This document shows, one piece after another, positions 1 through 64,000 of a stretch of DNA of 64,000 nt. Made by a program: the position numbers and the translations under genes. Each line of letters begins with the position of its first letter. Position 1 is the stretch's first letter. The stretch is from Anadara kagoshimensis. Its lineage: Eukaryota > Mollusca > Bivalvia > Arcoida > Arcidae. Location: positions 39,105,771-39,169,770 of the forward strand of contig CM037867.1 in NCBI GenBank assembly GCA_021292105.1, read 5' to 3'. Below the pieces are notes generated by a model. That model was given only the letters and a program-made list of their open reading frames with translations. It did not search any database and was not told the origin of the DNA.

Positions 1-138
1 ACTCTATTATTGATATATACATGCATATACATATAATATGTAATGTTTGCATGTATAATCTATTTTCATGATTCATACATGTATGTAACTTACACATCAA
101 TCATGAAACAGTAAAAAGTCCTTTCTTAATTATTTTAG

Positions 139-319
139 GATATGGTGTTTTTACAAGCAAGTCATTTCAGAAAGGAGATTTCCTGCTGGAATATGCAGGT
201 GATTTACTTTGTAAGGAAGAGGCAGATTTGCAAGAAGAAAAGTACTTGAGGCGTCAAAGAAATTCCTTGTATCCAAGATGCTTCATGTATTATTTTAGAC
301 ACAATGATAAAGATATGTG
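139..319 (+). CDS. SET domain exon A (KMT5A/SETD8-like)
   Basis: The acceptor is TATTTTAG before base 139 and the donor GTAATT starts at 320. In frame (two bases completing a codon, then 59 codons) it reads YGVFTSKSFQKGDFLLEYAG and later FMYYFRHNDKDM. This is the N-terminal half of a SET domain: the G-x-G type SAM-binding loop (GYGVFT), a K/R-G-D-F strand and the E-Y-x-G-D motif. It resembles KMT5A, a histone H4 Lys20 monomethyltransferase, more than other SET families, because of the short spacing and the YYF before the next exon. The exon ends with TG, which joins C of the next exon to give Cys. Confidence 0.85.
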
Positions 320-3300
320 GTAATTATATGTTATGTATACATGTATATCTGTATATGCAAGTTTGGCTTGGTCTTGAAGAATTTGGAAAGTCGTGTTGTC
401 ATTCTTGGGTCATTGTCAGCATTTGTTAAGATATGGGAGGAAGTGTTGGAGTTCACCAGAGTGACATTTATTGTTTAGCTAGCTGTATGTTCTTTGATCA
501 TGTTGAATATTTATGAAATATATGAAAGTCCACCTCAGTAATGAGTATAGACAGCTCCTGCCTTACATATGTGATTTCTTGGTACTTCAAGACAATCTTT
601 GTATAGATCTATTAGACTTATTGTCCAACTTTGGTGAAAATTGGTACACTGATACATTAGTCTGTGCAGACAAATTTCATGGTTGTATTACTACCATTTC
701 TAGCTTTTATGATATTTTATGCCCATTCAAGATTATTTTGCTCATGGGTAGTCACTTTTTGGTGGAGGAAACCGAAATGCCCAGACTATTGACAAACTTT
801 TTCCGCATGAAATAATTTGTCCTCGCAGAGGCTTGAACTCAGCATTTATATTTTTAATTTTCACATACACAAAAACATGCTTATAAGTAGTAACTAAGTG
901 GTGTAACTTATTAAAGTTATTGATTTTGATAACTTGCACTTGTAAGTTATTTGAAAAAACACAAATATATACACAAGTTATTGCTGAACATTGACTTGTG
1001 TTGTTTCCACTGTTCTGACCAGCCTTATCTTATTTTCTATTCGAATTCTAAGTTTACGCCAGGCCATTTTCAAATTACATCACAGAAATGTTTAACTTGG
1101 TTGTTACTTTTTGAGAGATTATAAGTATTCAAGCATGTTAACTGATTTTATTTTGGAGAGAAAAAAATTGAAATGTTTATTTTGTGCTTGCAGCATTGAT
1201 GCTACCAACATGTGTGGAAGGGCAGGTTCACTGGTAAATGACTCTGACAAAGATGCCAACTGTGCAGTTAAAAAAGTTGTGGTGGATGGAAGATGCCACC
1301 TTGCCATTTTTGCCAAAGCAGACATTGACATAGGGGCAGAACTGCTATATGATTATGGTGATGCAACAAATCTTTGGTGGAGGAAGGTAAATAATCTTTA
1401 TCTCAAATTGAGGAAGATGCAGAGACACGATTATGGCTCTGTGTTTCTTGTTGATATTAATGCCAAAACATATGGGAGGGTGTTGTGCTTTAAATGGAAG
1501 AGTTTTTAATCTTTTTTTTTGTTGATACTGTGTCAGTTTTTGTGCCTGCCACTACTAATGTTGCTAATGTATGGATCATGAGGTCTTTCAGCACTGAGGC
1601 TGCGTGTTTGAATCTGACTCGTGTCTTATCTGAGAAAGATTTCACAGTGGGTCGATGGTTTTATTTGGGTACTCCGACTTCCTCCAACATTTAAAATTGA
1701 CTTCCCAGATATGTGTGAAATAATCTTGAAAGGGTATAAAACAACATTTAAAAAGAAGCCTTTAAATGTATTCAAGAGAAATCCAATAGGTCATACATAA
1801 GAATATTGATTAACAGTTATCCCATGGTTATTGCAAGTCTGATAGGCTTGCTTTGGATGTTTTTGAAACATCACAAAAACATCCAAGTATTATATTCATG
1901 TTTCTTCCATAATTAGACAGGCCAGAATGTGTCTGTCATTGCTCAGCTCAACTTGTTGGCATCTTCATTTGGTTAATGTACTACATATATGGCTGGTTAC
2001 AATAAAACATGTTAAGAGACTTTGGAGTTTCAGAGATGTGCTTGATGAGCGGGGATGGGGGAGGAGGAGGGGGTAATTGTAATCTTTGATTATTCCTCAT
2101 GTTTATCGCTTTTCAGTTTTGTAATACCTACTTGTTAACTTTATTTACAGGATAACAACAATGAAAGAGATGCCATGTTGGAGAAATATATGTGGGCAAA
2201 GCTTCCAGGTATACCCAAGAAAATGAAATGGCCAGTTCAAGTTAAATCAGTGTATGAAGACCAGAAGCAGGCTAATGTATATTGTTTGGCTGATGACAGA
2301 AAGTGAGTTCATTACACCATCTGTCATATATGATAAGGGATATTTATAGTGCAATTGAAATGCATTTAAACACCTAACATCAGTCTTTGCTAGGATTGTT
2401 TTATACTTCACCTGATAGTGTTATTTGATGCGATTGTTTTACAAAAATTATCCTCGATTTGTGGGATTTACTTAAATTTTTACATACGTCAAGGTTATTG
2501 CACACCTATCATAACTATTAAATGCCAACAGGAAGTCAAATCTGATCAAAATCAGGTGGTAAACATTGGTAATTTATGATTGTTAATGATATACTTTTTG
2601 TGAAAGATAGATACTCTGCTATGGTTAGCAGGGCCTCGATTCCTAAGTGACATAGGTCATTATCAGCCAGTAATTGCTGTAGCCTTTCTCATCCTAGGTT
2701 TTGTGATTCTATCTGGTTCATAACAGTTTGCAAAAACGAATTATTGCAAGAATACATTTAGTGCCACAAGTTATAAATCCAATATGGCGATTTTAAATTT
2801 GACAAAGCTGTTTTATCAATTTGTCTTCAGAGGTGAGCCAGATTGCCTAATCTATCATGTCTCGGTGAAAATTTTAACCATATTATCCCATGTTAAGATG
2901 TTTATGCAAAAACTGGACTCTCCCCTCCCATTTTCCCATACTCCCCTAACCCATTTCACATGTGCTTTAAGGCCAGACAAATCAAATTGTGTCCCCCACC
3001 CTCCCCCACTAACCCTATCTCCCTCCCCATATTCACAAAATAAATGTTTTAGGTCCTATCAATCTCTATGTGTTTAAACTATACATATGATCTTCATAAC
3101 CTATGTCAGATTAACAGATAAGCAGGGAATTTTAGTCATCTTAATGACAAACTGTTGGGGATATTATTATTATTAATTCATCATTTGTTATGAAAAATAT
3201 TTTCTTTCTCTGTAAACTTTTAGCTCATCTAAGCCAAGGCCCTATAGATTATTGAAAAATCATAAATCACTCATGTGCATTAGCTAGACATTAGATATTA

Positions 3301-6300
3301 TAAATACAAGTGTTATTTAATCTAAACAAATGCAGGTAACAGGACTTCAAATGGGGTATCTGTAGAAGGACTCCTATAAATTATTTAAAACTCACAAATG
3401 ACTAATGTACAATAGCTAGACCTTACTTATTTCAGATTAAGCATTTGTAGTACAAATAATTATTAAATCTATAATGCTGGACTATGGGGCTCCAAAAAGA
3501 GACTTTAATTTATAAAAACTCAGTTAAATACTACAAGATAGCTCATTAAGGTGAGAGTTAAGGCCCACATGGGCCTCTTGTTAATATGCAACTAAGAGTT
3601 GGGACAAAAATAGGGTAGATAGGGTAACCCCTAACAGACCCATATTTCCGGTTGAATGATTTTCAGTCATGAAATTCCTTAAACAATAAAATAAAATGGT
3701 TGTTTTGCTTGTATACAGTTTCAGAGTATCTTTGGATGATATTGAATGCATTTCTCATAAAGAGTGGGAAGATATAGGAATTGGTTGGTTTGAGTATTGT
3801 TTTGTTCGTTGCAGTTGTCTTAAATATATTTCGATATTTTTAAAAGGTGTTTCCGCTTCCCAGTTTTCACAATTCCTTATAGAGTGTCAATGTTTTCACA
3901 ATTCCTTATAAAGTGTCCATGTTTTGGGGGGTTTTATGGAAAATGTTTGGCCAATGAAAACAAAATTTCAGAGGTATTCAAGTTTCAAATGTATTGTTAA
4001 ATTGTTTTAACTTTGGTTTTTACCTTGTGGAAAAATCATCAATAAGAAAGTATGTAAAACTTTCATTTTAAGTACCTGCAAAATACAACTTAAAAGGTTG
4101 GTCAATCATTTTAAGACCCAATAAAGTTTCTCTGGGTCTTTATGATTTTAATTGCCAAATGTTTGTCACATCTCAATTTTTGCAGAACACTGTAGTGGAA
4201 ACACCTCTTGTTTCATGTTATTTTTATTTTGATTTAAAGATTGGGCTATATTGTTTTTATATTGTTTCACAAACAAATCTTGTTTTGCATTAGTCCATCT
4301 TGGAATCTAGGAATACCTACCACATTTCTTTTCCTGGATACTAAATTCATTCAAAATGGGACTTACAGTGGTGTAGAGCTGCAACAAATACCAATAGTAC
4401 TTTTCGAATATCTATACCAGTCTTCGAATATTATTCAATAGAATATTTTTGGGTTATCAGCAGTTAGAGGTAAAACAGGCATATTGTAGTAAGAAAAGTG
4501 CAGGCATATAAGGTTTTAATGTCTATCTTGTGATGAAAGACTTTGCTACTGAGCAGGTAAATGATTTGAAGAGCTATTTGAAATCTAGAGGAATTTTGTC
4601 GCATTTGTATCTGAAAAATGATTTAATTGGGGTTCATCAGTTGGCAAAAGAGTTGCAGCTGAAAAATATTGATTCAGAGAGTGATTACCAAAATTCTTTT
4701 TTAGTGAAACTGTAAATGGTAACGTTTTATGTGAGCTTGGGTAGATACATGGTTGGGGATACAACTCAAGGTTTTTACCAGACATTAAGCAATACAATGT
4801 TTTTATGTACTTGCTTCACACTTGCAAATAAAAAGAAGACATTGAAATAAAACCGAAAAGACATTAACCATAGGTTGTACACTGCTGGACATATAGGCAT
4901 GTTGACTGAAGATGAACAAGATGTTAATATGCTTATTTTCGTTGCCATTCTCTGTATGAAAAATAATTTAATTGGACTTCACTTTTTCAAAATTAAAAAA
5001 TAAAATAACTACAGAAAAATCCAATACTAGTTGTTACAGTAGCACTCTAAGTGATGCAAAAGGGAATGATCAGAAATATCTGTAACAGGAGAGAAGAAAA
5101 ATGTAGCAGCCAAACCAGGATTCAAATAGACATACCTTCAATATTTGTAGAATGCTGTAACAACTGAGCTATGTCACCTATCAAGCCTGGTCTGTCACTT
5201 CCTCCCTTCATTTTTGTGGTTTTTTTTCTCTCTCTCTCTCTCTCTCTCCAATTCATGAATTGATTGTAGTTGATCAACTACATTGAATCAGAACCTTTAG
5301 ATTTCACTCTAGGAACAAAATATTGGCCAGTCACTTCCCAGGGTTGAGCAAGCCCCAAAATGTAACAGTAAAAAGAAAAATGCAGCCGACTCGAACCCGG
5401 GGCCTTCCTAATACTAGCAGAAAGCTCTACTGACAAAGCTGCTTGGCCATCTATTGTTCCAGGGTTGCCACACATCCACATCTACTGTATCAGTATATGC
5501 ATACAATAAATTGTGTGCTATTAATATGCTTTGTTTGTTCTGTACCATGGTAAATTTTTGTAATTGTTCTCGGCAAAAGATGATGATGTTTAATCATTAT
5601 AGATGATTTGGACTGCTAATATTCCTAATAGTGACATTTGCAAGTATACAAAAGCTACTTGTTTGCCTGAAACAAGACAGAATGCAGACCCTTATATTGT
5701 GTGGATCCTTGTGACCACATCTGGTTCTATATTGTCCGGTGGATGCTCAAGCAAGATGGTTGTGCAAGTTTTTTTCAAATGACCAAGTGTCATTTCTATT
5801 ATGGCTAAACTTTCTTATGTACCCTGCACTTTCATTAAATTCCATGCAAAATATTTAAATAAACAATTATTTTGTCATTCTGAGGTTCCTCTGATACTTA
5901 TATTTAAATTTTAAGTAGAGGGTACAAATGAAAGTCTTTTAATTTAGACCTGGTACATCTTGGTTAAAAGGGGCCTTATTGATCCAATGGTGAGTTGAAA
6001 AAATGAACTTACAAATCATAGATCCTCTCACTGCCTAGCTCCAAATCCTAATATAAAAGATAATATTGACCTAGTCATTAGGTTGACAAAGTTTGACAGT
6101 TCTCTTGCCATGGTTATTGATTTTCTCTAGGCACTCTCATTTCCTCAACATTTCTAGAGTTGACATCTTTGATATATGTGAAATAATCTTGACTGGGGAT
6201 TAAAACAATATTACTCCACCCCTTAATAACATAACAAATAAGAATTTTTTTGTTTTCAATGTCTCATTATTCAATCATTATTTTTCACTTTTAATCCAAC

Positions 6301-9300
6301 TACAGGCATTACTTATATCCCAGTATTGAGTCAGTGAAAATACAACCTCCCACTCGTGACATGCCAACAGTTTATGCGATATAATCAATTCTGGCTAAAG
6401 CAAAATGAAATATTTTTTTTAAAAATAGTGCATAAAATTGTCCTAAAATTCCGCTTTTATTCAAGTATAAATTCTGCTTTTATTCAAGTACAAGTTTTTC
6501 ATGCAATCATACAAGTGTTCCCATATATAAAGATAATTTTGGTAATTATTGGTAAGAAATATACAGTAAAACCTATTTTTTAAAAACCACCTGCAGTAAT
6601 GACCAATGACTGTATTTTATTAACACTGTATTAATACAAATGATATGACACATACAGTATCTGTAATCTCTTAATACATACCTACACCAGTAAAGTATTA
6701 ATACAAAGAAAAAGATATTACAATACTAAATCAACATTGAAATGAAAAACCCTTGTTGGTCCACTAGTACCACGACAGTATTTTTTTAAAATTAACACCT
6801 ATAACAAGACTACATACTAAGTTAGTAATGGTTTGTGCAAATTACACACACAAAAACACACTTTCAAAATTTGATTCACTTCCGATTTCATAGTCAGTGG
6901 AATGGCACCAGCTAAGATACTAAATATTTTTAATCTTGGACAAGCTATACTTCTTTTTAAACATTCGCAACATTCAGTTATTTGCCTCTACCCCGTTTAC
7001 ATATTTATTGTAGCTCTTCTTTCTAATTATAAATCTCTAATTAAATACCCCTCTGTCTACCATAACTTCAACTTTCTTTTGTTACCGGTATGTATCTGTC
7101 TGATGTATTACCTCCCCAAATATGTGAAATAAAGTTGAATGATCCTGCAGGTGTGATGTTTATGAGTGCTTTACATGTGCTTTTGTGTTTGTATGAGCTG
7201 TATGTTTGTGATTGTGTTGTGGATGATTTCGGTTTTTCAAGTGTAAAATCAATGCAGTCATTTATACATGTTGTTTTTTTTTTTGAAAATGTGCCTTGAA
7301 TGTTTTTGGCAAATGTTTTTTAATCTTTTGTGATAATTGCCATTTTAACAAAGGATTAAATACACAATGCAAAAGATTAACCCAAGTGGTAAATATGTGT
7401 GACTGAGATTTTTGAATGGGGATTAGCTTTCTGCTTGGTTGAGACATTTTCTTTAAGGGGTCTTGTTGGTCATATACGTTCTAATTTGTTGCTTGGCCAT
7501 TCCAGTAGTTGGCCTTTGGTGCTGTGTCCTTACTGTGTAACAAAAAAAAAATCATTTTAGTTCATATCAATCAAAAATAATAATAATAATAATAATAATA
7601 AATTCAAAAAAAAACAAAAAAAAAACATAATTTGGTGAGAAAAATACAGGTCTCCATTATATACAATATCGTGAAATGACAGTTTCTATAGATGCCATAG
7701 GAAACCAAAAGTATACATGCCTGCACATCACTTGACTTAAGTAGATTATAAATCTCCGAATTAGCACGAAACGGGGAACCTGAAAATGATCTATTGTTCA
7801 ATGTTCTAAGAAAATTTACAGAATGATAGAAAAACAGCGAAAAAATGCAACTATTATTCTTTTTGTAAAAAAAAAACTAACAGTGCAGTATATTTTATCA
7901 ACAATTTAAACTGAAAATGATCAAGCAAATATTTTCAATATATTCCATTTTCTGTCTTGTTAAGTACTATTTGTGGTGATTCAGCAAGTTTGATGTTGAT
8001 CTAGTGTTATCAAGTGTTCAGAATGGATATTATTTGAATACTGTCAGAAAATTGGAGTAACAGAACATCCCTATTTCTAATATTTGTTTGCAGCTCTACA
8101 GTGGTGTGTACTTGCATAGTGGAGAATAAGGTTAAAGGTTATCTACTGTTTCATTGACATAAACAACATACTTCTTTGGCTACAGCCCCATGAGCCTCTT
8201 GTTTATGAAAAAAGGAAATATGTGAATATTTTACAGTGTATCATAGAACTACACTTCAGATATATGCAATTTGGTTTTGTATTAATTTCAGTTGACATTC
8301 TAAAGTATATAAATCATAAATAGACGGTAAGAACTCAACAAGCTGAAAGTGCAGTTTAATGAGTTTCAATGAAAATAAACCTGAAAACACAAACAATGAT
8401 CAAAGGGACACATTACCATAAAATAGTCAAAATAAACATACTGGTAGCATTATTGGTTGGGAATCCAACAGTATATTTTGTAGATACTATTGGGGCAATG
8501 GCCCAATAATATATTATATATATATACATATATATAGCACTATTGGGTCTTGCTCAAAACTTAGGCTTCAGAATTATCTTTTACCATGGAACTAGTCGAT
8601 TTAACAAGCCTCAACTTGCAGTTGGTTGATCATTGAGTTCTTTCCTGCTATTTGTAATTTATTATTTATTTAGAAAGACTACTAAATCCAACATATTCTA
8701 TCACAGATCAGCACAACCAGGGTGTGGGTTTACTTCATCTTCAGTTAAAATATATAAATGTCTATATTTTTTTTCTCAAAATTTTTTTAATTTTGCTATG
8801 TAATTAATAGATATGTGCCAAATTTACAATGCAAATTTAATGAGATAATATTTCTATTGAGTATAATGGAAAATGGTATTGGATTTCATTATATTGTGCA
8901 ATTAACATGGTAACTTTATTAACAGATATGCAATAAAGTGGTTTCAGCTATATTATAATTAATTTAAAACCTCTGAAATAAAATCAGAAATATAAACACC
9001 TGATAGCTAGCACAATTATTCTATCCCATGCCTTTTGGTGAAACTAATTTACCCTGTTAATTAGTTCATCAATATGAGTAACAGGAAAAGTAACAGAAAA
9101 TGTTTTATTTTGATAGTTTTAGGCAAAACAAATATAAAAAATGAATTATTTTCTAATAGTTTTTAATAATTACATTTTGACAAATCACACAAAAGAATTT
9201 TTATTTTTTTGCCTTGTCAGTTATGTTTTTGGGGCATGTGTCTGTTACACCGACAGCTTTTGTTTATTTATAATAAATGACGATTTTATACAATAACTGT

Positions 9301-12300
9301 CATTAAGTGAGTATCTTGTTAAACTAATTATGTGAAGAGTAAAATAAAAAATTGAAAATAATGCATAGCATCTCATATTCATATCAATTAAGGAGTATTT
9401 ATTACAATCCTTCAAGAATGTAGTTTTTTTTATTTCTTTTTGCAGAATGTTTGAAAAAAATGCCAGTATTTCTGAACTGCTTCAGACATGATTTGTCCTG
9501 GGCCAGAGGTAATGAATATTTTATTATCAAAAATGGTACTATTCCACAATAAATAATATTGCCATTCCAGTCATTTGACTTTTTGAAATTTGGCTGAAAA
9601 TAAACTTTAAAACCTAAATGTGTAAAAATGTTTAAATGACTTTTGATAAATTCTTTACAATTAATCCTGCTGAAAAGGTGTAAGCATTGTCTGTGAAGTC
9701 TTATTCTCATCTTTTAATTTGGAAACGAAAGCAGAAACAGACACTGCATATGTTGTGCTTGTGAAATTTCTTAAAACATTAATTGAAATTTTAAATATCA
9801 ATTAGTGAAAAAAAAATTCCACAAAATATTTTTTCCAGGAAATTCAATGGAAAAAAATAATAAACTCTTTATTTCACTGTTAAGTTTCGATAAGTTTATC
9901 ATTTCAAGTTGGGGATGCTTTCAGTATCAATGTCAAGGTCAAACTTTGCAATCAATCAGTTGAAATTTTATAATTCTCTAATTATACTTCCAGAGGGTAC
10001 AGCAGTGCAACATCCTCAACAGGAGGTTGAATATTCTACACAACCTATGCATGATGATATGGTTCAACCTACAGAAGATGGTATGGTAAGACCCTTGTCC
10101 CTGGATATAGTACAATCTACACAAGATGATATATCTACACAAGATGATATGGTACAACCTTCTCTAGATGGTATGATACAACCTTCAAAAAACAATATGG
10201 TACCACATTTGCCAAATAATATGGTACTTGTGCCAGATGATGTGGTACAGCCCTTGCCAGATGAAAATGTGCAACCTTCACAAGATATGCAACAACCTTT
10301 GCCATATGATATGGTACAACCTACACAAGATGATATTTTACAACCTACACAAGATGATATGCTACAGCCTACACAAGATGATATTGTACATCCTACACAA
10401 CATAATATAGTACAACCTTTGCCAGATTATATTGTACAACCTACACCAGATGGTATGGTACATCCTACAAAACATAATATGGTACAACCTTTTCATGATA
10501 TTACAGAACAACCTTTGCAAGATGATATTGCACAACCTACGCAAGATGATATTGTACAACCTACACAAGATGATATTGTACAACCTACACAACCTACACA
10601 AGATGATATTGTACAACCTACACAACCTACACAAGATGATATTGTACAACCTACACAAAATGATATTGTACAACCTACACAAAATGATATTGTACAACCT
10701 ACACAAAATGAAATGGTACAACTTACACAAGATGATATTGTACAACCTACACAAAATGAAATGGTACAAACTACACAAGATAATATGGTACATCCTACAC
10801 GACATAATATAGTACAACCTTTGCCAGATATTACAGTACAACCTTTGCCAGATTATATTTTACAACCTACACCCGATGATATTGTACATCCTACAAAACA
10901 TAATATAGTACAACCTTTGCCAGATAATACAGTACAACCCTTGCCAGATTATATTGTACAACCTACACCAGATGGTATGGTACATCCTACAAAACATAAT
11001 ATGGTACAACCTTTTCATGATATTACAGTACAACCTTTGCAAGATGATATTGCACAACCTACGCAAGATGATATTGTGCAACCTATGCAAGATGATATTG
11101 TACAACATAGACAAGATAAAATGGTACAACCTACAAAAGACGATATTGTACAATCTACACAAGATGAAATGGTACAACCTACGCAAGATGATATTGTACA
11201 ACCTACACAACCTACACAACCTACACAAGATGATATTGTACAACCTACACGACATAATATAGTACAACCTACACAAGATGATATTGTACAACCTACACAA
11301 AATGAAATGGTACAACTTACACAAGATGATATTGTACAACCTACACAACCTACACAAGATAATATGGTACATCCTGCACGACATAATATAGTACAACCTA
11401 CACAAGATGAATTGGTACAACCTACACAAGATGAATTGGTACAACTTACACAAGATGATATTGTACAACCTACACCAGATGGTATTGTACAATCTACACA
11501 AGATGAAATGGTACAACCTACACAAGATGATATAGTACAACCTACACAAGATGAATTGGTACAACCTACACAAGATGAAATGGTACATCCTACACAAGAT
11601 GAAATGGTACAACCTACACAAGATGATATTGTACAACCTACACAAGATGAAATGGTACTTCCTACACAAGATGAAATGGTACATCCTATACAAGATGATA
11701 TGGTACAACCTACACAAGATGGTATTGTACATCCTACACAAGATGGTATTGTACAACCTACACAAGATGATATTGTACAACCTACACAAGATGAATTGCT
11801 ACAACCTACACAAGATGAAATGGTACAACCTACACAAGATGAAATGGTACATCCTACACAAGATGAAATGGTACATCCTATACAAGATGGTATTGTACAA
11901 CCTACACAAGATGATATTGTACAACCTACACAAGATGATATTGTACAACCTACACAAGATGAAATGGTACAACATAGACAAGATGATATTGTACAACCTA
12001 CACAAGATGAATTGGTACATCCTACACAAGATGAAATGGTACATCCTACACAAGATGAAATGGTACAACATAGACAAGATGATATTGTACAACCTACACA
12101 GATGAATTGGTACATCCTACACAAGATGAAATGGTACATCCTACACAAGATGAAATGGTACAACATAGACAAGATGATATTGTACAACCTACACAAGATG
12201 AATTGGTACATCCTACACAAGATGAAATGGTACATCCTACACAAGATGAAATGGTACAACATAGACAAGATGATATTGTACAACCTACACAAGATGATAT

Positions 12301-15300
12301 GGTACAACCTACACAAGATGATATTGTACAACCTACACAAGATGATATTGTACAACCTACACAAGATGATATGGTACAACCTACACAAGATGATATTGTA
12401 CAACATTCACATGATGAAAACTTAAGTGACTTTGAACAGACTTTTGAAACAGACAGTGACAAAGTCAAAGATCCTGACTATGTTGTTACAGACAGCACTT
12501 CAGATGAATATGATAGCTTTTCCAATGAAGGACTATCATCTTCATTTAAGCTTGGACAAAAAAGAAAAAAGGGATTTACCAAGAGAAAACGTGTGAAAAA
12601 ACCTGCTGTTCCCCTGAATCCTGTCCTTGAAAATACTTTCATGGACAAAGCTAATTTTGTTGAAGATAGTTTCCTGTCAAACTCCGACACAAATATGCCA
12701 TACAATACCAAACCTCTTTATCAATCTTTGACAATAAATGACTCTTTCATAGATGATGCTGAAATTACAAATTCAGATGGTGAGATGTCAGATTCTATCT
12801 CTATCAAGAATGGTTTGTCAAGTAATTTATATCCAAATGTATATATACTACAAAGAGGAGAGAAGAAAGAAGGATGTAAGCAAATATATGACAAAAAGAA
12901 TTATTGTACCTTTTGTGAAAAGGAAATATCTAGTAAAATATCAAGACATCTCCTTACCGTTCACAGGGACAGAACCAGAGTATCAGAATTGTTGTTGCTT
13001 CCAAAGAAATCAAAAGAAAGACTACACAATTTGGAGCTCTTAGCCAATGAAGGCAACTTCAAACATAATATTAATGTTTTGCAAAAGAAAGAAGGTTGTC
13101 TAGTGGTTGCTCGGAGAGATGGTTATGAGGAAAAGAGGCCAGTTGACTATTTACCATGTGAATATTGCAAAAAATTTATTTTGAGGACATCACTTTGGTG
13201 GCATAACAGAAATTGTTGTTTTCGGGGAACAGGGGAAAATGCAAGTCTTGATGAAAATGAAACTTCAAATAATGCAGTGCGGCATGGACAACATTTGCTT
13301 CGTAGTGCATTACAAGAGGAGACTGATAGCTTTGTTGTGAAAATGCTATCCAGAATGAAGAATGACACTGTTAAGGCAATTGTAGAAGATGACTCCTTAC
13401 TCAAACGTTATGCTGCCTTGAGAGTGGATTCCTTAGGGGAAGAAGGAGATCAAAAAATCAATGATATGTATAGGGTTTCCCAATGTTGTAGAACTTTAGC
13501 AAGATTGATTCTAGAAGCCAAGAAGATGCGGCCAGAAACTATTATCAGCCTTGATTATCTTGTGAGACCTGAAAATTTTGATTTAGTTGTTGAATGTACA
13601 AAGGCATTGTCATTAAGAAATGACAATCCAGCATTGACCCTTGGTAAGTTCATAGGGAACCTGTTAAATCATGTTGTCCAAATTAAGGTTGGCCATGCAT
13701 TGCGTGAAAATGATGATAGAAGGAATCAAGATGGTACTAATTTTCAAAAATTGATGAAAGCTGAATGGAACTACCGTGTAAATTCAGTATGTCTTAAGCG
13801 TATTAATGCTGTGAAGCGAACAAAAGTTCAAACAATTCCCCTAACAGATGATTTAAAAAAACTAGTTGCACACATTCAGACAAGTATGGAAACCAGTTCT
13901 ATTGCTCTGACTAAAACTAGACTGTCTTGCCATTGGACAGACCTTGCACAACTGACAATGTGTCGTTTAATCCTCTTCAAAAAAGACGAAGAGCTGAGGT
14001 CAAAGATTTGAAAGTTTGTGAATATTTACAGAGGCCAAATTGGAAAGATGAGGACAATGGAGAATTTGGACTTGCTTTATCAGAAGTGGACAGATTACTT
14101 GCAGACAGGTAATTATATCAAATACAATTTAAAGGTAACTGTAAGGTGAATGGATGCCATGGTCACACGATCATGACATCATTTATCTATCTGTACATTT
14201 GCCATATTCTTTGACAAAATACGCCAGAAAAGTTATAACAGAACATTTTTGATGCATTATACTTTTTTTTGCAATATAGAACTGATTGATTTCAATAAAA
14301 ATCAATAAAAGGTAAAATCAATAGCTAATAAGAAAAGTCTTGCTTTACTGGTGCTAACAGATTAAACAAATTTTCATCAACCCATAGTACACTGTTTTCC
14401 ACTGATGTTTCTAATCACTTTTGTTTTCATATCGATATGGTGCCAATCCTATCTGATCAATATATCAATAGTTGTTTTCAACTGGGGAGACAATAAGATC
14501 AAAATGAACTTACAAAATTGAAAAAATGTTTTCTCTGAACACAGACAAACTAGGGAACATACAGATTGAACCAGAATTAAATTCTGTTGTATTTTGAAAT
14601 ACAAAATGAAATTATTTAGTTCATTTTACTCAATGTTATCAAATTAAATGAAAAAGGAAAAACAGGGTGTGATATATTTATGGACGTATAATAGTGAGTT
14701 TACATTGTGTGCACTGGGGCATGTTGCAACTCAGTTGATAGTATAAACCTTCATATGTCATTAAAATCTTTTTTTGTAGGATGGATATGGTGATATCTGC
14801 GGGAAAATCACGCAAAAATGTTAATGCATATGTTATACTGCCACCAGATGCAAAATCTGCGATTGATTTGCTAATAAAATTCAGAAAAGAAGTTGGAATA
14901 CCTGAAACCAACCCATATATTTTTGCAAGATTAAATGCAGATACCCCATTTAGTGGCAACACTGAAATGGCAGAAATTGTTTCTAAGTGCCCTGGTTTGC
15001 AGCATCCGGAGAGAATCACCTCTACTTCTCTGAGGAAATATATTGCAACTGTTTCCCAGGTATGTTTTGTTTACTGTGAAATCATTTATTTTCTGAGGTA
15101 CTGTGTGACTATTTTCAGAGTAATTCAATGTTTTGTTTGGACTTGGATTTCATTGATTAAAAAACAACTATAATTGGAATGTCTCATATAATACCTTCAA
15201 TTCCTCATCATATGTGTCATAATTGAACAATATAAGTTTGTTTACATTAGCAATGACCATTATTTATAGAGGATCTTAAATTCATGTTATGTAATATTGA

Positions 15301-18300
15301 TTTGAAAATTTTTCGTATCAAGTTAATTATCTTGCATTTTGGATTATATTCTATAATTTACTATTTTATGAAAGTTATGCCTAAAACAAAACTTTGTATA
15401 GTTATTTGGCATTTTACAACAAACATGAACAAATGCCAATATGGTATTTTGGAAAACACTTTATATACCCCTTCCCTTTTGCTGACATATCCAGAATTTT
15501 GTCAGCATTTGCCTTTGTAGAAAAGGCATCATAATTGAACAACTAAGATACAGGTATTTTGGAAGAGTTTTAGAGTGTTGCAGACTAAATTACGCTGTGG
15601 TTATAGGAAAAGATTGCAAGGATTGATTTCTCACATCAAGTTGGCATGCCAGTGTCCAAAGTGTAGTACAAACATGTAAAGCGTTTAAAAATTTGAATAA
15701 TTTTGGCAGCACAAAAATAACAAGTATTGCTTGTTTTAGATTTTGGATATGACAACAAATGAATTTGAGATGCTGGCCAACCATCTTGGTCATGATGTGA
15801 AAACCCACAAGGAAAATTATAGGTTGAGCCATTCAACAGTAGAACTTACAAAGGTAAATGTATATTGACCACAGTTAATTTCTATTAAGAACATTATCCA
15901 TATTCCAATAGTTTTATCATTGAAAAGTTTTAAAAATGTATATTTGGGCTTGGTTGAGACCAAAGTTGTGTCATCGGTAGTTTTCTCGAAAGCTTTGCTT
16001 GTGTGGGTATGCAATATAATACTATACCACTTCTTTGCTAATGCTTACTTATTTTCTTTTAACCATTGAAACTGGCTGAATTTATTCCGATTGTCTGTTG
16101 TGATGTAAGGATGCTGACATTTGCCAATGAGGCTCTTTGGTCAAAGATCAACTGATGGTCTTTTGAAGTTAACGATCAATGATAAGTGATTTGCATCTGG
16201 ATTTTTACAAGTATATTTCCACACCTGTATATGTAAATCTCTGCATGGGAACAATAAAATTTATCAAATTTGCACTTAATCTGAAGTAGATGCAAAAAGT
16301 ATTTTTGCATACATGCGGAAATATTTATGTTATTTCCTAGCATCTAACGAAAATTTCCAAAGAATCGTATGATAAATATGTCAGTCAAATCTTGTGTTAT
16401 TGCTTTCCTTTTGTTATTATTTGTTCTATGGTGAGTTGGCATCATTCAATTCATTAATTCAATTTACATCTGAATTACAGGTCTCTCATTTACTTCTTGC
16501 TGTTGAAAGTGGGCAAGTTAATAAATGGAAAGGGAAAAAATTAGAGGACATCACCTTAGATGGTATTTACTCTATAATACTTTACATACATTGTATATTT
16601 TCTCATTGTGGCAGGAGGTAACTGGTGTTGGTCTGTTCATAATTCTTACCAATCAGAGTTAAGAATTTTATTTTCTTCCACATTTGCCTTTTAAAGAACA
16701 ATTACTTCAAGCCTAGTAACTAGGTAAATTTTTAGCCAGGTTTTCGTAGAAACCTGGTTCTTAGATTAACGAATGTTGGCAGGTGTGCAGGCGGGTGGAG
16801 GGCAACATCAAATTGGTTTCTGGATGATAACTAACAAATTTTTTTCAAAATAACTTTGTATGTGAATACATAGTAACAGATTTTGGTTAGGATTACTTTT
16901 GGGGTCAGTGTGTCAAAGGTCAAGGTCACATAGGCTGAAAAATCTTAAAAAGTTGTTTTTCAGTTATGAAATAGTTATTCAGTGTAAGTTAAGTGTGGAG
17001 ATAAAAAGTAAATTCTGGGTTGTATGGCATTTATCTATAGAATCTTATAGGTGGTTATTTTTCAGACTTGTGTAGGAAATTTACCAGTTACATGTACTTC
17101 TGGAAGGTAGCAAGTCTGTATAGTTAGTATGGATCACAAAGCCTCACACCTGAAGTACAAGTTCGAGCCACAGCGAAGACAAATTATTTCATGTGGGAAG
17201 ATTTAATTTATCCTAGGTTGTTGGTTTACTCTGGACACTGGTTTTCTCTACACCCCCCTCCAAAAAATATACTGCCCCTATATTCATGAGTGAAATAATC
17301 TTGAAGAGATGTAAAACACCAATAAAAAATCCATTTAAAATACCAAAACATGAATATAAAAACACCAAGACTCACTGATATGGATTTTTCTTGTCAATAT
17401 AACCCCACCAGATGCTTCTGATAGATCAAATTTTCAATGTTGTCTAATTTAAAACAACATTTTGACATTCATATTCACATATATATTTCACACAAGTATT
17501 TAAAGAATAAATTAGTTTGTTTTCTTTCTTTTGATAGAGATATATTCATTTACATAAGTACATTAAAAACCATGTAGTGACATTAAATCAGCATGTTGGT
17601 TACTTTGGACACATGGTCTAATTCTTATCACTGTCTAAATGTGAGTTTGAATTTTGCTAAGTATGGATAAAAATTTGATTTTATTTTTCCTGTTTGTATT
17701 GGAAACCAATTTGCAAGTTATGCTTTGCCACAGTGGTTGCACTCAGACTTTTATCTAATAAAACTGGCATGTCTATTAATGTGCCCAATGTATTGTATTG
17801 TGTTATTCTGCCATGGTCGGTTGGTTGGTTGCCTGTTGTTTTATGTCATCAGTAATCTTTCAGCCTTTTGTGACGAAATCAAGTTTTTACTTATCTCAGG
17901 ATTAGTCTTCATATTTTCTTGTGGTAATGAGTTTGTGCTTTGTATTAGTGTGCACTGATGACAACTATTTTGGTGTTAGTTCACAAAAGCATTGCCAAGA
18001 TATACACAACACCCCACTCGGTCACATTATACTGACAACAACGGTCACATTAAACTGACAACAAGCCAGTCAGTAAAGAAAAAGTAAGGGAAATTCCAAC
18101 TCACAGTGGTGAGAGACCTTGGGTTTGAAGACTAACGTCTTAACCCCTCGACCACAACAGCCCTTTATTCAGCCATGGTGTGCTTATTATTAATACAAGA
18201 CTGATATTTGATTTGCTATGTAGCTTCTTGATCTCTCCTAGTGCCATCTTGTAGTAATCAACTTTAATGTTGGATCATTACTTAATTTTTTATGTCACTA

Positions 18301-20013
18301 ACATATCTGGTAGTCTTTATTATTTCCCAAATAAGAGACATTGCATATTTGTGATGATCAATGTTTCATTTTCTTGCAATAGGTCTATAATGGTTTAGGT
18401 AGACATGTTCTGAATACTGATGTTCACTTTTCTATTATTTTGAAAGAATTACCAGTAGTTTACGAAGAGGGAGATGTAGAAGTTGATGAAGAGATGGATG
18501 TAGAGGTTGACAAAGAGGATGTAGAGGAAATGATAGAACAACAGGGATGCTCAGGTGACACAAATGAAGGTAGTTATACTGGTATATGGTGACAAAAGAT
18601 TATGTTAAACTAAATGCTGATAGCATATTCTGTGGATGTTTAATGACATCATTCACATGATGTTTTTAGGGTGATTTTTCCTTTAAATGGCCCTTGGTGT
18701 AGTTTATTGTCTATGTAGTATATTATTTACATGGACTATCTAGTCATTGTGCAGACCTTTGCTTTTTTGTGTTTCCTTCTGGATGATGGAGCTGGAGCTG
18801 GGTGCTATGGTTGGTAGTTGAGGTGGTGCTGCTGCTTGTACATCTTTGCTTTTGTTGATTTCATCAGTCTGTTGCTGGAGCAGTGATGTGCGGCTGTCTT
18901 CGCGCTTCTACTTACGTTATTTGATGTTGAGCTGTTTCTTTTTGTGCATCGCTTATCACCTGATGTAGGTATTGCGACCACTGGTTTGCAATGGTATGCT
19001 TTGGTTGCATGGTTGGAGATGGTAATGGTGCTGGTAGGTTTAATTTCCAAACAGGTGCTGGAACCTTTTTCTTCTTTCTTACTGTCTGTGTCTTTGCCTT
19101 GATCTTTGACTTTTTCAATCACCACTGGAGCTGGCTGGGTGGTCTGTGCTAGTTCCTGCTGTTCTTTCCTTTTTCTCCAGCAGGATTTATTCTGCCAGAG
19201 AGTTGATGGTGACTTATTTTTTCGTTTTAACAGCAGTTTCCAGCTGGATTGTTCGGATTAATCCTGGTCCCCCTGGCCTTTTTGGTCCATACTAAGCTGA
19301 CAATGTATTTTCCCATGTCTTCCTTCAGGGAGAAGGTAACCAGTAGTTCCTTTAGTTAGCATGCTATTTAGCAGGCAGTTGAAAGCTGGAGGCAGGTTGG
19401 CTACACAAAGGTCATTGTTCATATCTGCACCTTCCAAGCTGTAGAACTGTGTAGAATTCCCGTTTACAGATGTGATATTAGGTCAATTTTATACAGTATA
19501 ACAATCTTGGGTCTTTGCTAAGACATATATATAAACTTTACATCCCCTTTGTCATAATTGCAATTTTCATTGGAGAGGTTTTTTTTCTCGATAAAATCAG
19601 ATGTATATGTTTGGTCCAAATTGATTTTGAGTTTAAAATTGTACTTTGTGGTGCAAGAAATAGAATCAGTCAAAATTTTTTCCCTATCTTGACCACAGTT
19701 TGTGGTAGATTCTATAATCTAATATAATTATGTACATACACTTACCATATCTTGTAAAAAAGGAAACATCACTGTAATTCTAACTCTAATTTCTAATATA
19801 CTTTTAGGACAGCCAAAAAGAAAACGATGGACACCAGAAGAAACCAATGTATTGCGTAAAAAATTCAAGATGTATTTGGACAATACAAAAAATATAAGCA
19901 TCCACCGTGCTGATCTTATAGAAGTGCAAAAGACCTGTCCTTCTCTTCAATTGCGAACTCTGGCACAGATACGAGCAAAGCTGAACAACATAAAGCTTGG
20001 GAAATCAACATAG
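139..20013 (+). CDS. Multi-exon gene: SET domain, 8-aa repeat, zinc fingers, Crypton-like recombinase, SANT (exon chain)
   Basis: This spans a chain of exons on one strand whose splice phases all agree: 139-319, 1194-1386, 2151-2302, 6306-6355, 9994-14108, 14780-15059, 15740-15853, 16481-16562, 18447-18569 and 19808-20013 (TAG). The 5' start lies before the window, because the first exon opens with the last two bases of a codon. From N to C the product would have a KMT5A-like SET domain, a long Q/P/T/D repeat, a basic NLS-like stretch, a CCHH and a CCHC finger-like motif, a helical core-binding region, a tyrosine-recombinase catalytic domain and a Myb/SANT-like domain. The exons from 9994 onward belong together with high confidence. 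The join 6355|9994 (C plus AG gives Gln) has a good acceptor but a modest donor (GTGACA). The alternative is two genes, the SET gene stopping at 6382. Function is probably chromatin-associated, by inference only. Confidence 0.6.
320..1193 (+). other. Intron between SET exons A and B
   Basis: The donor is GTAATT at 320 and the acceptor TTGTGCTTGCAG ends at 1193. No coding exon, RNA gene or clear mobile element was seen inside. The open stretches here lack recognisable motifs. Confidence 0.6.
1194..1386 (+). CDS. SET domain exon B (post-SET half, YDYGD motif)
   Basis: The acceptor GCTTGCAG ends at 1193 and the donor GTAAAT starts at 1387. Joined to exon A it reads CIDATNMCGRAG, then LVNDSDKDANC, then a DGRCHLAIFAKADIDIGAEL run ending LLYDYGDATN. 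In KMT5A the equivalent elements are C-V-D-A-T, R-L-I-N-H-S, hydrophobic strands and E-E-L-L-Y-D-Y-G-D. The catalytic-site tyrosine of YDYGD is present. The usual N-H-S SAM-contact motif is N-D-S here, so the His is replaced by Asp. The exon ends in phase 0. Confidence 0.88.
1387..2150 (+). other. Intron with SINE-like relic
   Basis: Bases of roughly 1600-1790 contain the string ACTCCGACTTCCTCCAACAT followed by a TGTGTGAAATAATCTTGAA tail. The same layout recurs near 6110-6220, 17190-17330, 36240-36350 and 54690-54800, which marks a dispersed SINE-like family. Nothing else is recognised. Confidence 0.45.
2151..2302 (+). CDS. Exon C, downstream of the SET domain
   Basis: The acceptor TTATTTACAG ends at 2150 and the donor GTGAGT starts at 2303. 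Phase 0 at the start gives 50 codons plus two bases, including NNNERDAMLEKYMWAKLPGI and later YEDQKQANVYCLADDRK. No family is recognised. The clean open frame, splice sites and agreeing phases on both sides support it as the exon following the SET exons. Confidence 0.75.
2303..6305 (+). other. Long intron with SINE relics and microsatellite
   Basis: Within this intron 5228-5250 is a (TC)n run. tRNA-like SINE relics in reverse orientation lie near 5105-5190 and 5380-5465; the second has B-box-like TCGAACCCGGG with an upstream CTCTACTGACAAAGCTG that resembles a reversed A box. The segment 6110-6240 belongs to the CTCCACC/AATAATCTTGA family. A SAP-like open frame at 4530-4715 is listed separately. 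The remaining sequence shows nothing coding. Confidence 0.5.
4530..4715 (+). pseudogene. SAP-like motif open frame, intronic
   Basis: A 61-codon frame contains FATEQVNDLKSYLKSRGI followed by a run of LYLKNDLI and LAKELQLKNIDSESDY. The pattern (hydrophobic-x-x-L-K-x-Y-L-K-x-R-G-I, basic residue, L) is that of SAP-type DNA-binding helices, found at the N terminus of many invertebrate proteins of unknown function. It has no convincing splice acceptor and stops soon after the motif. It is therefore probably a stranded exon or pseudogene inside the SET gene intron, though a short real exon is not excluded. Confidence 0.3.
6306..6384 (+). CDS. Exon D: either terminal (TAA 6382) or spliced at 6355
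   Basis: The acceptor CCAACTACAG ends at 6305. AA from exon C plus G gives Lys, then HYLYPSIESVKIQPPT. Two endings are possible. Reading on gives RDMPTVYAI and a TAA at 6382-6384. Alternatively a donor GTGACA at 6356 leaves a single C, which joins AG at 9994 to form Gln and enters the repeat frame (QGTAVQHPQ). The second option explains why the repeat exon has a good acceptor and no start codon. Transcript data would decide. Confidence 0.6.
6385..9993 (+). other. Long intron or intergenic stretch
   Basis: It contains an (AAT)n run at about 7576-7603. It also has a dispersed repeat (about 8365-8600) that matches 23065-23250 over a run including AAAGGGACACATT and ATTGGGGCAATG(G/A)CCCAATAATATAT. 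The rest is AT-rich with no supported exon. A TACAGTAAAACCTA motif at about 6563 resembles the ends of the CAGTAAAAC elements seen further on. The pyrimidine tract before 9993 is the acceptor for the repeat exon. Confidence 0.5.
9994..14108 (+). CDS. Giant exon: 8-aa repeats, NLS, two zinc fingers, recombinase N-terminal region
   Basis: The acceptor CTTCCAG ends at 9993 and the donor GTAATT starts at 14109 after GACAG. First come about 100 units of the type DDIVQPTQ (10020-12410), then an acidic/serine region. A basic stretch KRKKGFTKRKRVKKP (about 12558-12602) looks like an NLS. YCTFCEKEISSKISRHLLTVH is a CCHH finger-like motif (about 12902-12964). CEYCKKFILRTSLWWHNRNC is a CCHC motif (about 13158-13217). 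A helical region follows and then LILF..RRRAEVKDL, the part that holds the first catalytic Arg in Crypton-like recombinases. The frame breaks twice: one A is missing in the repeat at about 12098-12101, and one A is missing from the A6 run near 13973-13978. Both are compensated by one base. Confidence 0.8.
10020..12410 (+). repeat. Coding minisatellite, 24-bp unit, about 100 copies
   Basis: The unit is GATGATATTGTACAACCTAC plus ACAA (24 bp, eight codons, DDIVQPTQ). Variants change D/E/G/N, I/M/L/V and Q/H. In-frame 9-bp insertions add extra QPT triplets near 10587, 10620, 11206 and 11343. A larger block with VQPLPDYIVQPTP, HPTKHNMVQPFHDI and VQPLQDDIA appears twice (about 10400-10560 and 10935-11080), which is a higher-order duplication. 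The multiple-of-three unit keeps all six frames mostly open, so the other long frames here are shadows. Confidence 0.95.
14109..14779 (+). other. Intron of recombinase gene
   Basis: The donor is GTAATT and the acceptor CTTTTTTTGTAG. No exon or mobile element was recognised inside. Confidence 0.6.
14780..15059 (+). CDS. Tyrosine recombinase domain exon (SxxR arginine)
   Basis: AG from the previous exon plus G gives Arg, then MDMVISAGKSRKNVNAYV, a segment with DAKSAIDLLIKFRKEVG, NPYIFARLNADTPFSGNTEM, and ITSTSLRKYIATVSQ before the donor GTATGT at 15060. In tyrosine recombinases the second catalytic Arg sits in an H-x-x-R motif. Here it is S-L-R-K (Arg codon 15032-15034), with Ser or Leu in the histidine region. 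The layout matches Crypton-like recombinases and the related metazoan proteins of unknown function. Confidence 0.82.
15060..15739 (+). other. Intron of recombinase gene
   Basis: Donor GTATGT, acceptor TTGTTTTAG. Nothing else was recognised. Confidence 0.55.
15740..15853 (+). CDS. Tyrosine recombinase catalytic exon (LGHD...Y)
   Basis: Thirty-eight codons in phase 0 read ILDMTTNEFEMLANHLGHD, then KTHKENYRLSHSTVELTK, and end at the donor GTAAAT. The L-G-H motif (His codon 15791-15793) and the tyrosine of ENYR (15818-15820) match the third catalytic residue and the nucleophile of tyrosine recombinases. The surrounding H-K-x-x-Y-R and S-T-V-E-L-x-K is typical of the uncharacterised Crypton-related proteins of fish, molluscs and corals. 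Confidence 0.85.
15854..16480 (+). other. Intron of recombinase gene
   Basis: Donor GTAAAT, acceptor GAATTACAG. No further feature was seen. Confidence 0.55.
16481..16562 (+). CDS. C-terminal helix exon after recombinase tyrosine
   Basis: Phase 0 gives VSHLLLAVESGQVNKWKGKK, then LEDITLDG, with a single base carried into the next exon at donor GTATTT. In related proteins an equivalent helix and a K-F/W-x-G-K-x-L-x-D-I motif follow the catalytic tyrosine. Confidence 0.8.
16563..18446 (+). other. Intron rich in dispersed repeats
   Basis: From about 16736 to 17090 lies a dispersed repeat that opens with the inverted pair AGCCAGGTTTT / AAACCTGGTT and ends in AAGGTCAAGGTCACATAGG. Bases of about 17100-17335 are a SINE-like copy with an AAGTTCGAGCC box and an AATAATCTTGAAGAGATG tail. 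Bases of about 17990-18175 are a reverse-oriented tRNA-derived SINE (reverse complement shows GTGGTCGAGGGGTTAAGACG and a CTTCAAACCC box). The acceptor TATTATTTTGAAAG ends at 18446. Confidence 0.5.
18447..18569 (+). CDS. Acidic linker exon
   Basis: G from the previous exon plus AA gives Glu, then LPVVYEEGDVEVDEEMDVEV, and later EDVEEMIEQQGCSGDTNE, before donor GTAGTT. It is strongly acidic and probably disordered. Phases of one at both ends match the exons on either side. Confidence 0.78.
18570..19807 (+). other. Intron carrying a decayed retroelement fragment on the opposite strand
   Basis: The donor GTAGTT follows 18569 and the acceptor ATACTTTTAG ends at 19807. The segment 18800-19460 holds an antisense coding remnant listed separately. 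The last 340 bases show nothing recognisable. Confidence 0.5.
18805..19460 (-). mobile_element. Decayed retroelement ORF1-like fragment
   Basis: Read on the minus strand, frames from about 19460 down to 18805 include KRKNKSPSTLWQNKSCWRKR near 19170-19230, followed by a Lys/Ser/Thr-rich tail. A K-N-K-S-P-S-T-L-W/R-R-D motif is common in ORF1-like proteins of invertebrate retroelements. The stretch has several stops and lies antisense within an intron. The family is not established; it is called by motif resemblance only. Confidence 0.35.
19808..20013 (+). CDS. Terminal exon: Myb/SANT-like domain
   Basis: G plus GA gives Gly, then QPKRKRWTPEETNVLRKKFK, a helix-rich middle with NISIHRADLIEVQKTCPSL, and LAQIRAKLNNIKLGKST with TAG at 20011-20013. 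The basic patch followed by R-W-T-P-E-E, a second helix, and a third helix with R-T-L-A-Q-I-R-A-K-L is the layout of Myb/SANT-type DNA-binding domains that end several Crypton-related invertebrate proteins. It is a natural end for the protein. Confidence 0.85.
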
Positions 20014-21674
20014 ATTTTAGCTCACCTGAGCGGAAGGCTCACATGATCTTTTCTGATCAAAATTTGTCTTGTTGTTGTTGTGAACTTTTACATTTTCCAC
20101 TTCTACGCTAAAACTACTGAACAGATTTCAATGAAACTTGGTATATTTGGGCCGGTGCATTTCAGATTTGTTTGTGGTGTTGCTATTGTAACAAAAACTA
20201 GGTCACAGTGACCTAGGGGTGCAAAAATCTTTAAAAATCTTTTTCTCCAAAAGCCATGATGAGAGAAAAAATCTGATGTGATATTTGGGTTCTCTGGGGT
20301 CTTAAGACTATAAATTGTTCATTTCATAAAATTTGTTTGAGAAATAGGTTACACATTTTTGCGTTAAATTTTGAAAAATTCTTGAACTGGCTTAAAATTT
20401 TTGTAACTTGATTATTTAAACAGATAATGACATGTATACATGGAAATAATATGTAAAAAATACTAGGGCCAAACTCAAAGACTTAAAATGTTAATTTTCT
20501 CAAATGTGACACATTCTTAAAATGGATAGACATAAGATATATGCATGTGAAAGTTGTAGAAACTTAATGAAGAATACTTAGACCACATTACAATGCATGG
20601 GAGTTCAAAGGGTGATAAGTTTAATTTAGCCCACATGTAGGAAGTGCAGAAGGGCTTCTTCTGTTCTACCCCTCCGTGTCTGCATTAGTTCCCAATGTTA
20701 AGTTGTTGGGGTAAACTTTATAAAATGAAGTTTATTGATCTAGATTTGCAGGTGAATGTGCAGGAAATCATAAAGAATACTTGAGTTAAGTTTCAAGGTC
20801 ATGAGGTCAAAGGTCATTGAGGATTCAAAGTCTGTTAACATCAGTTTTTATATGTGTATTATTTTACATTTGATTTACTCAACTTGAGAAAATTGTCCTC
20901 TATAAAAAGGATCTACTGTTTGGTTTGAACACAAATTATGCATGGCAATATTATTTTCTTGTTGATGAAATAAAGGACCTTAAACATACAATTATTATGT
21001 TTTTTTGTTGGTGGCAATGGCAAAATCTAAATGAATTGTTTTCATATTTTCAGTTCCTAACAATCAGTCCATAACAACAAGTATTGTCTTGCCTTTTAAG
21101 AAAAAAGAAGACATTAGAGTTACTGTTTCGAGGATTTTAAATTTAAATGAAAAAGTAAAGTTTTGCATTTAACTCTTGATTTTCCAAAGGTATAGGAGCT
21201 GCATGGACCAAACCTGACAAAAAGTACCTTAGGTGGTTTCCTCCCCACCCCAGTTTCTTTTTGTTTCTAACTCCCCACCACACCTCTTTTACATGTGCCT
21301 CAAGGTGAAACAAATCATTCTGCAGAATTCTTGTGTGTAGCTTACAATTTTTATTTACATGTATTCAATGCTGTAATAATAATATATATATATATATATT
21401 ATGTACAAATGTTTCTATTTTGAAACTGATAAATATAGCAGAACATCACTTTCTCAATCTCCATGTATTGCTCTTGAATTGCAACACTGGAGGAGTCCTT
21501 TTTGTCCCAAACAAGATCATTGCAATTATATCGAGATGTCACCAGTTATAGGTGAAGTGACAAAAATTTGTACTAGTGCTTCGCATTTATAGCTTATGCA
21601 AAGAGGGATCTTCATCTGCCGCACCTTTAGTGACACAGAACCTTAGTTTTTAAGGTCTGATCTAAAAGATCAGA
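20014..21674. other. 3' flank with dispersed repeat; no gene
   Basis: At about 20022-20330 is a dispersed repeat beginning AGCTCACCTGAGCGGAAGGC and running through AAAACTACTGAACAGATTTC and AGGTCACAGTGACCTAGG, a repeat class common in mollusc DNA. A further AAGGTCATGAGGTCAAAGGTC tract lies near 20795. A short (TA)n is at 21383-21400. No coding exon was supported. Confidence 0.55.
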
Positions 21675-21929
21675 CCCCGGTTTCACAATCATTCCTTAGC
21701 TAAGATTTCCCTTAACTTAAATCATTCAAAATTTCAAATCTTTATAATTTTGTTAAATTTCAAGATATTGAGGAAATTAAGGTGTCATTTTTAAGATCAC
21801 TTCTAGATTAAAAGATTTGCAATTTAGTTTTGACAAAAATATTCACTGGTAGTTCCAAAAGAGATTACAAAAATTTGCTTAATTTAAGTTAAGGAAAATC
21901 TTAGCTTAGGAATGATTGTGAAACTGGGG
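21675..21929. mobile_element. MITE copy 1, TIR CCCCGGTTTCACAATCATTC
   Basis: About 255 bp bounded by inverted ends. The left end is CCCCGGTTTCACAATCATTC then CTTAGCTAAGATTT. The right end is the reverse complement with few mismatches (AAATCTTAGCTTAGGAATGA... GTGAAACTGGGG). A second copy lies at 35131-35385 in reverse orientation. There is no coding capacity, so it is a non-autonomous DNA element. Confidence 0.8.
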
Positions 21930-22085
21930 CCAGTTGTTATTACCTCTAAATTAAAGGCGGATGACCCTTCAGTAAGCAATAACTTTCGATTTTAACATCT
22001 TAAAAATGACGTGGCTAGTAATCGAACTCAAAACCTCCCGTTCTTGAATTGGACACTCCAACCATTACGCTACCAAGAGTGAATG

Positions 22086-22410
22086 GAGTAATGGTGTTTA
22101 ACGTCCCAGTCAAGAATATTTCACTTACATTGAGACATTGCCAGCTATAGGCGAAGGTGCAGAAATTTTGCCTGTGCGTTGCCCTAATGGCATTATACAG
22201 CAGGGTTCTTTATCATGCCACGCCTACCGTGACACGGAACCTCGTTTATTTTAAGTTCCCATCTGAAAGAACTGACTTTCGTTTCGTAATGCTGAGTGCT
22301 TGGCGAAAGAGCAGTCACTACCCACTCTCAAGTCGTGGGTCAGACCCGGCCGGGTTCGAACCCACGACCTCCCACTTACGGAGTGAGCACTCTACCAACT
22401 GAGCTACTGC
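22086..22410 (-). mobile_element. tRNA-derived SINE, family A, near full length
   Basis: The minus strand reads GTAGCTCAGTTGGTAGAGTG (A box), then GTGGGTTCGAACCC (B box), then a body with GACTGCTCTTTCGCCAAGCA, and a tail AGTCAAGAATATTTCACTTA in reverse. The same body recurs at 46583, 50605, 58124, 62639 (plus) and 42348, 63352 (minus). The tRNA-like head and Pol III boxes define a SINE. It is not a functional tRNA gene. Confidence 0.85.
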
Positions 22411-22844
22411 AATGGTTACGCTACCAAGACACATTGAGGAGTCGCAACTTTATTATGATTGAATATTCTAGGTGTTTTGTTCTGTAAACTCTTGTCTTTA
22501 ATGTGAAATTTAAGTGATGTCCCTATTCCCAATAAAGTGGCAAGTAATTGGCAGGTTTTTTTTAAACAGAAAAATATGTGGATCGTGTTAACTTTCATTT
22601 GAACCCACGCATCAAAATTAACAGGCAGTGATCATCAAAAGTCCACAACTGAGTTGGCTTCATGCACAGATTAAACATTATGAAAGTGAATTCCTCAAGT
22701 TTTAGCAATATAGGAATCGTCCTTTCCGTCCATTCATCTAGTCCTGCTAACACCTCCAATACTATAAGACTTAATGCAACGAAACTTAACACACGTGGTC
22801 AATGATGTGTAGCTGTGCATCCGCGGGTCACTTTAAGGTGCTAC

Positions 22845-23060
22845 TCACTTGGGTTGGTACACAACAGAAAATCATACCACACCCCTTGTCATTCTGACAC
22901 AGGGTGAACCAGTTGTTACTCTTGTCCTGCTAATGCCAAGAACCAGACAAGGGAGCCTTATCTCGAATCTTAAAAGTCTTTCTTGTGTATGATCCAGACT
23001 GGGCTCAATCCATAACCTTTTGTACTCGAGGATGACTCTACCACTGCGGTTTTACATTGA
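22845..23060 (-). mobile_element. SINE-like relic, second family
   Basis: It has a degenerate tRNA-like head at the right end (reverse complement contains a box like TGGGCTCAATCC inverted) and a body with CATTCTGACACAGGGTGAACC. It resembles the copy at 17990-18175 (CGGTCACATTATACTGACA). It is diverged. Confidence 0.4.
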
Positions 23061-23064
23061 GTAT

Positions 23065-23260
23065 AATGAAAATGAACATTAAAAACACAAACCATAGTCA
23101 AAGGGACACATTCCCTTCAAATAGTCGCAATAAACAGAATTATTGGTGGGGAATCCAACAGTATATTTTATAGATAGCACTATTGGGGCAATGACCCAAT
23201 AATATATATAGCATTTTTGAGTTTACTCGATACATATGCTTCACTACACTAGTACATTGT
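23065..23260. repeat. Dispersed repeat with ATTGGG(G)C / GACCCAAT motifs
   Basis: The segment matches 8365-8600 (AAAGGGACACATT, GGAATCCAACAGTATATTTT, AATGACCCAATAATATAT). Its right part, from TAGATAGCACTATTGGGGC to TACTACAGTGTTTGGGTGGT, is repeated at 23513-23625 within the minisatellite. Related ATTGGGTC/GACCCAAT motifs occur at 33785-34260. Confidence 0.7.
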
Positions 23261-25130
23261 ACTACAGTGTTTGGGTGGTTGAACAACAGTGTGTTTAGGT
23301 GGTATCTAGTGTGTTTGAATGGTTGAACTAGTGTGTTTGGGTGGTTATACTGCAATGTATTTGAGTGGCTGAACTAGTGTGTTTGGGTGGTTGTACTACA
23401 GTGTGTTTGCGTGGTTGTACTACAGTGGTTTGGGTGGTTGTATGACAGCGTGTGTGGGTGGTTGGCAACGTGTTTTAGTGGTTGTATGACAGTGTGTGTG
23501 TGTGTATTTTATAGATAGCACTATTGGGGCCATGACCCAATAATATATATATAGCATTTTTGAGTTTACTCAATACATATGCTTCACTACACTAGTACAT
23601 TGTACTACAGTGTTTGGGTGGTTAAACAACAGTGTGTTTGGGTGGTATCTAGTGTGTTTGAGTGGTTGTAATACAGTGTGTTTGAGTGATTGAACTAGTT
23701 TGGGTGGTTGAAATAGTGTGTTTGGATGGTTGGACTACAGTGTGTTTGGGTGGTTGTATGACAGTGTCTTTGAGTGGTTGTATGACAGCATGTTTGAGTG
23801 GTTGTATGACAGTGTGTTTGAGTGGTTGTATGACAGTGTCTTTGAGTGGTTGTTTGACAGTGTGTTTGAGTGGTTGTATGACAGTGTCTTTGAGTGGTTG
23901 TATGACAGCATGCTTGAGTGGTTGTATGACAGCGTGTTTAGTTGTTGTATAACAGCGTGTTTGAGTAGTTGTATGACAATGTGTTTTGGTGATCGTATGA
24001 CAGTGTCTTTGAGTGGTTGTATGACAGCATGCTTGAGTGGTTGTATGACAGTGTGTTTGAGTGGTTGTATGACAGTGTCTTTGAGTGGTTGTATGGCAGC
24101 GTGTTTGAGTGGTTGTATGACAATGTGTTTGAGTGGTTGTATGACAGTGTGTTTGAGTGGTTGTTTGACAATGTGTTTGAGTGGTTGTACGACACGACAG
24201 CGTGTTTAGTTGTTGTATGACAGTGTGTTTGAGTGGTCGTACGACACGACAGCGTGTTTAGTTGTATGACAGTGTGTTCGAGTGGTTGTATGACACGACA
24301 GCGTGTTTAGTTGTTGTATGACAGTGTGTTTGAGTGGTTGTATGACACGACAGCGTGTTTAGTTGTTGTATGACAGTGTGTTTGAGTGGTTGTTTGACAG
24401 CGTGTTTGAGTGGCTGTATGACACGACAGCGTGTTTAGTTGTATGACAGTGTGTTTGAGTGGTTGTTTGACAGTGTGTTTGAGTGGCTGTATGACACGAC
24501 AGCGTGTTTAGTTGTTGTATGACAGTGTGTTTGAGTGGTTGTTTGACAGCGTGTTTGAGTGGCTGTATGACACGACAGCGTGTTTAGTTGTATGACAGTG
24601 TGTTTGAGTGGTTGTATGACACGACAGCGTGTTTAGTTGTTGTATGACAGTGTGTTTGAGTGGTTGTTTGACAGCGTGTTTGAGTGGCTGTATGACACGA
24701 CAGCGTGTTTAGTTGTATGACAGTGTGTTTGAGTGGTTGTATGACACGACAGCGTGTTTAGTTGTTGTATGACAGTGTGTTTGAGTGGTTGTTTGACAGC
24801 GTGTTTGAGTGGCTGTATGACACGACAGCGTGTTTAGTTGTATGACAGTGTTTGAGTGGTTGTATGACACGACAGCGTGTTTAGTTGTTGTATGACAGTG
24901 TGTTTGAGTGGTTGTTTGACAGCGTGTTTGAGTGGCTGTATGACACGACAGCGTGTTTAGTTGTTGTATGACAGTGTCTTTGAGTGGTTGTATGACAGTG
25001 TGTTTGAGTGGTTGTACTACAGTGTGTTTGGGTGGTTGTACTACAGTGTGTTTGGGTGGTTGTGGTACAATGTGTATGGATTGTTGTATGGCAGTTTGTT
25101 TCAGTGGCTGTACTACAGTTAGATGAATGA
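23260..25130. repeat. Non-coding minisatellite, about 24-bp unit with higher-order structure
   Basis: The basic unit is about GTGTGTTTGAGTGGTTGTAT plus GACA. From about 23260 to 23740 units are irregular (GGGTGGTTGTACTACAGTGT). From 23740 to 24190 they are regular. From 24190 to 24970 a longer pattern appears, with CACGACAGCGTGTTTAGTTG inserted at intervals, giving a higher-order period of roughly 120-130 bp. Open frames on both strands come from the unit length being a multiple of three, and no gene signals flank them. Confidence 0.9.
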
Positions 25131-26473
25131 ATTGTTGATAGCACGTTACACAAAAACAAAAATTATATTTCACGTTACCGGTTAAATAAATTCATGTTAA
25201 TATTACAATAATGCCAAATGAAATGAGGCGACAAAAATATGGTATTCCATCGACATGTTTTTGAGATGGTTTGAAGACAATATTTTATTTGAATTATAAT
25301 GGAAAACGACATGCAATGCATTTTTGAGTACGATAACGAAACATAATCACAAAAAGTATAATGGTGGAAAAGTGGTCTAATGCGTCCATGTGCTGTATAT
25401 GAATTGTATTGCTTTTTCCCAGCGAAGTCAGAATTTGCTGTATCGCTAAGGGAATCTAGTTACTTGCAGTGTGAAACTATATGTGTACATTTAAGATTTC
25501 ACAGTGACTGAGTAGATGAACATATGAACATCTCAAAAAAAAAAAACCGGAGATGATAAGCGTTTTGGCATGCATAGGCCTGGCTTGTGAATTGTTCTAG
25601 TGATTTCTACAGTTTTCCAAACCTTTCTACAAAAATTTTGAATGGGTATATGTTGAACCAATTCTGACTTTATTTACCGGGCTTATATTGAACAAAATGC
25701 AGAAAGAATGAAATTGAAATAACAATTCCCCAACAACAGGCTGGACCATGTGTAATGGTGTAAAATTAGGTGTAATTTGTTAAAGTTAAATATTGGTTAA
25801 ATATTAGATATTAAAAGAAAAACCTTAATTTGAATGTTTAAATTTAGATTCTAATTAGCCATAGTTTTATGAAAAATTAAGATATTAAGAAAGTTGTCTT
25901 TAAGTTATATAATTGATAAAAATCTATAGTGTTAATTAATTTCTTTGAACTCGGAAATAAGGTATAGGGTGTAATATTATTTTTAGCAATTAGAATATAT
26001 CACTTGTCAAATTGACCCCTTGGTTGTAAAAGTTGTGTTCGATTTAACAGTCGTTCTGACGTGTAAATTATCCTTATAATTCGATAAACCCAGAGGTAAA
26101 AAGATAGAAATCTATCGTCTTAATAATAATTAATAAATAATAAATAATCTTTAATGTTGAAATTTGGAAAAGTTAAAGAATAAATCGTTAGCATCTTTTG
26201 TCTTGATAAATAAAATTGTCCTAGTTGAAACGTTGGGCGGCAAATTTAAAATAAATAGAGTACGCACTAAAATTTGACTACAGGGCAGTCCAGGTCCGTT
26301 AAATAGTTTGGCCAGATTGTCCATCCTCACATTACTATGCGAGATGGAATAAATATAATAAAATGGATCTGGATTTGTTTGTTTTAAGATCTTAGACATG
26401 CCAAGCGAGTGCTCGAGAAACATGAGCTAAATTCCCCTGATAGATGAGATTCGAACCCGAGTCAGAGCGAGGA
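25131..26473. other. Gene-free AT-rich stretch before the retroelement
   Basis: No exon, RNA gene or clear repeat is recognised. Immediately upstream of the LTR a GATTCGAACCCGAGTCAGAG string resembles a tRNA-type B box and could be a SINE remnant. Confidence 0.5.
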
Positions 26474-26565
26474 TGTAACACCCGCAATCCTGCTCCACCG
26501 TGCTGTGTATTATCGAGATAAGAAGGAAAAACCGGCGACACGTCCCGAGAAAGGAATGCACAGCA
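26474..26565 (+). repeat. 5' LTR (core)
   Basis: It starts TGTAACACCCGCAATCCTGC and includes CGACACGTCCCGAGAAAGGA and GCACAGCATAATA. It aligns with 33520-33617 with scattered differences. Homology stops at about 26565. The sequence after it (TTTGGTGGATGAAGAGTGGA) could be the primer-binding region, which is not verified. Confidence 0.7.
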
Positions 26566-26670
26566 TAATATGTTTGGTGGATGAAGAGTGGAAGTAACGG
26601 TACCAGGACGAAAACTACAGAGCTAAAGAAATGAAGATACCAGGTCCATCGATGTAAAGTCACATCCAAG

Positions 26671-27470
26671 ATGTCTGAATCGGAAGGTAACGTACAAGTT
26701 TTTACTTCTATTGTTACGCCTCCTATATTTAATGGTTCAGGCAATCCTTTAAACTGGGTGAAATATTTTAGGAATTGGATTGAAATAAATAAAATTACTG
26801 AGGACAAAGCGCATTTGTATGTCCCATTTTATTTAAAAGGATCCGCTAAAGTCTGGTTTGATGAGTGAAAGAATGGTGCTTAAAATAACTATAAACTTCT
26901 TGTAGAAGCACTTTGTAAAAGATTTGGAATTGATTTAGATCTTGAAGATATCGAAATTAATTTTTTTAATGAAAAGTTTTGGAGAACTTTGATAGGTTAA
27001 AATTAAAAGCATATTAGATTTTGAGATACCGGAACATTTGGAATTTAAATTGGCAAAGAAGGGTTTAAAGCCAGAGTTGGAAATTACAATTATAAAACAG
27101 AACCCTAAACCTTTAGAAGAACTTGAACACGCTGCTGTCATAGCAGAGAAATGTGTTAAGTTGTCAGAGCTAAATGTAAATTCAATAGATGGTAAGGATA
27201 TAGAACATGTACACAGAGAGAGATGTCAAAACTAGTAAGTAAGTTTTAAAGTATTAAAAATGACTCTAGACAATTAGCCAATGAAATACATTCTCAAGTA
27301 AGTAGAAAACGAAATAAATTTGTAGATTTTGTGGTAGATCTAGTTGTACTAGACAAGCTCATTGTAGAGCTAGACTGAAAGAATGTTATAAATGTAGAAA
27401 AGTTGGCCATGTAGCTAGGGCATGTTTTGAAGTTAAAAGTCAGATTAGGCACAAAAATACAATGCACATA
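26671..27470 (+). pseudogene. Retrotransposon gag remnant with CCHC knuckle
   Basis: A frame opens at 26671 with MSESEGNVQVFTSIVTPPIF and continues through GNPLNWVKYFRNWIEINKI to KGSAKVWFDE, then a stop at 26866. Capsid-like helices continue in other frames to about 27230. A zinc knuckle CYKCRKVGHVARAC lies at about 27386-27428. The N-W-x-x-F-R-x-W and A-x-x-W-F patterns are typical of Ty3/gypsy capsid. It is broken by stops and frame changes. Confidence 0.75.
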
Positions 27471-27576
27471 TAGGCAATAATACTCGGAATAGGACTGAGA
27501 ATACTAGTCGTGTAGCAAATCAAACTGATAGCAGGAACAATTCGACACGTACAACAGAGGAATCGAGATTACAAGT

Positions 27577-27900
27577 AAATTATACAGGAGCGGCAGTTAG
27601 TTGTTTGTCAATGTCCTTGTACAATAAGCTAAACGATGAACGTTCTAAGATCACTCTATCAGCAACTAGGATTTATGGGGTAGATGGAGTAGGTTTACAG
27701 ATATGTGGTGAAGGTTTTTGAAAAACTGACAATTTCACAGACATTTTTAGTAGTGAATAATATTGAATATCCAGTGATTTTGGGTCATGATTTTCTAAGT
27801 GAAAATCTTGCTAATATAGATTACCCAACTAGAACGTTATATCTCAATGACGGATCAGAACAAGTAGCACTAATTAATTCATTCAAAATAAGGTAAGAAC
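27577..27900 (+). pseudogene. Retrotransposon aspartic protease remnant
   Basis: YTGAAVSCLS (about 27577-27610) corresponds to the D-T/S-G-A active-site loop with the catalytic Asp replaced by Tyr. Downstream ILGHDFLSE (about 27778-27804) matches the I-L-G-x-D-F-L motif of Ty3/gypsy proteases. The loss of the Asp and a frame break between the two halves indicate an inactive copy. Confidence 0.7.
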
Positions 27901-28203
27901 AAACTATAAGACAGCTATATAGGGAAATAAGATGACTTTAGTTCCTGTTAAGATACCAGAGAAATTCAGAGGTAAGAATGTTATTTTGAAACCAAATGAT
28001 TATTTGAAAGCTTTAGAACTGTTTAGTGAACACTAAAGGTAAGACTGCAATGGTGCAGATAGTGAATCTATATAATGAGAAGATATATTGCCAAGAAATA
28101 GATCTGTGGCATCTATATCAGAGATCGAGCCGGGTTCTATAAAAAACTGGTCAACAATATTGAAAGTAAATCAGGTAAGAGGCAAAATAGCTTAAATTTT
28201 GAC

Positions 28204-29220
28204 TTGCCAAAGTCATGTCTTTCAAAGAATGAAAAGGACAAATTATTGAAGTTCCCCAAGGAAAACAGACAGGTTTTCTCTACATATTTATTTGAAATAG
28301 GTCTGACAGATGTATATAAGCATGAAATTAATACAGTTGAGAACTCTCCAGTTAGTTTGCCACCGCACAGGGCAGCACCAAAGGCAAGACAGGAAATAGA
28401 AAAAAGATAGAAGAAATGCTCAAAAACAATATTATCAGTCCTTCTAACTCTATTTTGCATAGTCCAGTTGTAATGGTAAAAAAATCAGATGGTAGTTTCC
28501 GGTTCCTTTGTGACTTTCGTCTTTTAAACCAGAACATAAAACCAATGTCATTCCCATTGCCAAATTTAAATGATGTTTTTGACACAATTGGAGGGAGGAA
28601 ACCTCAATTTTTTTCCACAATTGGTTGATCTCAATCTTTTTGGCAAATCTCTCTCCATGAAAATAGTAAGGCCAAAGCAGCGTTCATAACGCATTCAGGA
28701 ATTTACGAATAGAACCGTATGCCCTATGGATTATAAATAGCAGTATTTCTTTTTCACAAGTGATGAGAGGTTTGAACTGGAAAATGTGTTATGTTACATA
28801 GATGATTTACTGATCTTGAGCAAGGATTTTAATGAACATCTTGAGCATTTAGAAGAAGATTTTACTAGGTTAAGGAAAGCAAATCTAACGCTAAAACCAG
28901 AAAAGTGTCATTTTGGTGTCACAGAAGTGAAATATTTAGGTCACATAATATCAAAAGATGGAGTCAAGGTAGATAATTCAAAAATTGAACTTGTCAGAAA
29001 TTATCCAGTACCACGAAATCAGCATGAGGTTAGACAAATATTAGGATTATGTAATTATTATAGGAGGTTCTCTAAAGATTATGCAAAGATAATCATTCCT
29101 TTAAATGCTCTTCAAAAAGATAAACCTTTTGTTTGGGATGATAAATGTCAGAAATCTTTTGAAGCTTTGAAAACTGCACTGCACTTACGTCCACACCTAT
29201 TTTGTCTTATCCAGATTTGA
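28204..29220 (+). pseudogene. Retrotransposon reverse transcriptase remnant
   Basis: It begins with a segment containing LPPHRAAPKARQEIEK (a P-x-R-x-x-P-like entry motif). Then come SPVVMVKKSDGSFRFLCDFR and FPLPNLNDVFDTIG, typical fingers motifs of Ty3/gypsy RT. The Y-I-D-D catalytic box is at 28795-28806. The thumb follows with GHIISKDGV and LGLCNYYRRF. Stops occur at 28408, 28627 and several near 28700-28760, and the first catalytic-Asp region is disrupted. Confidence 0.85.
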
Positions 29221-29627
29221 ACAAACCATTTATTCTTACAACTGACGACTTAGGTTCAGCTATAGGGTACATTTTAGGCCAGTTAGATGTTGAAAATAAG
29301 GAACAATATATTTTATATGGTGGGCGTACACTTAGAAATAAAGAGAAAAATTGGACAATAACTGAAAAAGAATGTTTGGCTGTATTAGAAGGTATTATGA
29401 AAAACAAAGTTTATCTCTCACATGCTAAGTTTCAGGTTTACACTGACCATCAAGCGTTAGTTTGGTTATATAAATCTAAAGATACAAATTCAAGGTTAGA
29501 AAGGTGGGCTTTAGAATTGCAAAATTATAGTTTTGATGTTATTTACAAAGAAGGTAAAAAGAATCAAAATGCTGATGCTATATCTAGAATACCTTATGAT
29601 AATGTAGACAATAACGAACAAAAATGA
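29202..29627 (+). pseudogene. Retrotransposon RNase H domain
   Basis: FILTTDDLGSAIGYILGQ holds the first acidic residue region (usual T-D-A-S/D-x-x-x-G). WTITEKECLAVLEGI holds the E motif, and FQVYTDHQALVWL the D-H motif. NADAISRIPY is the usual end of the connection to integrase. It is the most intact block of this element, open for 141 codons, but it overlaps the RT frame with a shift. Confidence 0.85.
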
Positions 29628-29798
29628 GTGACACATGTAAATAGTATTGACAGTAGGTCAGACGTGACTGTAACAGTTGTTATGTTTGAATATATACAAG
29701 GCAAACCGTTAGTCGCGGTTATTGACAATGACACCGTAGAATTAAATGATGTGCCCAGTATTTGTTAGCTTCAGGGACAATGTCCAGAGCTAAAAAAC

Positions 29799-30946
29799 TT
29801 GATAAATTATCTTAAGATAAATGAACTTCCGGACGACCCGAAAAGAGGTCGAAATTTATGCTATGAAAGAGACCACTATAGGTTAGGTGCTATGGTCGAG
29901 CTTATACACTTATATCGATCACGTACTAAGGGTGTACATAAGGCAGAAAGTATGATAGAACAGTTGGTTCTCTCCAAGACATTAGACAAGACGCATTACG
30001 TGCTTACCACGACTAGTACTGTAAAGCAGGTGGTGGACACACAGGTGTTAAGAAAACTTTCAGTGCTCTAAATCTAAAGTATTATTGGAACGGTATGACT
30101 CAGCAAGTATATGATTATGTAACAAGTTGTGATAAGTGCCAGAGAGCTAAACAACCGACTCATCATCGGCCAGATTCATTAATGCCCTTACCCACAGAGG
30201 GCACTTTCTCATGTTGGCACATGGACATACTCAAATGTTTGCCTAAATCAAAAGAAGGGTACCAGCACATCTTGCTAGTTGTAGATAGTTTTTCTAGATG
30301 GCCTGAAAGTTTTCCCTTAAAACGCAAGAAGCGACTGAAGTAGCAGAAGTTCTATATAACGAGATATTTAGTCGCTATGGTGCGCCAATTGGTAAGTGAT
30401 CGTGGCCAGACATTTATGTCAAAGTTAGTACAAGCACTGTGTGAACTGTTTTATGTAAGTCGACACCACACTAGTTCTTATCACCCACAGTCCAATTCTA
30501 CTTGTGAAAGGATGAATCGCACGATAGCTCAGACGTTACGGACATATTGTGGCAGTGACCAGTTAAATTGGCCAAAGCTTTTACCAAGTGTAATGATGGC
30601 AATGCGTATGTCTCCAAATACTGAGTCAACAGGGTTTTCTCCGTTTTAATTGTTATTTGGTAAAGAAATGAATTTACCCTTTGACATAAATGTTCAGCCA
30701 AAACCACAAATGGGTAAAACTGCTAAGGAACATTTGGAGGAGTTGATTGATAGACTGAAAATTGTTAAGTCGATTGTAAAAGAATCAAAAGACCAATCAC
30801 AAGTGAAGGCCAAGGCGCCTGAATTTGAAGCTGGTGATATGGTAATGTTAAAAGCAATGAAAGTACCTAAAGGATTATCTCCCAAGTTACATGTAAAGTG
30901 GGATGGTCCCTTTTACATTGTAGACGTTAGAGATAATCATACATGA
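29799..30946 (+). pseudogene. Retrotransposon integrase remnant
   Basis: The zinc-binding region has an H near 30039 and CDKC at about 30127-30140. The D,D-35-E core is seen as HMDIL (about 30221), SDRGQTFM (about 30397) and STCERMNR (about 30498). A C-terminal SH3-like segment with FEAGDMVMLKAMKVPKGLS and KWDGPFYIVDVRD runs to the insertion point. There are stops at 30069, 30341 and 30647 with frame shifts, so it is not functional. Confidence 0.82.
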
Positions 30947-31072
30947 ACACCGTCTTAGTTTACAGTAAAACAAGTTTATAATGAAGCCCTAGGGACTCTA
31001 CTTTTAACTTTGTTATATAGCAACTTTGTTATATTGTTATATATAGACTTATATAGAGAAGCCAAAGGTGTC

Positions 31073-31700
31073 TTCCCACTCAGCCAACATTTCAAAATTT
31101 CCTATTCCCACTTGGCCAACATTGTTGAATAAACATTTAAGATTTCACCTGGAAAATTTTTGCTATAGTCTTTTTCAGCAAAATTGTTTGCAGTGCTGAA
31201 TAATTTAAGTAGAATATCATTCTAATTTCAAAATTAAATATTTTATTATAAAGTTAATGTTAACAATGCAAATAAATAAAAAATATAAATAGTAAATAAA
31301 TACATATTTTAAATAAATAATTAAATATTTGAAATAAATAAATAAATTTTTTTGATGGTGAATATTATTATTAAATATATGTGTCTGTAGAGGATTGGTC
31401 AATTAAGGCAATTATATTTTAAGATTTTTAGGATTTTTCCGCTTTGTTTCAATACTCTTTAACAATCTTTACTGAAAACTTAACTAAATATCATACACAT
31501 TAAATAAACTTACAATCGGATATCAATGAACAAAAACATTATACATGTATGTATTCAACCTTAATTCATTTCTGTGTAAATATTGCAAGTTTTAAAGCAA
31601 CATTTTAAATTCATTTTTTTCATTAATTGAAATATGCATGTTTGCCTGTTTCAATAAGTTAAACAATTAAAAAAATAATATAACTGATTTTTTTCTCAAA

Positions 31701-31759
<59 letters not shown>

Positions 31760-32267
31760 GAGAGGTCTAATATGGTTCATCAGCAGAGGAATTATTTGAT
31801 AATCCATTTTTAAAGATCTCACACACGAAACTCCATAGACATGATCAAATCCTCTAATGGATTTTTGAAATATCATGCAATGTAACACAAAAAATTATTT
31901 AAGTTTTCCTTTTGCCACATTTTTTAAGGAAATTTTAGTTTTATGGTGGGGAAAATGGTAAATTTATATCATCTCTAATACACAAAATCAACTTTGAATT
32001 AAAAAAAAAACAAAAACAAAAACACCTTAATATGTGTGAAATTCTAACAAGTTATTTTATTGATATAGTTCGAAAATTTCTCATTTAAAAAAATATTTTT
32101 ATTCAGATTTTGAGATTTTGTTCTTGCTTTTCTGAAACAGACTTACCCTCACCTGTAATTAATATATATTGTCTTTGCTAATCCTACAACGAACACCAAT
32201 TCCCACTCAGCCAACATTTAAAATCTTAAAAAAGGTACAAAATTTCAAAATGTTGGCTAAGTGGGAA
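31073..32267. mobile_element. Element with TTCCCACTCAGCCAACATTT ends nested inside the previous one
   Basis: The left end is TTCCCACTCAGCCAACATTT then CAAAATTT. The right end is the reverse complement with one mismatch (AAATTTCAAAATGTTGGCTA...GTGGGAA). A second internal left-like motif (TTCCCACTTGGCCAACATTG at about 31109) and another forward copy near 32201 suggest subterminal repeats. The 37538 copy of the host element lacks this block, which supports nesting. It contains a (GA)n run at 31704-31763 and has no coding potential. Confidence 0.7.
31704..31763. repeat. (GA)n microsatellite
   Basis: A nearly perfect GA run of about 60 bases with two GGA interruptions. Confidence 0.95.
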
Positions 32268-32359
32268 TGAACCAAGCCAAATTATTGACTTCGTTCTATC
32301 CATGTATTCGTTTTAAGCGTGTTCGTTATATTCGTGTTTTATTGTAAACTAAGACGGTG

Positions 32360-32649
32360 TTCAGATCACAAAAATGGTGAAATCTCGTATTCACAATAAT
32401 AGATTAAAACTTTACATTGGCCCAAGAGACCACAGAGAATCCCCGACTGACAATGATGTTACTGTAAACGATGACAGTGACGATGTACAACCTGCTAATA
32501 ATGATCAGAATAATAAGGAGAACAGTCAAAATGTTGATAATAATGATGTGGTAGATTCTGAAATTGATGAAAATGTTAATGATTTTGAAGCTGATAAACT
32601 TATGGGCAAGAAAAGGTCTAATTGTAAAAATTATTACAAAGTGATTTAG
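32360..32649 (+). pseudogene. Integrase C-terminus and chromodomain start of the retroelement
   Basis: It resumes after the DNA insert. A short segment with KSRIHNNRLKLYIGPRD matches the conserved end of Ty3/gypsy integrases (H-x-N-R-L-K-x-Y). An acidic Asp/Asn-rich linker follows, then FEADKLMGKKRSNCKNYYKV, which resembles the start of a chromodomain (E-x-E-K-I-L-x-K-R-x-x-x-G-x-x-x-Y-x-V-K-W). The frame stops at 32647, before the tryptophan-containing core. Confidence 0.65.
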
Positions 32650-33519
32650 TGAACCTAATTCTCTCATATCTAAATTTGTCAAAATTCTTCAAGAAAGTTG
32701 GTTGTCATACTTTAGAATATAAGTTAAATTGCCAACATTTGATGATGTTCATCAAAGATATTCTCCACATAGTGGTAATAAGAATGGGAAAATCAACATT
32801 AGAATGAATGGTTGAAAATTAATCAAAAAATAAAAATATCACTATATGTTTTGACGAAGGGTATTCAAATAGCTAGATAAGCAAGGATTTTTTGTAACAT
32901 AAAAGTTGTTACTTGTGATATTGTTTGTAATCAATTTAATTTAATTTCAGGTTGTTAACATTTATCTTTAGGGGAAAGTAATCATAGCGGTCAAAGTAGT
33001 GATGCATTCGCATCCAATTGTTGTATATACATTATTAGTTTCAGGTACATAAAGGATTGAGTTGCTGATGTGAGGCATTTGCCCCCAATTGTTTGCCCAA
33101 CGTGTATTGTAAATTTTTTTTTTATTTACATGACTGGTTTGTGAGAACATCGGCTGTCGAAGGAAGGCAACGAGAAAACTGACGATAAGAGATGGTTGAA
33201 GAAAAACTATGTTAATGGAGAAAAGGCCATGACTGATGACAGAGGGCGACAGTATCAGCTGACAGACTGGATAAAAAGACTTTAAAACTGAAATGCTGCT
33301 ATGGAAACGACTGACTTCTTGATCTGAGTTTGGAATGTAAAGCCATAAACGAGAAGGACTTGTGTTTGGAATTATGAACTTAACTATGAATTCAATGTGA
33401 TTCCTAATTGCGACCATAATATGGACTAACTTAAAATATTGACAAAAGAAATTAATATTATGAGCTGTAATCTGTATCAAACATGATAGTACCAGGATCG
33501 TGTATGTTATCCGCTTTGA

Positions 33520-33617
33520 TGTAACACCCGCAATCCCGCTCCGCCCTGCTGTGTATTCCGGGATCAGAAGGAAAACACCAGCGACACGTCCCGAGAGGGA
33601 ATGCACAGCATAATACA
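33520..33617 (+). repeat. 3' LTR (core)
   Basis: TGTAACACCCGCAATCCCGC through CGACACGTCCCGAGAGGGAA to GCACAGCATAATACA. It pairs with 26474-26565. No matching target duplication was found next to the two copies. Confidence 0.7.
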
Positions 33618-33759
33618 TGGACCATAAGATACACGCAGTTCAGCGTTTGGCAACCGGTGGGGTTACATATTAAATGATGCCGTGTATGACAACGTTGGGA
33701 TGGGGTAGAATTATCTGAATAAAAAAGTATACTGAGCTACCGAGGCAGTTGGGATCCCA

Positions 33760-34310
33760 ATTTATATTTTAAAGATTGCATAATTGGGTCCATGGCCCAA
33801 TAATTTATAAGATATATAGCATTATTGGGTCTGACCCAACTGCATATGTGTATAAGAAATGGAAAATTTGCAAGTATCAGAAAATCTAACAGTAGACAGA
33901 TGCTACTAAGAAACAGCCGCAAGAAGATTTATAGTATACAAAAGACAAAACCAAAACCTGTTAGGACCCAACTATATTTATATAGATAACATTATTGGGT
34001 CCATGACCCAACAATATATTATATATATAGCATTATTGGGTCAGACCCAATAAATAATTGGGTCTGACCCAACAAGTAGGTTTCAGAATCATCATTGATA
34101 ACTATGAAATTTCACACATTTTTTCGTGTATATATACGTATACATAGCTACTTGTGCCACTTATCTATAATTCCATAAGATTTACAATCGTCTACTATAG
34201 CACTTCTACTTGGACCCAATAGCAGTGTAATATATGCAAGACCCAATAAGTGGGTAAGTTTAAGTATATATATATATATTAATATATATATATATATATA
34301 TATATGGAAT
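33760..34310. repeat. Cluster of ATTGGGTC / GACCCAAT inverted motifs with (TA)n
   Basis: At least six short inverted motifs (for example AATTGGGTCCATGGCCCAAT at about 33783 and ATTGGGTCAGACCCAATAAA at about 34034), each able to form small hairpins, are separated by AT-rich ATATATAGCATTATT spacers. A (TA)n tract ends the cluster at 34266-34305. It is related to repeats at 8480-8560 and 23150-23220. No coding content. Confidence 0.6.
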
Positions 34311-34504
34311 TGACCAAATTGCACCTAATACTTGCTAACTTGATCCAACACCTATTTTCCATCTCATTTTCTTTCATGCATGTAGGCCTACCATAGCTTA
34401 TAGATATTCTTTAAGATTTAACTGATTGATAAATATTTATTAAAATCTAAAGCCAGTCCTCATCTTCACATGTGAAAAGAGGATGAATCTGTAAAGATTT
34501 TCCA

Positions 34505-34651
34505 GAAACAGCAGTAACAGAGTTGAATGAAACAAATGCAGCATCTTCTGCTTTAGAGGCTTTCAAGAGTGTGCTTTCAAATCCAACTCAACAGAAGTAT
34601 GATTTACGTTTAGAAGAAGGATATGATCTAGTTGGTGTATCAACTAGATGA
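34505..34651 (+). CDS. Orphan terminal exon, protein not recognised
   Basis: The acceptor AAGATTTTCCAG ends at 34504. In phase (two bases, then codons) the frame reads TAVTELNETNAASSALEAFK, then SVLSNPTQQKYDLRLEEGYD, LVGVSTR and TGA at 34649-34651. Composition and acceptor look genuine, but no upstream exon was found. It may be the last exon of a gene whose other exons are too short or decayed to see, or the captured tail of a domesticated transposase. Confidence 0.35.
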   Translation, partial: ETAVTELNETNAASSALEAFKSVLSNPTQQKYDLRLEEGYDLVGVSTR

Positions 34652-37116
34652 AAAAAACAAAAGTATTGGTAAAATCTAAGCTTTTAGTTCTTTATTGCCT
34701 CACCTAAGCTAAAGGCTTTCAGAGCTATTGTGATAATAACCTGTCATCCATCAATCAATCTGCCTGACAGTGAAATGTAATAATTGAATTTAGATACCAT
34801 GCAATGTAAGCAATATATAAAGTTCTAGAGACAACTCAAAATGTAGTATAAACCTGATAAAGACCAAATTTTAACTGCTGAGGAAATTGTACCCTGGAAT
34901 GCAAAAATTACTTAAGCTTATTATCTCTGGTTTGATTGAGGAGGTTCATCTAGTCAGTCAATATATGACCTTCAGTAATTCACATAATGTATTTCACAGA
35001 CTTAGATTGCTGCTGAAGTGGAATTTTCATTAACAACTAGAATTTTAAAATAATTATAAAGGTTTTAAAGCATGTATGAAAAATCTAAGTATAAAACCCA
35101 ATGTAAAAAAGAAATGATTAAGACCACTGGCCCCGGTTTCACAATCATTCCTTAGCTAAGATTTTTCCTTAACTTAAATTTAGCAAATTTTACTAATCAC
35201 TTTTTGGAACTCCTAGTGAATATTTTTGTCAGAACTAAATGCAAATGTTTTAATTTAGACATGATATTAAAATTGACACCTTAATTTCCTGAATACCTTG
35301 AAAATTAACAAAATGATAAAGATTTGAAATTTTGAAAGATTAAGTTAAGGAAAATCTAAGCTAAGGAATGATTATGAAACCGAGGACAGGTTTGTACAAG
35401 TGTTTCTAAAGAATCTTACAACAAATTTTATTAATTTGGACGCTTTGAGATTACCCCTTAGATATTGTTGATAGGTCAAGGTCACTTATCCGGAATACCC
35501 AGAGTGTATTCAGAACTGCCGAGATATCACTTAACATTTTTGTTGTCATTATCTATCGATTGCCAAGGAGGATTCATTTGAGACTTCTATCACAAATTGT
35601 TATTTGTATGAAGATAAATTAAAACCATTAAAGTTTTTAAGATCGGGCATTAATAATTAATATGCAGCGATCAAATGCAAACCTATCCGGAACTGCCTGA
35701 ATGACTGTATCATAATTGCAAAAAATGTGAAAAAAATACCATTAAAGTAATAGAAAACTACAAAATGCAGTTTTATAAAATTGAAATTTCCAAAATTGTG
35801 AAAATTGACAGTGATTGTGAAAAACCCTGGATTCTAGTATGAGTATAGCAAGTATCTTTGACAGTTTGACAGCAAAGTCTGTTTTTTCTGAGACTGCTTA
35901 AAATAGACTTAGACCAGTAGTCACTTGTACAAACTTTATGGTGGTCTGCAGTATAACCAGAACAGAAAGATCGAATTAGATTCACAGGCACAACTATAAC
36001 TAATTAAGATTCCAGGATTGACTTTTTGTCAACAACATATTGTCAGAAAAGAAGCTGGACATCAATCTCTAACTCTAATTAGTTGTCCCCCCACTGTTTC
36101 TTTATGCTGTTGGGTAGAAAACATTTATAATGATGAGATATTGTAATTTTTAAATGTAATGTATAGTCTATTAATCACCATATCTTTTACTCAGGGCAAA
36201 ACCTAGTGTAAATTGTGATTAAGTTGTCCGTTTGCTTGCTTGTCAGCAGTTTTTTCAGCCACTCCAGTTTTCTCCACCTTTTCTGAACTTGACCCCCCCT
36301 TTATATTAGTAAAATAATCTTACCTATGCCAGAGTAAAATTCCATTAGTCCACTCCAAATTTAAATATAAATTTAGCTACTGTTCGCTATCCAGAACTAT
36401 AGCTACTTCCCAGAACCCATCTTTATAATTTATGAAATACATGTATTAAAAATTTGAATGTTGCTTATAGAACCTGATTTCCATTCATAGGTAAAATGGC
36501 TGTGATGGTTGGTGGTAAAAAGAATATATTGGAAAATATTTTTTTTCAAGGTGGAGTGAGGACAAGAATATATAAAGACATAATCTAGTGAGTAGTATAT
36601 ACACCAGTTCCTGTGTATAATGACCACCCACTGTCAATATAAAAAATAATGTTGACTCAGTGATAACTTGTCCTTTCATAGAAGTTTACTTATCTCCGGA
36701 CATAACTTGATTTTTTTTCTTTACAGTGTGATCAGGACAATGTATAGTGAGGGTTCTTAAGTGACATTTATTATGACATGAGTGAGGTGGAGGGGGGGTT
36801 GTTAAAGTCTCATCCGAAGGACCAAAGGACCAATCACTTCTGAATGCAAAGTGCTTGGCCAAATAAGACTACTACAGAATTTCCAGTGACAACCACAGAC
36901 CCAGTCATGGTTCAAACCCTTGACCTTTCACATACAGCAATTTAGTAGAGTTACTTAACAAGTTCACACTTTATCATTAAAACATGCATAATGTGGTTTG
37001 ACACGCTTCAGTTGACTTGTTCACCCTGTATCATTTTTCCGTGTTCACAAATGCTCTTTCAAAATACCACTTACCAATGAACTTGTAATCACAACCATAA
37101 TTTATTTGTTTTTCAG
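34652..37116. other. Intergenic region with a MITE and SINE relics
   Basis: It contains the MITE at 35131-35385 (listed), a CTCCAGTTTTCTCCACC / AAAATAATCTTACC SINE-like relic at about 36240-36350, and a degenerate family-A SINE in reverse at about 36790-36945 (AGTGCTTGGCCAAATAAGAC, ATGGTTCAAACCCTTGACC). No exon was found. Confidence 0.5.
35131..35385. mobile_element. MITE copy 2, TIR CCCCGGTTTCACAATCATTC
   Basis: The same inverted ends as 21675-21929 in the opposite orientation: left CCCCGGTTTCACAATCATTC, right GAATGATTATGAAACCGAGG. Internal matches include TTTGTCA, GGAACT(C/A)C and TTAATTTCCT. No coding content. Confidence 0.8.
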
Positions 37117-40100
37117 AAAAATAAAAGCTAGAATAAAATGTTTACTGTACCATGTCTGAAGGACTTTATGACGTTACCGGTTAAAAATAGTGATGGATTA
37201 TGGGTAAATTTTAAAGATGTTTTCGTTTTCCTGAAAAAGCATCTCTTAAAATCCGACACACTCAAAGACATTAAGAAATACAACTTGATAAAAGAATTCA
37301 AGCGACATGGAATGGATAACTACCAAGAGGTTGAAGAGGAGATATTTATCGGAGTCGCTTCGTTACTTCGCTATTTCTTTAATCACTACGACCATCTTGA
37401 AATTTGCCGAGAGGTAGTACACCAGATTTTGGATCAGATCATCTCGGCTCCAATTAACTCAGATGAAGGTATGATAAAATTTTATTAAAATGCTTCTTTA
37501 TTATTTAGCCACCTTGCTTATCACTACTTATTTGATACAGTAAAACATGTTTATAATGAAACCCTGGGGACTTTTTTTTTAACTTTATTATAAAGTGACT
37601 TCGTTATATTTTTATAAATAGACTTATATAGAGGAGTGGTCGGACCTAGTATTTGACTTCGCACTATCCACATATTTGGTTTAAGGGTGTGTATTTACAA
37701 TTGGAATTGACCTTCTTTAAATGAACCTATTTGCTTTACTGGCATTCAATTGCTCTTGAAAACAGTGTGGGGTCATGACCTTTGGTTACGTAACGTTTAA
37801 CTATTCGATTACATCACGTCATGCATTTTTTGATTGGTCAGCATCCAAGTCTACCCCCGACCTAACTTTCCTTATTTGGAGCAAGGCTGTTCCATCAATA
37901 CCGTATGTTTGTCGGAATCTTGAATGAAATAAATTATCGTAGCAATAATTTTTATTTCGGACATGCTATCAATATTTTTTATGATTGTAAATAAAGCAGT
38001 TCATGTTAAATATGCTATTCCTGACTCATAATACCGAATGAATACACTCAAATAGAATGTTATTTCTTAATTGTTATATTCATGTTTTACTGTATTGTAA
38101 AAATTATAGCATATGTTTACACTATGTAGCAAAAAAAAAAAAAACTTTATTATATTGATACAATTGCAGAAACTTAGGTGAGTCCTGTAATTTAAGATCT
38201 TTGATCAACAGAGCTTTTCATAAGAGACCAAAGGTTGAAAGCTTCTCTGGTGAGACCTGTGATGGATAGATTCTATCAGGCGAGACCTTTTGATCTATGG
38301 ATTCTTGTTAGATAGGGTTTTCGTATTTTGACACATGTAATTGTATTTAACTTCTTGACTTGATGATTCTTTCTATTTTATTAAACACTAAAACAATATC
38401 TCTTCTACAGAAGATAATGACAAGTCACTGAAAGATGAAAGCATGGAAATACGATTTAATACTGAATGGTTATCTGATGGCGATGATGTTCCTCGGTCAG
38501 GATTAAAACTATACATCAGTAGTAAGTATACAGTCAAATGTATGTTAAAGGCCATCTCTATATAAGGGCCACCTGTTTATAAAGGCCATCTCTATATAAG
38601 GGCCACCTGTTTATAAAGGCCACTCTATATAAGGGCCACCTGTTTATAAAGGCCATCTCTATATAAGGGCCACCTGTTTATAAAGGCCATCTCTATATGA
38701 GGGCCACCTGTTTATAAAGGCCATCTCTATATAAGGGCCACCTGTTTATAAAGGCCATCTCTATATAAGGGCCACCTGTTTATAAAGGCCATCTCTATAT
38801 GAGGGCCACCTGCTTATAAAGGCCATCTCTATATAAGGGCCACCTGTTTATAAAGGCCATCTCTATATAAGGGCCACCTGCTTTATAAAGGCCATCTCTA
38901 TATGAGGGCCACCTGCTTATAAAGGCCATCTCTATATAAGGACCACCTGCTTATAAAGGCCATCTCTATATGAGGGCCACCTGTTTATAAAGGCCATCTC
39001 TATATGAGGGCCACTTGCTTATAAAGGCCATCTCTATATGAGGGCCACCTGTTTATAAAGGCCATCTCTATATGAGGGCCACCGTTATAAAGGCCATCTC
39101 TATATGAGGCACCTGCTTATAAAGGCCATCTCTATATGAGGGCCACTTGCTTATAAAGGCCATCTCTATATAAGGCCACCTGTGTTATAAAGGCCATCTC
39201 TTATGAGGGCCACCTGTTTATAAAGGCCATCTCTATATGAGGGCCACCTGTTTATAAAGGCCATCTCTATATGAGGGCCACCTGCTTATAAAGGCCATCT
39301 CTATATGAGGGCCACTTGCTTATAAAGGCCATCTCTATATAAGGGCCACCTGTTTATAAAGGCCATCTCTATATGAGGGCCACCTGTTTATAAAGGCCAT
39401 CTCTATATGAGGGCCACCTGTTTATAAAGGCCATCTCTATATGAGGGCCACCTGTTTATAAAGGCCATCTCTATATGAGGGCCACCTGCTCATAAAGGCC
39501 ATCTCTATATAAGGGCCATCTGTTTATAAAGGCCATCTCTATATAAGGGCCATCTGTTTATAAAGGCCATCTCTATATAAGGGCCATCTGTTTAAAGGCC
39601 ATCTCTATATAAGGGCCATCTGTTTATAAAGGCCATCTCTATATAAGGGCCATCTGTTTATAAAGGCCATCTCTATATAAGGGCCATCTGTTTATAAAGG
39701 CCATCTCTATATAAGGGCCATCTGTTTATAAAGGCCATCTCTATATAAGGGCCATCTGTTTATAAAGGCCATCTCTATATGAGGGCCACTTGCTTATAAA
39801 GGCCATCTCTATATGAGGGCCACTTGCTTATAAAGGCCATCTCTATATGAGGGCCACTTGCTTATAAAGGCCATCTCTATATGAGGGCCACTTGCTTATA
39901 AAGGCCATCTCTATATGAGGGCCACCTGCTTATAAAGGCCATCTCTATATGAGGGCCACTTGCTTATAAAGGCCATCTCTATATGAGGGCCACTTGCTTA
40001 TAAAGGCCATCTCTATATGAGGGCCACTTGCTTATAAAGGCCATCTCTATATAAGGGCCACCTGCTCATAAAGGCCATCTCTATATAAGGGCCACCTGCT

Positions 40101-43100
40101 CATAAAGGCCATCTCTATATAAGGGCCACCTGCTCATAAAGGCCATCTCTATATAAGGGCCACCTGCTCATAAAGGCCATCTCTATATAAGGGCCACCTG
40201 CTCATAAAGGCCATCTCTATATAAGGGCCACCTGCTCATAAAGGCCATCTCTATATAAGGGCCACCTGCTCATAAAGGCCATCTCTATATAAGGGCCACC
40301 TGCTCATAAAGGCCATCTCTATATAAGGGCCACCTGCTCATAAAGGCCATCTCTATATAAGGGCCACCTGCTCATAAAGGCCATCTCTATATGAGGGCCA
40401 CTTGCTTATAAAGGCCATCTCTATATGAGGGCCACTTGCTTATAAAGGCCATCTCTATATAAGGGCCACCTGCTCATAAAGGCCAGTAAAATTTTATGTC
40501 GATTGGTTTTCAGTGGCATGGCTCCCTATACGCCAAGACGCAGAGGCGTGCACATCTTCATATCCACAATGATGTAGACATTAATTTAGACCAGGTTATT
40601 GACACGTTTGATGGACAGAAAGACAGGAACATGTTATTAATTAAGTTGTTGAACTTATAGACAATATTATTATCAATGTGAACAAAATTATGTTTCATTA
40701 ATGTTCTTCTAACTATTCAGGAAATTAGTTAAGTTAAAGTCTGTCCCGAGCCATTAGGCCCATCAGGCCGGAGCTTATCCCGGTTTCCGTGGCGTTAAGC
40801 GACTGAGAGTACAAGACTCTCCCCTGAATGGGACGCCGGTCCATCGCAGGGTTAACCCCCAGCATATTGCTGGTACTCATTTATTTTTCAGCTGAGTGAA
40901 CTGGAACAATGTGAAACTAAGTGTCTTGCTCAAGGACACAACACATCGCCCGGTCCAGGGATCGAACCCATGACCTTCGAATCATGAGTCCAACGCCTTA
41001 ACCACTAGGCCACGCGCTTCCATTCAGGAAATTAGGATATAGATATATATACAGAACCAATTATTAAATGCCATCAGATTGCACCAATTCTTTTCTGAAA
41101 TGCCACCAGATTACACCATCTGACATCAACGTTTAAAAATTTTACGAGTGAGCGTGCCCCCGGACCCCCTAGGACATTCGTGCCTTTGGCACTCGCATCG
41201 TAAATTCTCCTAATCATTAATGGCACAGCTTGCAGATCAATTTTTGCTAGCTACGCCACTGCTTTTATACATATTTTTGAACCTGTTTATAAGGGCCACC
41301 TGCCTGTATTTACTGTTTTTCTCAGTTTGCCTTTATGGACAGGTTTGACTGTATATGCCAAATGCCAGTACAGTACCTAGCAGGTTTTACCGTACAATGG
41401 TTTCTGAACTGAAACCTTTGTTGCCATGGTTTTTGGTAAATTATATTAATACATTGTATTTTCATGTCAGGGTTCACACTTTCTCAAAATTTTTTGTCAC
41501 AAATTTTAAACAAAAGTAGTAGAAAGTTTAAGTCTTCTAGAATATATTTTCTAATTAGAGACAAATTTTTTTGTCGCAACATAAAAATATTGCAAATTGC
41601 AACATTTGCAACTGACAGTATGAGCACTTCATGTATTGATAAAAGCAGGCCAAGTTCTATTGTGATATATTTTGGTTTATGTTCTCTCCTTGTAAATTTT
41701 ATTGATACAAATGTAAATGCTGGACTTTTGTATACATGTATGTTAATTAAAATTCTTGTTAATTTACAGATGAAGTTGATGTGAAAGAAGAACCAGAAGA
41801 AATTCAGGAATTTCAGACACACAGCCGGTCATCTACAGGTATGGTTTAGTCTGTGTTTCCATTCCAAGTAACCAAAATCACCATTGACTACTAATTTTTA
41901 AAAAAATCTTTAAATTGTTTTTTTACCTGTTTTTTGCAAATAATTGAAAAAATAATTTAAAAAGTATTATATTAATGCATATGTTGGAAATTTGACTACT
42001 TATAATTTTAAAATTGTGGAAACCTAGTCAGTGTTTAAAATTTCTAATAAAAATTCTGACTTGTGAATTGTGATCCTTTAAGGATTGTACGCATGTTTAT
42101 GAAAACAATTTGTCTTCTTAGTTATGAAATTTTTACTAAAGAGGAAAGAATTATTATTATTTTATTGCAATTTTCAGAATATTCTTCATAAAATATTGTG
42201 TTAATTTTTTGGTCAAAGCTTTGAAACTCAAACTGTTTCCTTTGGTAAAACAAAGAATATTAAGAACGTTTGAAGTGTTGTTACTGTGATTTGCCATATG
42301 TTTTGAAGTTTATGGAACATAAAATAAGGCATCCGTACAGAGTTGAGCAATGGTGTTTAATGTCCCAATCAAGAATATTTCACTTATTTTGAGACGTTGC
42401 CAGTTATAGGCGAAGGTGCAGAAATTTTGCCTGTGTGTAGCGATTATGGCATTATACAGCAGGGTTCTTTATCATGCCACCCATACTGGGACATGGGAAC
42501 GCGTTTATTTCTAAGTTCCCATTTTTTTGTCAAATTGTTTCATATTCAAAATTTCAGATATTTAAATTACCATTTGTATGAATACATGTGTAAAATAGTC
42601 AAATCTTTTAAGTATTAGGTCTGGACAAATAAAAAGTGAAAAAAAGTTCACTCAGTTTCAAATTCAAATTTATTAAAAGACAAAGTTTATTTTTCAGAAA
42701 TAGAAGACAATTTTGAGTACAGTTCTGTTAAATTGCAAAATTTAGAATCAAATCCAGCGTTGTCTACACCAGGTAAAAACTTTTTTAGTAAATAACATAA
42801 AAAAATACAGAAATTCTCTCCATGGAACCAGAACACCTGTCATGTGGTAGGTGACACAACACATATGTGTCAGATGACCTCAACACCTGTACATGTAATG
42901 TAGTAGGTGACACAACACATATGTGTCAGATGACCTCAACACCTGTCATGTTGTAGGTGACACAACACATATGTGTCAGATGACCTCAACATAAGTCATG
43001 TGGTAAGTGACACAACACATGTGTCAGATGACCTCAACACCTGTACATGTCATGTAGTAGGTGACACAACACATATGTGTCAGATGACCTCAACACCTGT

Positions 43101-44737
43101 ACATGTCATGTAGTAGGTGACACAACACATGTGTAAGATGACCTCAACACAAGTCATATGGTAGGTGACACAACACATGTGTAAGATGACCTCAACACAA
43201 GTCATGTGGTAGGTGACGCAACACATGTGTAAGATGACCTCAACACAAGTCATGTGGTAGGTGACACAACACATATGTGTCATATGACCTCAACACAAGT
43301 CATGTGGTAGGTGACAAAACACGTGTAAGATGACCTCAACACAAGTCATGTGGAAGGTGACACAACATATGTGTCAAATGACCTCAACACCTGTACCTGT
43401 CATGTGCTAGGTGACAACACATATGTGTTGGATGACCTCAACACCTGTCATGTGGTAGGTGACACAACACATATGTGTCAGATGACCTCTTGCCTGTTAT
43501 CTTTGCATTATTGAAAACTACCAGTGAAAACACAAATAAATAATTGTTTAAATTGATTTATTTGATCATATTTTTATATATATAAAAAACCAAACATTTA
43601 AAAAGTTAAGTTTTTTTTGCATCTTTTTATGCTTGATCATAAAAAACTCATTCAAATATTCCACTTTAAGTAACTTATTTGTTTTTATATTTCACAGAAA
43701 TTGAAGATGAAGATGCAGAAAATTCAAACAGGAGCAATAAATCCATGAAAAATTCTTCATCCAGTGATTACACAGATGAGTTGATGCCTTATGAAACACA
43801 TTTGAAATTTCATGCGAATAAAAAATCTTACGAGTGTGATTACTGTGATGTTGCTTTTAAAAGCGACATCTCAAAAGCATTGGATAAAAAAAATTATTTA
43901 TCTCAGGTTGTGACAGGTGTAAAAACAAAGGCAGTCGTTTGCAAGAAAAAAGATGCCAAAAATGGTGTCAAGTCTAAAACACCGACAAAAAGGAGGAGTG
44001 GTTTCAAGGCAGAGTCAGAGTTAGAGAAGAAGTATGCCTGCCAACATTGTGATAAGAAATTTAAGCGCAAAGGAAGTTTACGAGGTCATCTGATGACACA
44101 TGAGGAAAAGAAAACGTTTGCATGTCCAACGTGCAACAAAGTATATCCTCGGCAATCATTGCTTTCCTATCATGAACGGACACATTCAGGAATACGGCCA
44201 TATGTTTGTAAAATTTGTGGCGCTAACTTCACCTTGAAATCCCGCCTCAGCAGACATCTTAAAGGTCATTCTGGAGAAAAGCCTTATTCATGTAACATAT
44301 GCCAGGCTTCGTTTGTGCAGTCTTACGATTTAACAAGACATGCAAGGATTCATAGTGGGGAGAAACCTTTCGTGTGCGAATTTTGTTCAGCCGCATTTAC
44401 TCAGTCGTCAAATCTCACCTTGCATTTAAGAACGCACACAAAAGAAAAACCGTACGAGTGCCATATTTGTGATGCAAGATTCGCCCATTCATCATTCCTC
44501 ACACGTCATCTCCGAATTCATTCAGGCATTAAACCATATAAATGCCAGATTTGTTCTGTGGCGTTTACTCAGTCATCGAATCTCACATGTCATTTACGAA
44601 CTCACTCAGGAGAAAAACCGTACCAATGTGAAATTTGTCTAAGTAGGTTTACACAGTCTTCCAACCTAAAAAGCCACATGAAGGTTCATACACGTGCAAT
44701 ATTACGCCCATCTCAGATTCAGACATCAAATTTTTGA
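37117..44737 (+). CDS. C2H2 zinc-finger protein gene, five coding exons
   Basis: Exons are 37138-37468 (start ATG at 37138 in an exon opening at 37117 after TTTTTCAG), 38411-38521, 41770-41838, 42698-42772 and 43698-44737, all joined in phase 1 with GT..AG borders. The N terminus (about 110 aa) is helical with no recognised family. The middle exons are acidic and Ser-rich and include VKEEPEE, a possible SUMO site. The last exon carries eight consecutive C2H2 fingers with TGEKP-like linkers. It is likely a nuclear DNA-binding protein. The stop is TGA at 44735. The downstream frame to 44951 may belong to it (see separate entry). The upstream acceptor implies a non-coding first exon that was not located. 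Confidence 0.85.
37138..37468 (+). CDS. Zinc-finger gene exon 1: unrecognised N-terminal domain
   Basis: It starts MFTVPCLKDFMTLPVKNSDG and runs through FLKKHLLKSDTLKDIKKYNL and VASLLRYFFNHYDHLEICRE to the donor GTATGA at 37469. It reads as a compact helical domain, which I do not recognise. The ATG is the first in frame after the acceptor at 37116. Confidence 0.8.
37538..38092. mobile_element. CAGTAAAAC MITE, intron 1 of the zinc-finger gene
   Basis: The left end is CAGTAAAACATGTTTATAAT and the right end ATTCATGTTTTACTG, flanked by TA on each side. It is a 555-bp relative of the element at 30963-32344. Confidence 0.78.
38411..38521 (+). CDS. Zinc-finger gene exon 2
   Basis: Between the acceptor CTTCTACAG and the donor GTAAGT at 38522. 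It reads EDNDKSLKDESMEIRFNTEW, then LSDGDDVPRSGLKLYIS. It is acidic with no known domain. The intron following it begins only nine bases before a repeat-filled mobile element. Confidence 0.8.
38548..40486. repeat. 34-bp minisatellite, about 57 copies
   Basis: The unit is GGCCATCTCTATATAAGGGC then CACCTGTTTATAAA (34 bp). Runs of identical variants occur in blocks: TATATGAGGGCCACTTGCTT (39780-40040), TATATAAGGGCCATCTGTTT (39510-39770), and TATATAAGGGCCACCTGCTC (40050-40380). This is the pattern expected from recent local duplication. A few units have one-base losses. Confidence 0.95.
40748..41024 (-). mobile_element. tRNA-derived SINE, family B
   Basis: The minus strand begins GCGCGTGGCCTAGTGGTTAA (A box) then GGTTCGATCCCTGGACC (B box), followed by GTGTCCTTGAGCAAGACACT and a CCAGTTCACTCAGCTG segment. 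The body with a TTGAGCAAGACACTTAG core is widespread among invertebrate SINEs. It lies inside the minisatellite-bearing element. Confidence 0.82.
41770..41838 (+). CDS. Zinc-finger gene exon 3
   Basis: Acceptor AATTTACAG, donor GTATGG. It reads EVDVKEEPEEIQEFQTHSRS after the junction codon. VKEEP fits a SUMO-conjugation consensus (hydrophobic-K-x-E), common in C2H2 repressors. Confidence 0.8.
41851..42027. mobile_element. Small MITE, CTGTGTTTCCA..TGGAAACCTAG
   Basis: The ends are CTGTGTTTCCATTCC and GTGGAAACCTAG. It shares internal CACCATTGACTACTAATTT and TTTGACTACTTATAATTTT with the copy at 55602-55773 and the partial copy at 52671-52781. Confidence 0.65.
42348..42523 (-). mobile_element. 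Family A SINE, 3' part only
   Basis: It matches the tail half of 22086-22410 (AGAATATTTCACTTATTTTG, AGGCGAAGGTGCAGAAATTT, TTATACAGCAGGGTTCTTTA) and lacks the tRNA head, so it is 5'-truncated. Confidence 0.8.
42698..42772 (+). CDS. Zinc-finger gene exon 4
   Basis: Acceptor TTTTTCAG, donor GTAAAA. It reads EIEDNFEYSSVKLQNLESNP then ALSTP. Its EIED start matches the EIEDED start of the next exon, which suggests exon duplication in the past. Confidence 0.78.
42830..43490. repeat. Intronic minisatellite, about 50-65-bp unit
   Basis: The unit is approximately CACCTGTCATGTGGTAGGTG, ACACAACACATATGTGTCAG, ATGACCTCAA. There are about 11-12 copies in intron 4 of the zinc-finger gene. The ACACATATGTGT core is palindromic. 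Variants lose the TATG or insert TACATG. Confidence 0.92.
43698..44737 (+). CDS. Zinc-finger gene exon 5: eight C2H2 fingers
   Basis: The acceptor ATATTTCACAG ends at 43697. After an acidic/Ser lead and a half-finger (YECDYCDVAFKSD, lacking the His pair) and a Lys-rich linker, eight complete C2H2 fingers run from YACQHCDKKF (about 44034) to HMKVH (about 44690). Linkers are of the T/H-S-G-E-K-P-Y type. Fingers 5, 7 and 8 share QSSNL at the recognition helix, and finger 4 has QSYDL. The frame stops with TGA at 44735-44737. Confidence 0.92.
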
Positions 44738-44951
44738 AATAAGGGGAAATAATCTACCAATTACATGTACTTCTTTTAATTCTTCCTTGCATAGTGGGCA
44801 ACAGTCTGGTTTTAATATAGGTGAAAAGAATCCCTCATCGCCATCTTTAGATGTGTCTGTGGATAGCGAAGTGTCATCTTTTGATATATCCGATGTTAAC
44901 AAAATCCCAGCATATGAACTTCAGAAAAGAGATTCACAGTCATTATTTTAA
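44736..44951 (+). CDS. Probable C-terminal extension of the zinc-finger protein in a shifted frame
   Basis: Immediately past the stop, the +1-shifted frame stays open for about 70 codons: GNNLPITCTSFNSSLHSGQQ, then SPSLDVSVDSEVSSFDISDV, and ends QKRDSQSLF with TAA at 44949. The composition is coding-like (Ser/Asp-rich). Removing one T of the TTTTT run at 44730-44734 would join it to the finger frame. The alternative is a 3' UTR stretch open by chance. Confidence 0.45.
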   Translation, partial: EIRGNNLPITCTSFNSSLHSGQQSGFNIGEKNPSSPSLDVSVDSEVSSFDISDVNKIPAYELQKRDSQSLF

Positions 44952-45219
44952 TCCGAGAATAAGGAATTGTCCGACTATAGTGAAAATATAAATGCATAAT
45001 ATAGATTTTGAATTTTTTGTAGTACAATATAATGTTTTTATTCACGGTTCAACAATACTCAATGTATCCTTCCATTTTTTTGTGTGGTCTAGAATTTAGA
45101 GTACTTTACTTTTTGTGTGTAAAGACTAAATATCATGGTGGTTTTATTTTCCCAAAAAAACACTTGAAAATGAATGTAGCAAAAATAAAACAACAAAAGA
45201 TAACCGTTTTATAGTATTG

Positions 45220-45489
45220 CAGTCAATCCTTTCTATTAAAGCCACCCAAGGGAACCTGTAAAAATGGCCTTTATAGACAGGTGCCCCTTATAATTATATA
45301 CAGGTTCAAATAACACGAATGAAGATCAATTGGGACAAAATTTTACTGGCCTTTATGAACAGAAAGGCCCTTACATACAGATTGAAATAATTTAAATAAA
45401 AAGTTATGGGGGTAAAATTAAACTGGCCTTTAAAAACAGGTGGCTTTTATATACTTGTAGAGGTGTCCTTTATAAAGCAGGATTGACTG
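45220..45489. mobile_element. Short CAGTCAA..TTGACTG element, parent type of the 34-bp minisatellite
   Basis: The ends are CAGTCAATCCTTTCTATTAA and TTTATAAAGCAGGATTGACTG. Inside are AAAGCCACC, GGCCTTTATAGACAGG and CTGGCCTTTAAAAACAGGTG, the same words that make up the repeat at 38548-40486. Confidence 0.7.
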
Positions 45490-46582
45490 TAATTTGTAAT
45501 AATGTTGTAAATGTGTAACTACGAGTCTTCAGAATACATGTAGGTAGGGTCTGTAAGTTTTGTCATGTTGCAGATAAAAAAAACTTAACTTCTAAAAGTT
45601 GTAAAACCTAACCTGATTTCTTTTATTTGATGTCGGTATAAAAAAATATTTATTGTTTGTTTTAGTTATCTTTACAAGAAGTATAAATTATTGTGCCATA
45701 TGTATTTTAATTGAGTTTTTGTATCTGTGTTTGACAAAAAAAACTCCTTTTGGATGCCACACATATTTACTTAAAACATTTTAAAAGTGTCAAATGATAC
45801 AAGTTTTTTTCTTTGAATATTATATTCACAAGTGTTGTATGTTCTGTTTATTATATAATATTACTCAGGGTTCATACTGGCCTGAAAAAGTCCTTAAATT
45901 TTAAGATTTGCCCTAAAAAGAAGCTAAATACAAGTCTGACCCTAAAAAGCCCTTGAATTTACCCTGAAGGTCCTAAAAAGTCCTTGAATTTGGCCAGCTG
46001 GGTGTCTGTATTTCAATATTAAGTGGTTATAAATAGACTGATATAAATCAATGAATAAATTGAATAATAAGTTAAGTTGAAATGATCATTTTAAAGGCAC
46101 CTGGCCCTCCTAAATGCCCAACTTCAACCTCCACTTCCTGTTGTTACTATGAACAAGTAAGTACTTGTTTTATTGATTTAATTGCCTTTGCACCATAATT
46201 TTTTTTTGCTAAAATTGTCCCTCTGATTAAGCCTTAAATTTGCCAATAAGACCCTGAAAAGACCCTAAAAAGTCCTTAAATTTGGGGCCCAAATGTCTGT
46301 ACGAACCCTGTTACTATAGTAGTTCAGAACTCTATCGAATCTGTCAGGATCCACTTGTGGACTCTTAACACCACCAAAGACCATATGTGTGTTGATTCTC
46401 TTGTTTTTTATGTGTATTTTTTGTTCTTTTTAGTGACCTTTACATGAAGTATTGGATGTATGTAATTATTAATTGTATAGTGTTTAGATGTGCCATATTT
46501 ATATTTTGTTTGGATCCCACATGTATTTACATATACATGTATTGGTTTTATTATTTTATCATCTTTGATTATAATTTACATG
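45490..46582. other. Intergenic stretch, one dispersed repeat
   Basis: From about 45868 to 46310 a repeat is built of TCCTTGAATTT / CCCTAAAAAG motifs (CCTGAAAAAGTCCTTAAATT at the left, GACCCTAAAAAGTCCTTAAA at the right). No exon was found. Confidence 0.45.
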
Positions 46583-46889
46583 GTCCGTAAGTGGAAGGTC
46601 GTGGGTTCGAACCCCGGCCGGGTCTGACCCAAGACTTGAAAGTGGGTAGTGACTGTTTTTTCGCCAAGCACTTGGCATTCCGAAATGAAAGTCACGGTTC
46701 TTTCGGATGGGAACTTAAAATAAACGAGGTCCCGTGTCACGGTGGGCTTGGCACGCTAAAGAACCCTGCTGTATAATGCCATAAGCGCAACGCACAGGCA
46801 AAATTTTTGCACTTTCGCCTATAGCTGGCGACGTCTCTATATAAGTGAAATATTCTTGACTGGGACATTACATAAACACCATTACTCAT
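46583..46889 (+). mobile_element. Family A SINE
   Basis: GTGGGTTCGAACCCCGGCCG (B box), AAGTGGGTAGTGACTG, TTCGCCAAGCACTTGGCATT, and tail ATATTCTTGACTGGGACATT. The head is slightly shortened at the A box. Confidence 0.85.
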
Positions 46890-46919
46890 TCACTCATAAT
46901 TTACATGGTGCTACATTTA

Positions 46920-48360
46920 TCATCCCCTGCCTTTCAAAGAAAGGTGAGAACATTAAATTTGAATTTCCGTCCGTCTGAAATTCTTTTCTTCGCTAATTCT
47001 CCAAAACTGAAGCACTATTTCACGAAACTTGGTGCAAAGTATCAACATATGTAGAAGATGGGCATATTGTTAACCTAAGTTGGTTTGTCATTTTCCTTGG
47101 AGTTATGGCCCTTTGAACATAAGTGCAAATCACAAAAAAAACCTGCTGATGGGGGATCCTAATTCACTGAATTTGCTTGTTTCTTTTATGTCTTGTATTC
47201 TACAGAGTGCTAATTGAAGAATGTTTATTTTTATTCCACCACAAAACATTTGCAAGGCCGAAGAGGCATATAGTGTTCGACCATTGTCTGTCAGGTTTGT
47301 CTGTCAAAAAACATAGAATTCTGCACAACAACTTACATATTAGTTGCTTTGGTGGAATTTCACCAAATATAATACTCTGATAGATATTCTTGAAAAGAGA
47401 GAAGCTCATTTATTTTTGAGGTCAGAGGTTGAAGGACACTAACTTTAAATGAAGAGGTTTCCTTGCAATTGCTGAAGTTTGTTTTTGTTTGCATTTTTCA
47501 TCAAACTTAACACTGAAAGATAAAATAGGTTGGCCTTCTTCCAAGTCTGGATAAATTATCTTTTCTGATTTTGACCCTGATCATTGCATTAGAAATAATT
47601 AAATTGATTCCTCAAGTGAGCACTTCAAGGCCCATGTTCTTGTTTGAAATAGCAACACTTGTATGTGTACTCCATTGTTATGTCGTATGTTGTAAGTCAA
47701 TCACAATTGACAGAACTGAAAATTGTAACTTGACAGATTTTAGCATTAAGTGCTGCATAATATTAAAATATTCTTCCAAGTCTTGAGAACTCAGGTTTCC
47801 TGATTTTGACCTTGGCCTTCATTAAATTAGAGATAAACAAATTGATTCCTCAAGCTAGCAGTTCTAGGTCCATGTTTTTGTCTGAAATAGCATCACTTGT
47901 ATGTGTAATCCATTGTGGTGTCTATTTAAAGTGCTGTTATTTTGTGTAGGGTCAGTTACACACCCAAAAATTTGTTCCAGCCATTTTTTTTATTTGTTTA
48001 CATTACTATAAAGAATTACAGATTACAATTACAGAGACATTGTATTTTGATGTTAATAATGTCATGAAAAGTTGCATCAATTTTGACTTAGTCCGACATT
48101 GACATTTTGACGAAATTGAAAATTGTAACTTAATTGATTTTAGCTTTAAATGCTGTATGTACCTGTATATTACCTGTATAAATATTATTGTTTTAAGTTG
48201 TACATAGGCAAACAAAATTGACCTGTCTGCTTGACCTTTAAATAATTATTGTGTACCAGTACATTTATGTATAGGGAGCACAGGTGTTAATTTCATGTAC
48301 CTAATGGGTGACATTGCATTGTTTATGTATTAATTACGAATCCTAACACTACCCATATCC
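46920..48360. other. Repeat-rich intergenic region
   Basis: A dispersed repeat at about 46922-47160 (TTCCGTCCGTCTGAAATTCT, ACGAAACTTGGTGCAAAGTA) is followed by a related unit at about 47225-47400. A direct pair lies at about 47563-47690 and 47796-47925 (GATTCCTCAAG, CACTTGTATGTGTA). No gene signal. Confidence 0.5.
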
Positions 48361-48423
48361 ATATTAGATTGGTCCTTTGATATATAAATAATATTATGAA
48401 TAAATAATATTATGAATATTCTT

Positions 48424-48536
48424 TAAGAAATAAGGTAAATTTCCAATGTCTTTATGAACTTGCAAAGTATAATGGGCTGTCTCAAATTGCATAAAAAGCG
48501 AAGCATTTGAACATTGGAAATTTACCTTATTTCTTA
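48424..48536. mobile_element. 113-bp hairpin MITE
   Basis: Perfect inverted ends of 26 bp: TAAGAAATAAGGTAAATTTC + CAATGT at the left and its exact reverse complement at the right. The inner ATGTCTTTATGAACTTGCAA is repeated once more at about 48698-48722, outside the hairpin. Confidence 0.75.
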
Positions 48537-50604
48537 TATTTACAATATTTATAAGAATTAATTTATTGCCGTCTCACATTTTCATGTTAGATTGAAAACA
48601 ATTTCGAAATACCATGTTGGTGCACCTTCTCATAAAAATGAGTCGTCCCCTGTCGGTCAACGAGAGCATTTGACATCTGACGTCATCGCGAGAAGCAATG
48701 TCTTTATGAAGTTGCAAAGTATAGTCAATGTCAAATACTTAATTGAAGGAAAGATATTGCAATTGTAAATATTAAAAGGTCAAGCGGACAGGTCTTTGTT
48801 GTTTGCCTATACTTTTACATTTTGTTTTGTATACTGTAGACATATTTATGTTATTGGTGTACTAATTTTAGCAAATTTTGTGATGATTTTTTAAATCCTC
48901 CACCAAATTATAAATGATCGTAGTGCATAAGGTGATCTGTGAGAATTATGTTAATTCAACTCCATGTGTTTTTATGAAAATTATTATTTGTGGTAAAATT
49001 TGTATGTGCTAAAATTAAGTTACAGTACAACATGTGATTAACTCCTTTGCAATTTACAACTGTTGCCATGGTCTTGTAACACATACTTAGCTACTTTACA
49101 TTTTACAACTGTTGCCATAGTTTTATAACATGTATTTAGCCATTTTACAATTTACTACAGTTGCCATGTTTTTTTATAATTAACATTTATTCAGTTTTAT
49201 TAAGATTTTTTAGTGTGATACTTAGCTGCCATAATAAATATTGTTGTTATTATATAGGACGTCTTACTAACTTACTTGTTATATTTCGTTATATCCATGT
49301 GTTATGTTATATAATGTATAAATGCAATAAATATCATTTTCATAAGGAGTCAATTTTTCTTTGTCTCATTACGAAAGTGCTTGATCCGTATTTGTTGGTC
49401 AGGAGGTCTGCGAGATAGGATTCTGACCCTGGCTGGGTCTGATTTAATGAAGGTGGAGCCAATTTTTCTTTGTCTCATTACTTAATGTACATGTAGGTGG
49501 CGATAGTGATATACATAATGTATAAATGATTTAAATATCACTTATATTAGAAACCAAGTTTTCTTTTTCTAATTACAGTAGTGTTCATTCCATATAGGAA
49601 AGACCCCGAGGTCTGTGTGGTCAGGGTTTGAACCCGGCTGGGTCCAACTAGGACCTAATATAGGTAGTGATAAGGATATACATAATGATTGTATAGATGG
49701 AATGAATATCACTTTTATAAGGAACCAATTTTTCTTTGTCTATTTATGAAAGACAAAGTGCTTTCTCCATATGTGTGGACCCTGAGGTCTCTGTGGTCAG
49801 GGTTTGAACCATGGCTGGGTTAGACCAATACTTGAAAATAGGTAGTGACTGTTCTTTCCCTAAGCACATGGGCCTTAAAACCAATGTCCTGTGTCAAATT
49901 AGGCATGCCATGCAAAGCAACCCTCCCTGCACATTGGTAAAAAATTCTGACACTTCACCTATAGATGGTAACATCTGGATATAAGTGAAATGTTTTTAAC
50001 TGGCACATAAAACCAATTCAATCAATCAAATGATGGTGATAGAATTGAAGACATCTTGATATAAATGGAAAATAACTAGAATATAAATGTTTATATCCTG
50101 AAGCTAGCTGTTAAAGCTGAATGGGGTCGTGCATTCAAGGCCAAGCAGAGTTTGATCTCACAATGCCGATCAACGATTAGGCTGTGATGGACAGGTGTCC
50201 CATGCAAGGGTAAGCCTTGTAATCTAATACAAACTAAAATAAGCATCAATGTAACTACATGTAGTGAATTTTCCATTCATTCATGACTAATAATTATTCT
50301 AATTAATTGCAAAGGTTGATCTAAACACAAATTTATGTAGTATGTAGGTTTGTGCAAGTGTTTCTAGTCTGATGTTTACTAAGTGTGCACTTATATGGAA
50401 ACCTTTTGAGTGCAAGTACACACCTGCAATGTCACAGATAAACACCATGGAACACATAGGTCATTATACCGGTAACAAGTCAACCAATAAAGGCCTATGC
50501 TATGGAAAAGAAAAACTTTTTTCACTTCAGGTTGACAGGGTTAAACCCACAGCAGTGAGATGCTTTGGGTTTGAATGCCAACATCTTAACCAGTGGACCA
50601 CTGT
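48537..50604. other. Intergenic stretch with degenerate SINEs
   Basis: The segments 49380-49470, 49590-49680 and 49785-50030 are eroded family A SINE pieces (CAGGGTTTGAACC boxes, AGGTAGTGACTGTTCTTTCC, ACATCTGGATATAAGTGAAA). Triplicated ACAACTGTTGCCATGG / TTTAGCCATTTTACA lines occur at 49058-49170. No exon. Confidence 0.45.
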
Positions 50605-50925
50605 GATAGCTCTGTTGGTAGAGCGTTCACCCTGTAAGTGGGAGGTCGTAAGTTCGAGCACTGGCCAGGTCTGACCCAAGACTTGAAGGTGGGTTCACTG
50701 TTCTTTCCCCAAGCACTCAGCATTACGAAATGAAGTCACAGTTCTTTCGGATGGGAACTTAAAATAAATGAGGTCCCGTGTCACGGTGGGCTTGACAGGC
50801 TAAAGAACCCTGCTATATAATGCCATCAGCACAACGCACAGGCAAAATTTCTGCACATTTGCCTATAGCTGGCAATGTCTCGATATAAGTGAAATATTCT
50901 TGACTGGGACGTTACACAATTACTC
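50605..50925 (+). mobile_element. Family A SINE, full length
   Basis: GATAGCTCTGTTGGTAGAGC (A box), GTAAGTTCGAGCACTGG (B box, mutated), GAACTTAAAATAAATGAGGT, tail ATATTCTTGACTGGGACGTT. Confidence 0.85.
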
Positions 50926-51239
50926 TACTTAACTCTTATCCAGTGGGCCACCACCTAATGAGTGGAGTAATGGCATTATAGATTCATTCACTTATCCCTC
51001 TTATATCAAAGCAAACTAGTAAAGTGTTTTCACAATAAGAATTATTTCAATGGGATTCAACCAAGGTCAAGGTGTTCAAATCGAAGTGGTTATCCATAAG
51101 CCCTTGCTTTAAGCTACCAAGCCACCGAGACCACCACCAACCTAATGAGCATGTGTTGGCAGCTGCCATCCTGACAAAACCCTGTGCATCAACCATGCTA
51201 CATAGGTGACAAAAGAGACTAGTACATGTAATAGTGTTT

Positions 51240-51435
51240 TATTACCCAGTCAAGATTCACTTATATGGCTCTTAGTTTTTGGAATGTTGAGGAAACCAGA
51301 GTACCTGGAGAGAATATCACAGACCTTTGACAAGTGAACTGACAAACTTTCTCTCGAACTGGGACCTGCCAAGAGTTGGATTCTAACCCAGGCCTTGAGA
51401 GGCAATATGATCCGTAAAATATACCAAAACAATAA
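51240..51435 (-). mobile_element. SINE-like relic (CTCCGGTTTCCTC family), reverse orientation
   Basis: It carries CCAGTCAAGATTCACTTATA, GAGGAAACCAGAGTACCTGG and a GATTCTAACCCAGG box, the reverse of the layout at 54570-54800. Confidence 0.5.
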
Positions 51436-53230
51436 GAGACATGGTAAACACAAAGTCAGACCACTGATAATAAAACTCCCAATTTTCTAAGGGCACTGGA
51501 CATAATAATGAAAAATAACTAACATGATTTTTATATAAATTTATGTTAAATTGATATAAATCTAATGAATTAACAATTAAAACAAACTAAAAATCCATGT
51601 GAAAATAGATCCTTTAACCTTATATGTCAAAATCCAAATGAAAATATGTACAATTACAATGGTACATGACAATGAATCCATTAACTTTATGATCCCCTAT
51701 GTTCACTTCTGGTGGCTGATGGTCTTGCTATACGGGTTGTACAGTGTTTGTTTGAAGTTGTGATGATTTGACAAAAATTCTGACACTTGTAATGAGATTC
51801 ATCTGTACAATTTGACATCAGGAACAAATTATGTTACTGTTGGTTATGTCATTTACATGTACATGTAGTGTTCTGTGATGACATCTGACACAATTCATAT
51901 TCCTGTAGACTGTTCTTGCTCCAATAAGTGGCCAATCTAGATGTTTATCCAAAAGACTACTACAGAGACATCACACCTATCAGCAATGGACCTTCAAATG
52001 TACATTTTGTCTTTTCACTTGGAATAATTTGGGACTAAAACAACTTCTGTTTATCAATGGTATTGCAAAATAAATGATGTTCAAATTATCAAATTCTGAT
52101 AGTATGTTTTGGCGTTTAAAACTTTTGAACTTGTGTGTGATGACTGGACAAATATTTGTGTTTGGAATTAACTCGTGACTGGCACTATGTTGCATCTGAA
52201 AAACATGAGAGAAAAAGGTTTACTCAAAAATCATTTTGAATTTTTTGTAATGATTTGATGTACTGTAAATTTACAGTTTTAAAATATGACATTATAAAAT
52301 TCTATATTTTATACAGGAGAGGACAAGTGTGATGGAATATGTTCTACAGCCCAAGGCATCCTCATATAGCTTAAATAGAATTGATTTCATTCCTTCATTC
52401 AATTATCCATCCATCAATCCATCTGTCAATTCATATATCCATCTATCCATTTATTCATCTATTTGTGAATCCAACTGCTCCTTGCTTCCTTCATTCTTTC
52501 ATTCATTCATCTGTCCATCCATCCATTTAACCATCATTCCATCCTAATTTTCATTAATTCATTCAACTGTCCATCAATTCACCCATCTATCCATTTATCC
52601 ATTCATTCAATCATTCAATTAATACATACCCCAGTAATTGACAAAGTTTTTCACCACAGTGAGAATTACTTTCAAAAGGTAACCTGTTTTACAAATTTGT
52701 GAGCGAATACTTTAAAATGGACTAAATTTTCACATTTTGTTTGAAATCTGGCTACTGATAATTCTAAAATTGTGGAAACCCAATTATATAAGGGGCATTT
52801 GGGTTCTTTTGTGGTGGACAGTACTAGTTCATATTTACCCTAGCAACCCTCTTCCACTCCACGTCTGTGGTGTAATACTGATATTAACTTCTTTACCATT
52901 TCTATCAACTCTCAGCTGTAGTGGTTTCTAAAATAATAAACAAGAACTATAAAGCAACAAAAAATTCCTATTTCATAATAACCTATTAGTAAGTTTGGCA
53001 ACCTTTGAATTAATGTGGGTTTTTAAAGGTCTTTTAAAGGTTTTTTGTGTTTTGTTTATAAATTTAACATTCCAGCAATAAAATTGATTTCTTCAACATG
53101 CTGGAAACCCCAAAACATTGGTAAGTTCACAACCTTGTGCACATCTGTGGTATTTCAAAGGTCACTGAACAATTAAAATCAAAGCTATTTTGTTATTTTT
53201 CTTTTTTTCTTTTCTTATTACCATTTATTT
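51436..53230. other. Intergenic stretch with CATT/CATC simple repeats
   Basis: Bases 52390-52625 are an imperfect (CATT)n/(CATC)n tract. The segment 52671-52781 is a partial copy of the MITE at 55602. The last exon of PSMD9 is expected on the minus strand somewhere below 54391 but was not recognised here. Confidence 0.45.
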
Positions 53231-53390
53231 AACCATTGGACTGTCTAGAAATGGCGTTTATAGTGCTATAACTGATACTGCCATGCAATGCAAACTGAAT
53301 AATGTGTGTTAGTGCATTATGATTAGTTTGATTTGCATGGCAATGGCAGTTATAGCACTATAAACACCATATCTAGACAGTCCAATGGTT
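53231..53390. mobile_element. Hairpin MITE with about 65-bp arms
   Basis: The left arm begins AACCATTGGACTGTCTAGAA and GGCGTTTATAGTGCTATAAC. The right arm is its reverse complement with a few mismatches. Only about 30 bp separate the arms. The TA next to each end (TTTAACC / GGTTATA) fits a TA-target element. Confidence 0.82.
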
Positions 53391-53876
53391 ATATTTACAT
53401 TTCTCATTTTTTGAAAATCGAATTTTGGTATTTTAATCTCCCGCTCCCAAAAAACCATCGGATCAAATTTTTAAATAGTAGGTGCACATCTACATTATAT
53501 CACAAAGATTGTGTAAAAGTTTCATGAAAATCCATTGAAGGGATTTGGAGGAGTTGCGGATAAGAGATAGGTACTCTAAGGTGTAACTGAAGGACGGACG
53601 GACACACGGATGGACACCCCTATCACTATAAACTCCCCACTTTTTAAGCGGGGATATAATAAAAATTAGCATACCAGCAATAAACTGCTTTCAGAAAAAT
53701 GTTCATTTTAAAAAAGCACATTTAATTTATGAATTAAATGTTACCAAATTCATCATAATTACAGTATTATCTCATGTACGGTTTTAATTGCAAGATATAT
53801 AGGATATGCAATCCAAACTGTATATACAGATACCTTGATGTGGAAAAACTGCAAGTGGTTATGAATATAGGAGAAA

Positions 53877-54371
53877 TACAAGGATGTGCAAAAAGTATTT
53901 GGTCACTTTGTGAAATCCTCCTTTATTATATATAAAACTGTGTATTTGTTAAATGTTCTTTCAAGTTTTTTTCTTGAGCATTTTTTTTATAAAACTTTCA
54001 CTGATATATACAAAATTAGTTGTAGTTTCTTTCAATAATTTTCAAAATATTTTCCGTATTATAACATTCAGGAAAACATAAGGTGAGCAGCAGGGTAAAT
54101 ATTTAACTGCAATGTGATTCATGATTATACAGTAGATTTCAATTTTAAAAATTTTCTGCTGAATGTAAAATGTTTACATATGAAATGCAACAGAATTCCC
54201 TTTTCTTATTATTTTTAAGAAAAAATTCAACTAATTTTACATATAACAGTGGAAAATCTATAGAAAATGACCAAGAAATAAATTTTTTGAGAATTTTTTA
54301 AAACTATATATTTTCTATGAAATAAAGAAGGATTTTACAAAGTGCCCGAATACTTTTTGCACATCACTGTA
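53877..54371. mobile_element. MITE with GATGTGCAAAAAGTATT ends
   Basis: Left: ACAAGGATGTGCAAAAAGTA, TTTGGTCACTTTGTGAAATC. Right: GATTTTACAAAGTGCCCGAA, TACTTTTTGCACATCACTGT. TA at both borders suggests a mariner-like non-autonomous element. It ends only 20 bp from PSMD9 exon 4. Confidence 0.78.
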
Positions 54372-54390
54372 ACTCTCTTTGACAATTTAC

Positions 54391-54492
54391 CCCTTTACTG
54401 TGCTGTACCACTGTACCAATATTCTGTAAACCTTGAAAATTCTTCTTTGTGATAGAACCAAATTGTAACAATTTATCTCCGACCAGTAAACC
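54391..54492 (-). CDS. PSMD9: PSMD9 exon 4 (PDZ core)
   Basis: The acceptor AATATTTGCAG precedes 54492 and the donor GTAAAT follows 54391. Thirty-four codons in phase 0 read [20 protein letters not shown] then [14 protein letters not shown]. This matches G-L-Q-x-x-D-x-x-x-x-F-G-S-V-x-x-x-N-F-x-x-L-x-x-I-x-x-V-V-Q-H-S of PSMD9. Confidence 0.9.
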
Positions 54493-57400
54493 CTGCAAAT
54501 ATTAAAATTAATCATAAACAACCTCATTGTAAATTTTTATTGATTTACTGATTAACAGTGAATGTGCTCTTAGCCTCGGTGGCTGAGTGGGGTAAAATTA
54601 ACACTTACTAATAACAGTGCCTTTCTCCACCTAGGTTCAAATCCTACTTGGGACAGTTCTTAGTGTGAGAAAGTTTGTCAGTTTAATTACCACAGGTCAT
54701 TGGTTTCTCTGGGCACTCTGGTTTCTTCCACCATCCCTGAACTCATCACCTCGATGTACATCAAAGTAAGAACTGTGGGCATAAAACTCCAAAACTCCAT
54801 TTCTCCAATTCACATTGTTATAAGTTTCCAAGATCTTCTTGGCATTTTTCCAACCTTACCTTAACCTTAATTCTCTCAGTGCCAGGAGGCACACAAGGCT
54901 TTGACTAACGTCTGTTGTTTCTGTAACTATCTTTTTTTACAGGAGTAGGTAGTTAGCCTTCTGCCCAACCCCCAACCTGGAGGGCCAAGGTGCACACTTT
55001 CATCTGACCTCTACCTGACAAACCCATACCGCATGTTGAACCTGCCAGGAGTTAGCTACCGCCGCTTTGGCCCTGTGGGTCACTGAGGCACGCAAGCCAT
55101 CGCACCACGACAAGGATTTGTGCACCATTGCGATTGGGCATTTTTCCAACAGTAGTATTTAAACAATGAACCACAAAAAGATTTTTAAGCTCTATAATAA
55201 ATTTTACATACACACTGTGATGCTGGAGAGCCTTCTTCAACCCGGTCTACAACAGCAAAGGGAGATAACCTCTCCTGCATTATAACATCGACCTCGGAGG
55301 AGCTACTTGTTTCCATAGCTTGCTCCTTGTTTAGTCTGGCTTTTTCATGAATTCTATAAAGTTCTTCTTCTATTTCTTTCATCACATCTTTATGATCATT
55401 CTGTAAACCTGCAAATATTTAATTAAAACTATTTACGGGTCTTTAGGGGGTCTCTGAGTGCCTGGTAGGAATCTCCTAGACGACAGATACTACATGTAAT
55501 GCAGAAAGTTTACCAGTTCACTTGCTGAATGTCAGTGGTTGTCTCCAGTCACTGTCACTCCAGTTTCCTCCATCACCCTTTAACAAGCCATCTCAATATA
55601 ACTATGTTTCCATTCCTGGTAGCCAAAATCGCCATTGGCTACTAATTTCTGAGGAATTCTTTCAAAAAGTAACCTATTTTAGCAAATTTGTGGAAAAATA
55701 CTTTAAAAGGGACTATATTTTCACAAATTTTGGAAATTTGGCTACTAATTATTTTAAATTTGTGGAAACCTAGATATAAGAGAAAGATTCTTAACTGGGG
55801 TGTAAAACTCAATTCCACTCTTCACTCCATAATTGTCTCTGATCACCATTCAATAAGTGTTCAATATAGCATTTGCCCCCATAACAAGATCCTGTCACAC
55901 ATAAAAATATAATGACCCTTCTTATCAATATTGGTAGAGTAAATCTTGGTTTACACCTTTCTCATATGTATTGATATGTACCTTTTCTTTAACACCTGAC
56001 CGGTAATACTAGGTTACAACAAAGTAGGCTGCTTGCAAATAAATTGTTGACTCAGGGATATTGAAAGCCTAGGCTTATCAAGGCCCTCAAAAATTTTATG
56101 GCTGCCATCACAGTATTGTTGATAAGTTTGATGGCTCTGTTTTCAGGATTGCCCAGGATATATTTGACGTCCCAAAGTTCCGTGTTCCTTTCACACAATT
56201 TTGATTACACATGTGGCGGGTGTAGCTAGCTAAAAAGTAGGTGGTTACCCTTCCGGAGCACCCGGCCTCACTTCCCTGGTGGAAGTTCACATGTCTAACC
56301 TAACTTGTCAGTTCCAAAGTTTTTACTTTGCTTCTGGATTGTGATTCGGACATGGATTAGTATGTTTGTTTTTGATTACCCGACCCTTGTATAGGTATGT
56401 TGAAAGAGATAAGTTATATGGCAAATATGATTTTTAGGCCTTAGCTTTCTATAAACACAGGCTTATTCAAGTGATTTTCTGCAGCAGAAGTAAGGTAATT
56501 AACACATTTCAAAGCACACAAACGTTTTGTGTTTATTCAGGGAGAACATATTTGACTGCCAAAAGAGGTAAAACAGAACTGCCACTAAAATTTCACAGCA
56601 TACAGTACATGTAATTGCTAATCTAACAATAATTTATTATATATAATATATATATTTATATATTAATAGGAATATATGCTTAGGAAGGTTGGAATATACT
56701 GACATATTAATTTGATGCCTGGCATGTCTTACAGAGTAAATATCAACATCAGCTCTAGGAAAACCTTCTGTGTCAACTAATGCTTCCTTCATACCAACTC
56801 CTTGTTGCTGAAAAAATAAAGTTTAAATAAGAAAAAGAAAACTACTTGAAATGAAAAATTGTAATGATAACTCTAGGAAGTCCTTCTGGGTAAACTTAAC
56901 ACACCTCCTTCATACCAACCCCTTGTTGCTTAAAAAATAAAGAAAAGAAAATGAAAGAATTATTAAGAAACTACCTGAAATGAGAAATTATAATGAAAAC
57001 TCTAGAAAATCCTTATGTGTTAACTAATGCTTTCTTCATACCAACCCCTTGTTGCTGAAAAATAAAGTTAAGAAAATAAGAAAAAGAAACTACTGTAGGG
57101 ACCACTCTGTTTGTGACAGTGAAATAAGCTTCATATCCACATAAAATCATATAAATTTGAATAAAGATTGATAATTTTCACTTACTTATACTTAGTTGTA
57201 ACAAGAAATCTGTATGCGCATCCGCGATTAGCCCAGAATATATCTGCACATGGTAAAACGTTGGCGCTATGGGGATTTAACATGTTGAAAAACCAGGCAA
57301 ATGGTGGATTCTGTTGCGCATATGACGTTAAATGTCACCAAGGACATCACTTCCAGTGTAAACATTGCCATTTTCGCCATGTAAAATCCCAATACGCCAA

Positions 57401-57985
57401 CTTTTTCCCCTCTACAGACAGACTTTGTGACAACCACGGATATGAACACAGATTTCCTGTTACGACTAGGTACAAGTAAGTGAAAATTATCAATCTTTAT
57501 TCAAGTTTATTTGATTTTCTATTGATATAAAGAATATTTCACTGTCACAAACAGAGTGGTTTCTATAATACAATGATATTACTTGAAAATAAAAATTATA
57601 TTCATTTGAGCACTATAGGAAAACCTCTCTGTGTCAACCAATGCTTTCTTCATACTAGATCAAAATATTTCTGTCAACAACAGCCCTATTTACTGATGAT
57701 AGAGGCAGCCAGAAACAGGAAGAAGGAGAAGATACCATCGCTGTAAGCAGGCGATTGGTAAACAGAGAAACACTGAAACAGGGACCGGGGGGGGGTTACA
57801 TGCTCCAATAATACAACCAAAACATAAGATTGAGATGGCAGTCAAAAGCAAACAGTATTTTAAAAACATCTTTGTTTTTCAGAGTTAGTTACCGAGTCAA
57901 GAACACCAGTCAATTCCTTAATTTGTGCTTCAATTTCATCTCTCTTTTTAATCAGCTGATTCATGTGTTCTGTGGTCGCCGCCAT
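54391..57985 (-). CDS. PSMD9: PSMD9 (26S proteasome non-ATPase subunit 9, p27 chaperone), four exons seen
   Basis: Minus-strand exons are 57985-57893, 56807-56704, 55408-55212 and 54492-54391. The order matches PSMD9: an N-terminal coiled helix, the [10 protein letters not shown] motif, V-D-I-Y-x-V-R-x-A-R, L-Q-N-D-H-K, the F-A-V-V-D-x-V-x-x-G-S-P-A-S PDZ entry, and G-L-x-V-G-D-x-x-x-x-F-G-S. In mammals and yeast PSMD9/Nas2 is a chaperone of proteasome base assembly. The final exon (the end of the PDZ) was not located. Exon 2 is one base too long for its phase at the junction with exon 3, near 56710-56716, so either the donor is different or there is an error. Confidence 0.88.
54570..54800 (+). 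mobile_element. tRNA-derived SINE (CTCCACC/TCATCACCTCGATG family)
   Basis: TAGCCTCGGTGGCTGAGTGG (Leu/Ser-like A box), AGGTTCAAATCC (B box), then TTGGTTTCTCTGGGCACTCT and TTCTTCCACCATCC. It lies in PSMD9 intron 3. Confidence 0.75.
55212..55408 (-). CDS. PSMD9: PSMD9 exon 3
   Basis: The acceptor ATATTTGCAG precedes 55408 and the donor GTATGT follows 55212. Two bases complete a codon, then [20 protein letters not shown], a linker with [19 protein letters not shown] and EEGSPASQC. It ends in phase 0, matching exon 4 (SPASQC|GLLVGD). Confidence 0.9.
55602..55773. mobile_element. Small MITE, CTATGTTTCCA..TGGAAACCTAG
   Basis: It is the best-preserved copy of the family also seen at 41851-42027 and 52671-52781. 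The inverted inner words are GCCATTGGCTACTAATTT and AAATTTGGCTACTAATTATT. Confidence 0.7.
56245..56379. repeat. Dispersed repeat matching the end of the window in reverse
   Basis: TTACCCTTCCGGAGCACCCG to ATGGATTAGTATGTTTGTTT is the reverse complement, with few differences, of 63858-63997. Confidence 0.85.
56704..56807 (-). CDS. PSMD9: PSMD9 exon 2
   Basis: The acceptor TTATTTTTTCAG precedes 56807. It reads [20 protein letters not shown] then [14 protein letters not shown], ending near the donor GTCAGT (56703). Family members have G-I/V-G-M-x-x-x-L-V-D-x-E-G-Y/F-P-R. The length, 104 nt, is one more than the phase of exon 3 requires. Confidence 0.88.
56750..57660 (-). repeat. Partial tandem duplication of PSMD9 exon 2 plus flank
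   Basis: A unit of about 122 bp comprising the 3' side of intron 1 and the first part of exon 2 is repeated. Starts are near 56750 (the real exon), 56873 and 56997, with a remnant at about 57605-57660. All show CTTCATACCAA(C/T)(C/T)CCTTGTTGCT(G/T)-like ends. Copies 2 and 4 have changes at the splice acceptor or in the frame. The fourth copy is separated from the third by the inverted-repeat element at 57101-57560. Confidence 0.8.
57101..57560. mobile_element. 460-bp element with perfect 26-bp inverted ends
   Basis: The left end is ACCACTCTGTTTGTGACAGT + GAAATA and the right end is its exact reverse complement. A second inverted pair lies inside (AAGATTGATAATTTTCACTT / AAGTGAAAATTATCAATCTT). 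No transposase is encoded. It sits in PSMD9 intron 1. Confidence 0.85.
57893..57985 (-). CDS. PSMD9: PSMD9 exon 1 with start codon
   Basis: ATG at 57985-57983, in the context AACAACAATGGCGGCG. It reads [20 protein letters not shown] then [11 protein letters not shown], 31 codons, to the donor GTAACT at 57892. The helical start with [12 protein letters not shown] matches PSMD9 N termini. Confidence 0.9.
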
Positions 57986-58123
57986 TGTTGTTATGTTGTT
58001 GTTGATGAGTAATTCCCACTTTTTTAGGAACACCTTCGAATCCTCGCGACAACCGTAAACGATGATATAAAGTTATCCTAGTTTAAACGACAACCTGTAT
58101 CTGTACGTAGATTAAAGCGAATA

Positions 58124-58727
<604 letters not shown>

Positions 58728-58956
58728 AAAGATAACTAAAAGATCACATGTCTGCAAACTTTCCACATTTTAAGTACCACGTGTTGTCTTTATATACAGG
58801 TGAGCTGTAGCATGTATGGCTAAAATGTTGCTGATTAAAAATACCCCTTGTAGCTGTAAAGTCGACATAATCGGCAAAGAAAGTGAAATTCTTCGTTATT
58901 TCGAATTTCTGATAACGACTACTACTTAAACTGTTTGGTACTACTGTCAAATACCA

Positions 58957-59040
58957 CATTTTTAATTTAATCATAAAATACATTTGGCAGTAGACAATAT
59001 ACCATTTTTTTAAATGTATTTTATGATTAAATTAAAAATT
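58957..59040. repeat. Inverted pair around AATCATAAAATACATT
   Basis: TTTTTAATTTAATCATAAAA (left) and TTTTATGATTAAATTAAAAA (right) face each other with about 30 bp between. A related ATTAATCATAAAATACATTA lies at about 60439. It borders the retroelement copies below. Confidence 0.7.
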
Positions 59041-59290
59041 TGGTATATGATATTTATGATATTTTGGTAAATTTCCTGCAAGTTAAAATTTGAAATTTCT
59101 CAAAAACTAAGGTGTACTCCCTCATGCAAAGTATTTCCTTAGCTTAATTTGGTAAAATATATTTTGGTCCTTTTGGTAGCTTGTCAACATCTTCAAAATA
59201 ATTTTGGTTTCATAATTTTGGTCCAAGCACTACTGATGAGGAATTGTATTCCGAAACGGTCGTCTAGTGCTGTAAAATTAAAACTGGTAT
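59041..59290 (+). mobile_element. Retrozyme/Penelope-like repeat copy, plus strand
   Basis: A sequence from AAATTTCCTGCAAGTTAAAA through ATGCAAAGTATTTCCTTAGC to TAGTGCTGTAAAATTAAAAC. It is the reverse complement of 59541-59765 and 59887-60095. It contains one hammerhead ribozyme at 59226-59271. Confidence 0.8.
59226..59271 (+). ncRNA. Type I hammerhead ribozyme, copy 1
   Basis: Stem I arms AGCACTA and TAGTGCT (7 bp). Core CTGATGA at 59233-59239. Stem II GGAAT-TGT-ATTCC. GAAA at 59253-59256. A very short stem III (AC..GT with a GGTC loop). The cleavage-site triplet GTC ends at 59264. All invariant core nucleotides of the hammerhead fold are present. Short-stem-III type I hammerheads are known from Penelope-like elements and retrozymes. 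Confidence 0.9.
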
Positions 59291-59567
59291 AATATGTAAT
59301 ACAACTATAATATGTTCTAACAAACTGAACTTATATGACAATCCCGTGGTGAATTTTTCCGAAACAACAAACACTCACGGGTACGGTTTACGTACGTTAG
59401 TCGTCGTCCGAAATTTCTGTATTTCACAAGTTAACTTGAAAAATTCTAGAACTCACTAAAACAAAATGGAGCAAACTAAGTATGTTGGATTTTACGGGTA
59501 ATCAGCCACCAGCAGAGATATCGGCTCAGGGGTTTAAATTCCATATTATACCAGTTTTAATTTTTAC

Positions 59568-59613
59568 AGCACTAGACGGCCGTTTCGGAATACAATTCCT
59601 CATCAGTAGTGCT
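59568..59613 (-). ncRNA. Type I hammerhead ribozyme, copy 2
   Basis: The reverse complement has AGCACTA / TAGTGCT stem I, CTGATGA, a 5-bp stem II, GAAA and GTC. The stem III region is ACGGCCGT, fully self-complementary, compared with ACGGTCGT in copy 1. Confidence 0.9.
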
Positions 59614-59906
59614 TGGACCAAAATTATGAAACCAAAATTATTTTGAAGATGTTGAAAAGCTACCCAAAGGACCAAAATATATTTGACCAAAGTAAGCTAA
59701 GGAATTACTTTGCATGAGGGAGTATACCTTAGTTTTTGAGAAATTTCAAATTTTAACTTGCAGGAATTTTAGACAATTATAGTATATTTTTGACAATAAT
59801 ACGAAATTATTACTTACTGAGTTGGTGATATCCTCGGGGCACCAGCCACCAGCAGAGATATCGGCTCAGGGGTTTAAATTACATATTATACCAGTTTTAT
59901 ATTTAC

Positions 59907-59952
59907 AGCACTAGACGGCCGTTTCGGAATACAATTCCTCATCAGTAGTGCT
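59907..59952 (-). ncRNA. Type I hammerhead ribozyme, copy 3
   Basis: It is identical in its conserved core to copy 2, including ACGGCCGT, and lies exactly 339 bp from it on the same strand. Cleavage at both sites would release a 339-nt RNA. Confidence 0.9.
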
Positions 59953-60134
59953 TGTACCAAAATTATAAAACCAAATTTATTTTGAAGATGTTGAAAAGCT
60001 ACCCAAAGGATCAAAATATATTTTACCAAAATAAGCTAAGGAAATACTTTGCATGAGGGAGTATTCCTTAGTTTTTGAGAATTTTCAAATTTTATATATT
60101 AAAGAAGGGCGATCTCGACAGACTACAAATTAAC

Positions 60135-61738
60135 TAAAGCCCCATTTATACGGCGAGAATTGCATACCTAAGTATTTTTACTCATATGTAAATTTACTCA
60201 CATAAGCAAAAGTATATTTTGCTTTGCGTTCATACATAATTTATGTACCATAAGTAAATTTGAAGTTTTCAACCAATTTTGAATAATTTTCATTCTGAAC
60301 ATTGAACAGTTTAGACTTTATTATCAGATAAGAACGTTCACTTACTATTTAAGCACTGATTTTATACTGGGCTATTATAATGACAAATGGGCAGTTCTAC
60401 TTGGTGATCCAGCATATCTGTCATATACCATTTTTGAATTAATCATAAAATACATTAAAAAATGTTATATGACATATCCTTAAAAGACTTGTTTTTTCAA
60501 GCTTTATGCAAACAAACAAAATTTTAGACCAGCACAGAGCACATTTATATACCGTCTTGTTAGGGTAGAACGACACTAGATCTTCGATATCTTTGGGTTG
60601 CTTGAATTGCCCATTGTGATGTTTGCAAAAAAGGGATTGACGTCCATGTCGTATTTGCTCGTTCTGTAAAAGGAGCTTGTGTTGTTCCTCATGACATATA
60701 TAAAATATTTAGATTAGCTAGTGTCTCCTAAAACCCAGTCTGGCCCCAAAATGTTTACAAATTTTAGCTATTTATTACATTAAAACTTCTTTTTTTCAGC
60801 TGAGCTGGACCCTAACTCAAAATAGTTAAGTTTCATCTCTGTATATGAAGCTGCAAATTGATTCTTTAGTGAACGGTGGAATGTTTTTTATTGAACTAGA
60901 TGGTGAAAATCATTTCAGTAATGTTGAAGATGATGATGTTTGTAATATTTGTTCTCCCAAAACACACTTCATGACGACATGGCATCTTCTTTCATGGACA
61001 ATTCGTTGTCAAATTTGTAAATGTAAATTTTCTTTGCATTCTGTGGTTGCCTTTTGTTGCTCAAGCACTTTCTCTTTGAAAACTAGTAAAACGTCAAATT
61101 TTGGTGACACTTTGTCACTAGTTTTTGTGCTTTTGTCAAATAAATATATTTCAATTACAACTTTTGATCTTTATTGGATAATAATTACAAATCAATGAGA
61201 GTCACGGTTGTTTATAGTGGTTGGCTTCTTTAACCGCTATGTGTTCGATTCCCGATTGTAACATCATATGTGGTGAGTGGGTTTCCCTTACAATAGGCAC
61301 CTGTTGGTTAGCTCGATGTCAATACACTGGGATGTGTGTAATGTGTATTTGCGACATTGTATATCATTGGACAACACTATTAAACAATTTTTTTTAGGTA
61401 CAAGGCAGATTACAAACACCCATATTCACTCCTGCACCACATGGACCTGAATGAACATTAACCCATAGAGATAAATAATCTGGCATTAATAAGTCCTTGT
61501 GTTTAAAATTATGAGTAAATATTACTGTGCGTTCATACGACACTGTAGCGAAATTTGCATACCTAAGTATAAAATACTTACACACTATAGCAAATTTGCA
61601 CTTGGTCCCTACTAGGTGCAAATTTACTTACATGAGTAAAATTTGCGTATATGCAAAGTTGTTCATACGACACAATTTGCATATGTGTGAGTAAAAAATA
61701 CTTAGGTATGCAATTCTCGCCGTATAAATGGGGCTTTA
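60135..61738. mobile_element. 1.6 kb element with about 45-bp inverted ends
   Basis: Left: TAAAGCCCCATTTATACGGC then GAGAATTGCATACCTAAGTA. Right: the exact reverse complement ending GGGGCTTTA. Subterminal repeats (ATTTGCATACCTAAGTATAA at about 61552, TTCATACGACAC at about 61510 and 61663) are present. An open frame at 60845-61198 (117 aa) has no recognised motif. A possible SINE remnant with TGTTCGATTCCCGATTG is at about 61240. Non-autonomous DNA element, family unknown. Confidence 0.75.
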
Positions 61739-62436
61739 GCATGGCCTCAAATGAGGCGTTAAAATGTACATCTGGTATATGTATCTTGAATATGAAAATT
61801 CTAACAGACATTATGAAATTATTTCAAGAAACTACAGTTTCATATCCCATAAACTAATTTAAGGGGGGGGGGAGGGGGTATATAGGAATCACCATGTCAG
61901 CTTTTGTCTGTCCGTCTGTCTCATGGTCTGTTCGTGTAAAATCGTGTCCGGGTTATATCTCATAATTGCTTTGAACGACTGTCATAAAGCTTGACATGAA
62001 TATTCCTCATGGTCCAAAGATGTGTCATGACCTTGAACCAAGGTCATATAGGAAAGGTCAAGGTCGCGGAGAAACATTAAATGTTGGGGCGGGAGTATTT
62101 GACTCTCAAGAGACAGTTCTAGTTTTCTTTAGAGTAAGCAATAAAAATGATGAAAACCGATAAAAAAGTAAATTTGTTGGGTATAAAAACATTATATGAA
62201 AATTATTACAAACTGTACCAATAAGCATTGCCCGACATGACCAGGTCAACACATGAGCAATCCTCCCTTTGCCCAAGGATTCAGACAGTCAGCTATTCAT
62301 CATTTGATGTGACATTATACTACCAGGCAAAAAGTCGACATTCTGAAACCACCTGTGTATCATGTATTGTTCTCACAATTACAGTACAGGCCTGTCGAAA
62401 GTTTTACACCCAATGTCGAACCAACAGCTCAACTCC
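61739..62436. other. Intergenic stretch with a CCGTCTGTC / GGTCAAGGTC repeat
   Basis: A G-rich run at 61863-61877 is followed to about 62105 by a dispersed repeat (TGTCCGTCTGTCTCATGGTC, CATGACCTTGAACCAAGGTC). The rest is featureless. Confidence 0.5.
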
Positions 62437-62529
62437 GTCAAAACTGATCTCAGAATCCTGAGTTCAGCTGTTATGGTTCTTCAGGAAGCCAGCGAAGCAT
62501 ACTTAGTCGGACTTTTCGAAGATACCAAA
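62437..62529 (+). pseudogene. Histone H3 fragment
   Basis: The frame reads [20 protein letters not shown] then [11 protein letters not shown]. Histone H3 has the same residues around [30 protein letters not shown]. Only about 31 residues (the central alpha2 helix) are present. There is no N-terminal tail upstream and the C-terminal part is missing after the Lys. A nearly unmutated fragment like this is most simply a recent retrotransposed or captured piece. A short exon of an H3 variant is a less likely alternative. Confidence 0.85.
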
Positions 62530-62638
62530 TATCGGTCCCTCGTTAGCTATATATTGACAGCTTTTTGGCAGCTGCTATCTGTCTTCTGGAAGCTTTTCGG
62601 TTTGTAGCTATCCATATCTCGGTCACTCGGGTACAACT

Positions 62639-62945
62639 TCGGTAGCATAGTGGTAGTGTTCGCTTCGTACATGCATATGGGAGGTCGTGGGTTCGAGCCC
62701 GGCAGGGTCTGACCAAGGTTTGAAAATAGGTAGTGACTTCTTTCGCTAAGCACTCGGCATCAAGTTACAAATGAAAGTCACGGGATCCTTCGGGAGAAAC
62801 CTCTAAAACCGATGTCCCGTGTCACGCCATGCGTAGCACGTTAAAGAACCCCTCGTTGTACATTAAAAAAACCCAGCCATTTCACCTTTTGCTGGTGACG
62901 TCTCAAAATAAGTGGAATATTCTTGACTGGGACGTAACTCTTCAA
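62639..62945 (+). mobile_element. Family A SINE, (AATC)n-tailed subfamily
   Basis: GGTAGCATAGTGGTAGTGTT (A box), GTGGGTTCGAGCCCGGCAGG (B box), TTCACCTTTTGCTGGTGACG, tail ATATTCTTGACTGGGACGTA, then (AATC)n and (CATC)n to 62995. Confidence 0.85.
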
Positions 62946-63280
62946 TCAATCAATCAATCAATCAATTAATCCATCCATCCATCCATCCTTCCATCAATCG
63001 ACCACTAGGCAGCAGAGTTTTGACTTCTTTTAGTAAACTGAATGTTAAACTTTTGACAGGTCTGTACTGTATACGCGTTTCTCATAATTAATGAATTCTG
63101 TATTTTTACCCCAGGTAAATATGTAGAATCAAGCATTTTGAATTATTTCAACAACAGCTGGAATCATTTATCAAATCTGAGTTCTAAAATGGTATTTTAT
63201 TGGCGCTTGTATTTCATTAAAATTCCATTTTTATGAAGTTACTCTGAAAGGTAAAAACAGTCAGTCAACTGTGTTCAACG

Positions 63281-63332
63281 ATGAAGCACTATACCTGTAT
63301 CCTGCTAATTTTATCGGTAGCGTTCGTCAGTG
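63281..63332 (+). CDS. First coding exon of a secreted-protein gene (signal peptide)
   Basis: ATG at 63281 after GTTCAACG. It reads MKHYTCILLILSVAFVS plus one base, then GTAAGT. A Lys-His-Tyr start, a hydrophobic core of 10 residues and a small-residue end form a typical signal peptide, and a phase-1 intron directly after it is common in secreted proteins. The mature protein lies outside the window, so the function cannot be said. Confidence 0.6.
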
Positions 63333-63351
63333 GTAAGTTGAAATGTTTTGA

Positions 63352-63645
63352 TTGATTGAATGGGGTTCTACATCCCAGTCAAGAATATTTAACTTATATT
63401 GAAACGTCACCGACTACAGTCGACGTGACTGAAAATTATACCTTTGCAGTGCGCAGTATGGGAGGGTTTTAACGTGACACACCTGTCATGGCGCTGGTTT
63501 TTAAGGTCTCTTCCGAAGGACCCCGTGACTTTGCATTTTTAAATGCCAATTGCTTGGCGAAAGAACAGCAACTATCCATTTTCAAGCCTTGGTCAGACCT
63601 GACCGTGATTCAAACCCACAAAGCGAGCACTCTACCAACTGAGGT
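63352..63645 (-). mobile_element. Family A SINE, reverse
   Basis: CCCAGTCAAGAATATTTAAC, CTTGGCGAAAGAACAGCAAC, GATTCAAACCCAC (mutated B box), CTCTACCAACTGAGG. It lies in the first intron of the secreted-protein gene. Confidence 0.82.
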
Positions 63646-63857
63646 TCGGTAGTAGCGGTAATGTTGAAATGAGGAAGACCCTTAAAACGTTCATTGTTGG
63701 TAAAACATAAGGACACCAAAAAAGGGATTTTCAATGTGTGTGTTTGATTTAAGTCTGTTGAGTTTATTTGAAGAACTTCTTAATTGTCGAAGAGACTCAA
63801 CAGTATCACTATTGCACATTAATGGAAGTTGTCAATGCCCCCCCCCCCCCCCCAGTT

Positions 63858-63997
63858 GTAATCAACCAAAAACAAACATACTAATCCATGTCCGAATCAC
63901 AATCCAGAAGCAAAGTAAAAACTTTGAAACAGATAAGTCAGGTTAGACACGTGAACTTCCACCAGGGAAGTGAGGCCAGGTGCTCCGGAAGGGTAAG
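63858..63997. repeat. Dispersed repeat, reverse of 56245-56379
   Basis: GTAATCAACCAAAAACAAAC to CAGGTGCTCCGGAAGGGTAA. The two copies differ by few bases. A C-run of 16 at 63838-63853 precedes it. Confidence 0.85.
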
Positions 63998-64000
63998 CGC

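Follow-up and report, generated by a model that had tools for sequence, protein, structure and literature searches.

Hammerhead motifs and repeat structure

Three type I hammerhead motifs of 46 nt each, A on the plus strand and B and C on the minus strand, lie within copies of a short repeat in the window (the whole 64,000-nt stretch of Anadara kagoshimensis DNA analysed here). The features of the locus are as follows, with positions in the repeat unit counted from the cleavage site as position 1:

59068-59300, plus strand: inverted truncated copy A, comprising unit positions 143-339 and then 1-36 (BLAST; inverted arms)
59226-59271, plus strand: hammerhead A, type I (pattern and stem descriptor; RF00163, 25.4 bits)
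59301-59494: 194-bp spacer separating copy A from the tandem copy; the 3' ends of these two copies face each other across it
59495-60094, minus strand: tandem copy of about 1.8 units (unit matched to the window by BLAST; direct repeats)
59568-59613, minus strand: hammerhead B, type I (pattern and stem descriptor; RF00163, 28.1 bits)
59575-59913, minus strand: 339-nt unit delimited by the predicted C and B cleavage sites, 34.2% GC
59907-59952, minus strand: hammerhead C, type I (pattern and stem descriptor; RF00163, 28.1 bits)

All three hammerheads have an intact core, and the descriptor assigns to each a stem I of 7 bp, a 5-bp stem II capped by a 3-nt loop, and a stem III of 2 bp capped by a 4-nt loop. 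The 46 nt of B and C are identical; the stem III loop, GGTC in A and GGCC in B and C, is the sole difference within the motif. An earlier note on this DNA had described three hammerheads carrying CTGATGA, GAAA and GTC with paired stems I and II, and both the pattern search and the descriptor find them as described. Cleavage is predicted 3' of 59264 in hammerhead A and, on the minus strand, at the 59575/59574 junction in B and the 59914/59913 junction in C. The latter two sites are 339 nt apart, in agreement with the spacing that the same note had given for two same-strand hammerheads.

The tandem copy begins with unit positions 159-339 (60094-59914), continues through one full unit (59913-59575) and ends after approximately positions 1-79 (to 59495). 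No stop-to-stop frame of at least 90 aa is listed inside the 339-nt unit, and the spacer at 59301-59494 gave no BLAST match to the unit at E ≤ 1. Inverted arms of 232 nt, 93% complementary, relate A to B (59052-59283 and 59556-59787). Only the minus-strand pair B/C could release the 339-nt unit; motif A is inverted and is part of a separate truncated copy. The inverted third copy is most simply explained by a second insertion or a rearrangement, because it and its partner end at different places. Most likely, copy A is a family member that was inserted independently and truncated, or else a fragment of one that became inverted. A search for target-site duplications at four border pairs found no exact match of at least 8 nt; three pairs show exact 7-mers, and the A..B pair shows a 10-mer with a single mismatch.

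Immediately to the left of copy A, at 58947-59050, is a short MITE-like palindromic repeat with 39-nt arms that are 95% complementary; on the right-hand side of the tandem copy, at 60413-60470, lies a partial relative.

Other features of the window

Copies of a roughly 300-bp dispersed repeat occur at 22075-22406, 42345-42522, 46584-46895, 50607-50937, 58127-58406, 62678-62935 and 63359-63643, the later copies being 67-90% identical to the first (22075-22406). The repeat has a tRNA-like match on the minus strand (22348-22407; RF00005, 30.4 bits), ARAGORN reports no tRNA, and the whole looks like a tRNA-derived SINE family. A broken LTR-type retrotransposon occupies 28102-30943, with RVT_1 (28741-29217) and RT_RNaseH (29163-29624) in different frames; integrase-like text at 30017-30646 was recognised by eye only, and Pfam gave no match for the frame at 30344-30646. 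What remains of the LTRs may be a direct repeat of 100 bp (26472-26570 and 33518-33615, 89%).

A large minisatellite with a 24-bp unit in 87 copies (10306-12417) lies inside an open frame (9909-12425) that is 838 codons long, and other large ones are found at 23610-25119 (24 bp, 62 copies), 38546-40485 (34 bp, 57 copies) and 42832-43489 (48 bp, 13 copies). The interval 58474-58726 consists of 33 perfect CAAT copies followed by an inverted GATT-type array, and the part at 58518-58726 matches its own reverse complement at 90%. Coding-like sequence includes a SET-domain fragment at 1096-1506, a 352-aa frame with many C2H2 zinc fingers at 43679-44737, and a frame at 12107-14011 whose residues 120-630 gave 76 protein matches, the best 72% identical. 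Five of these matches carry an organism name: the molluscs Mizuhopecten, Crassostrea, Patella and Pecten, and, as a weak match, the fish Denticeps (E 4.3e-4).

Chance, covariance models and divergence

The pattern CTGATGA-N4-30-GAAA-N4-25-GTC has four matches in the window, while 100 shuffles gave a mean of 0.25 and a maximum of 2, with none reaching 4. The fourth match (44090-44126, plus strand) was rejected, as it fails the descriptor demanding stems I, II and III. The chance rate of the descriptor itself was estimated by searching both strands of dinucleotide-shuffled versions of the window. A lax form (stem I of at least 4 bp, stem II of at least 3 bp) matched three times in 40 shuffles, and in 400 shuffles it matched 14 times, in 11 of them, with at most 3 per shuffle. 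The strict form (stem I of at least 7 bp, stem II of at least 5 bp) matched in none of the 400 shuffles, as against three times in the window; these three are homologous copies of one motif that has been multiplied, not three independent events.

With Rfam, the whole window at gathering thresholds yielded no hammerhead, its single match being a tRNA, and the 2 kb surrounding the motifs yielded no hammerhead at E ≤ 1. In narrow scans of 101 and 421 bases, RF00163 (Hammerhead_1) covers A, B and C at the expected positions, with E values of 0.00012 for A and 6.4e-05 each for B and C. This type I model aligns to all three in the narrow scans, but every score is below its gathering score of 34, so that the motif can be recognised, though it scores low.

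Alignment of A, B and C over 218 columns shows 16 variable substitution columns and one indel. Eight of the changes are private to C, four to A and three to B, and one column holds three letters; since a tree cannot be drawn from three sequences that lack an outgroup, no branching order is assigned. Just one of these differences falls within the 46-nt motif; it affects the stem III loop in copy A, outside the core and the stems, and with numbers this small we claim no constraint. At insertion, near-identity of B and C would be expected had both come from one circle; either the insertion is therefore not a fresh one, or the template varied.

Predicted RNA folding

The hammerhead fold of the 46-nt motif is predicted at -7.8 kcal/mol in each copy, compared with minima of -13.7 (A), -12.3 (B) and -12.3 (C), and so is the predicted energy minimum in none of the three. 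As a circle, the unit has 62.5% of its bases paired, and its z score of -0.53 against 100 mononucleotide shuffles indicates a stability no better than composition predicts. An extended stem I with an internal loop, as suggested by free folds, was unsupported: with the core enforced, shuffled flanks did equally well in 220, 210 and 149 of 500 cases. The same counts apply to the search for loop 1-loop 2 contacts, which covered the outer stem I extension only. Under an energy model that leaves hammerhead tertiary structure unscored, the folding results weigh mildly against efficient cleavage.

Comparison with known retrozymes

Mollusc literature on this topic includes PMC7229834, the review PMC7761336 and PMC10886601, which mentions Mytilus; the main text of a paper on bivalve transposons (PMC10294476) contains no retrozyme, hammerhead or ribozyme. 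According to Cervera and de la Pena (2020, PMC7229834), Mytilus galloprovincialis has about 5000 type I hammerhead ribozymes (HHRs), usually in repeats of approximately 350-390 bp. The same paper reports that mussel retrozymes self-cleave in vitro at about 0.1 per minute and occur as circRNA in tissues, that the circRNAs are heterogeneous, that RtcB ligase circularises about 30% of the RNA as against about 1% by self-ligation, and that most archetypal loop 1-loop 2 nucleotides are missing from the HHRs. Mussel retrozyme circRNAs from that work are deposited in GenBank under MN642551-MN642576. Traits of metazoan non-LTR retrozymes are a type I hammerhead with an intact core, a tandem unit of approximately 150-450 bp, a GC content below 45-50%, a target-site duplication of more than 4 bp when one is present, the absence of an LTR, primer binding site and polypurine tract, a highly self-paired circRNA, and many copies in the host genome.

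Of these traits, the locus has a type I hammerhead with an intact core, a tandem 339-nt unit and low GC, the last discriminating little because the surroundings are about equally low. It resembles the mussel retrozymes, as these are described, in that each unit has a type I HHR, in that the tandem repeats are short, low in GC and devoid of coding sequence, and in its mollusc host. It is unlike them in its unit of 339 bp (about 350-390 bp in mussel) and in the truncated inverted copy that adjoins the tandem. Plant LTR retrozymes, which have circRNA intermediates, also have a hammerhead pair flanking a small non-coding unit, but their HHRs are of type III, are separated by about 700 bp and are associated with LTRs (PMC7229834), whereas the descriptor and the RF00163 alignment indicate type I hammerheads here, with 339 bp between them. 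Pattern scans of viral and prokaryotic contigs, collections that are uninformative on animals, found no relatives.

The retrozyme-like arrangement proposed in the earlier note is well matched by this comparison: a 339-bp low-GC tandem, free of long frames and bordered by type I hammerheads, fits the metazoan non-LTR retrozymes as published (PMC7229834). With a probability of roughly 0.85, we read the locus as a genomic copy of such a retrozyme: a retroelement that is non-autonomous, measures about 340 bp and has a single type I hammerhead in each unit. Directly seen are the motifs, a tandem spacing of 339 nt, partial copies at either end and the lack of a long frame in the unit. In support are the descriptor-perfect motifs, the sub-threshold RF00163 alignments, a tandem with arbitrary ends, 34.2% GC and the mollusc host; against it stand the lack of a hammerhead at Rfam cut-offs, the non-minimal fold, the z score of -0.53 and the lack of an exact duplication of at least 8 nt. 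The locus belongs to a kind already described, and its arrangement adds no new kind; the opposed third copy is its sole unusual feature.

Alternative explanations

It is quite possible, if short of an even chance, that the locus is a dead relic which no longer cleaves or is transcribed, a reading compatible with a retrozyme origin. The 16 substitutions and one indel among A, B and C over 218 columns point that way, as do the truncation of the copies, the inversion of one of them and a hammerhead fold above the energy minimum. However, only one difference lies in the 46-nt motif, where it affects the stem III loop and spares the core and stems, and divergence among copies has a parallel in the heterogeneous circRNAs reported from mussel (PMC7229834).

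We think it unlikely that the repeats are pseudo-LTR (pLTR) fragments of an autonomous Penelope-like element (PLE) with tandem type I hammerheads. PLEs and Terminons do have type I HHRs within tandem repeats: PLEs are described as tandem or partial-tandem repeats (PMC11167929), with type I HHRs in their pLTRs (PMC7761336), and in favour of this reading the locus has a stem III of just 2 bp and no supported internal loop in stem I. Yet PLE motifs are characterised in PMC7761336 as minimal and usually without helix III, whereas a 2-bp helix III with a 4-nt loop is predicted here. PLEs also encode a reverse transcriptase and a GIY-YIG endonuclease, neither of which was seen in the frames examined: no such frame was found among the 12 of 46 listed frames that were scanned, nor in the frame at 12107-14011. 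Within 55-64 kb there are four frames of at least 90 aa, and the two of these that were scanned had no Pfam match. The 339-bp unit is itself too small to hold a PLE reading frame. Some 30 kb from the hammerheads is the one reverse transcriptase found in the scanned frames (28741-29624), and its RNase H is of the LTR type.

That the opposed third copy is part of a working element, through which the locus regulates its own family, seems very improbable to us. Read-through RNA of either strand would then carry an antisense arm of more than 200 nt against the ribozyme region, and could switch between an uncut, double-stranded fold-back form that is a precursor of small RNAs and a hammerhead that cleaves and sets circles free. 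Also very improbable is a fold-back DNA transposon with the motif present by chance in its terminal inverted repeats; in spite of inverted arms of 232 nt with 93% complementarity, it is set aside because the facing copies stop at different unit positions and the minus-strand copy continues into a tandem unit, and the borders offer no exact flanking duplication of at least 8 nt, only the 10-nt match with one mismatch at A..B.

Implications of the retrozyme reading

Cleavage, ligation, reverse transcription and integration would follow at this locus by analogy with the published retrozymes of mussel and other animals. The unit released from the retrozyme transcript would be closed into a circle by a host RNA ligase, and the circle would be copied more than once around by a reverse transcriptase from another element; PMC7229834 regards PLEs as a strong candidate for supplying the mobilising enzyme of animal retrozymes. 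The resulting tandem cDNA would then be inserted at another place in the genome. The locus shows that such motifs can escape Rfam scans run at gathering cut-offs and, read as a retrozyme, this mollusc locus with its 339-nt unit joins the known class of self-cutting, circle-forming mobile RNAs.
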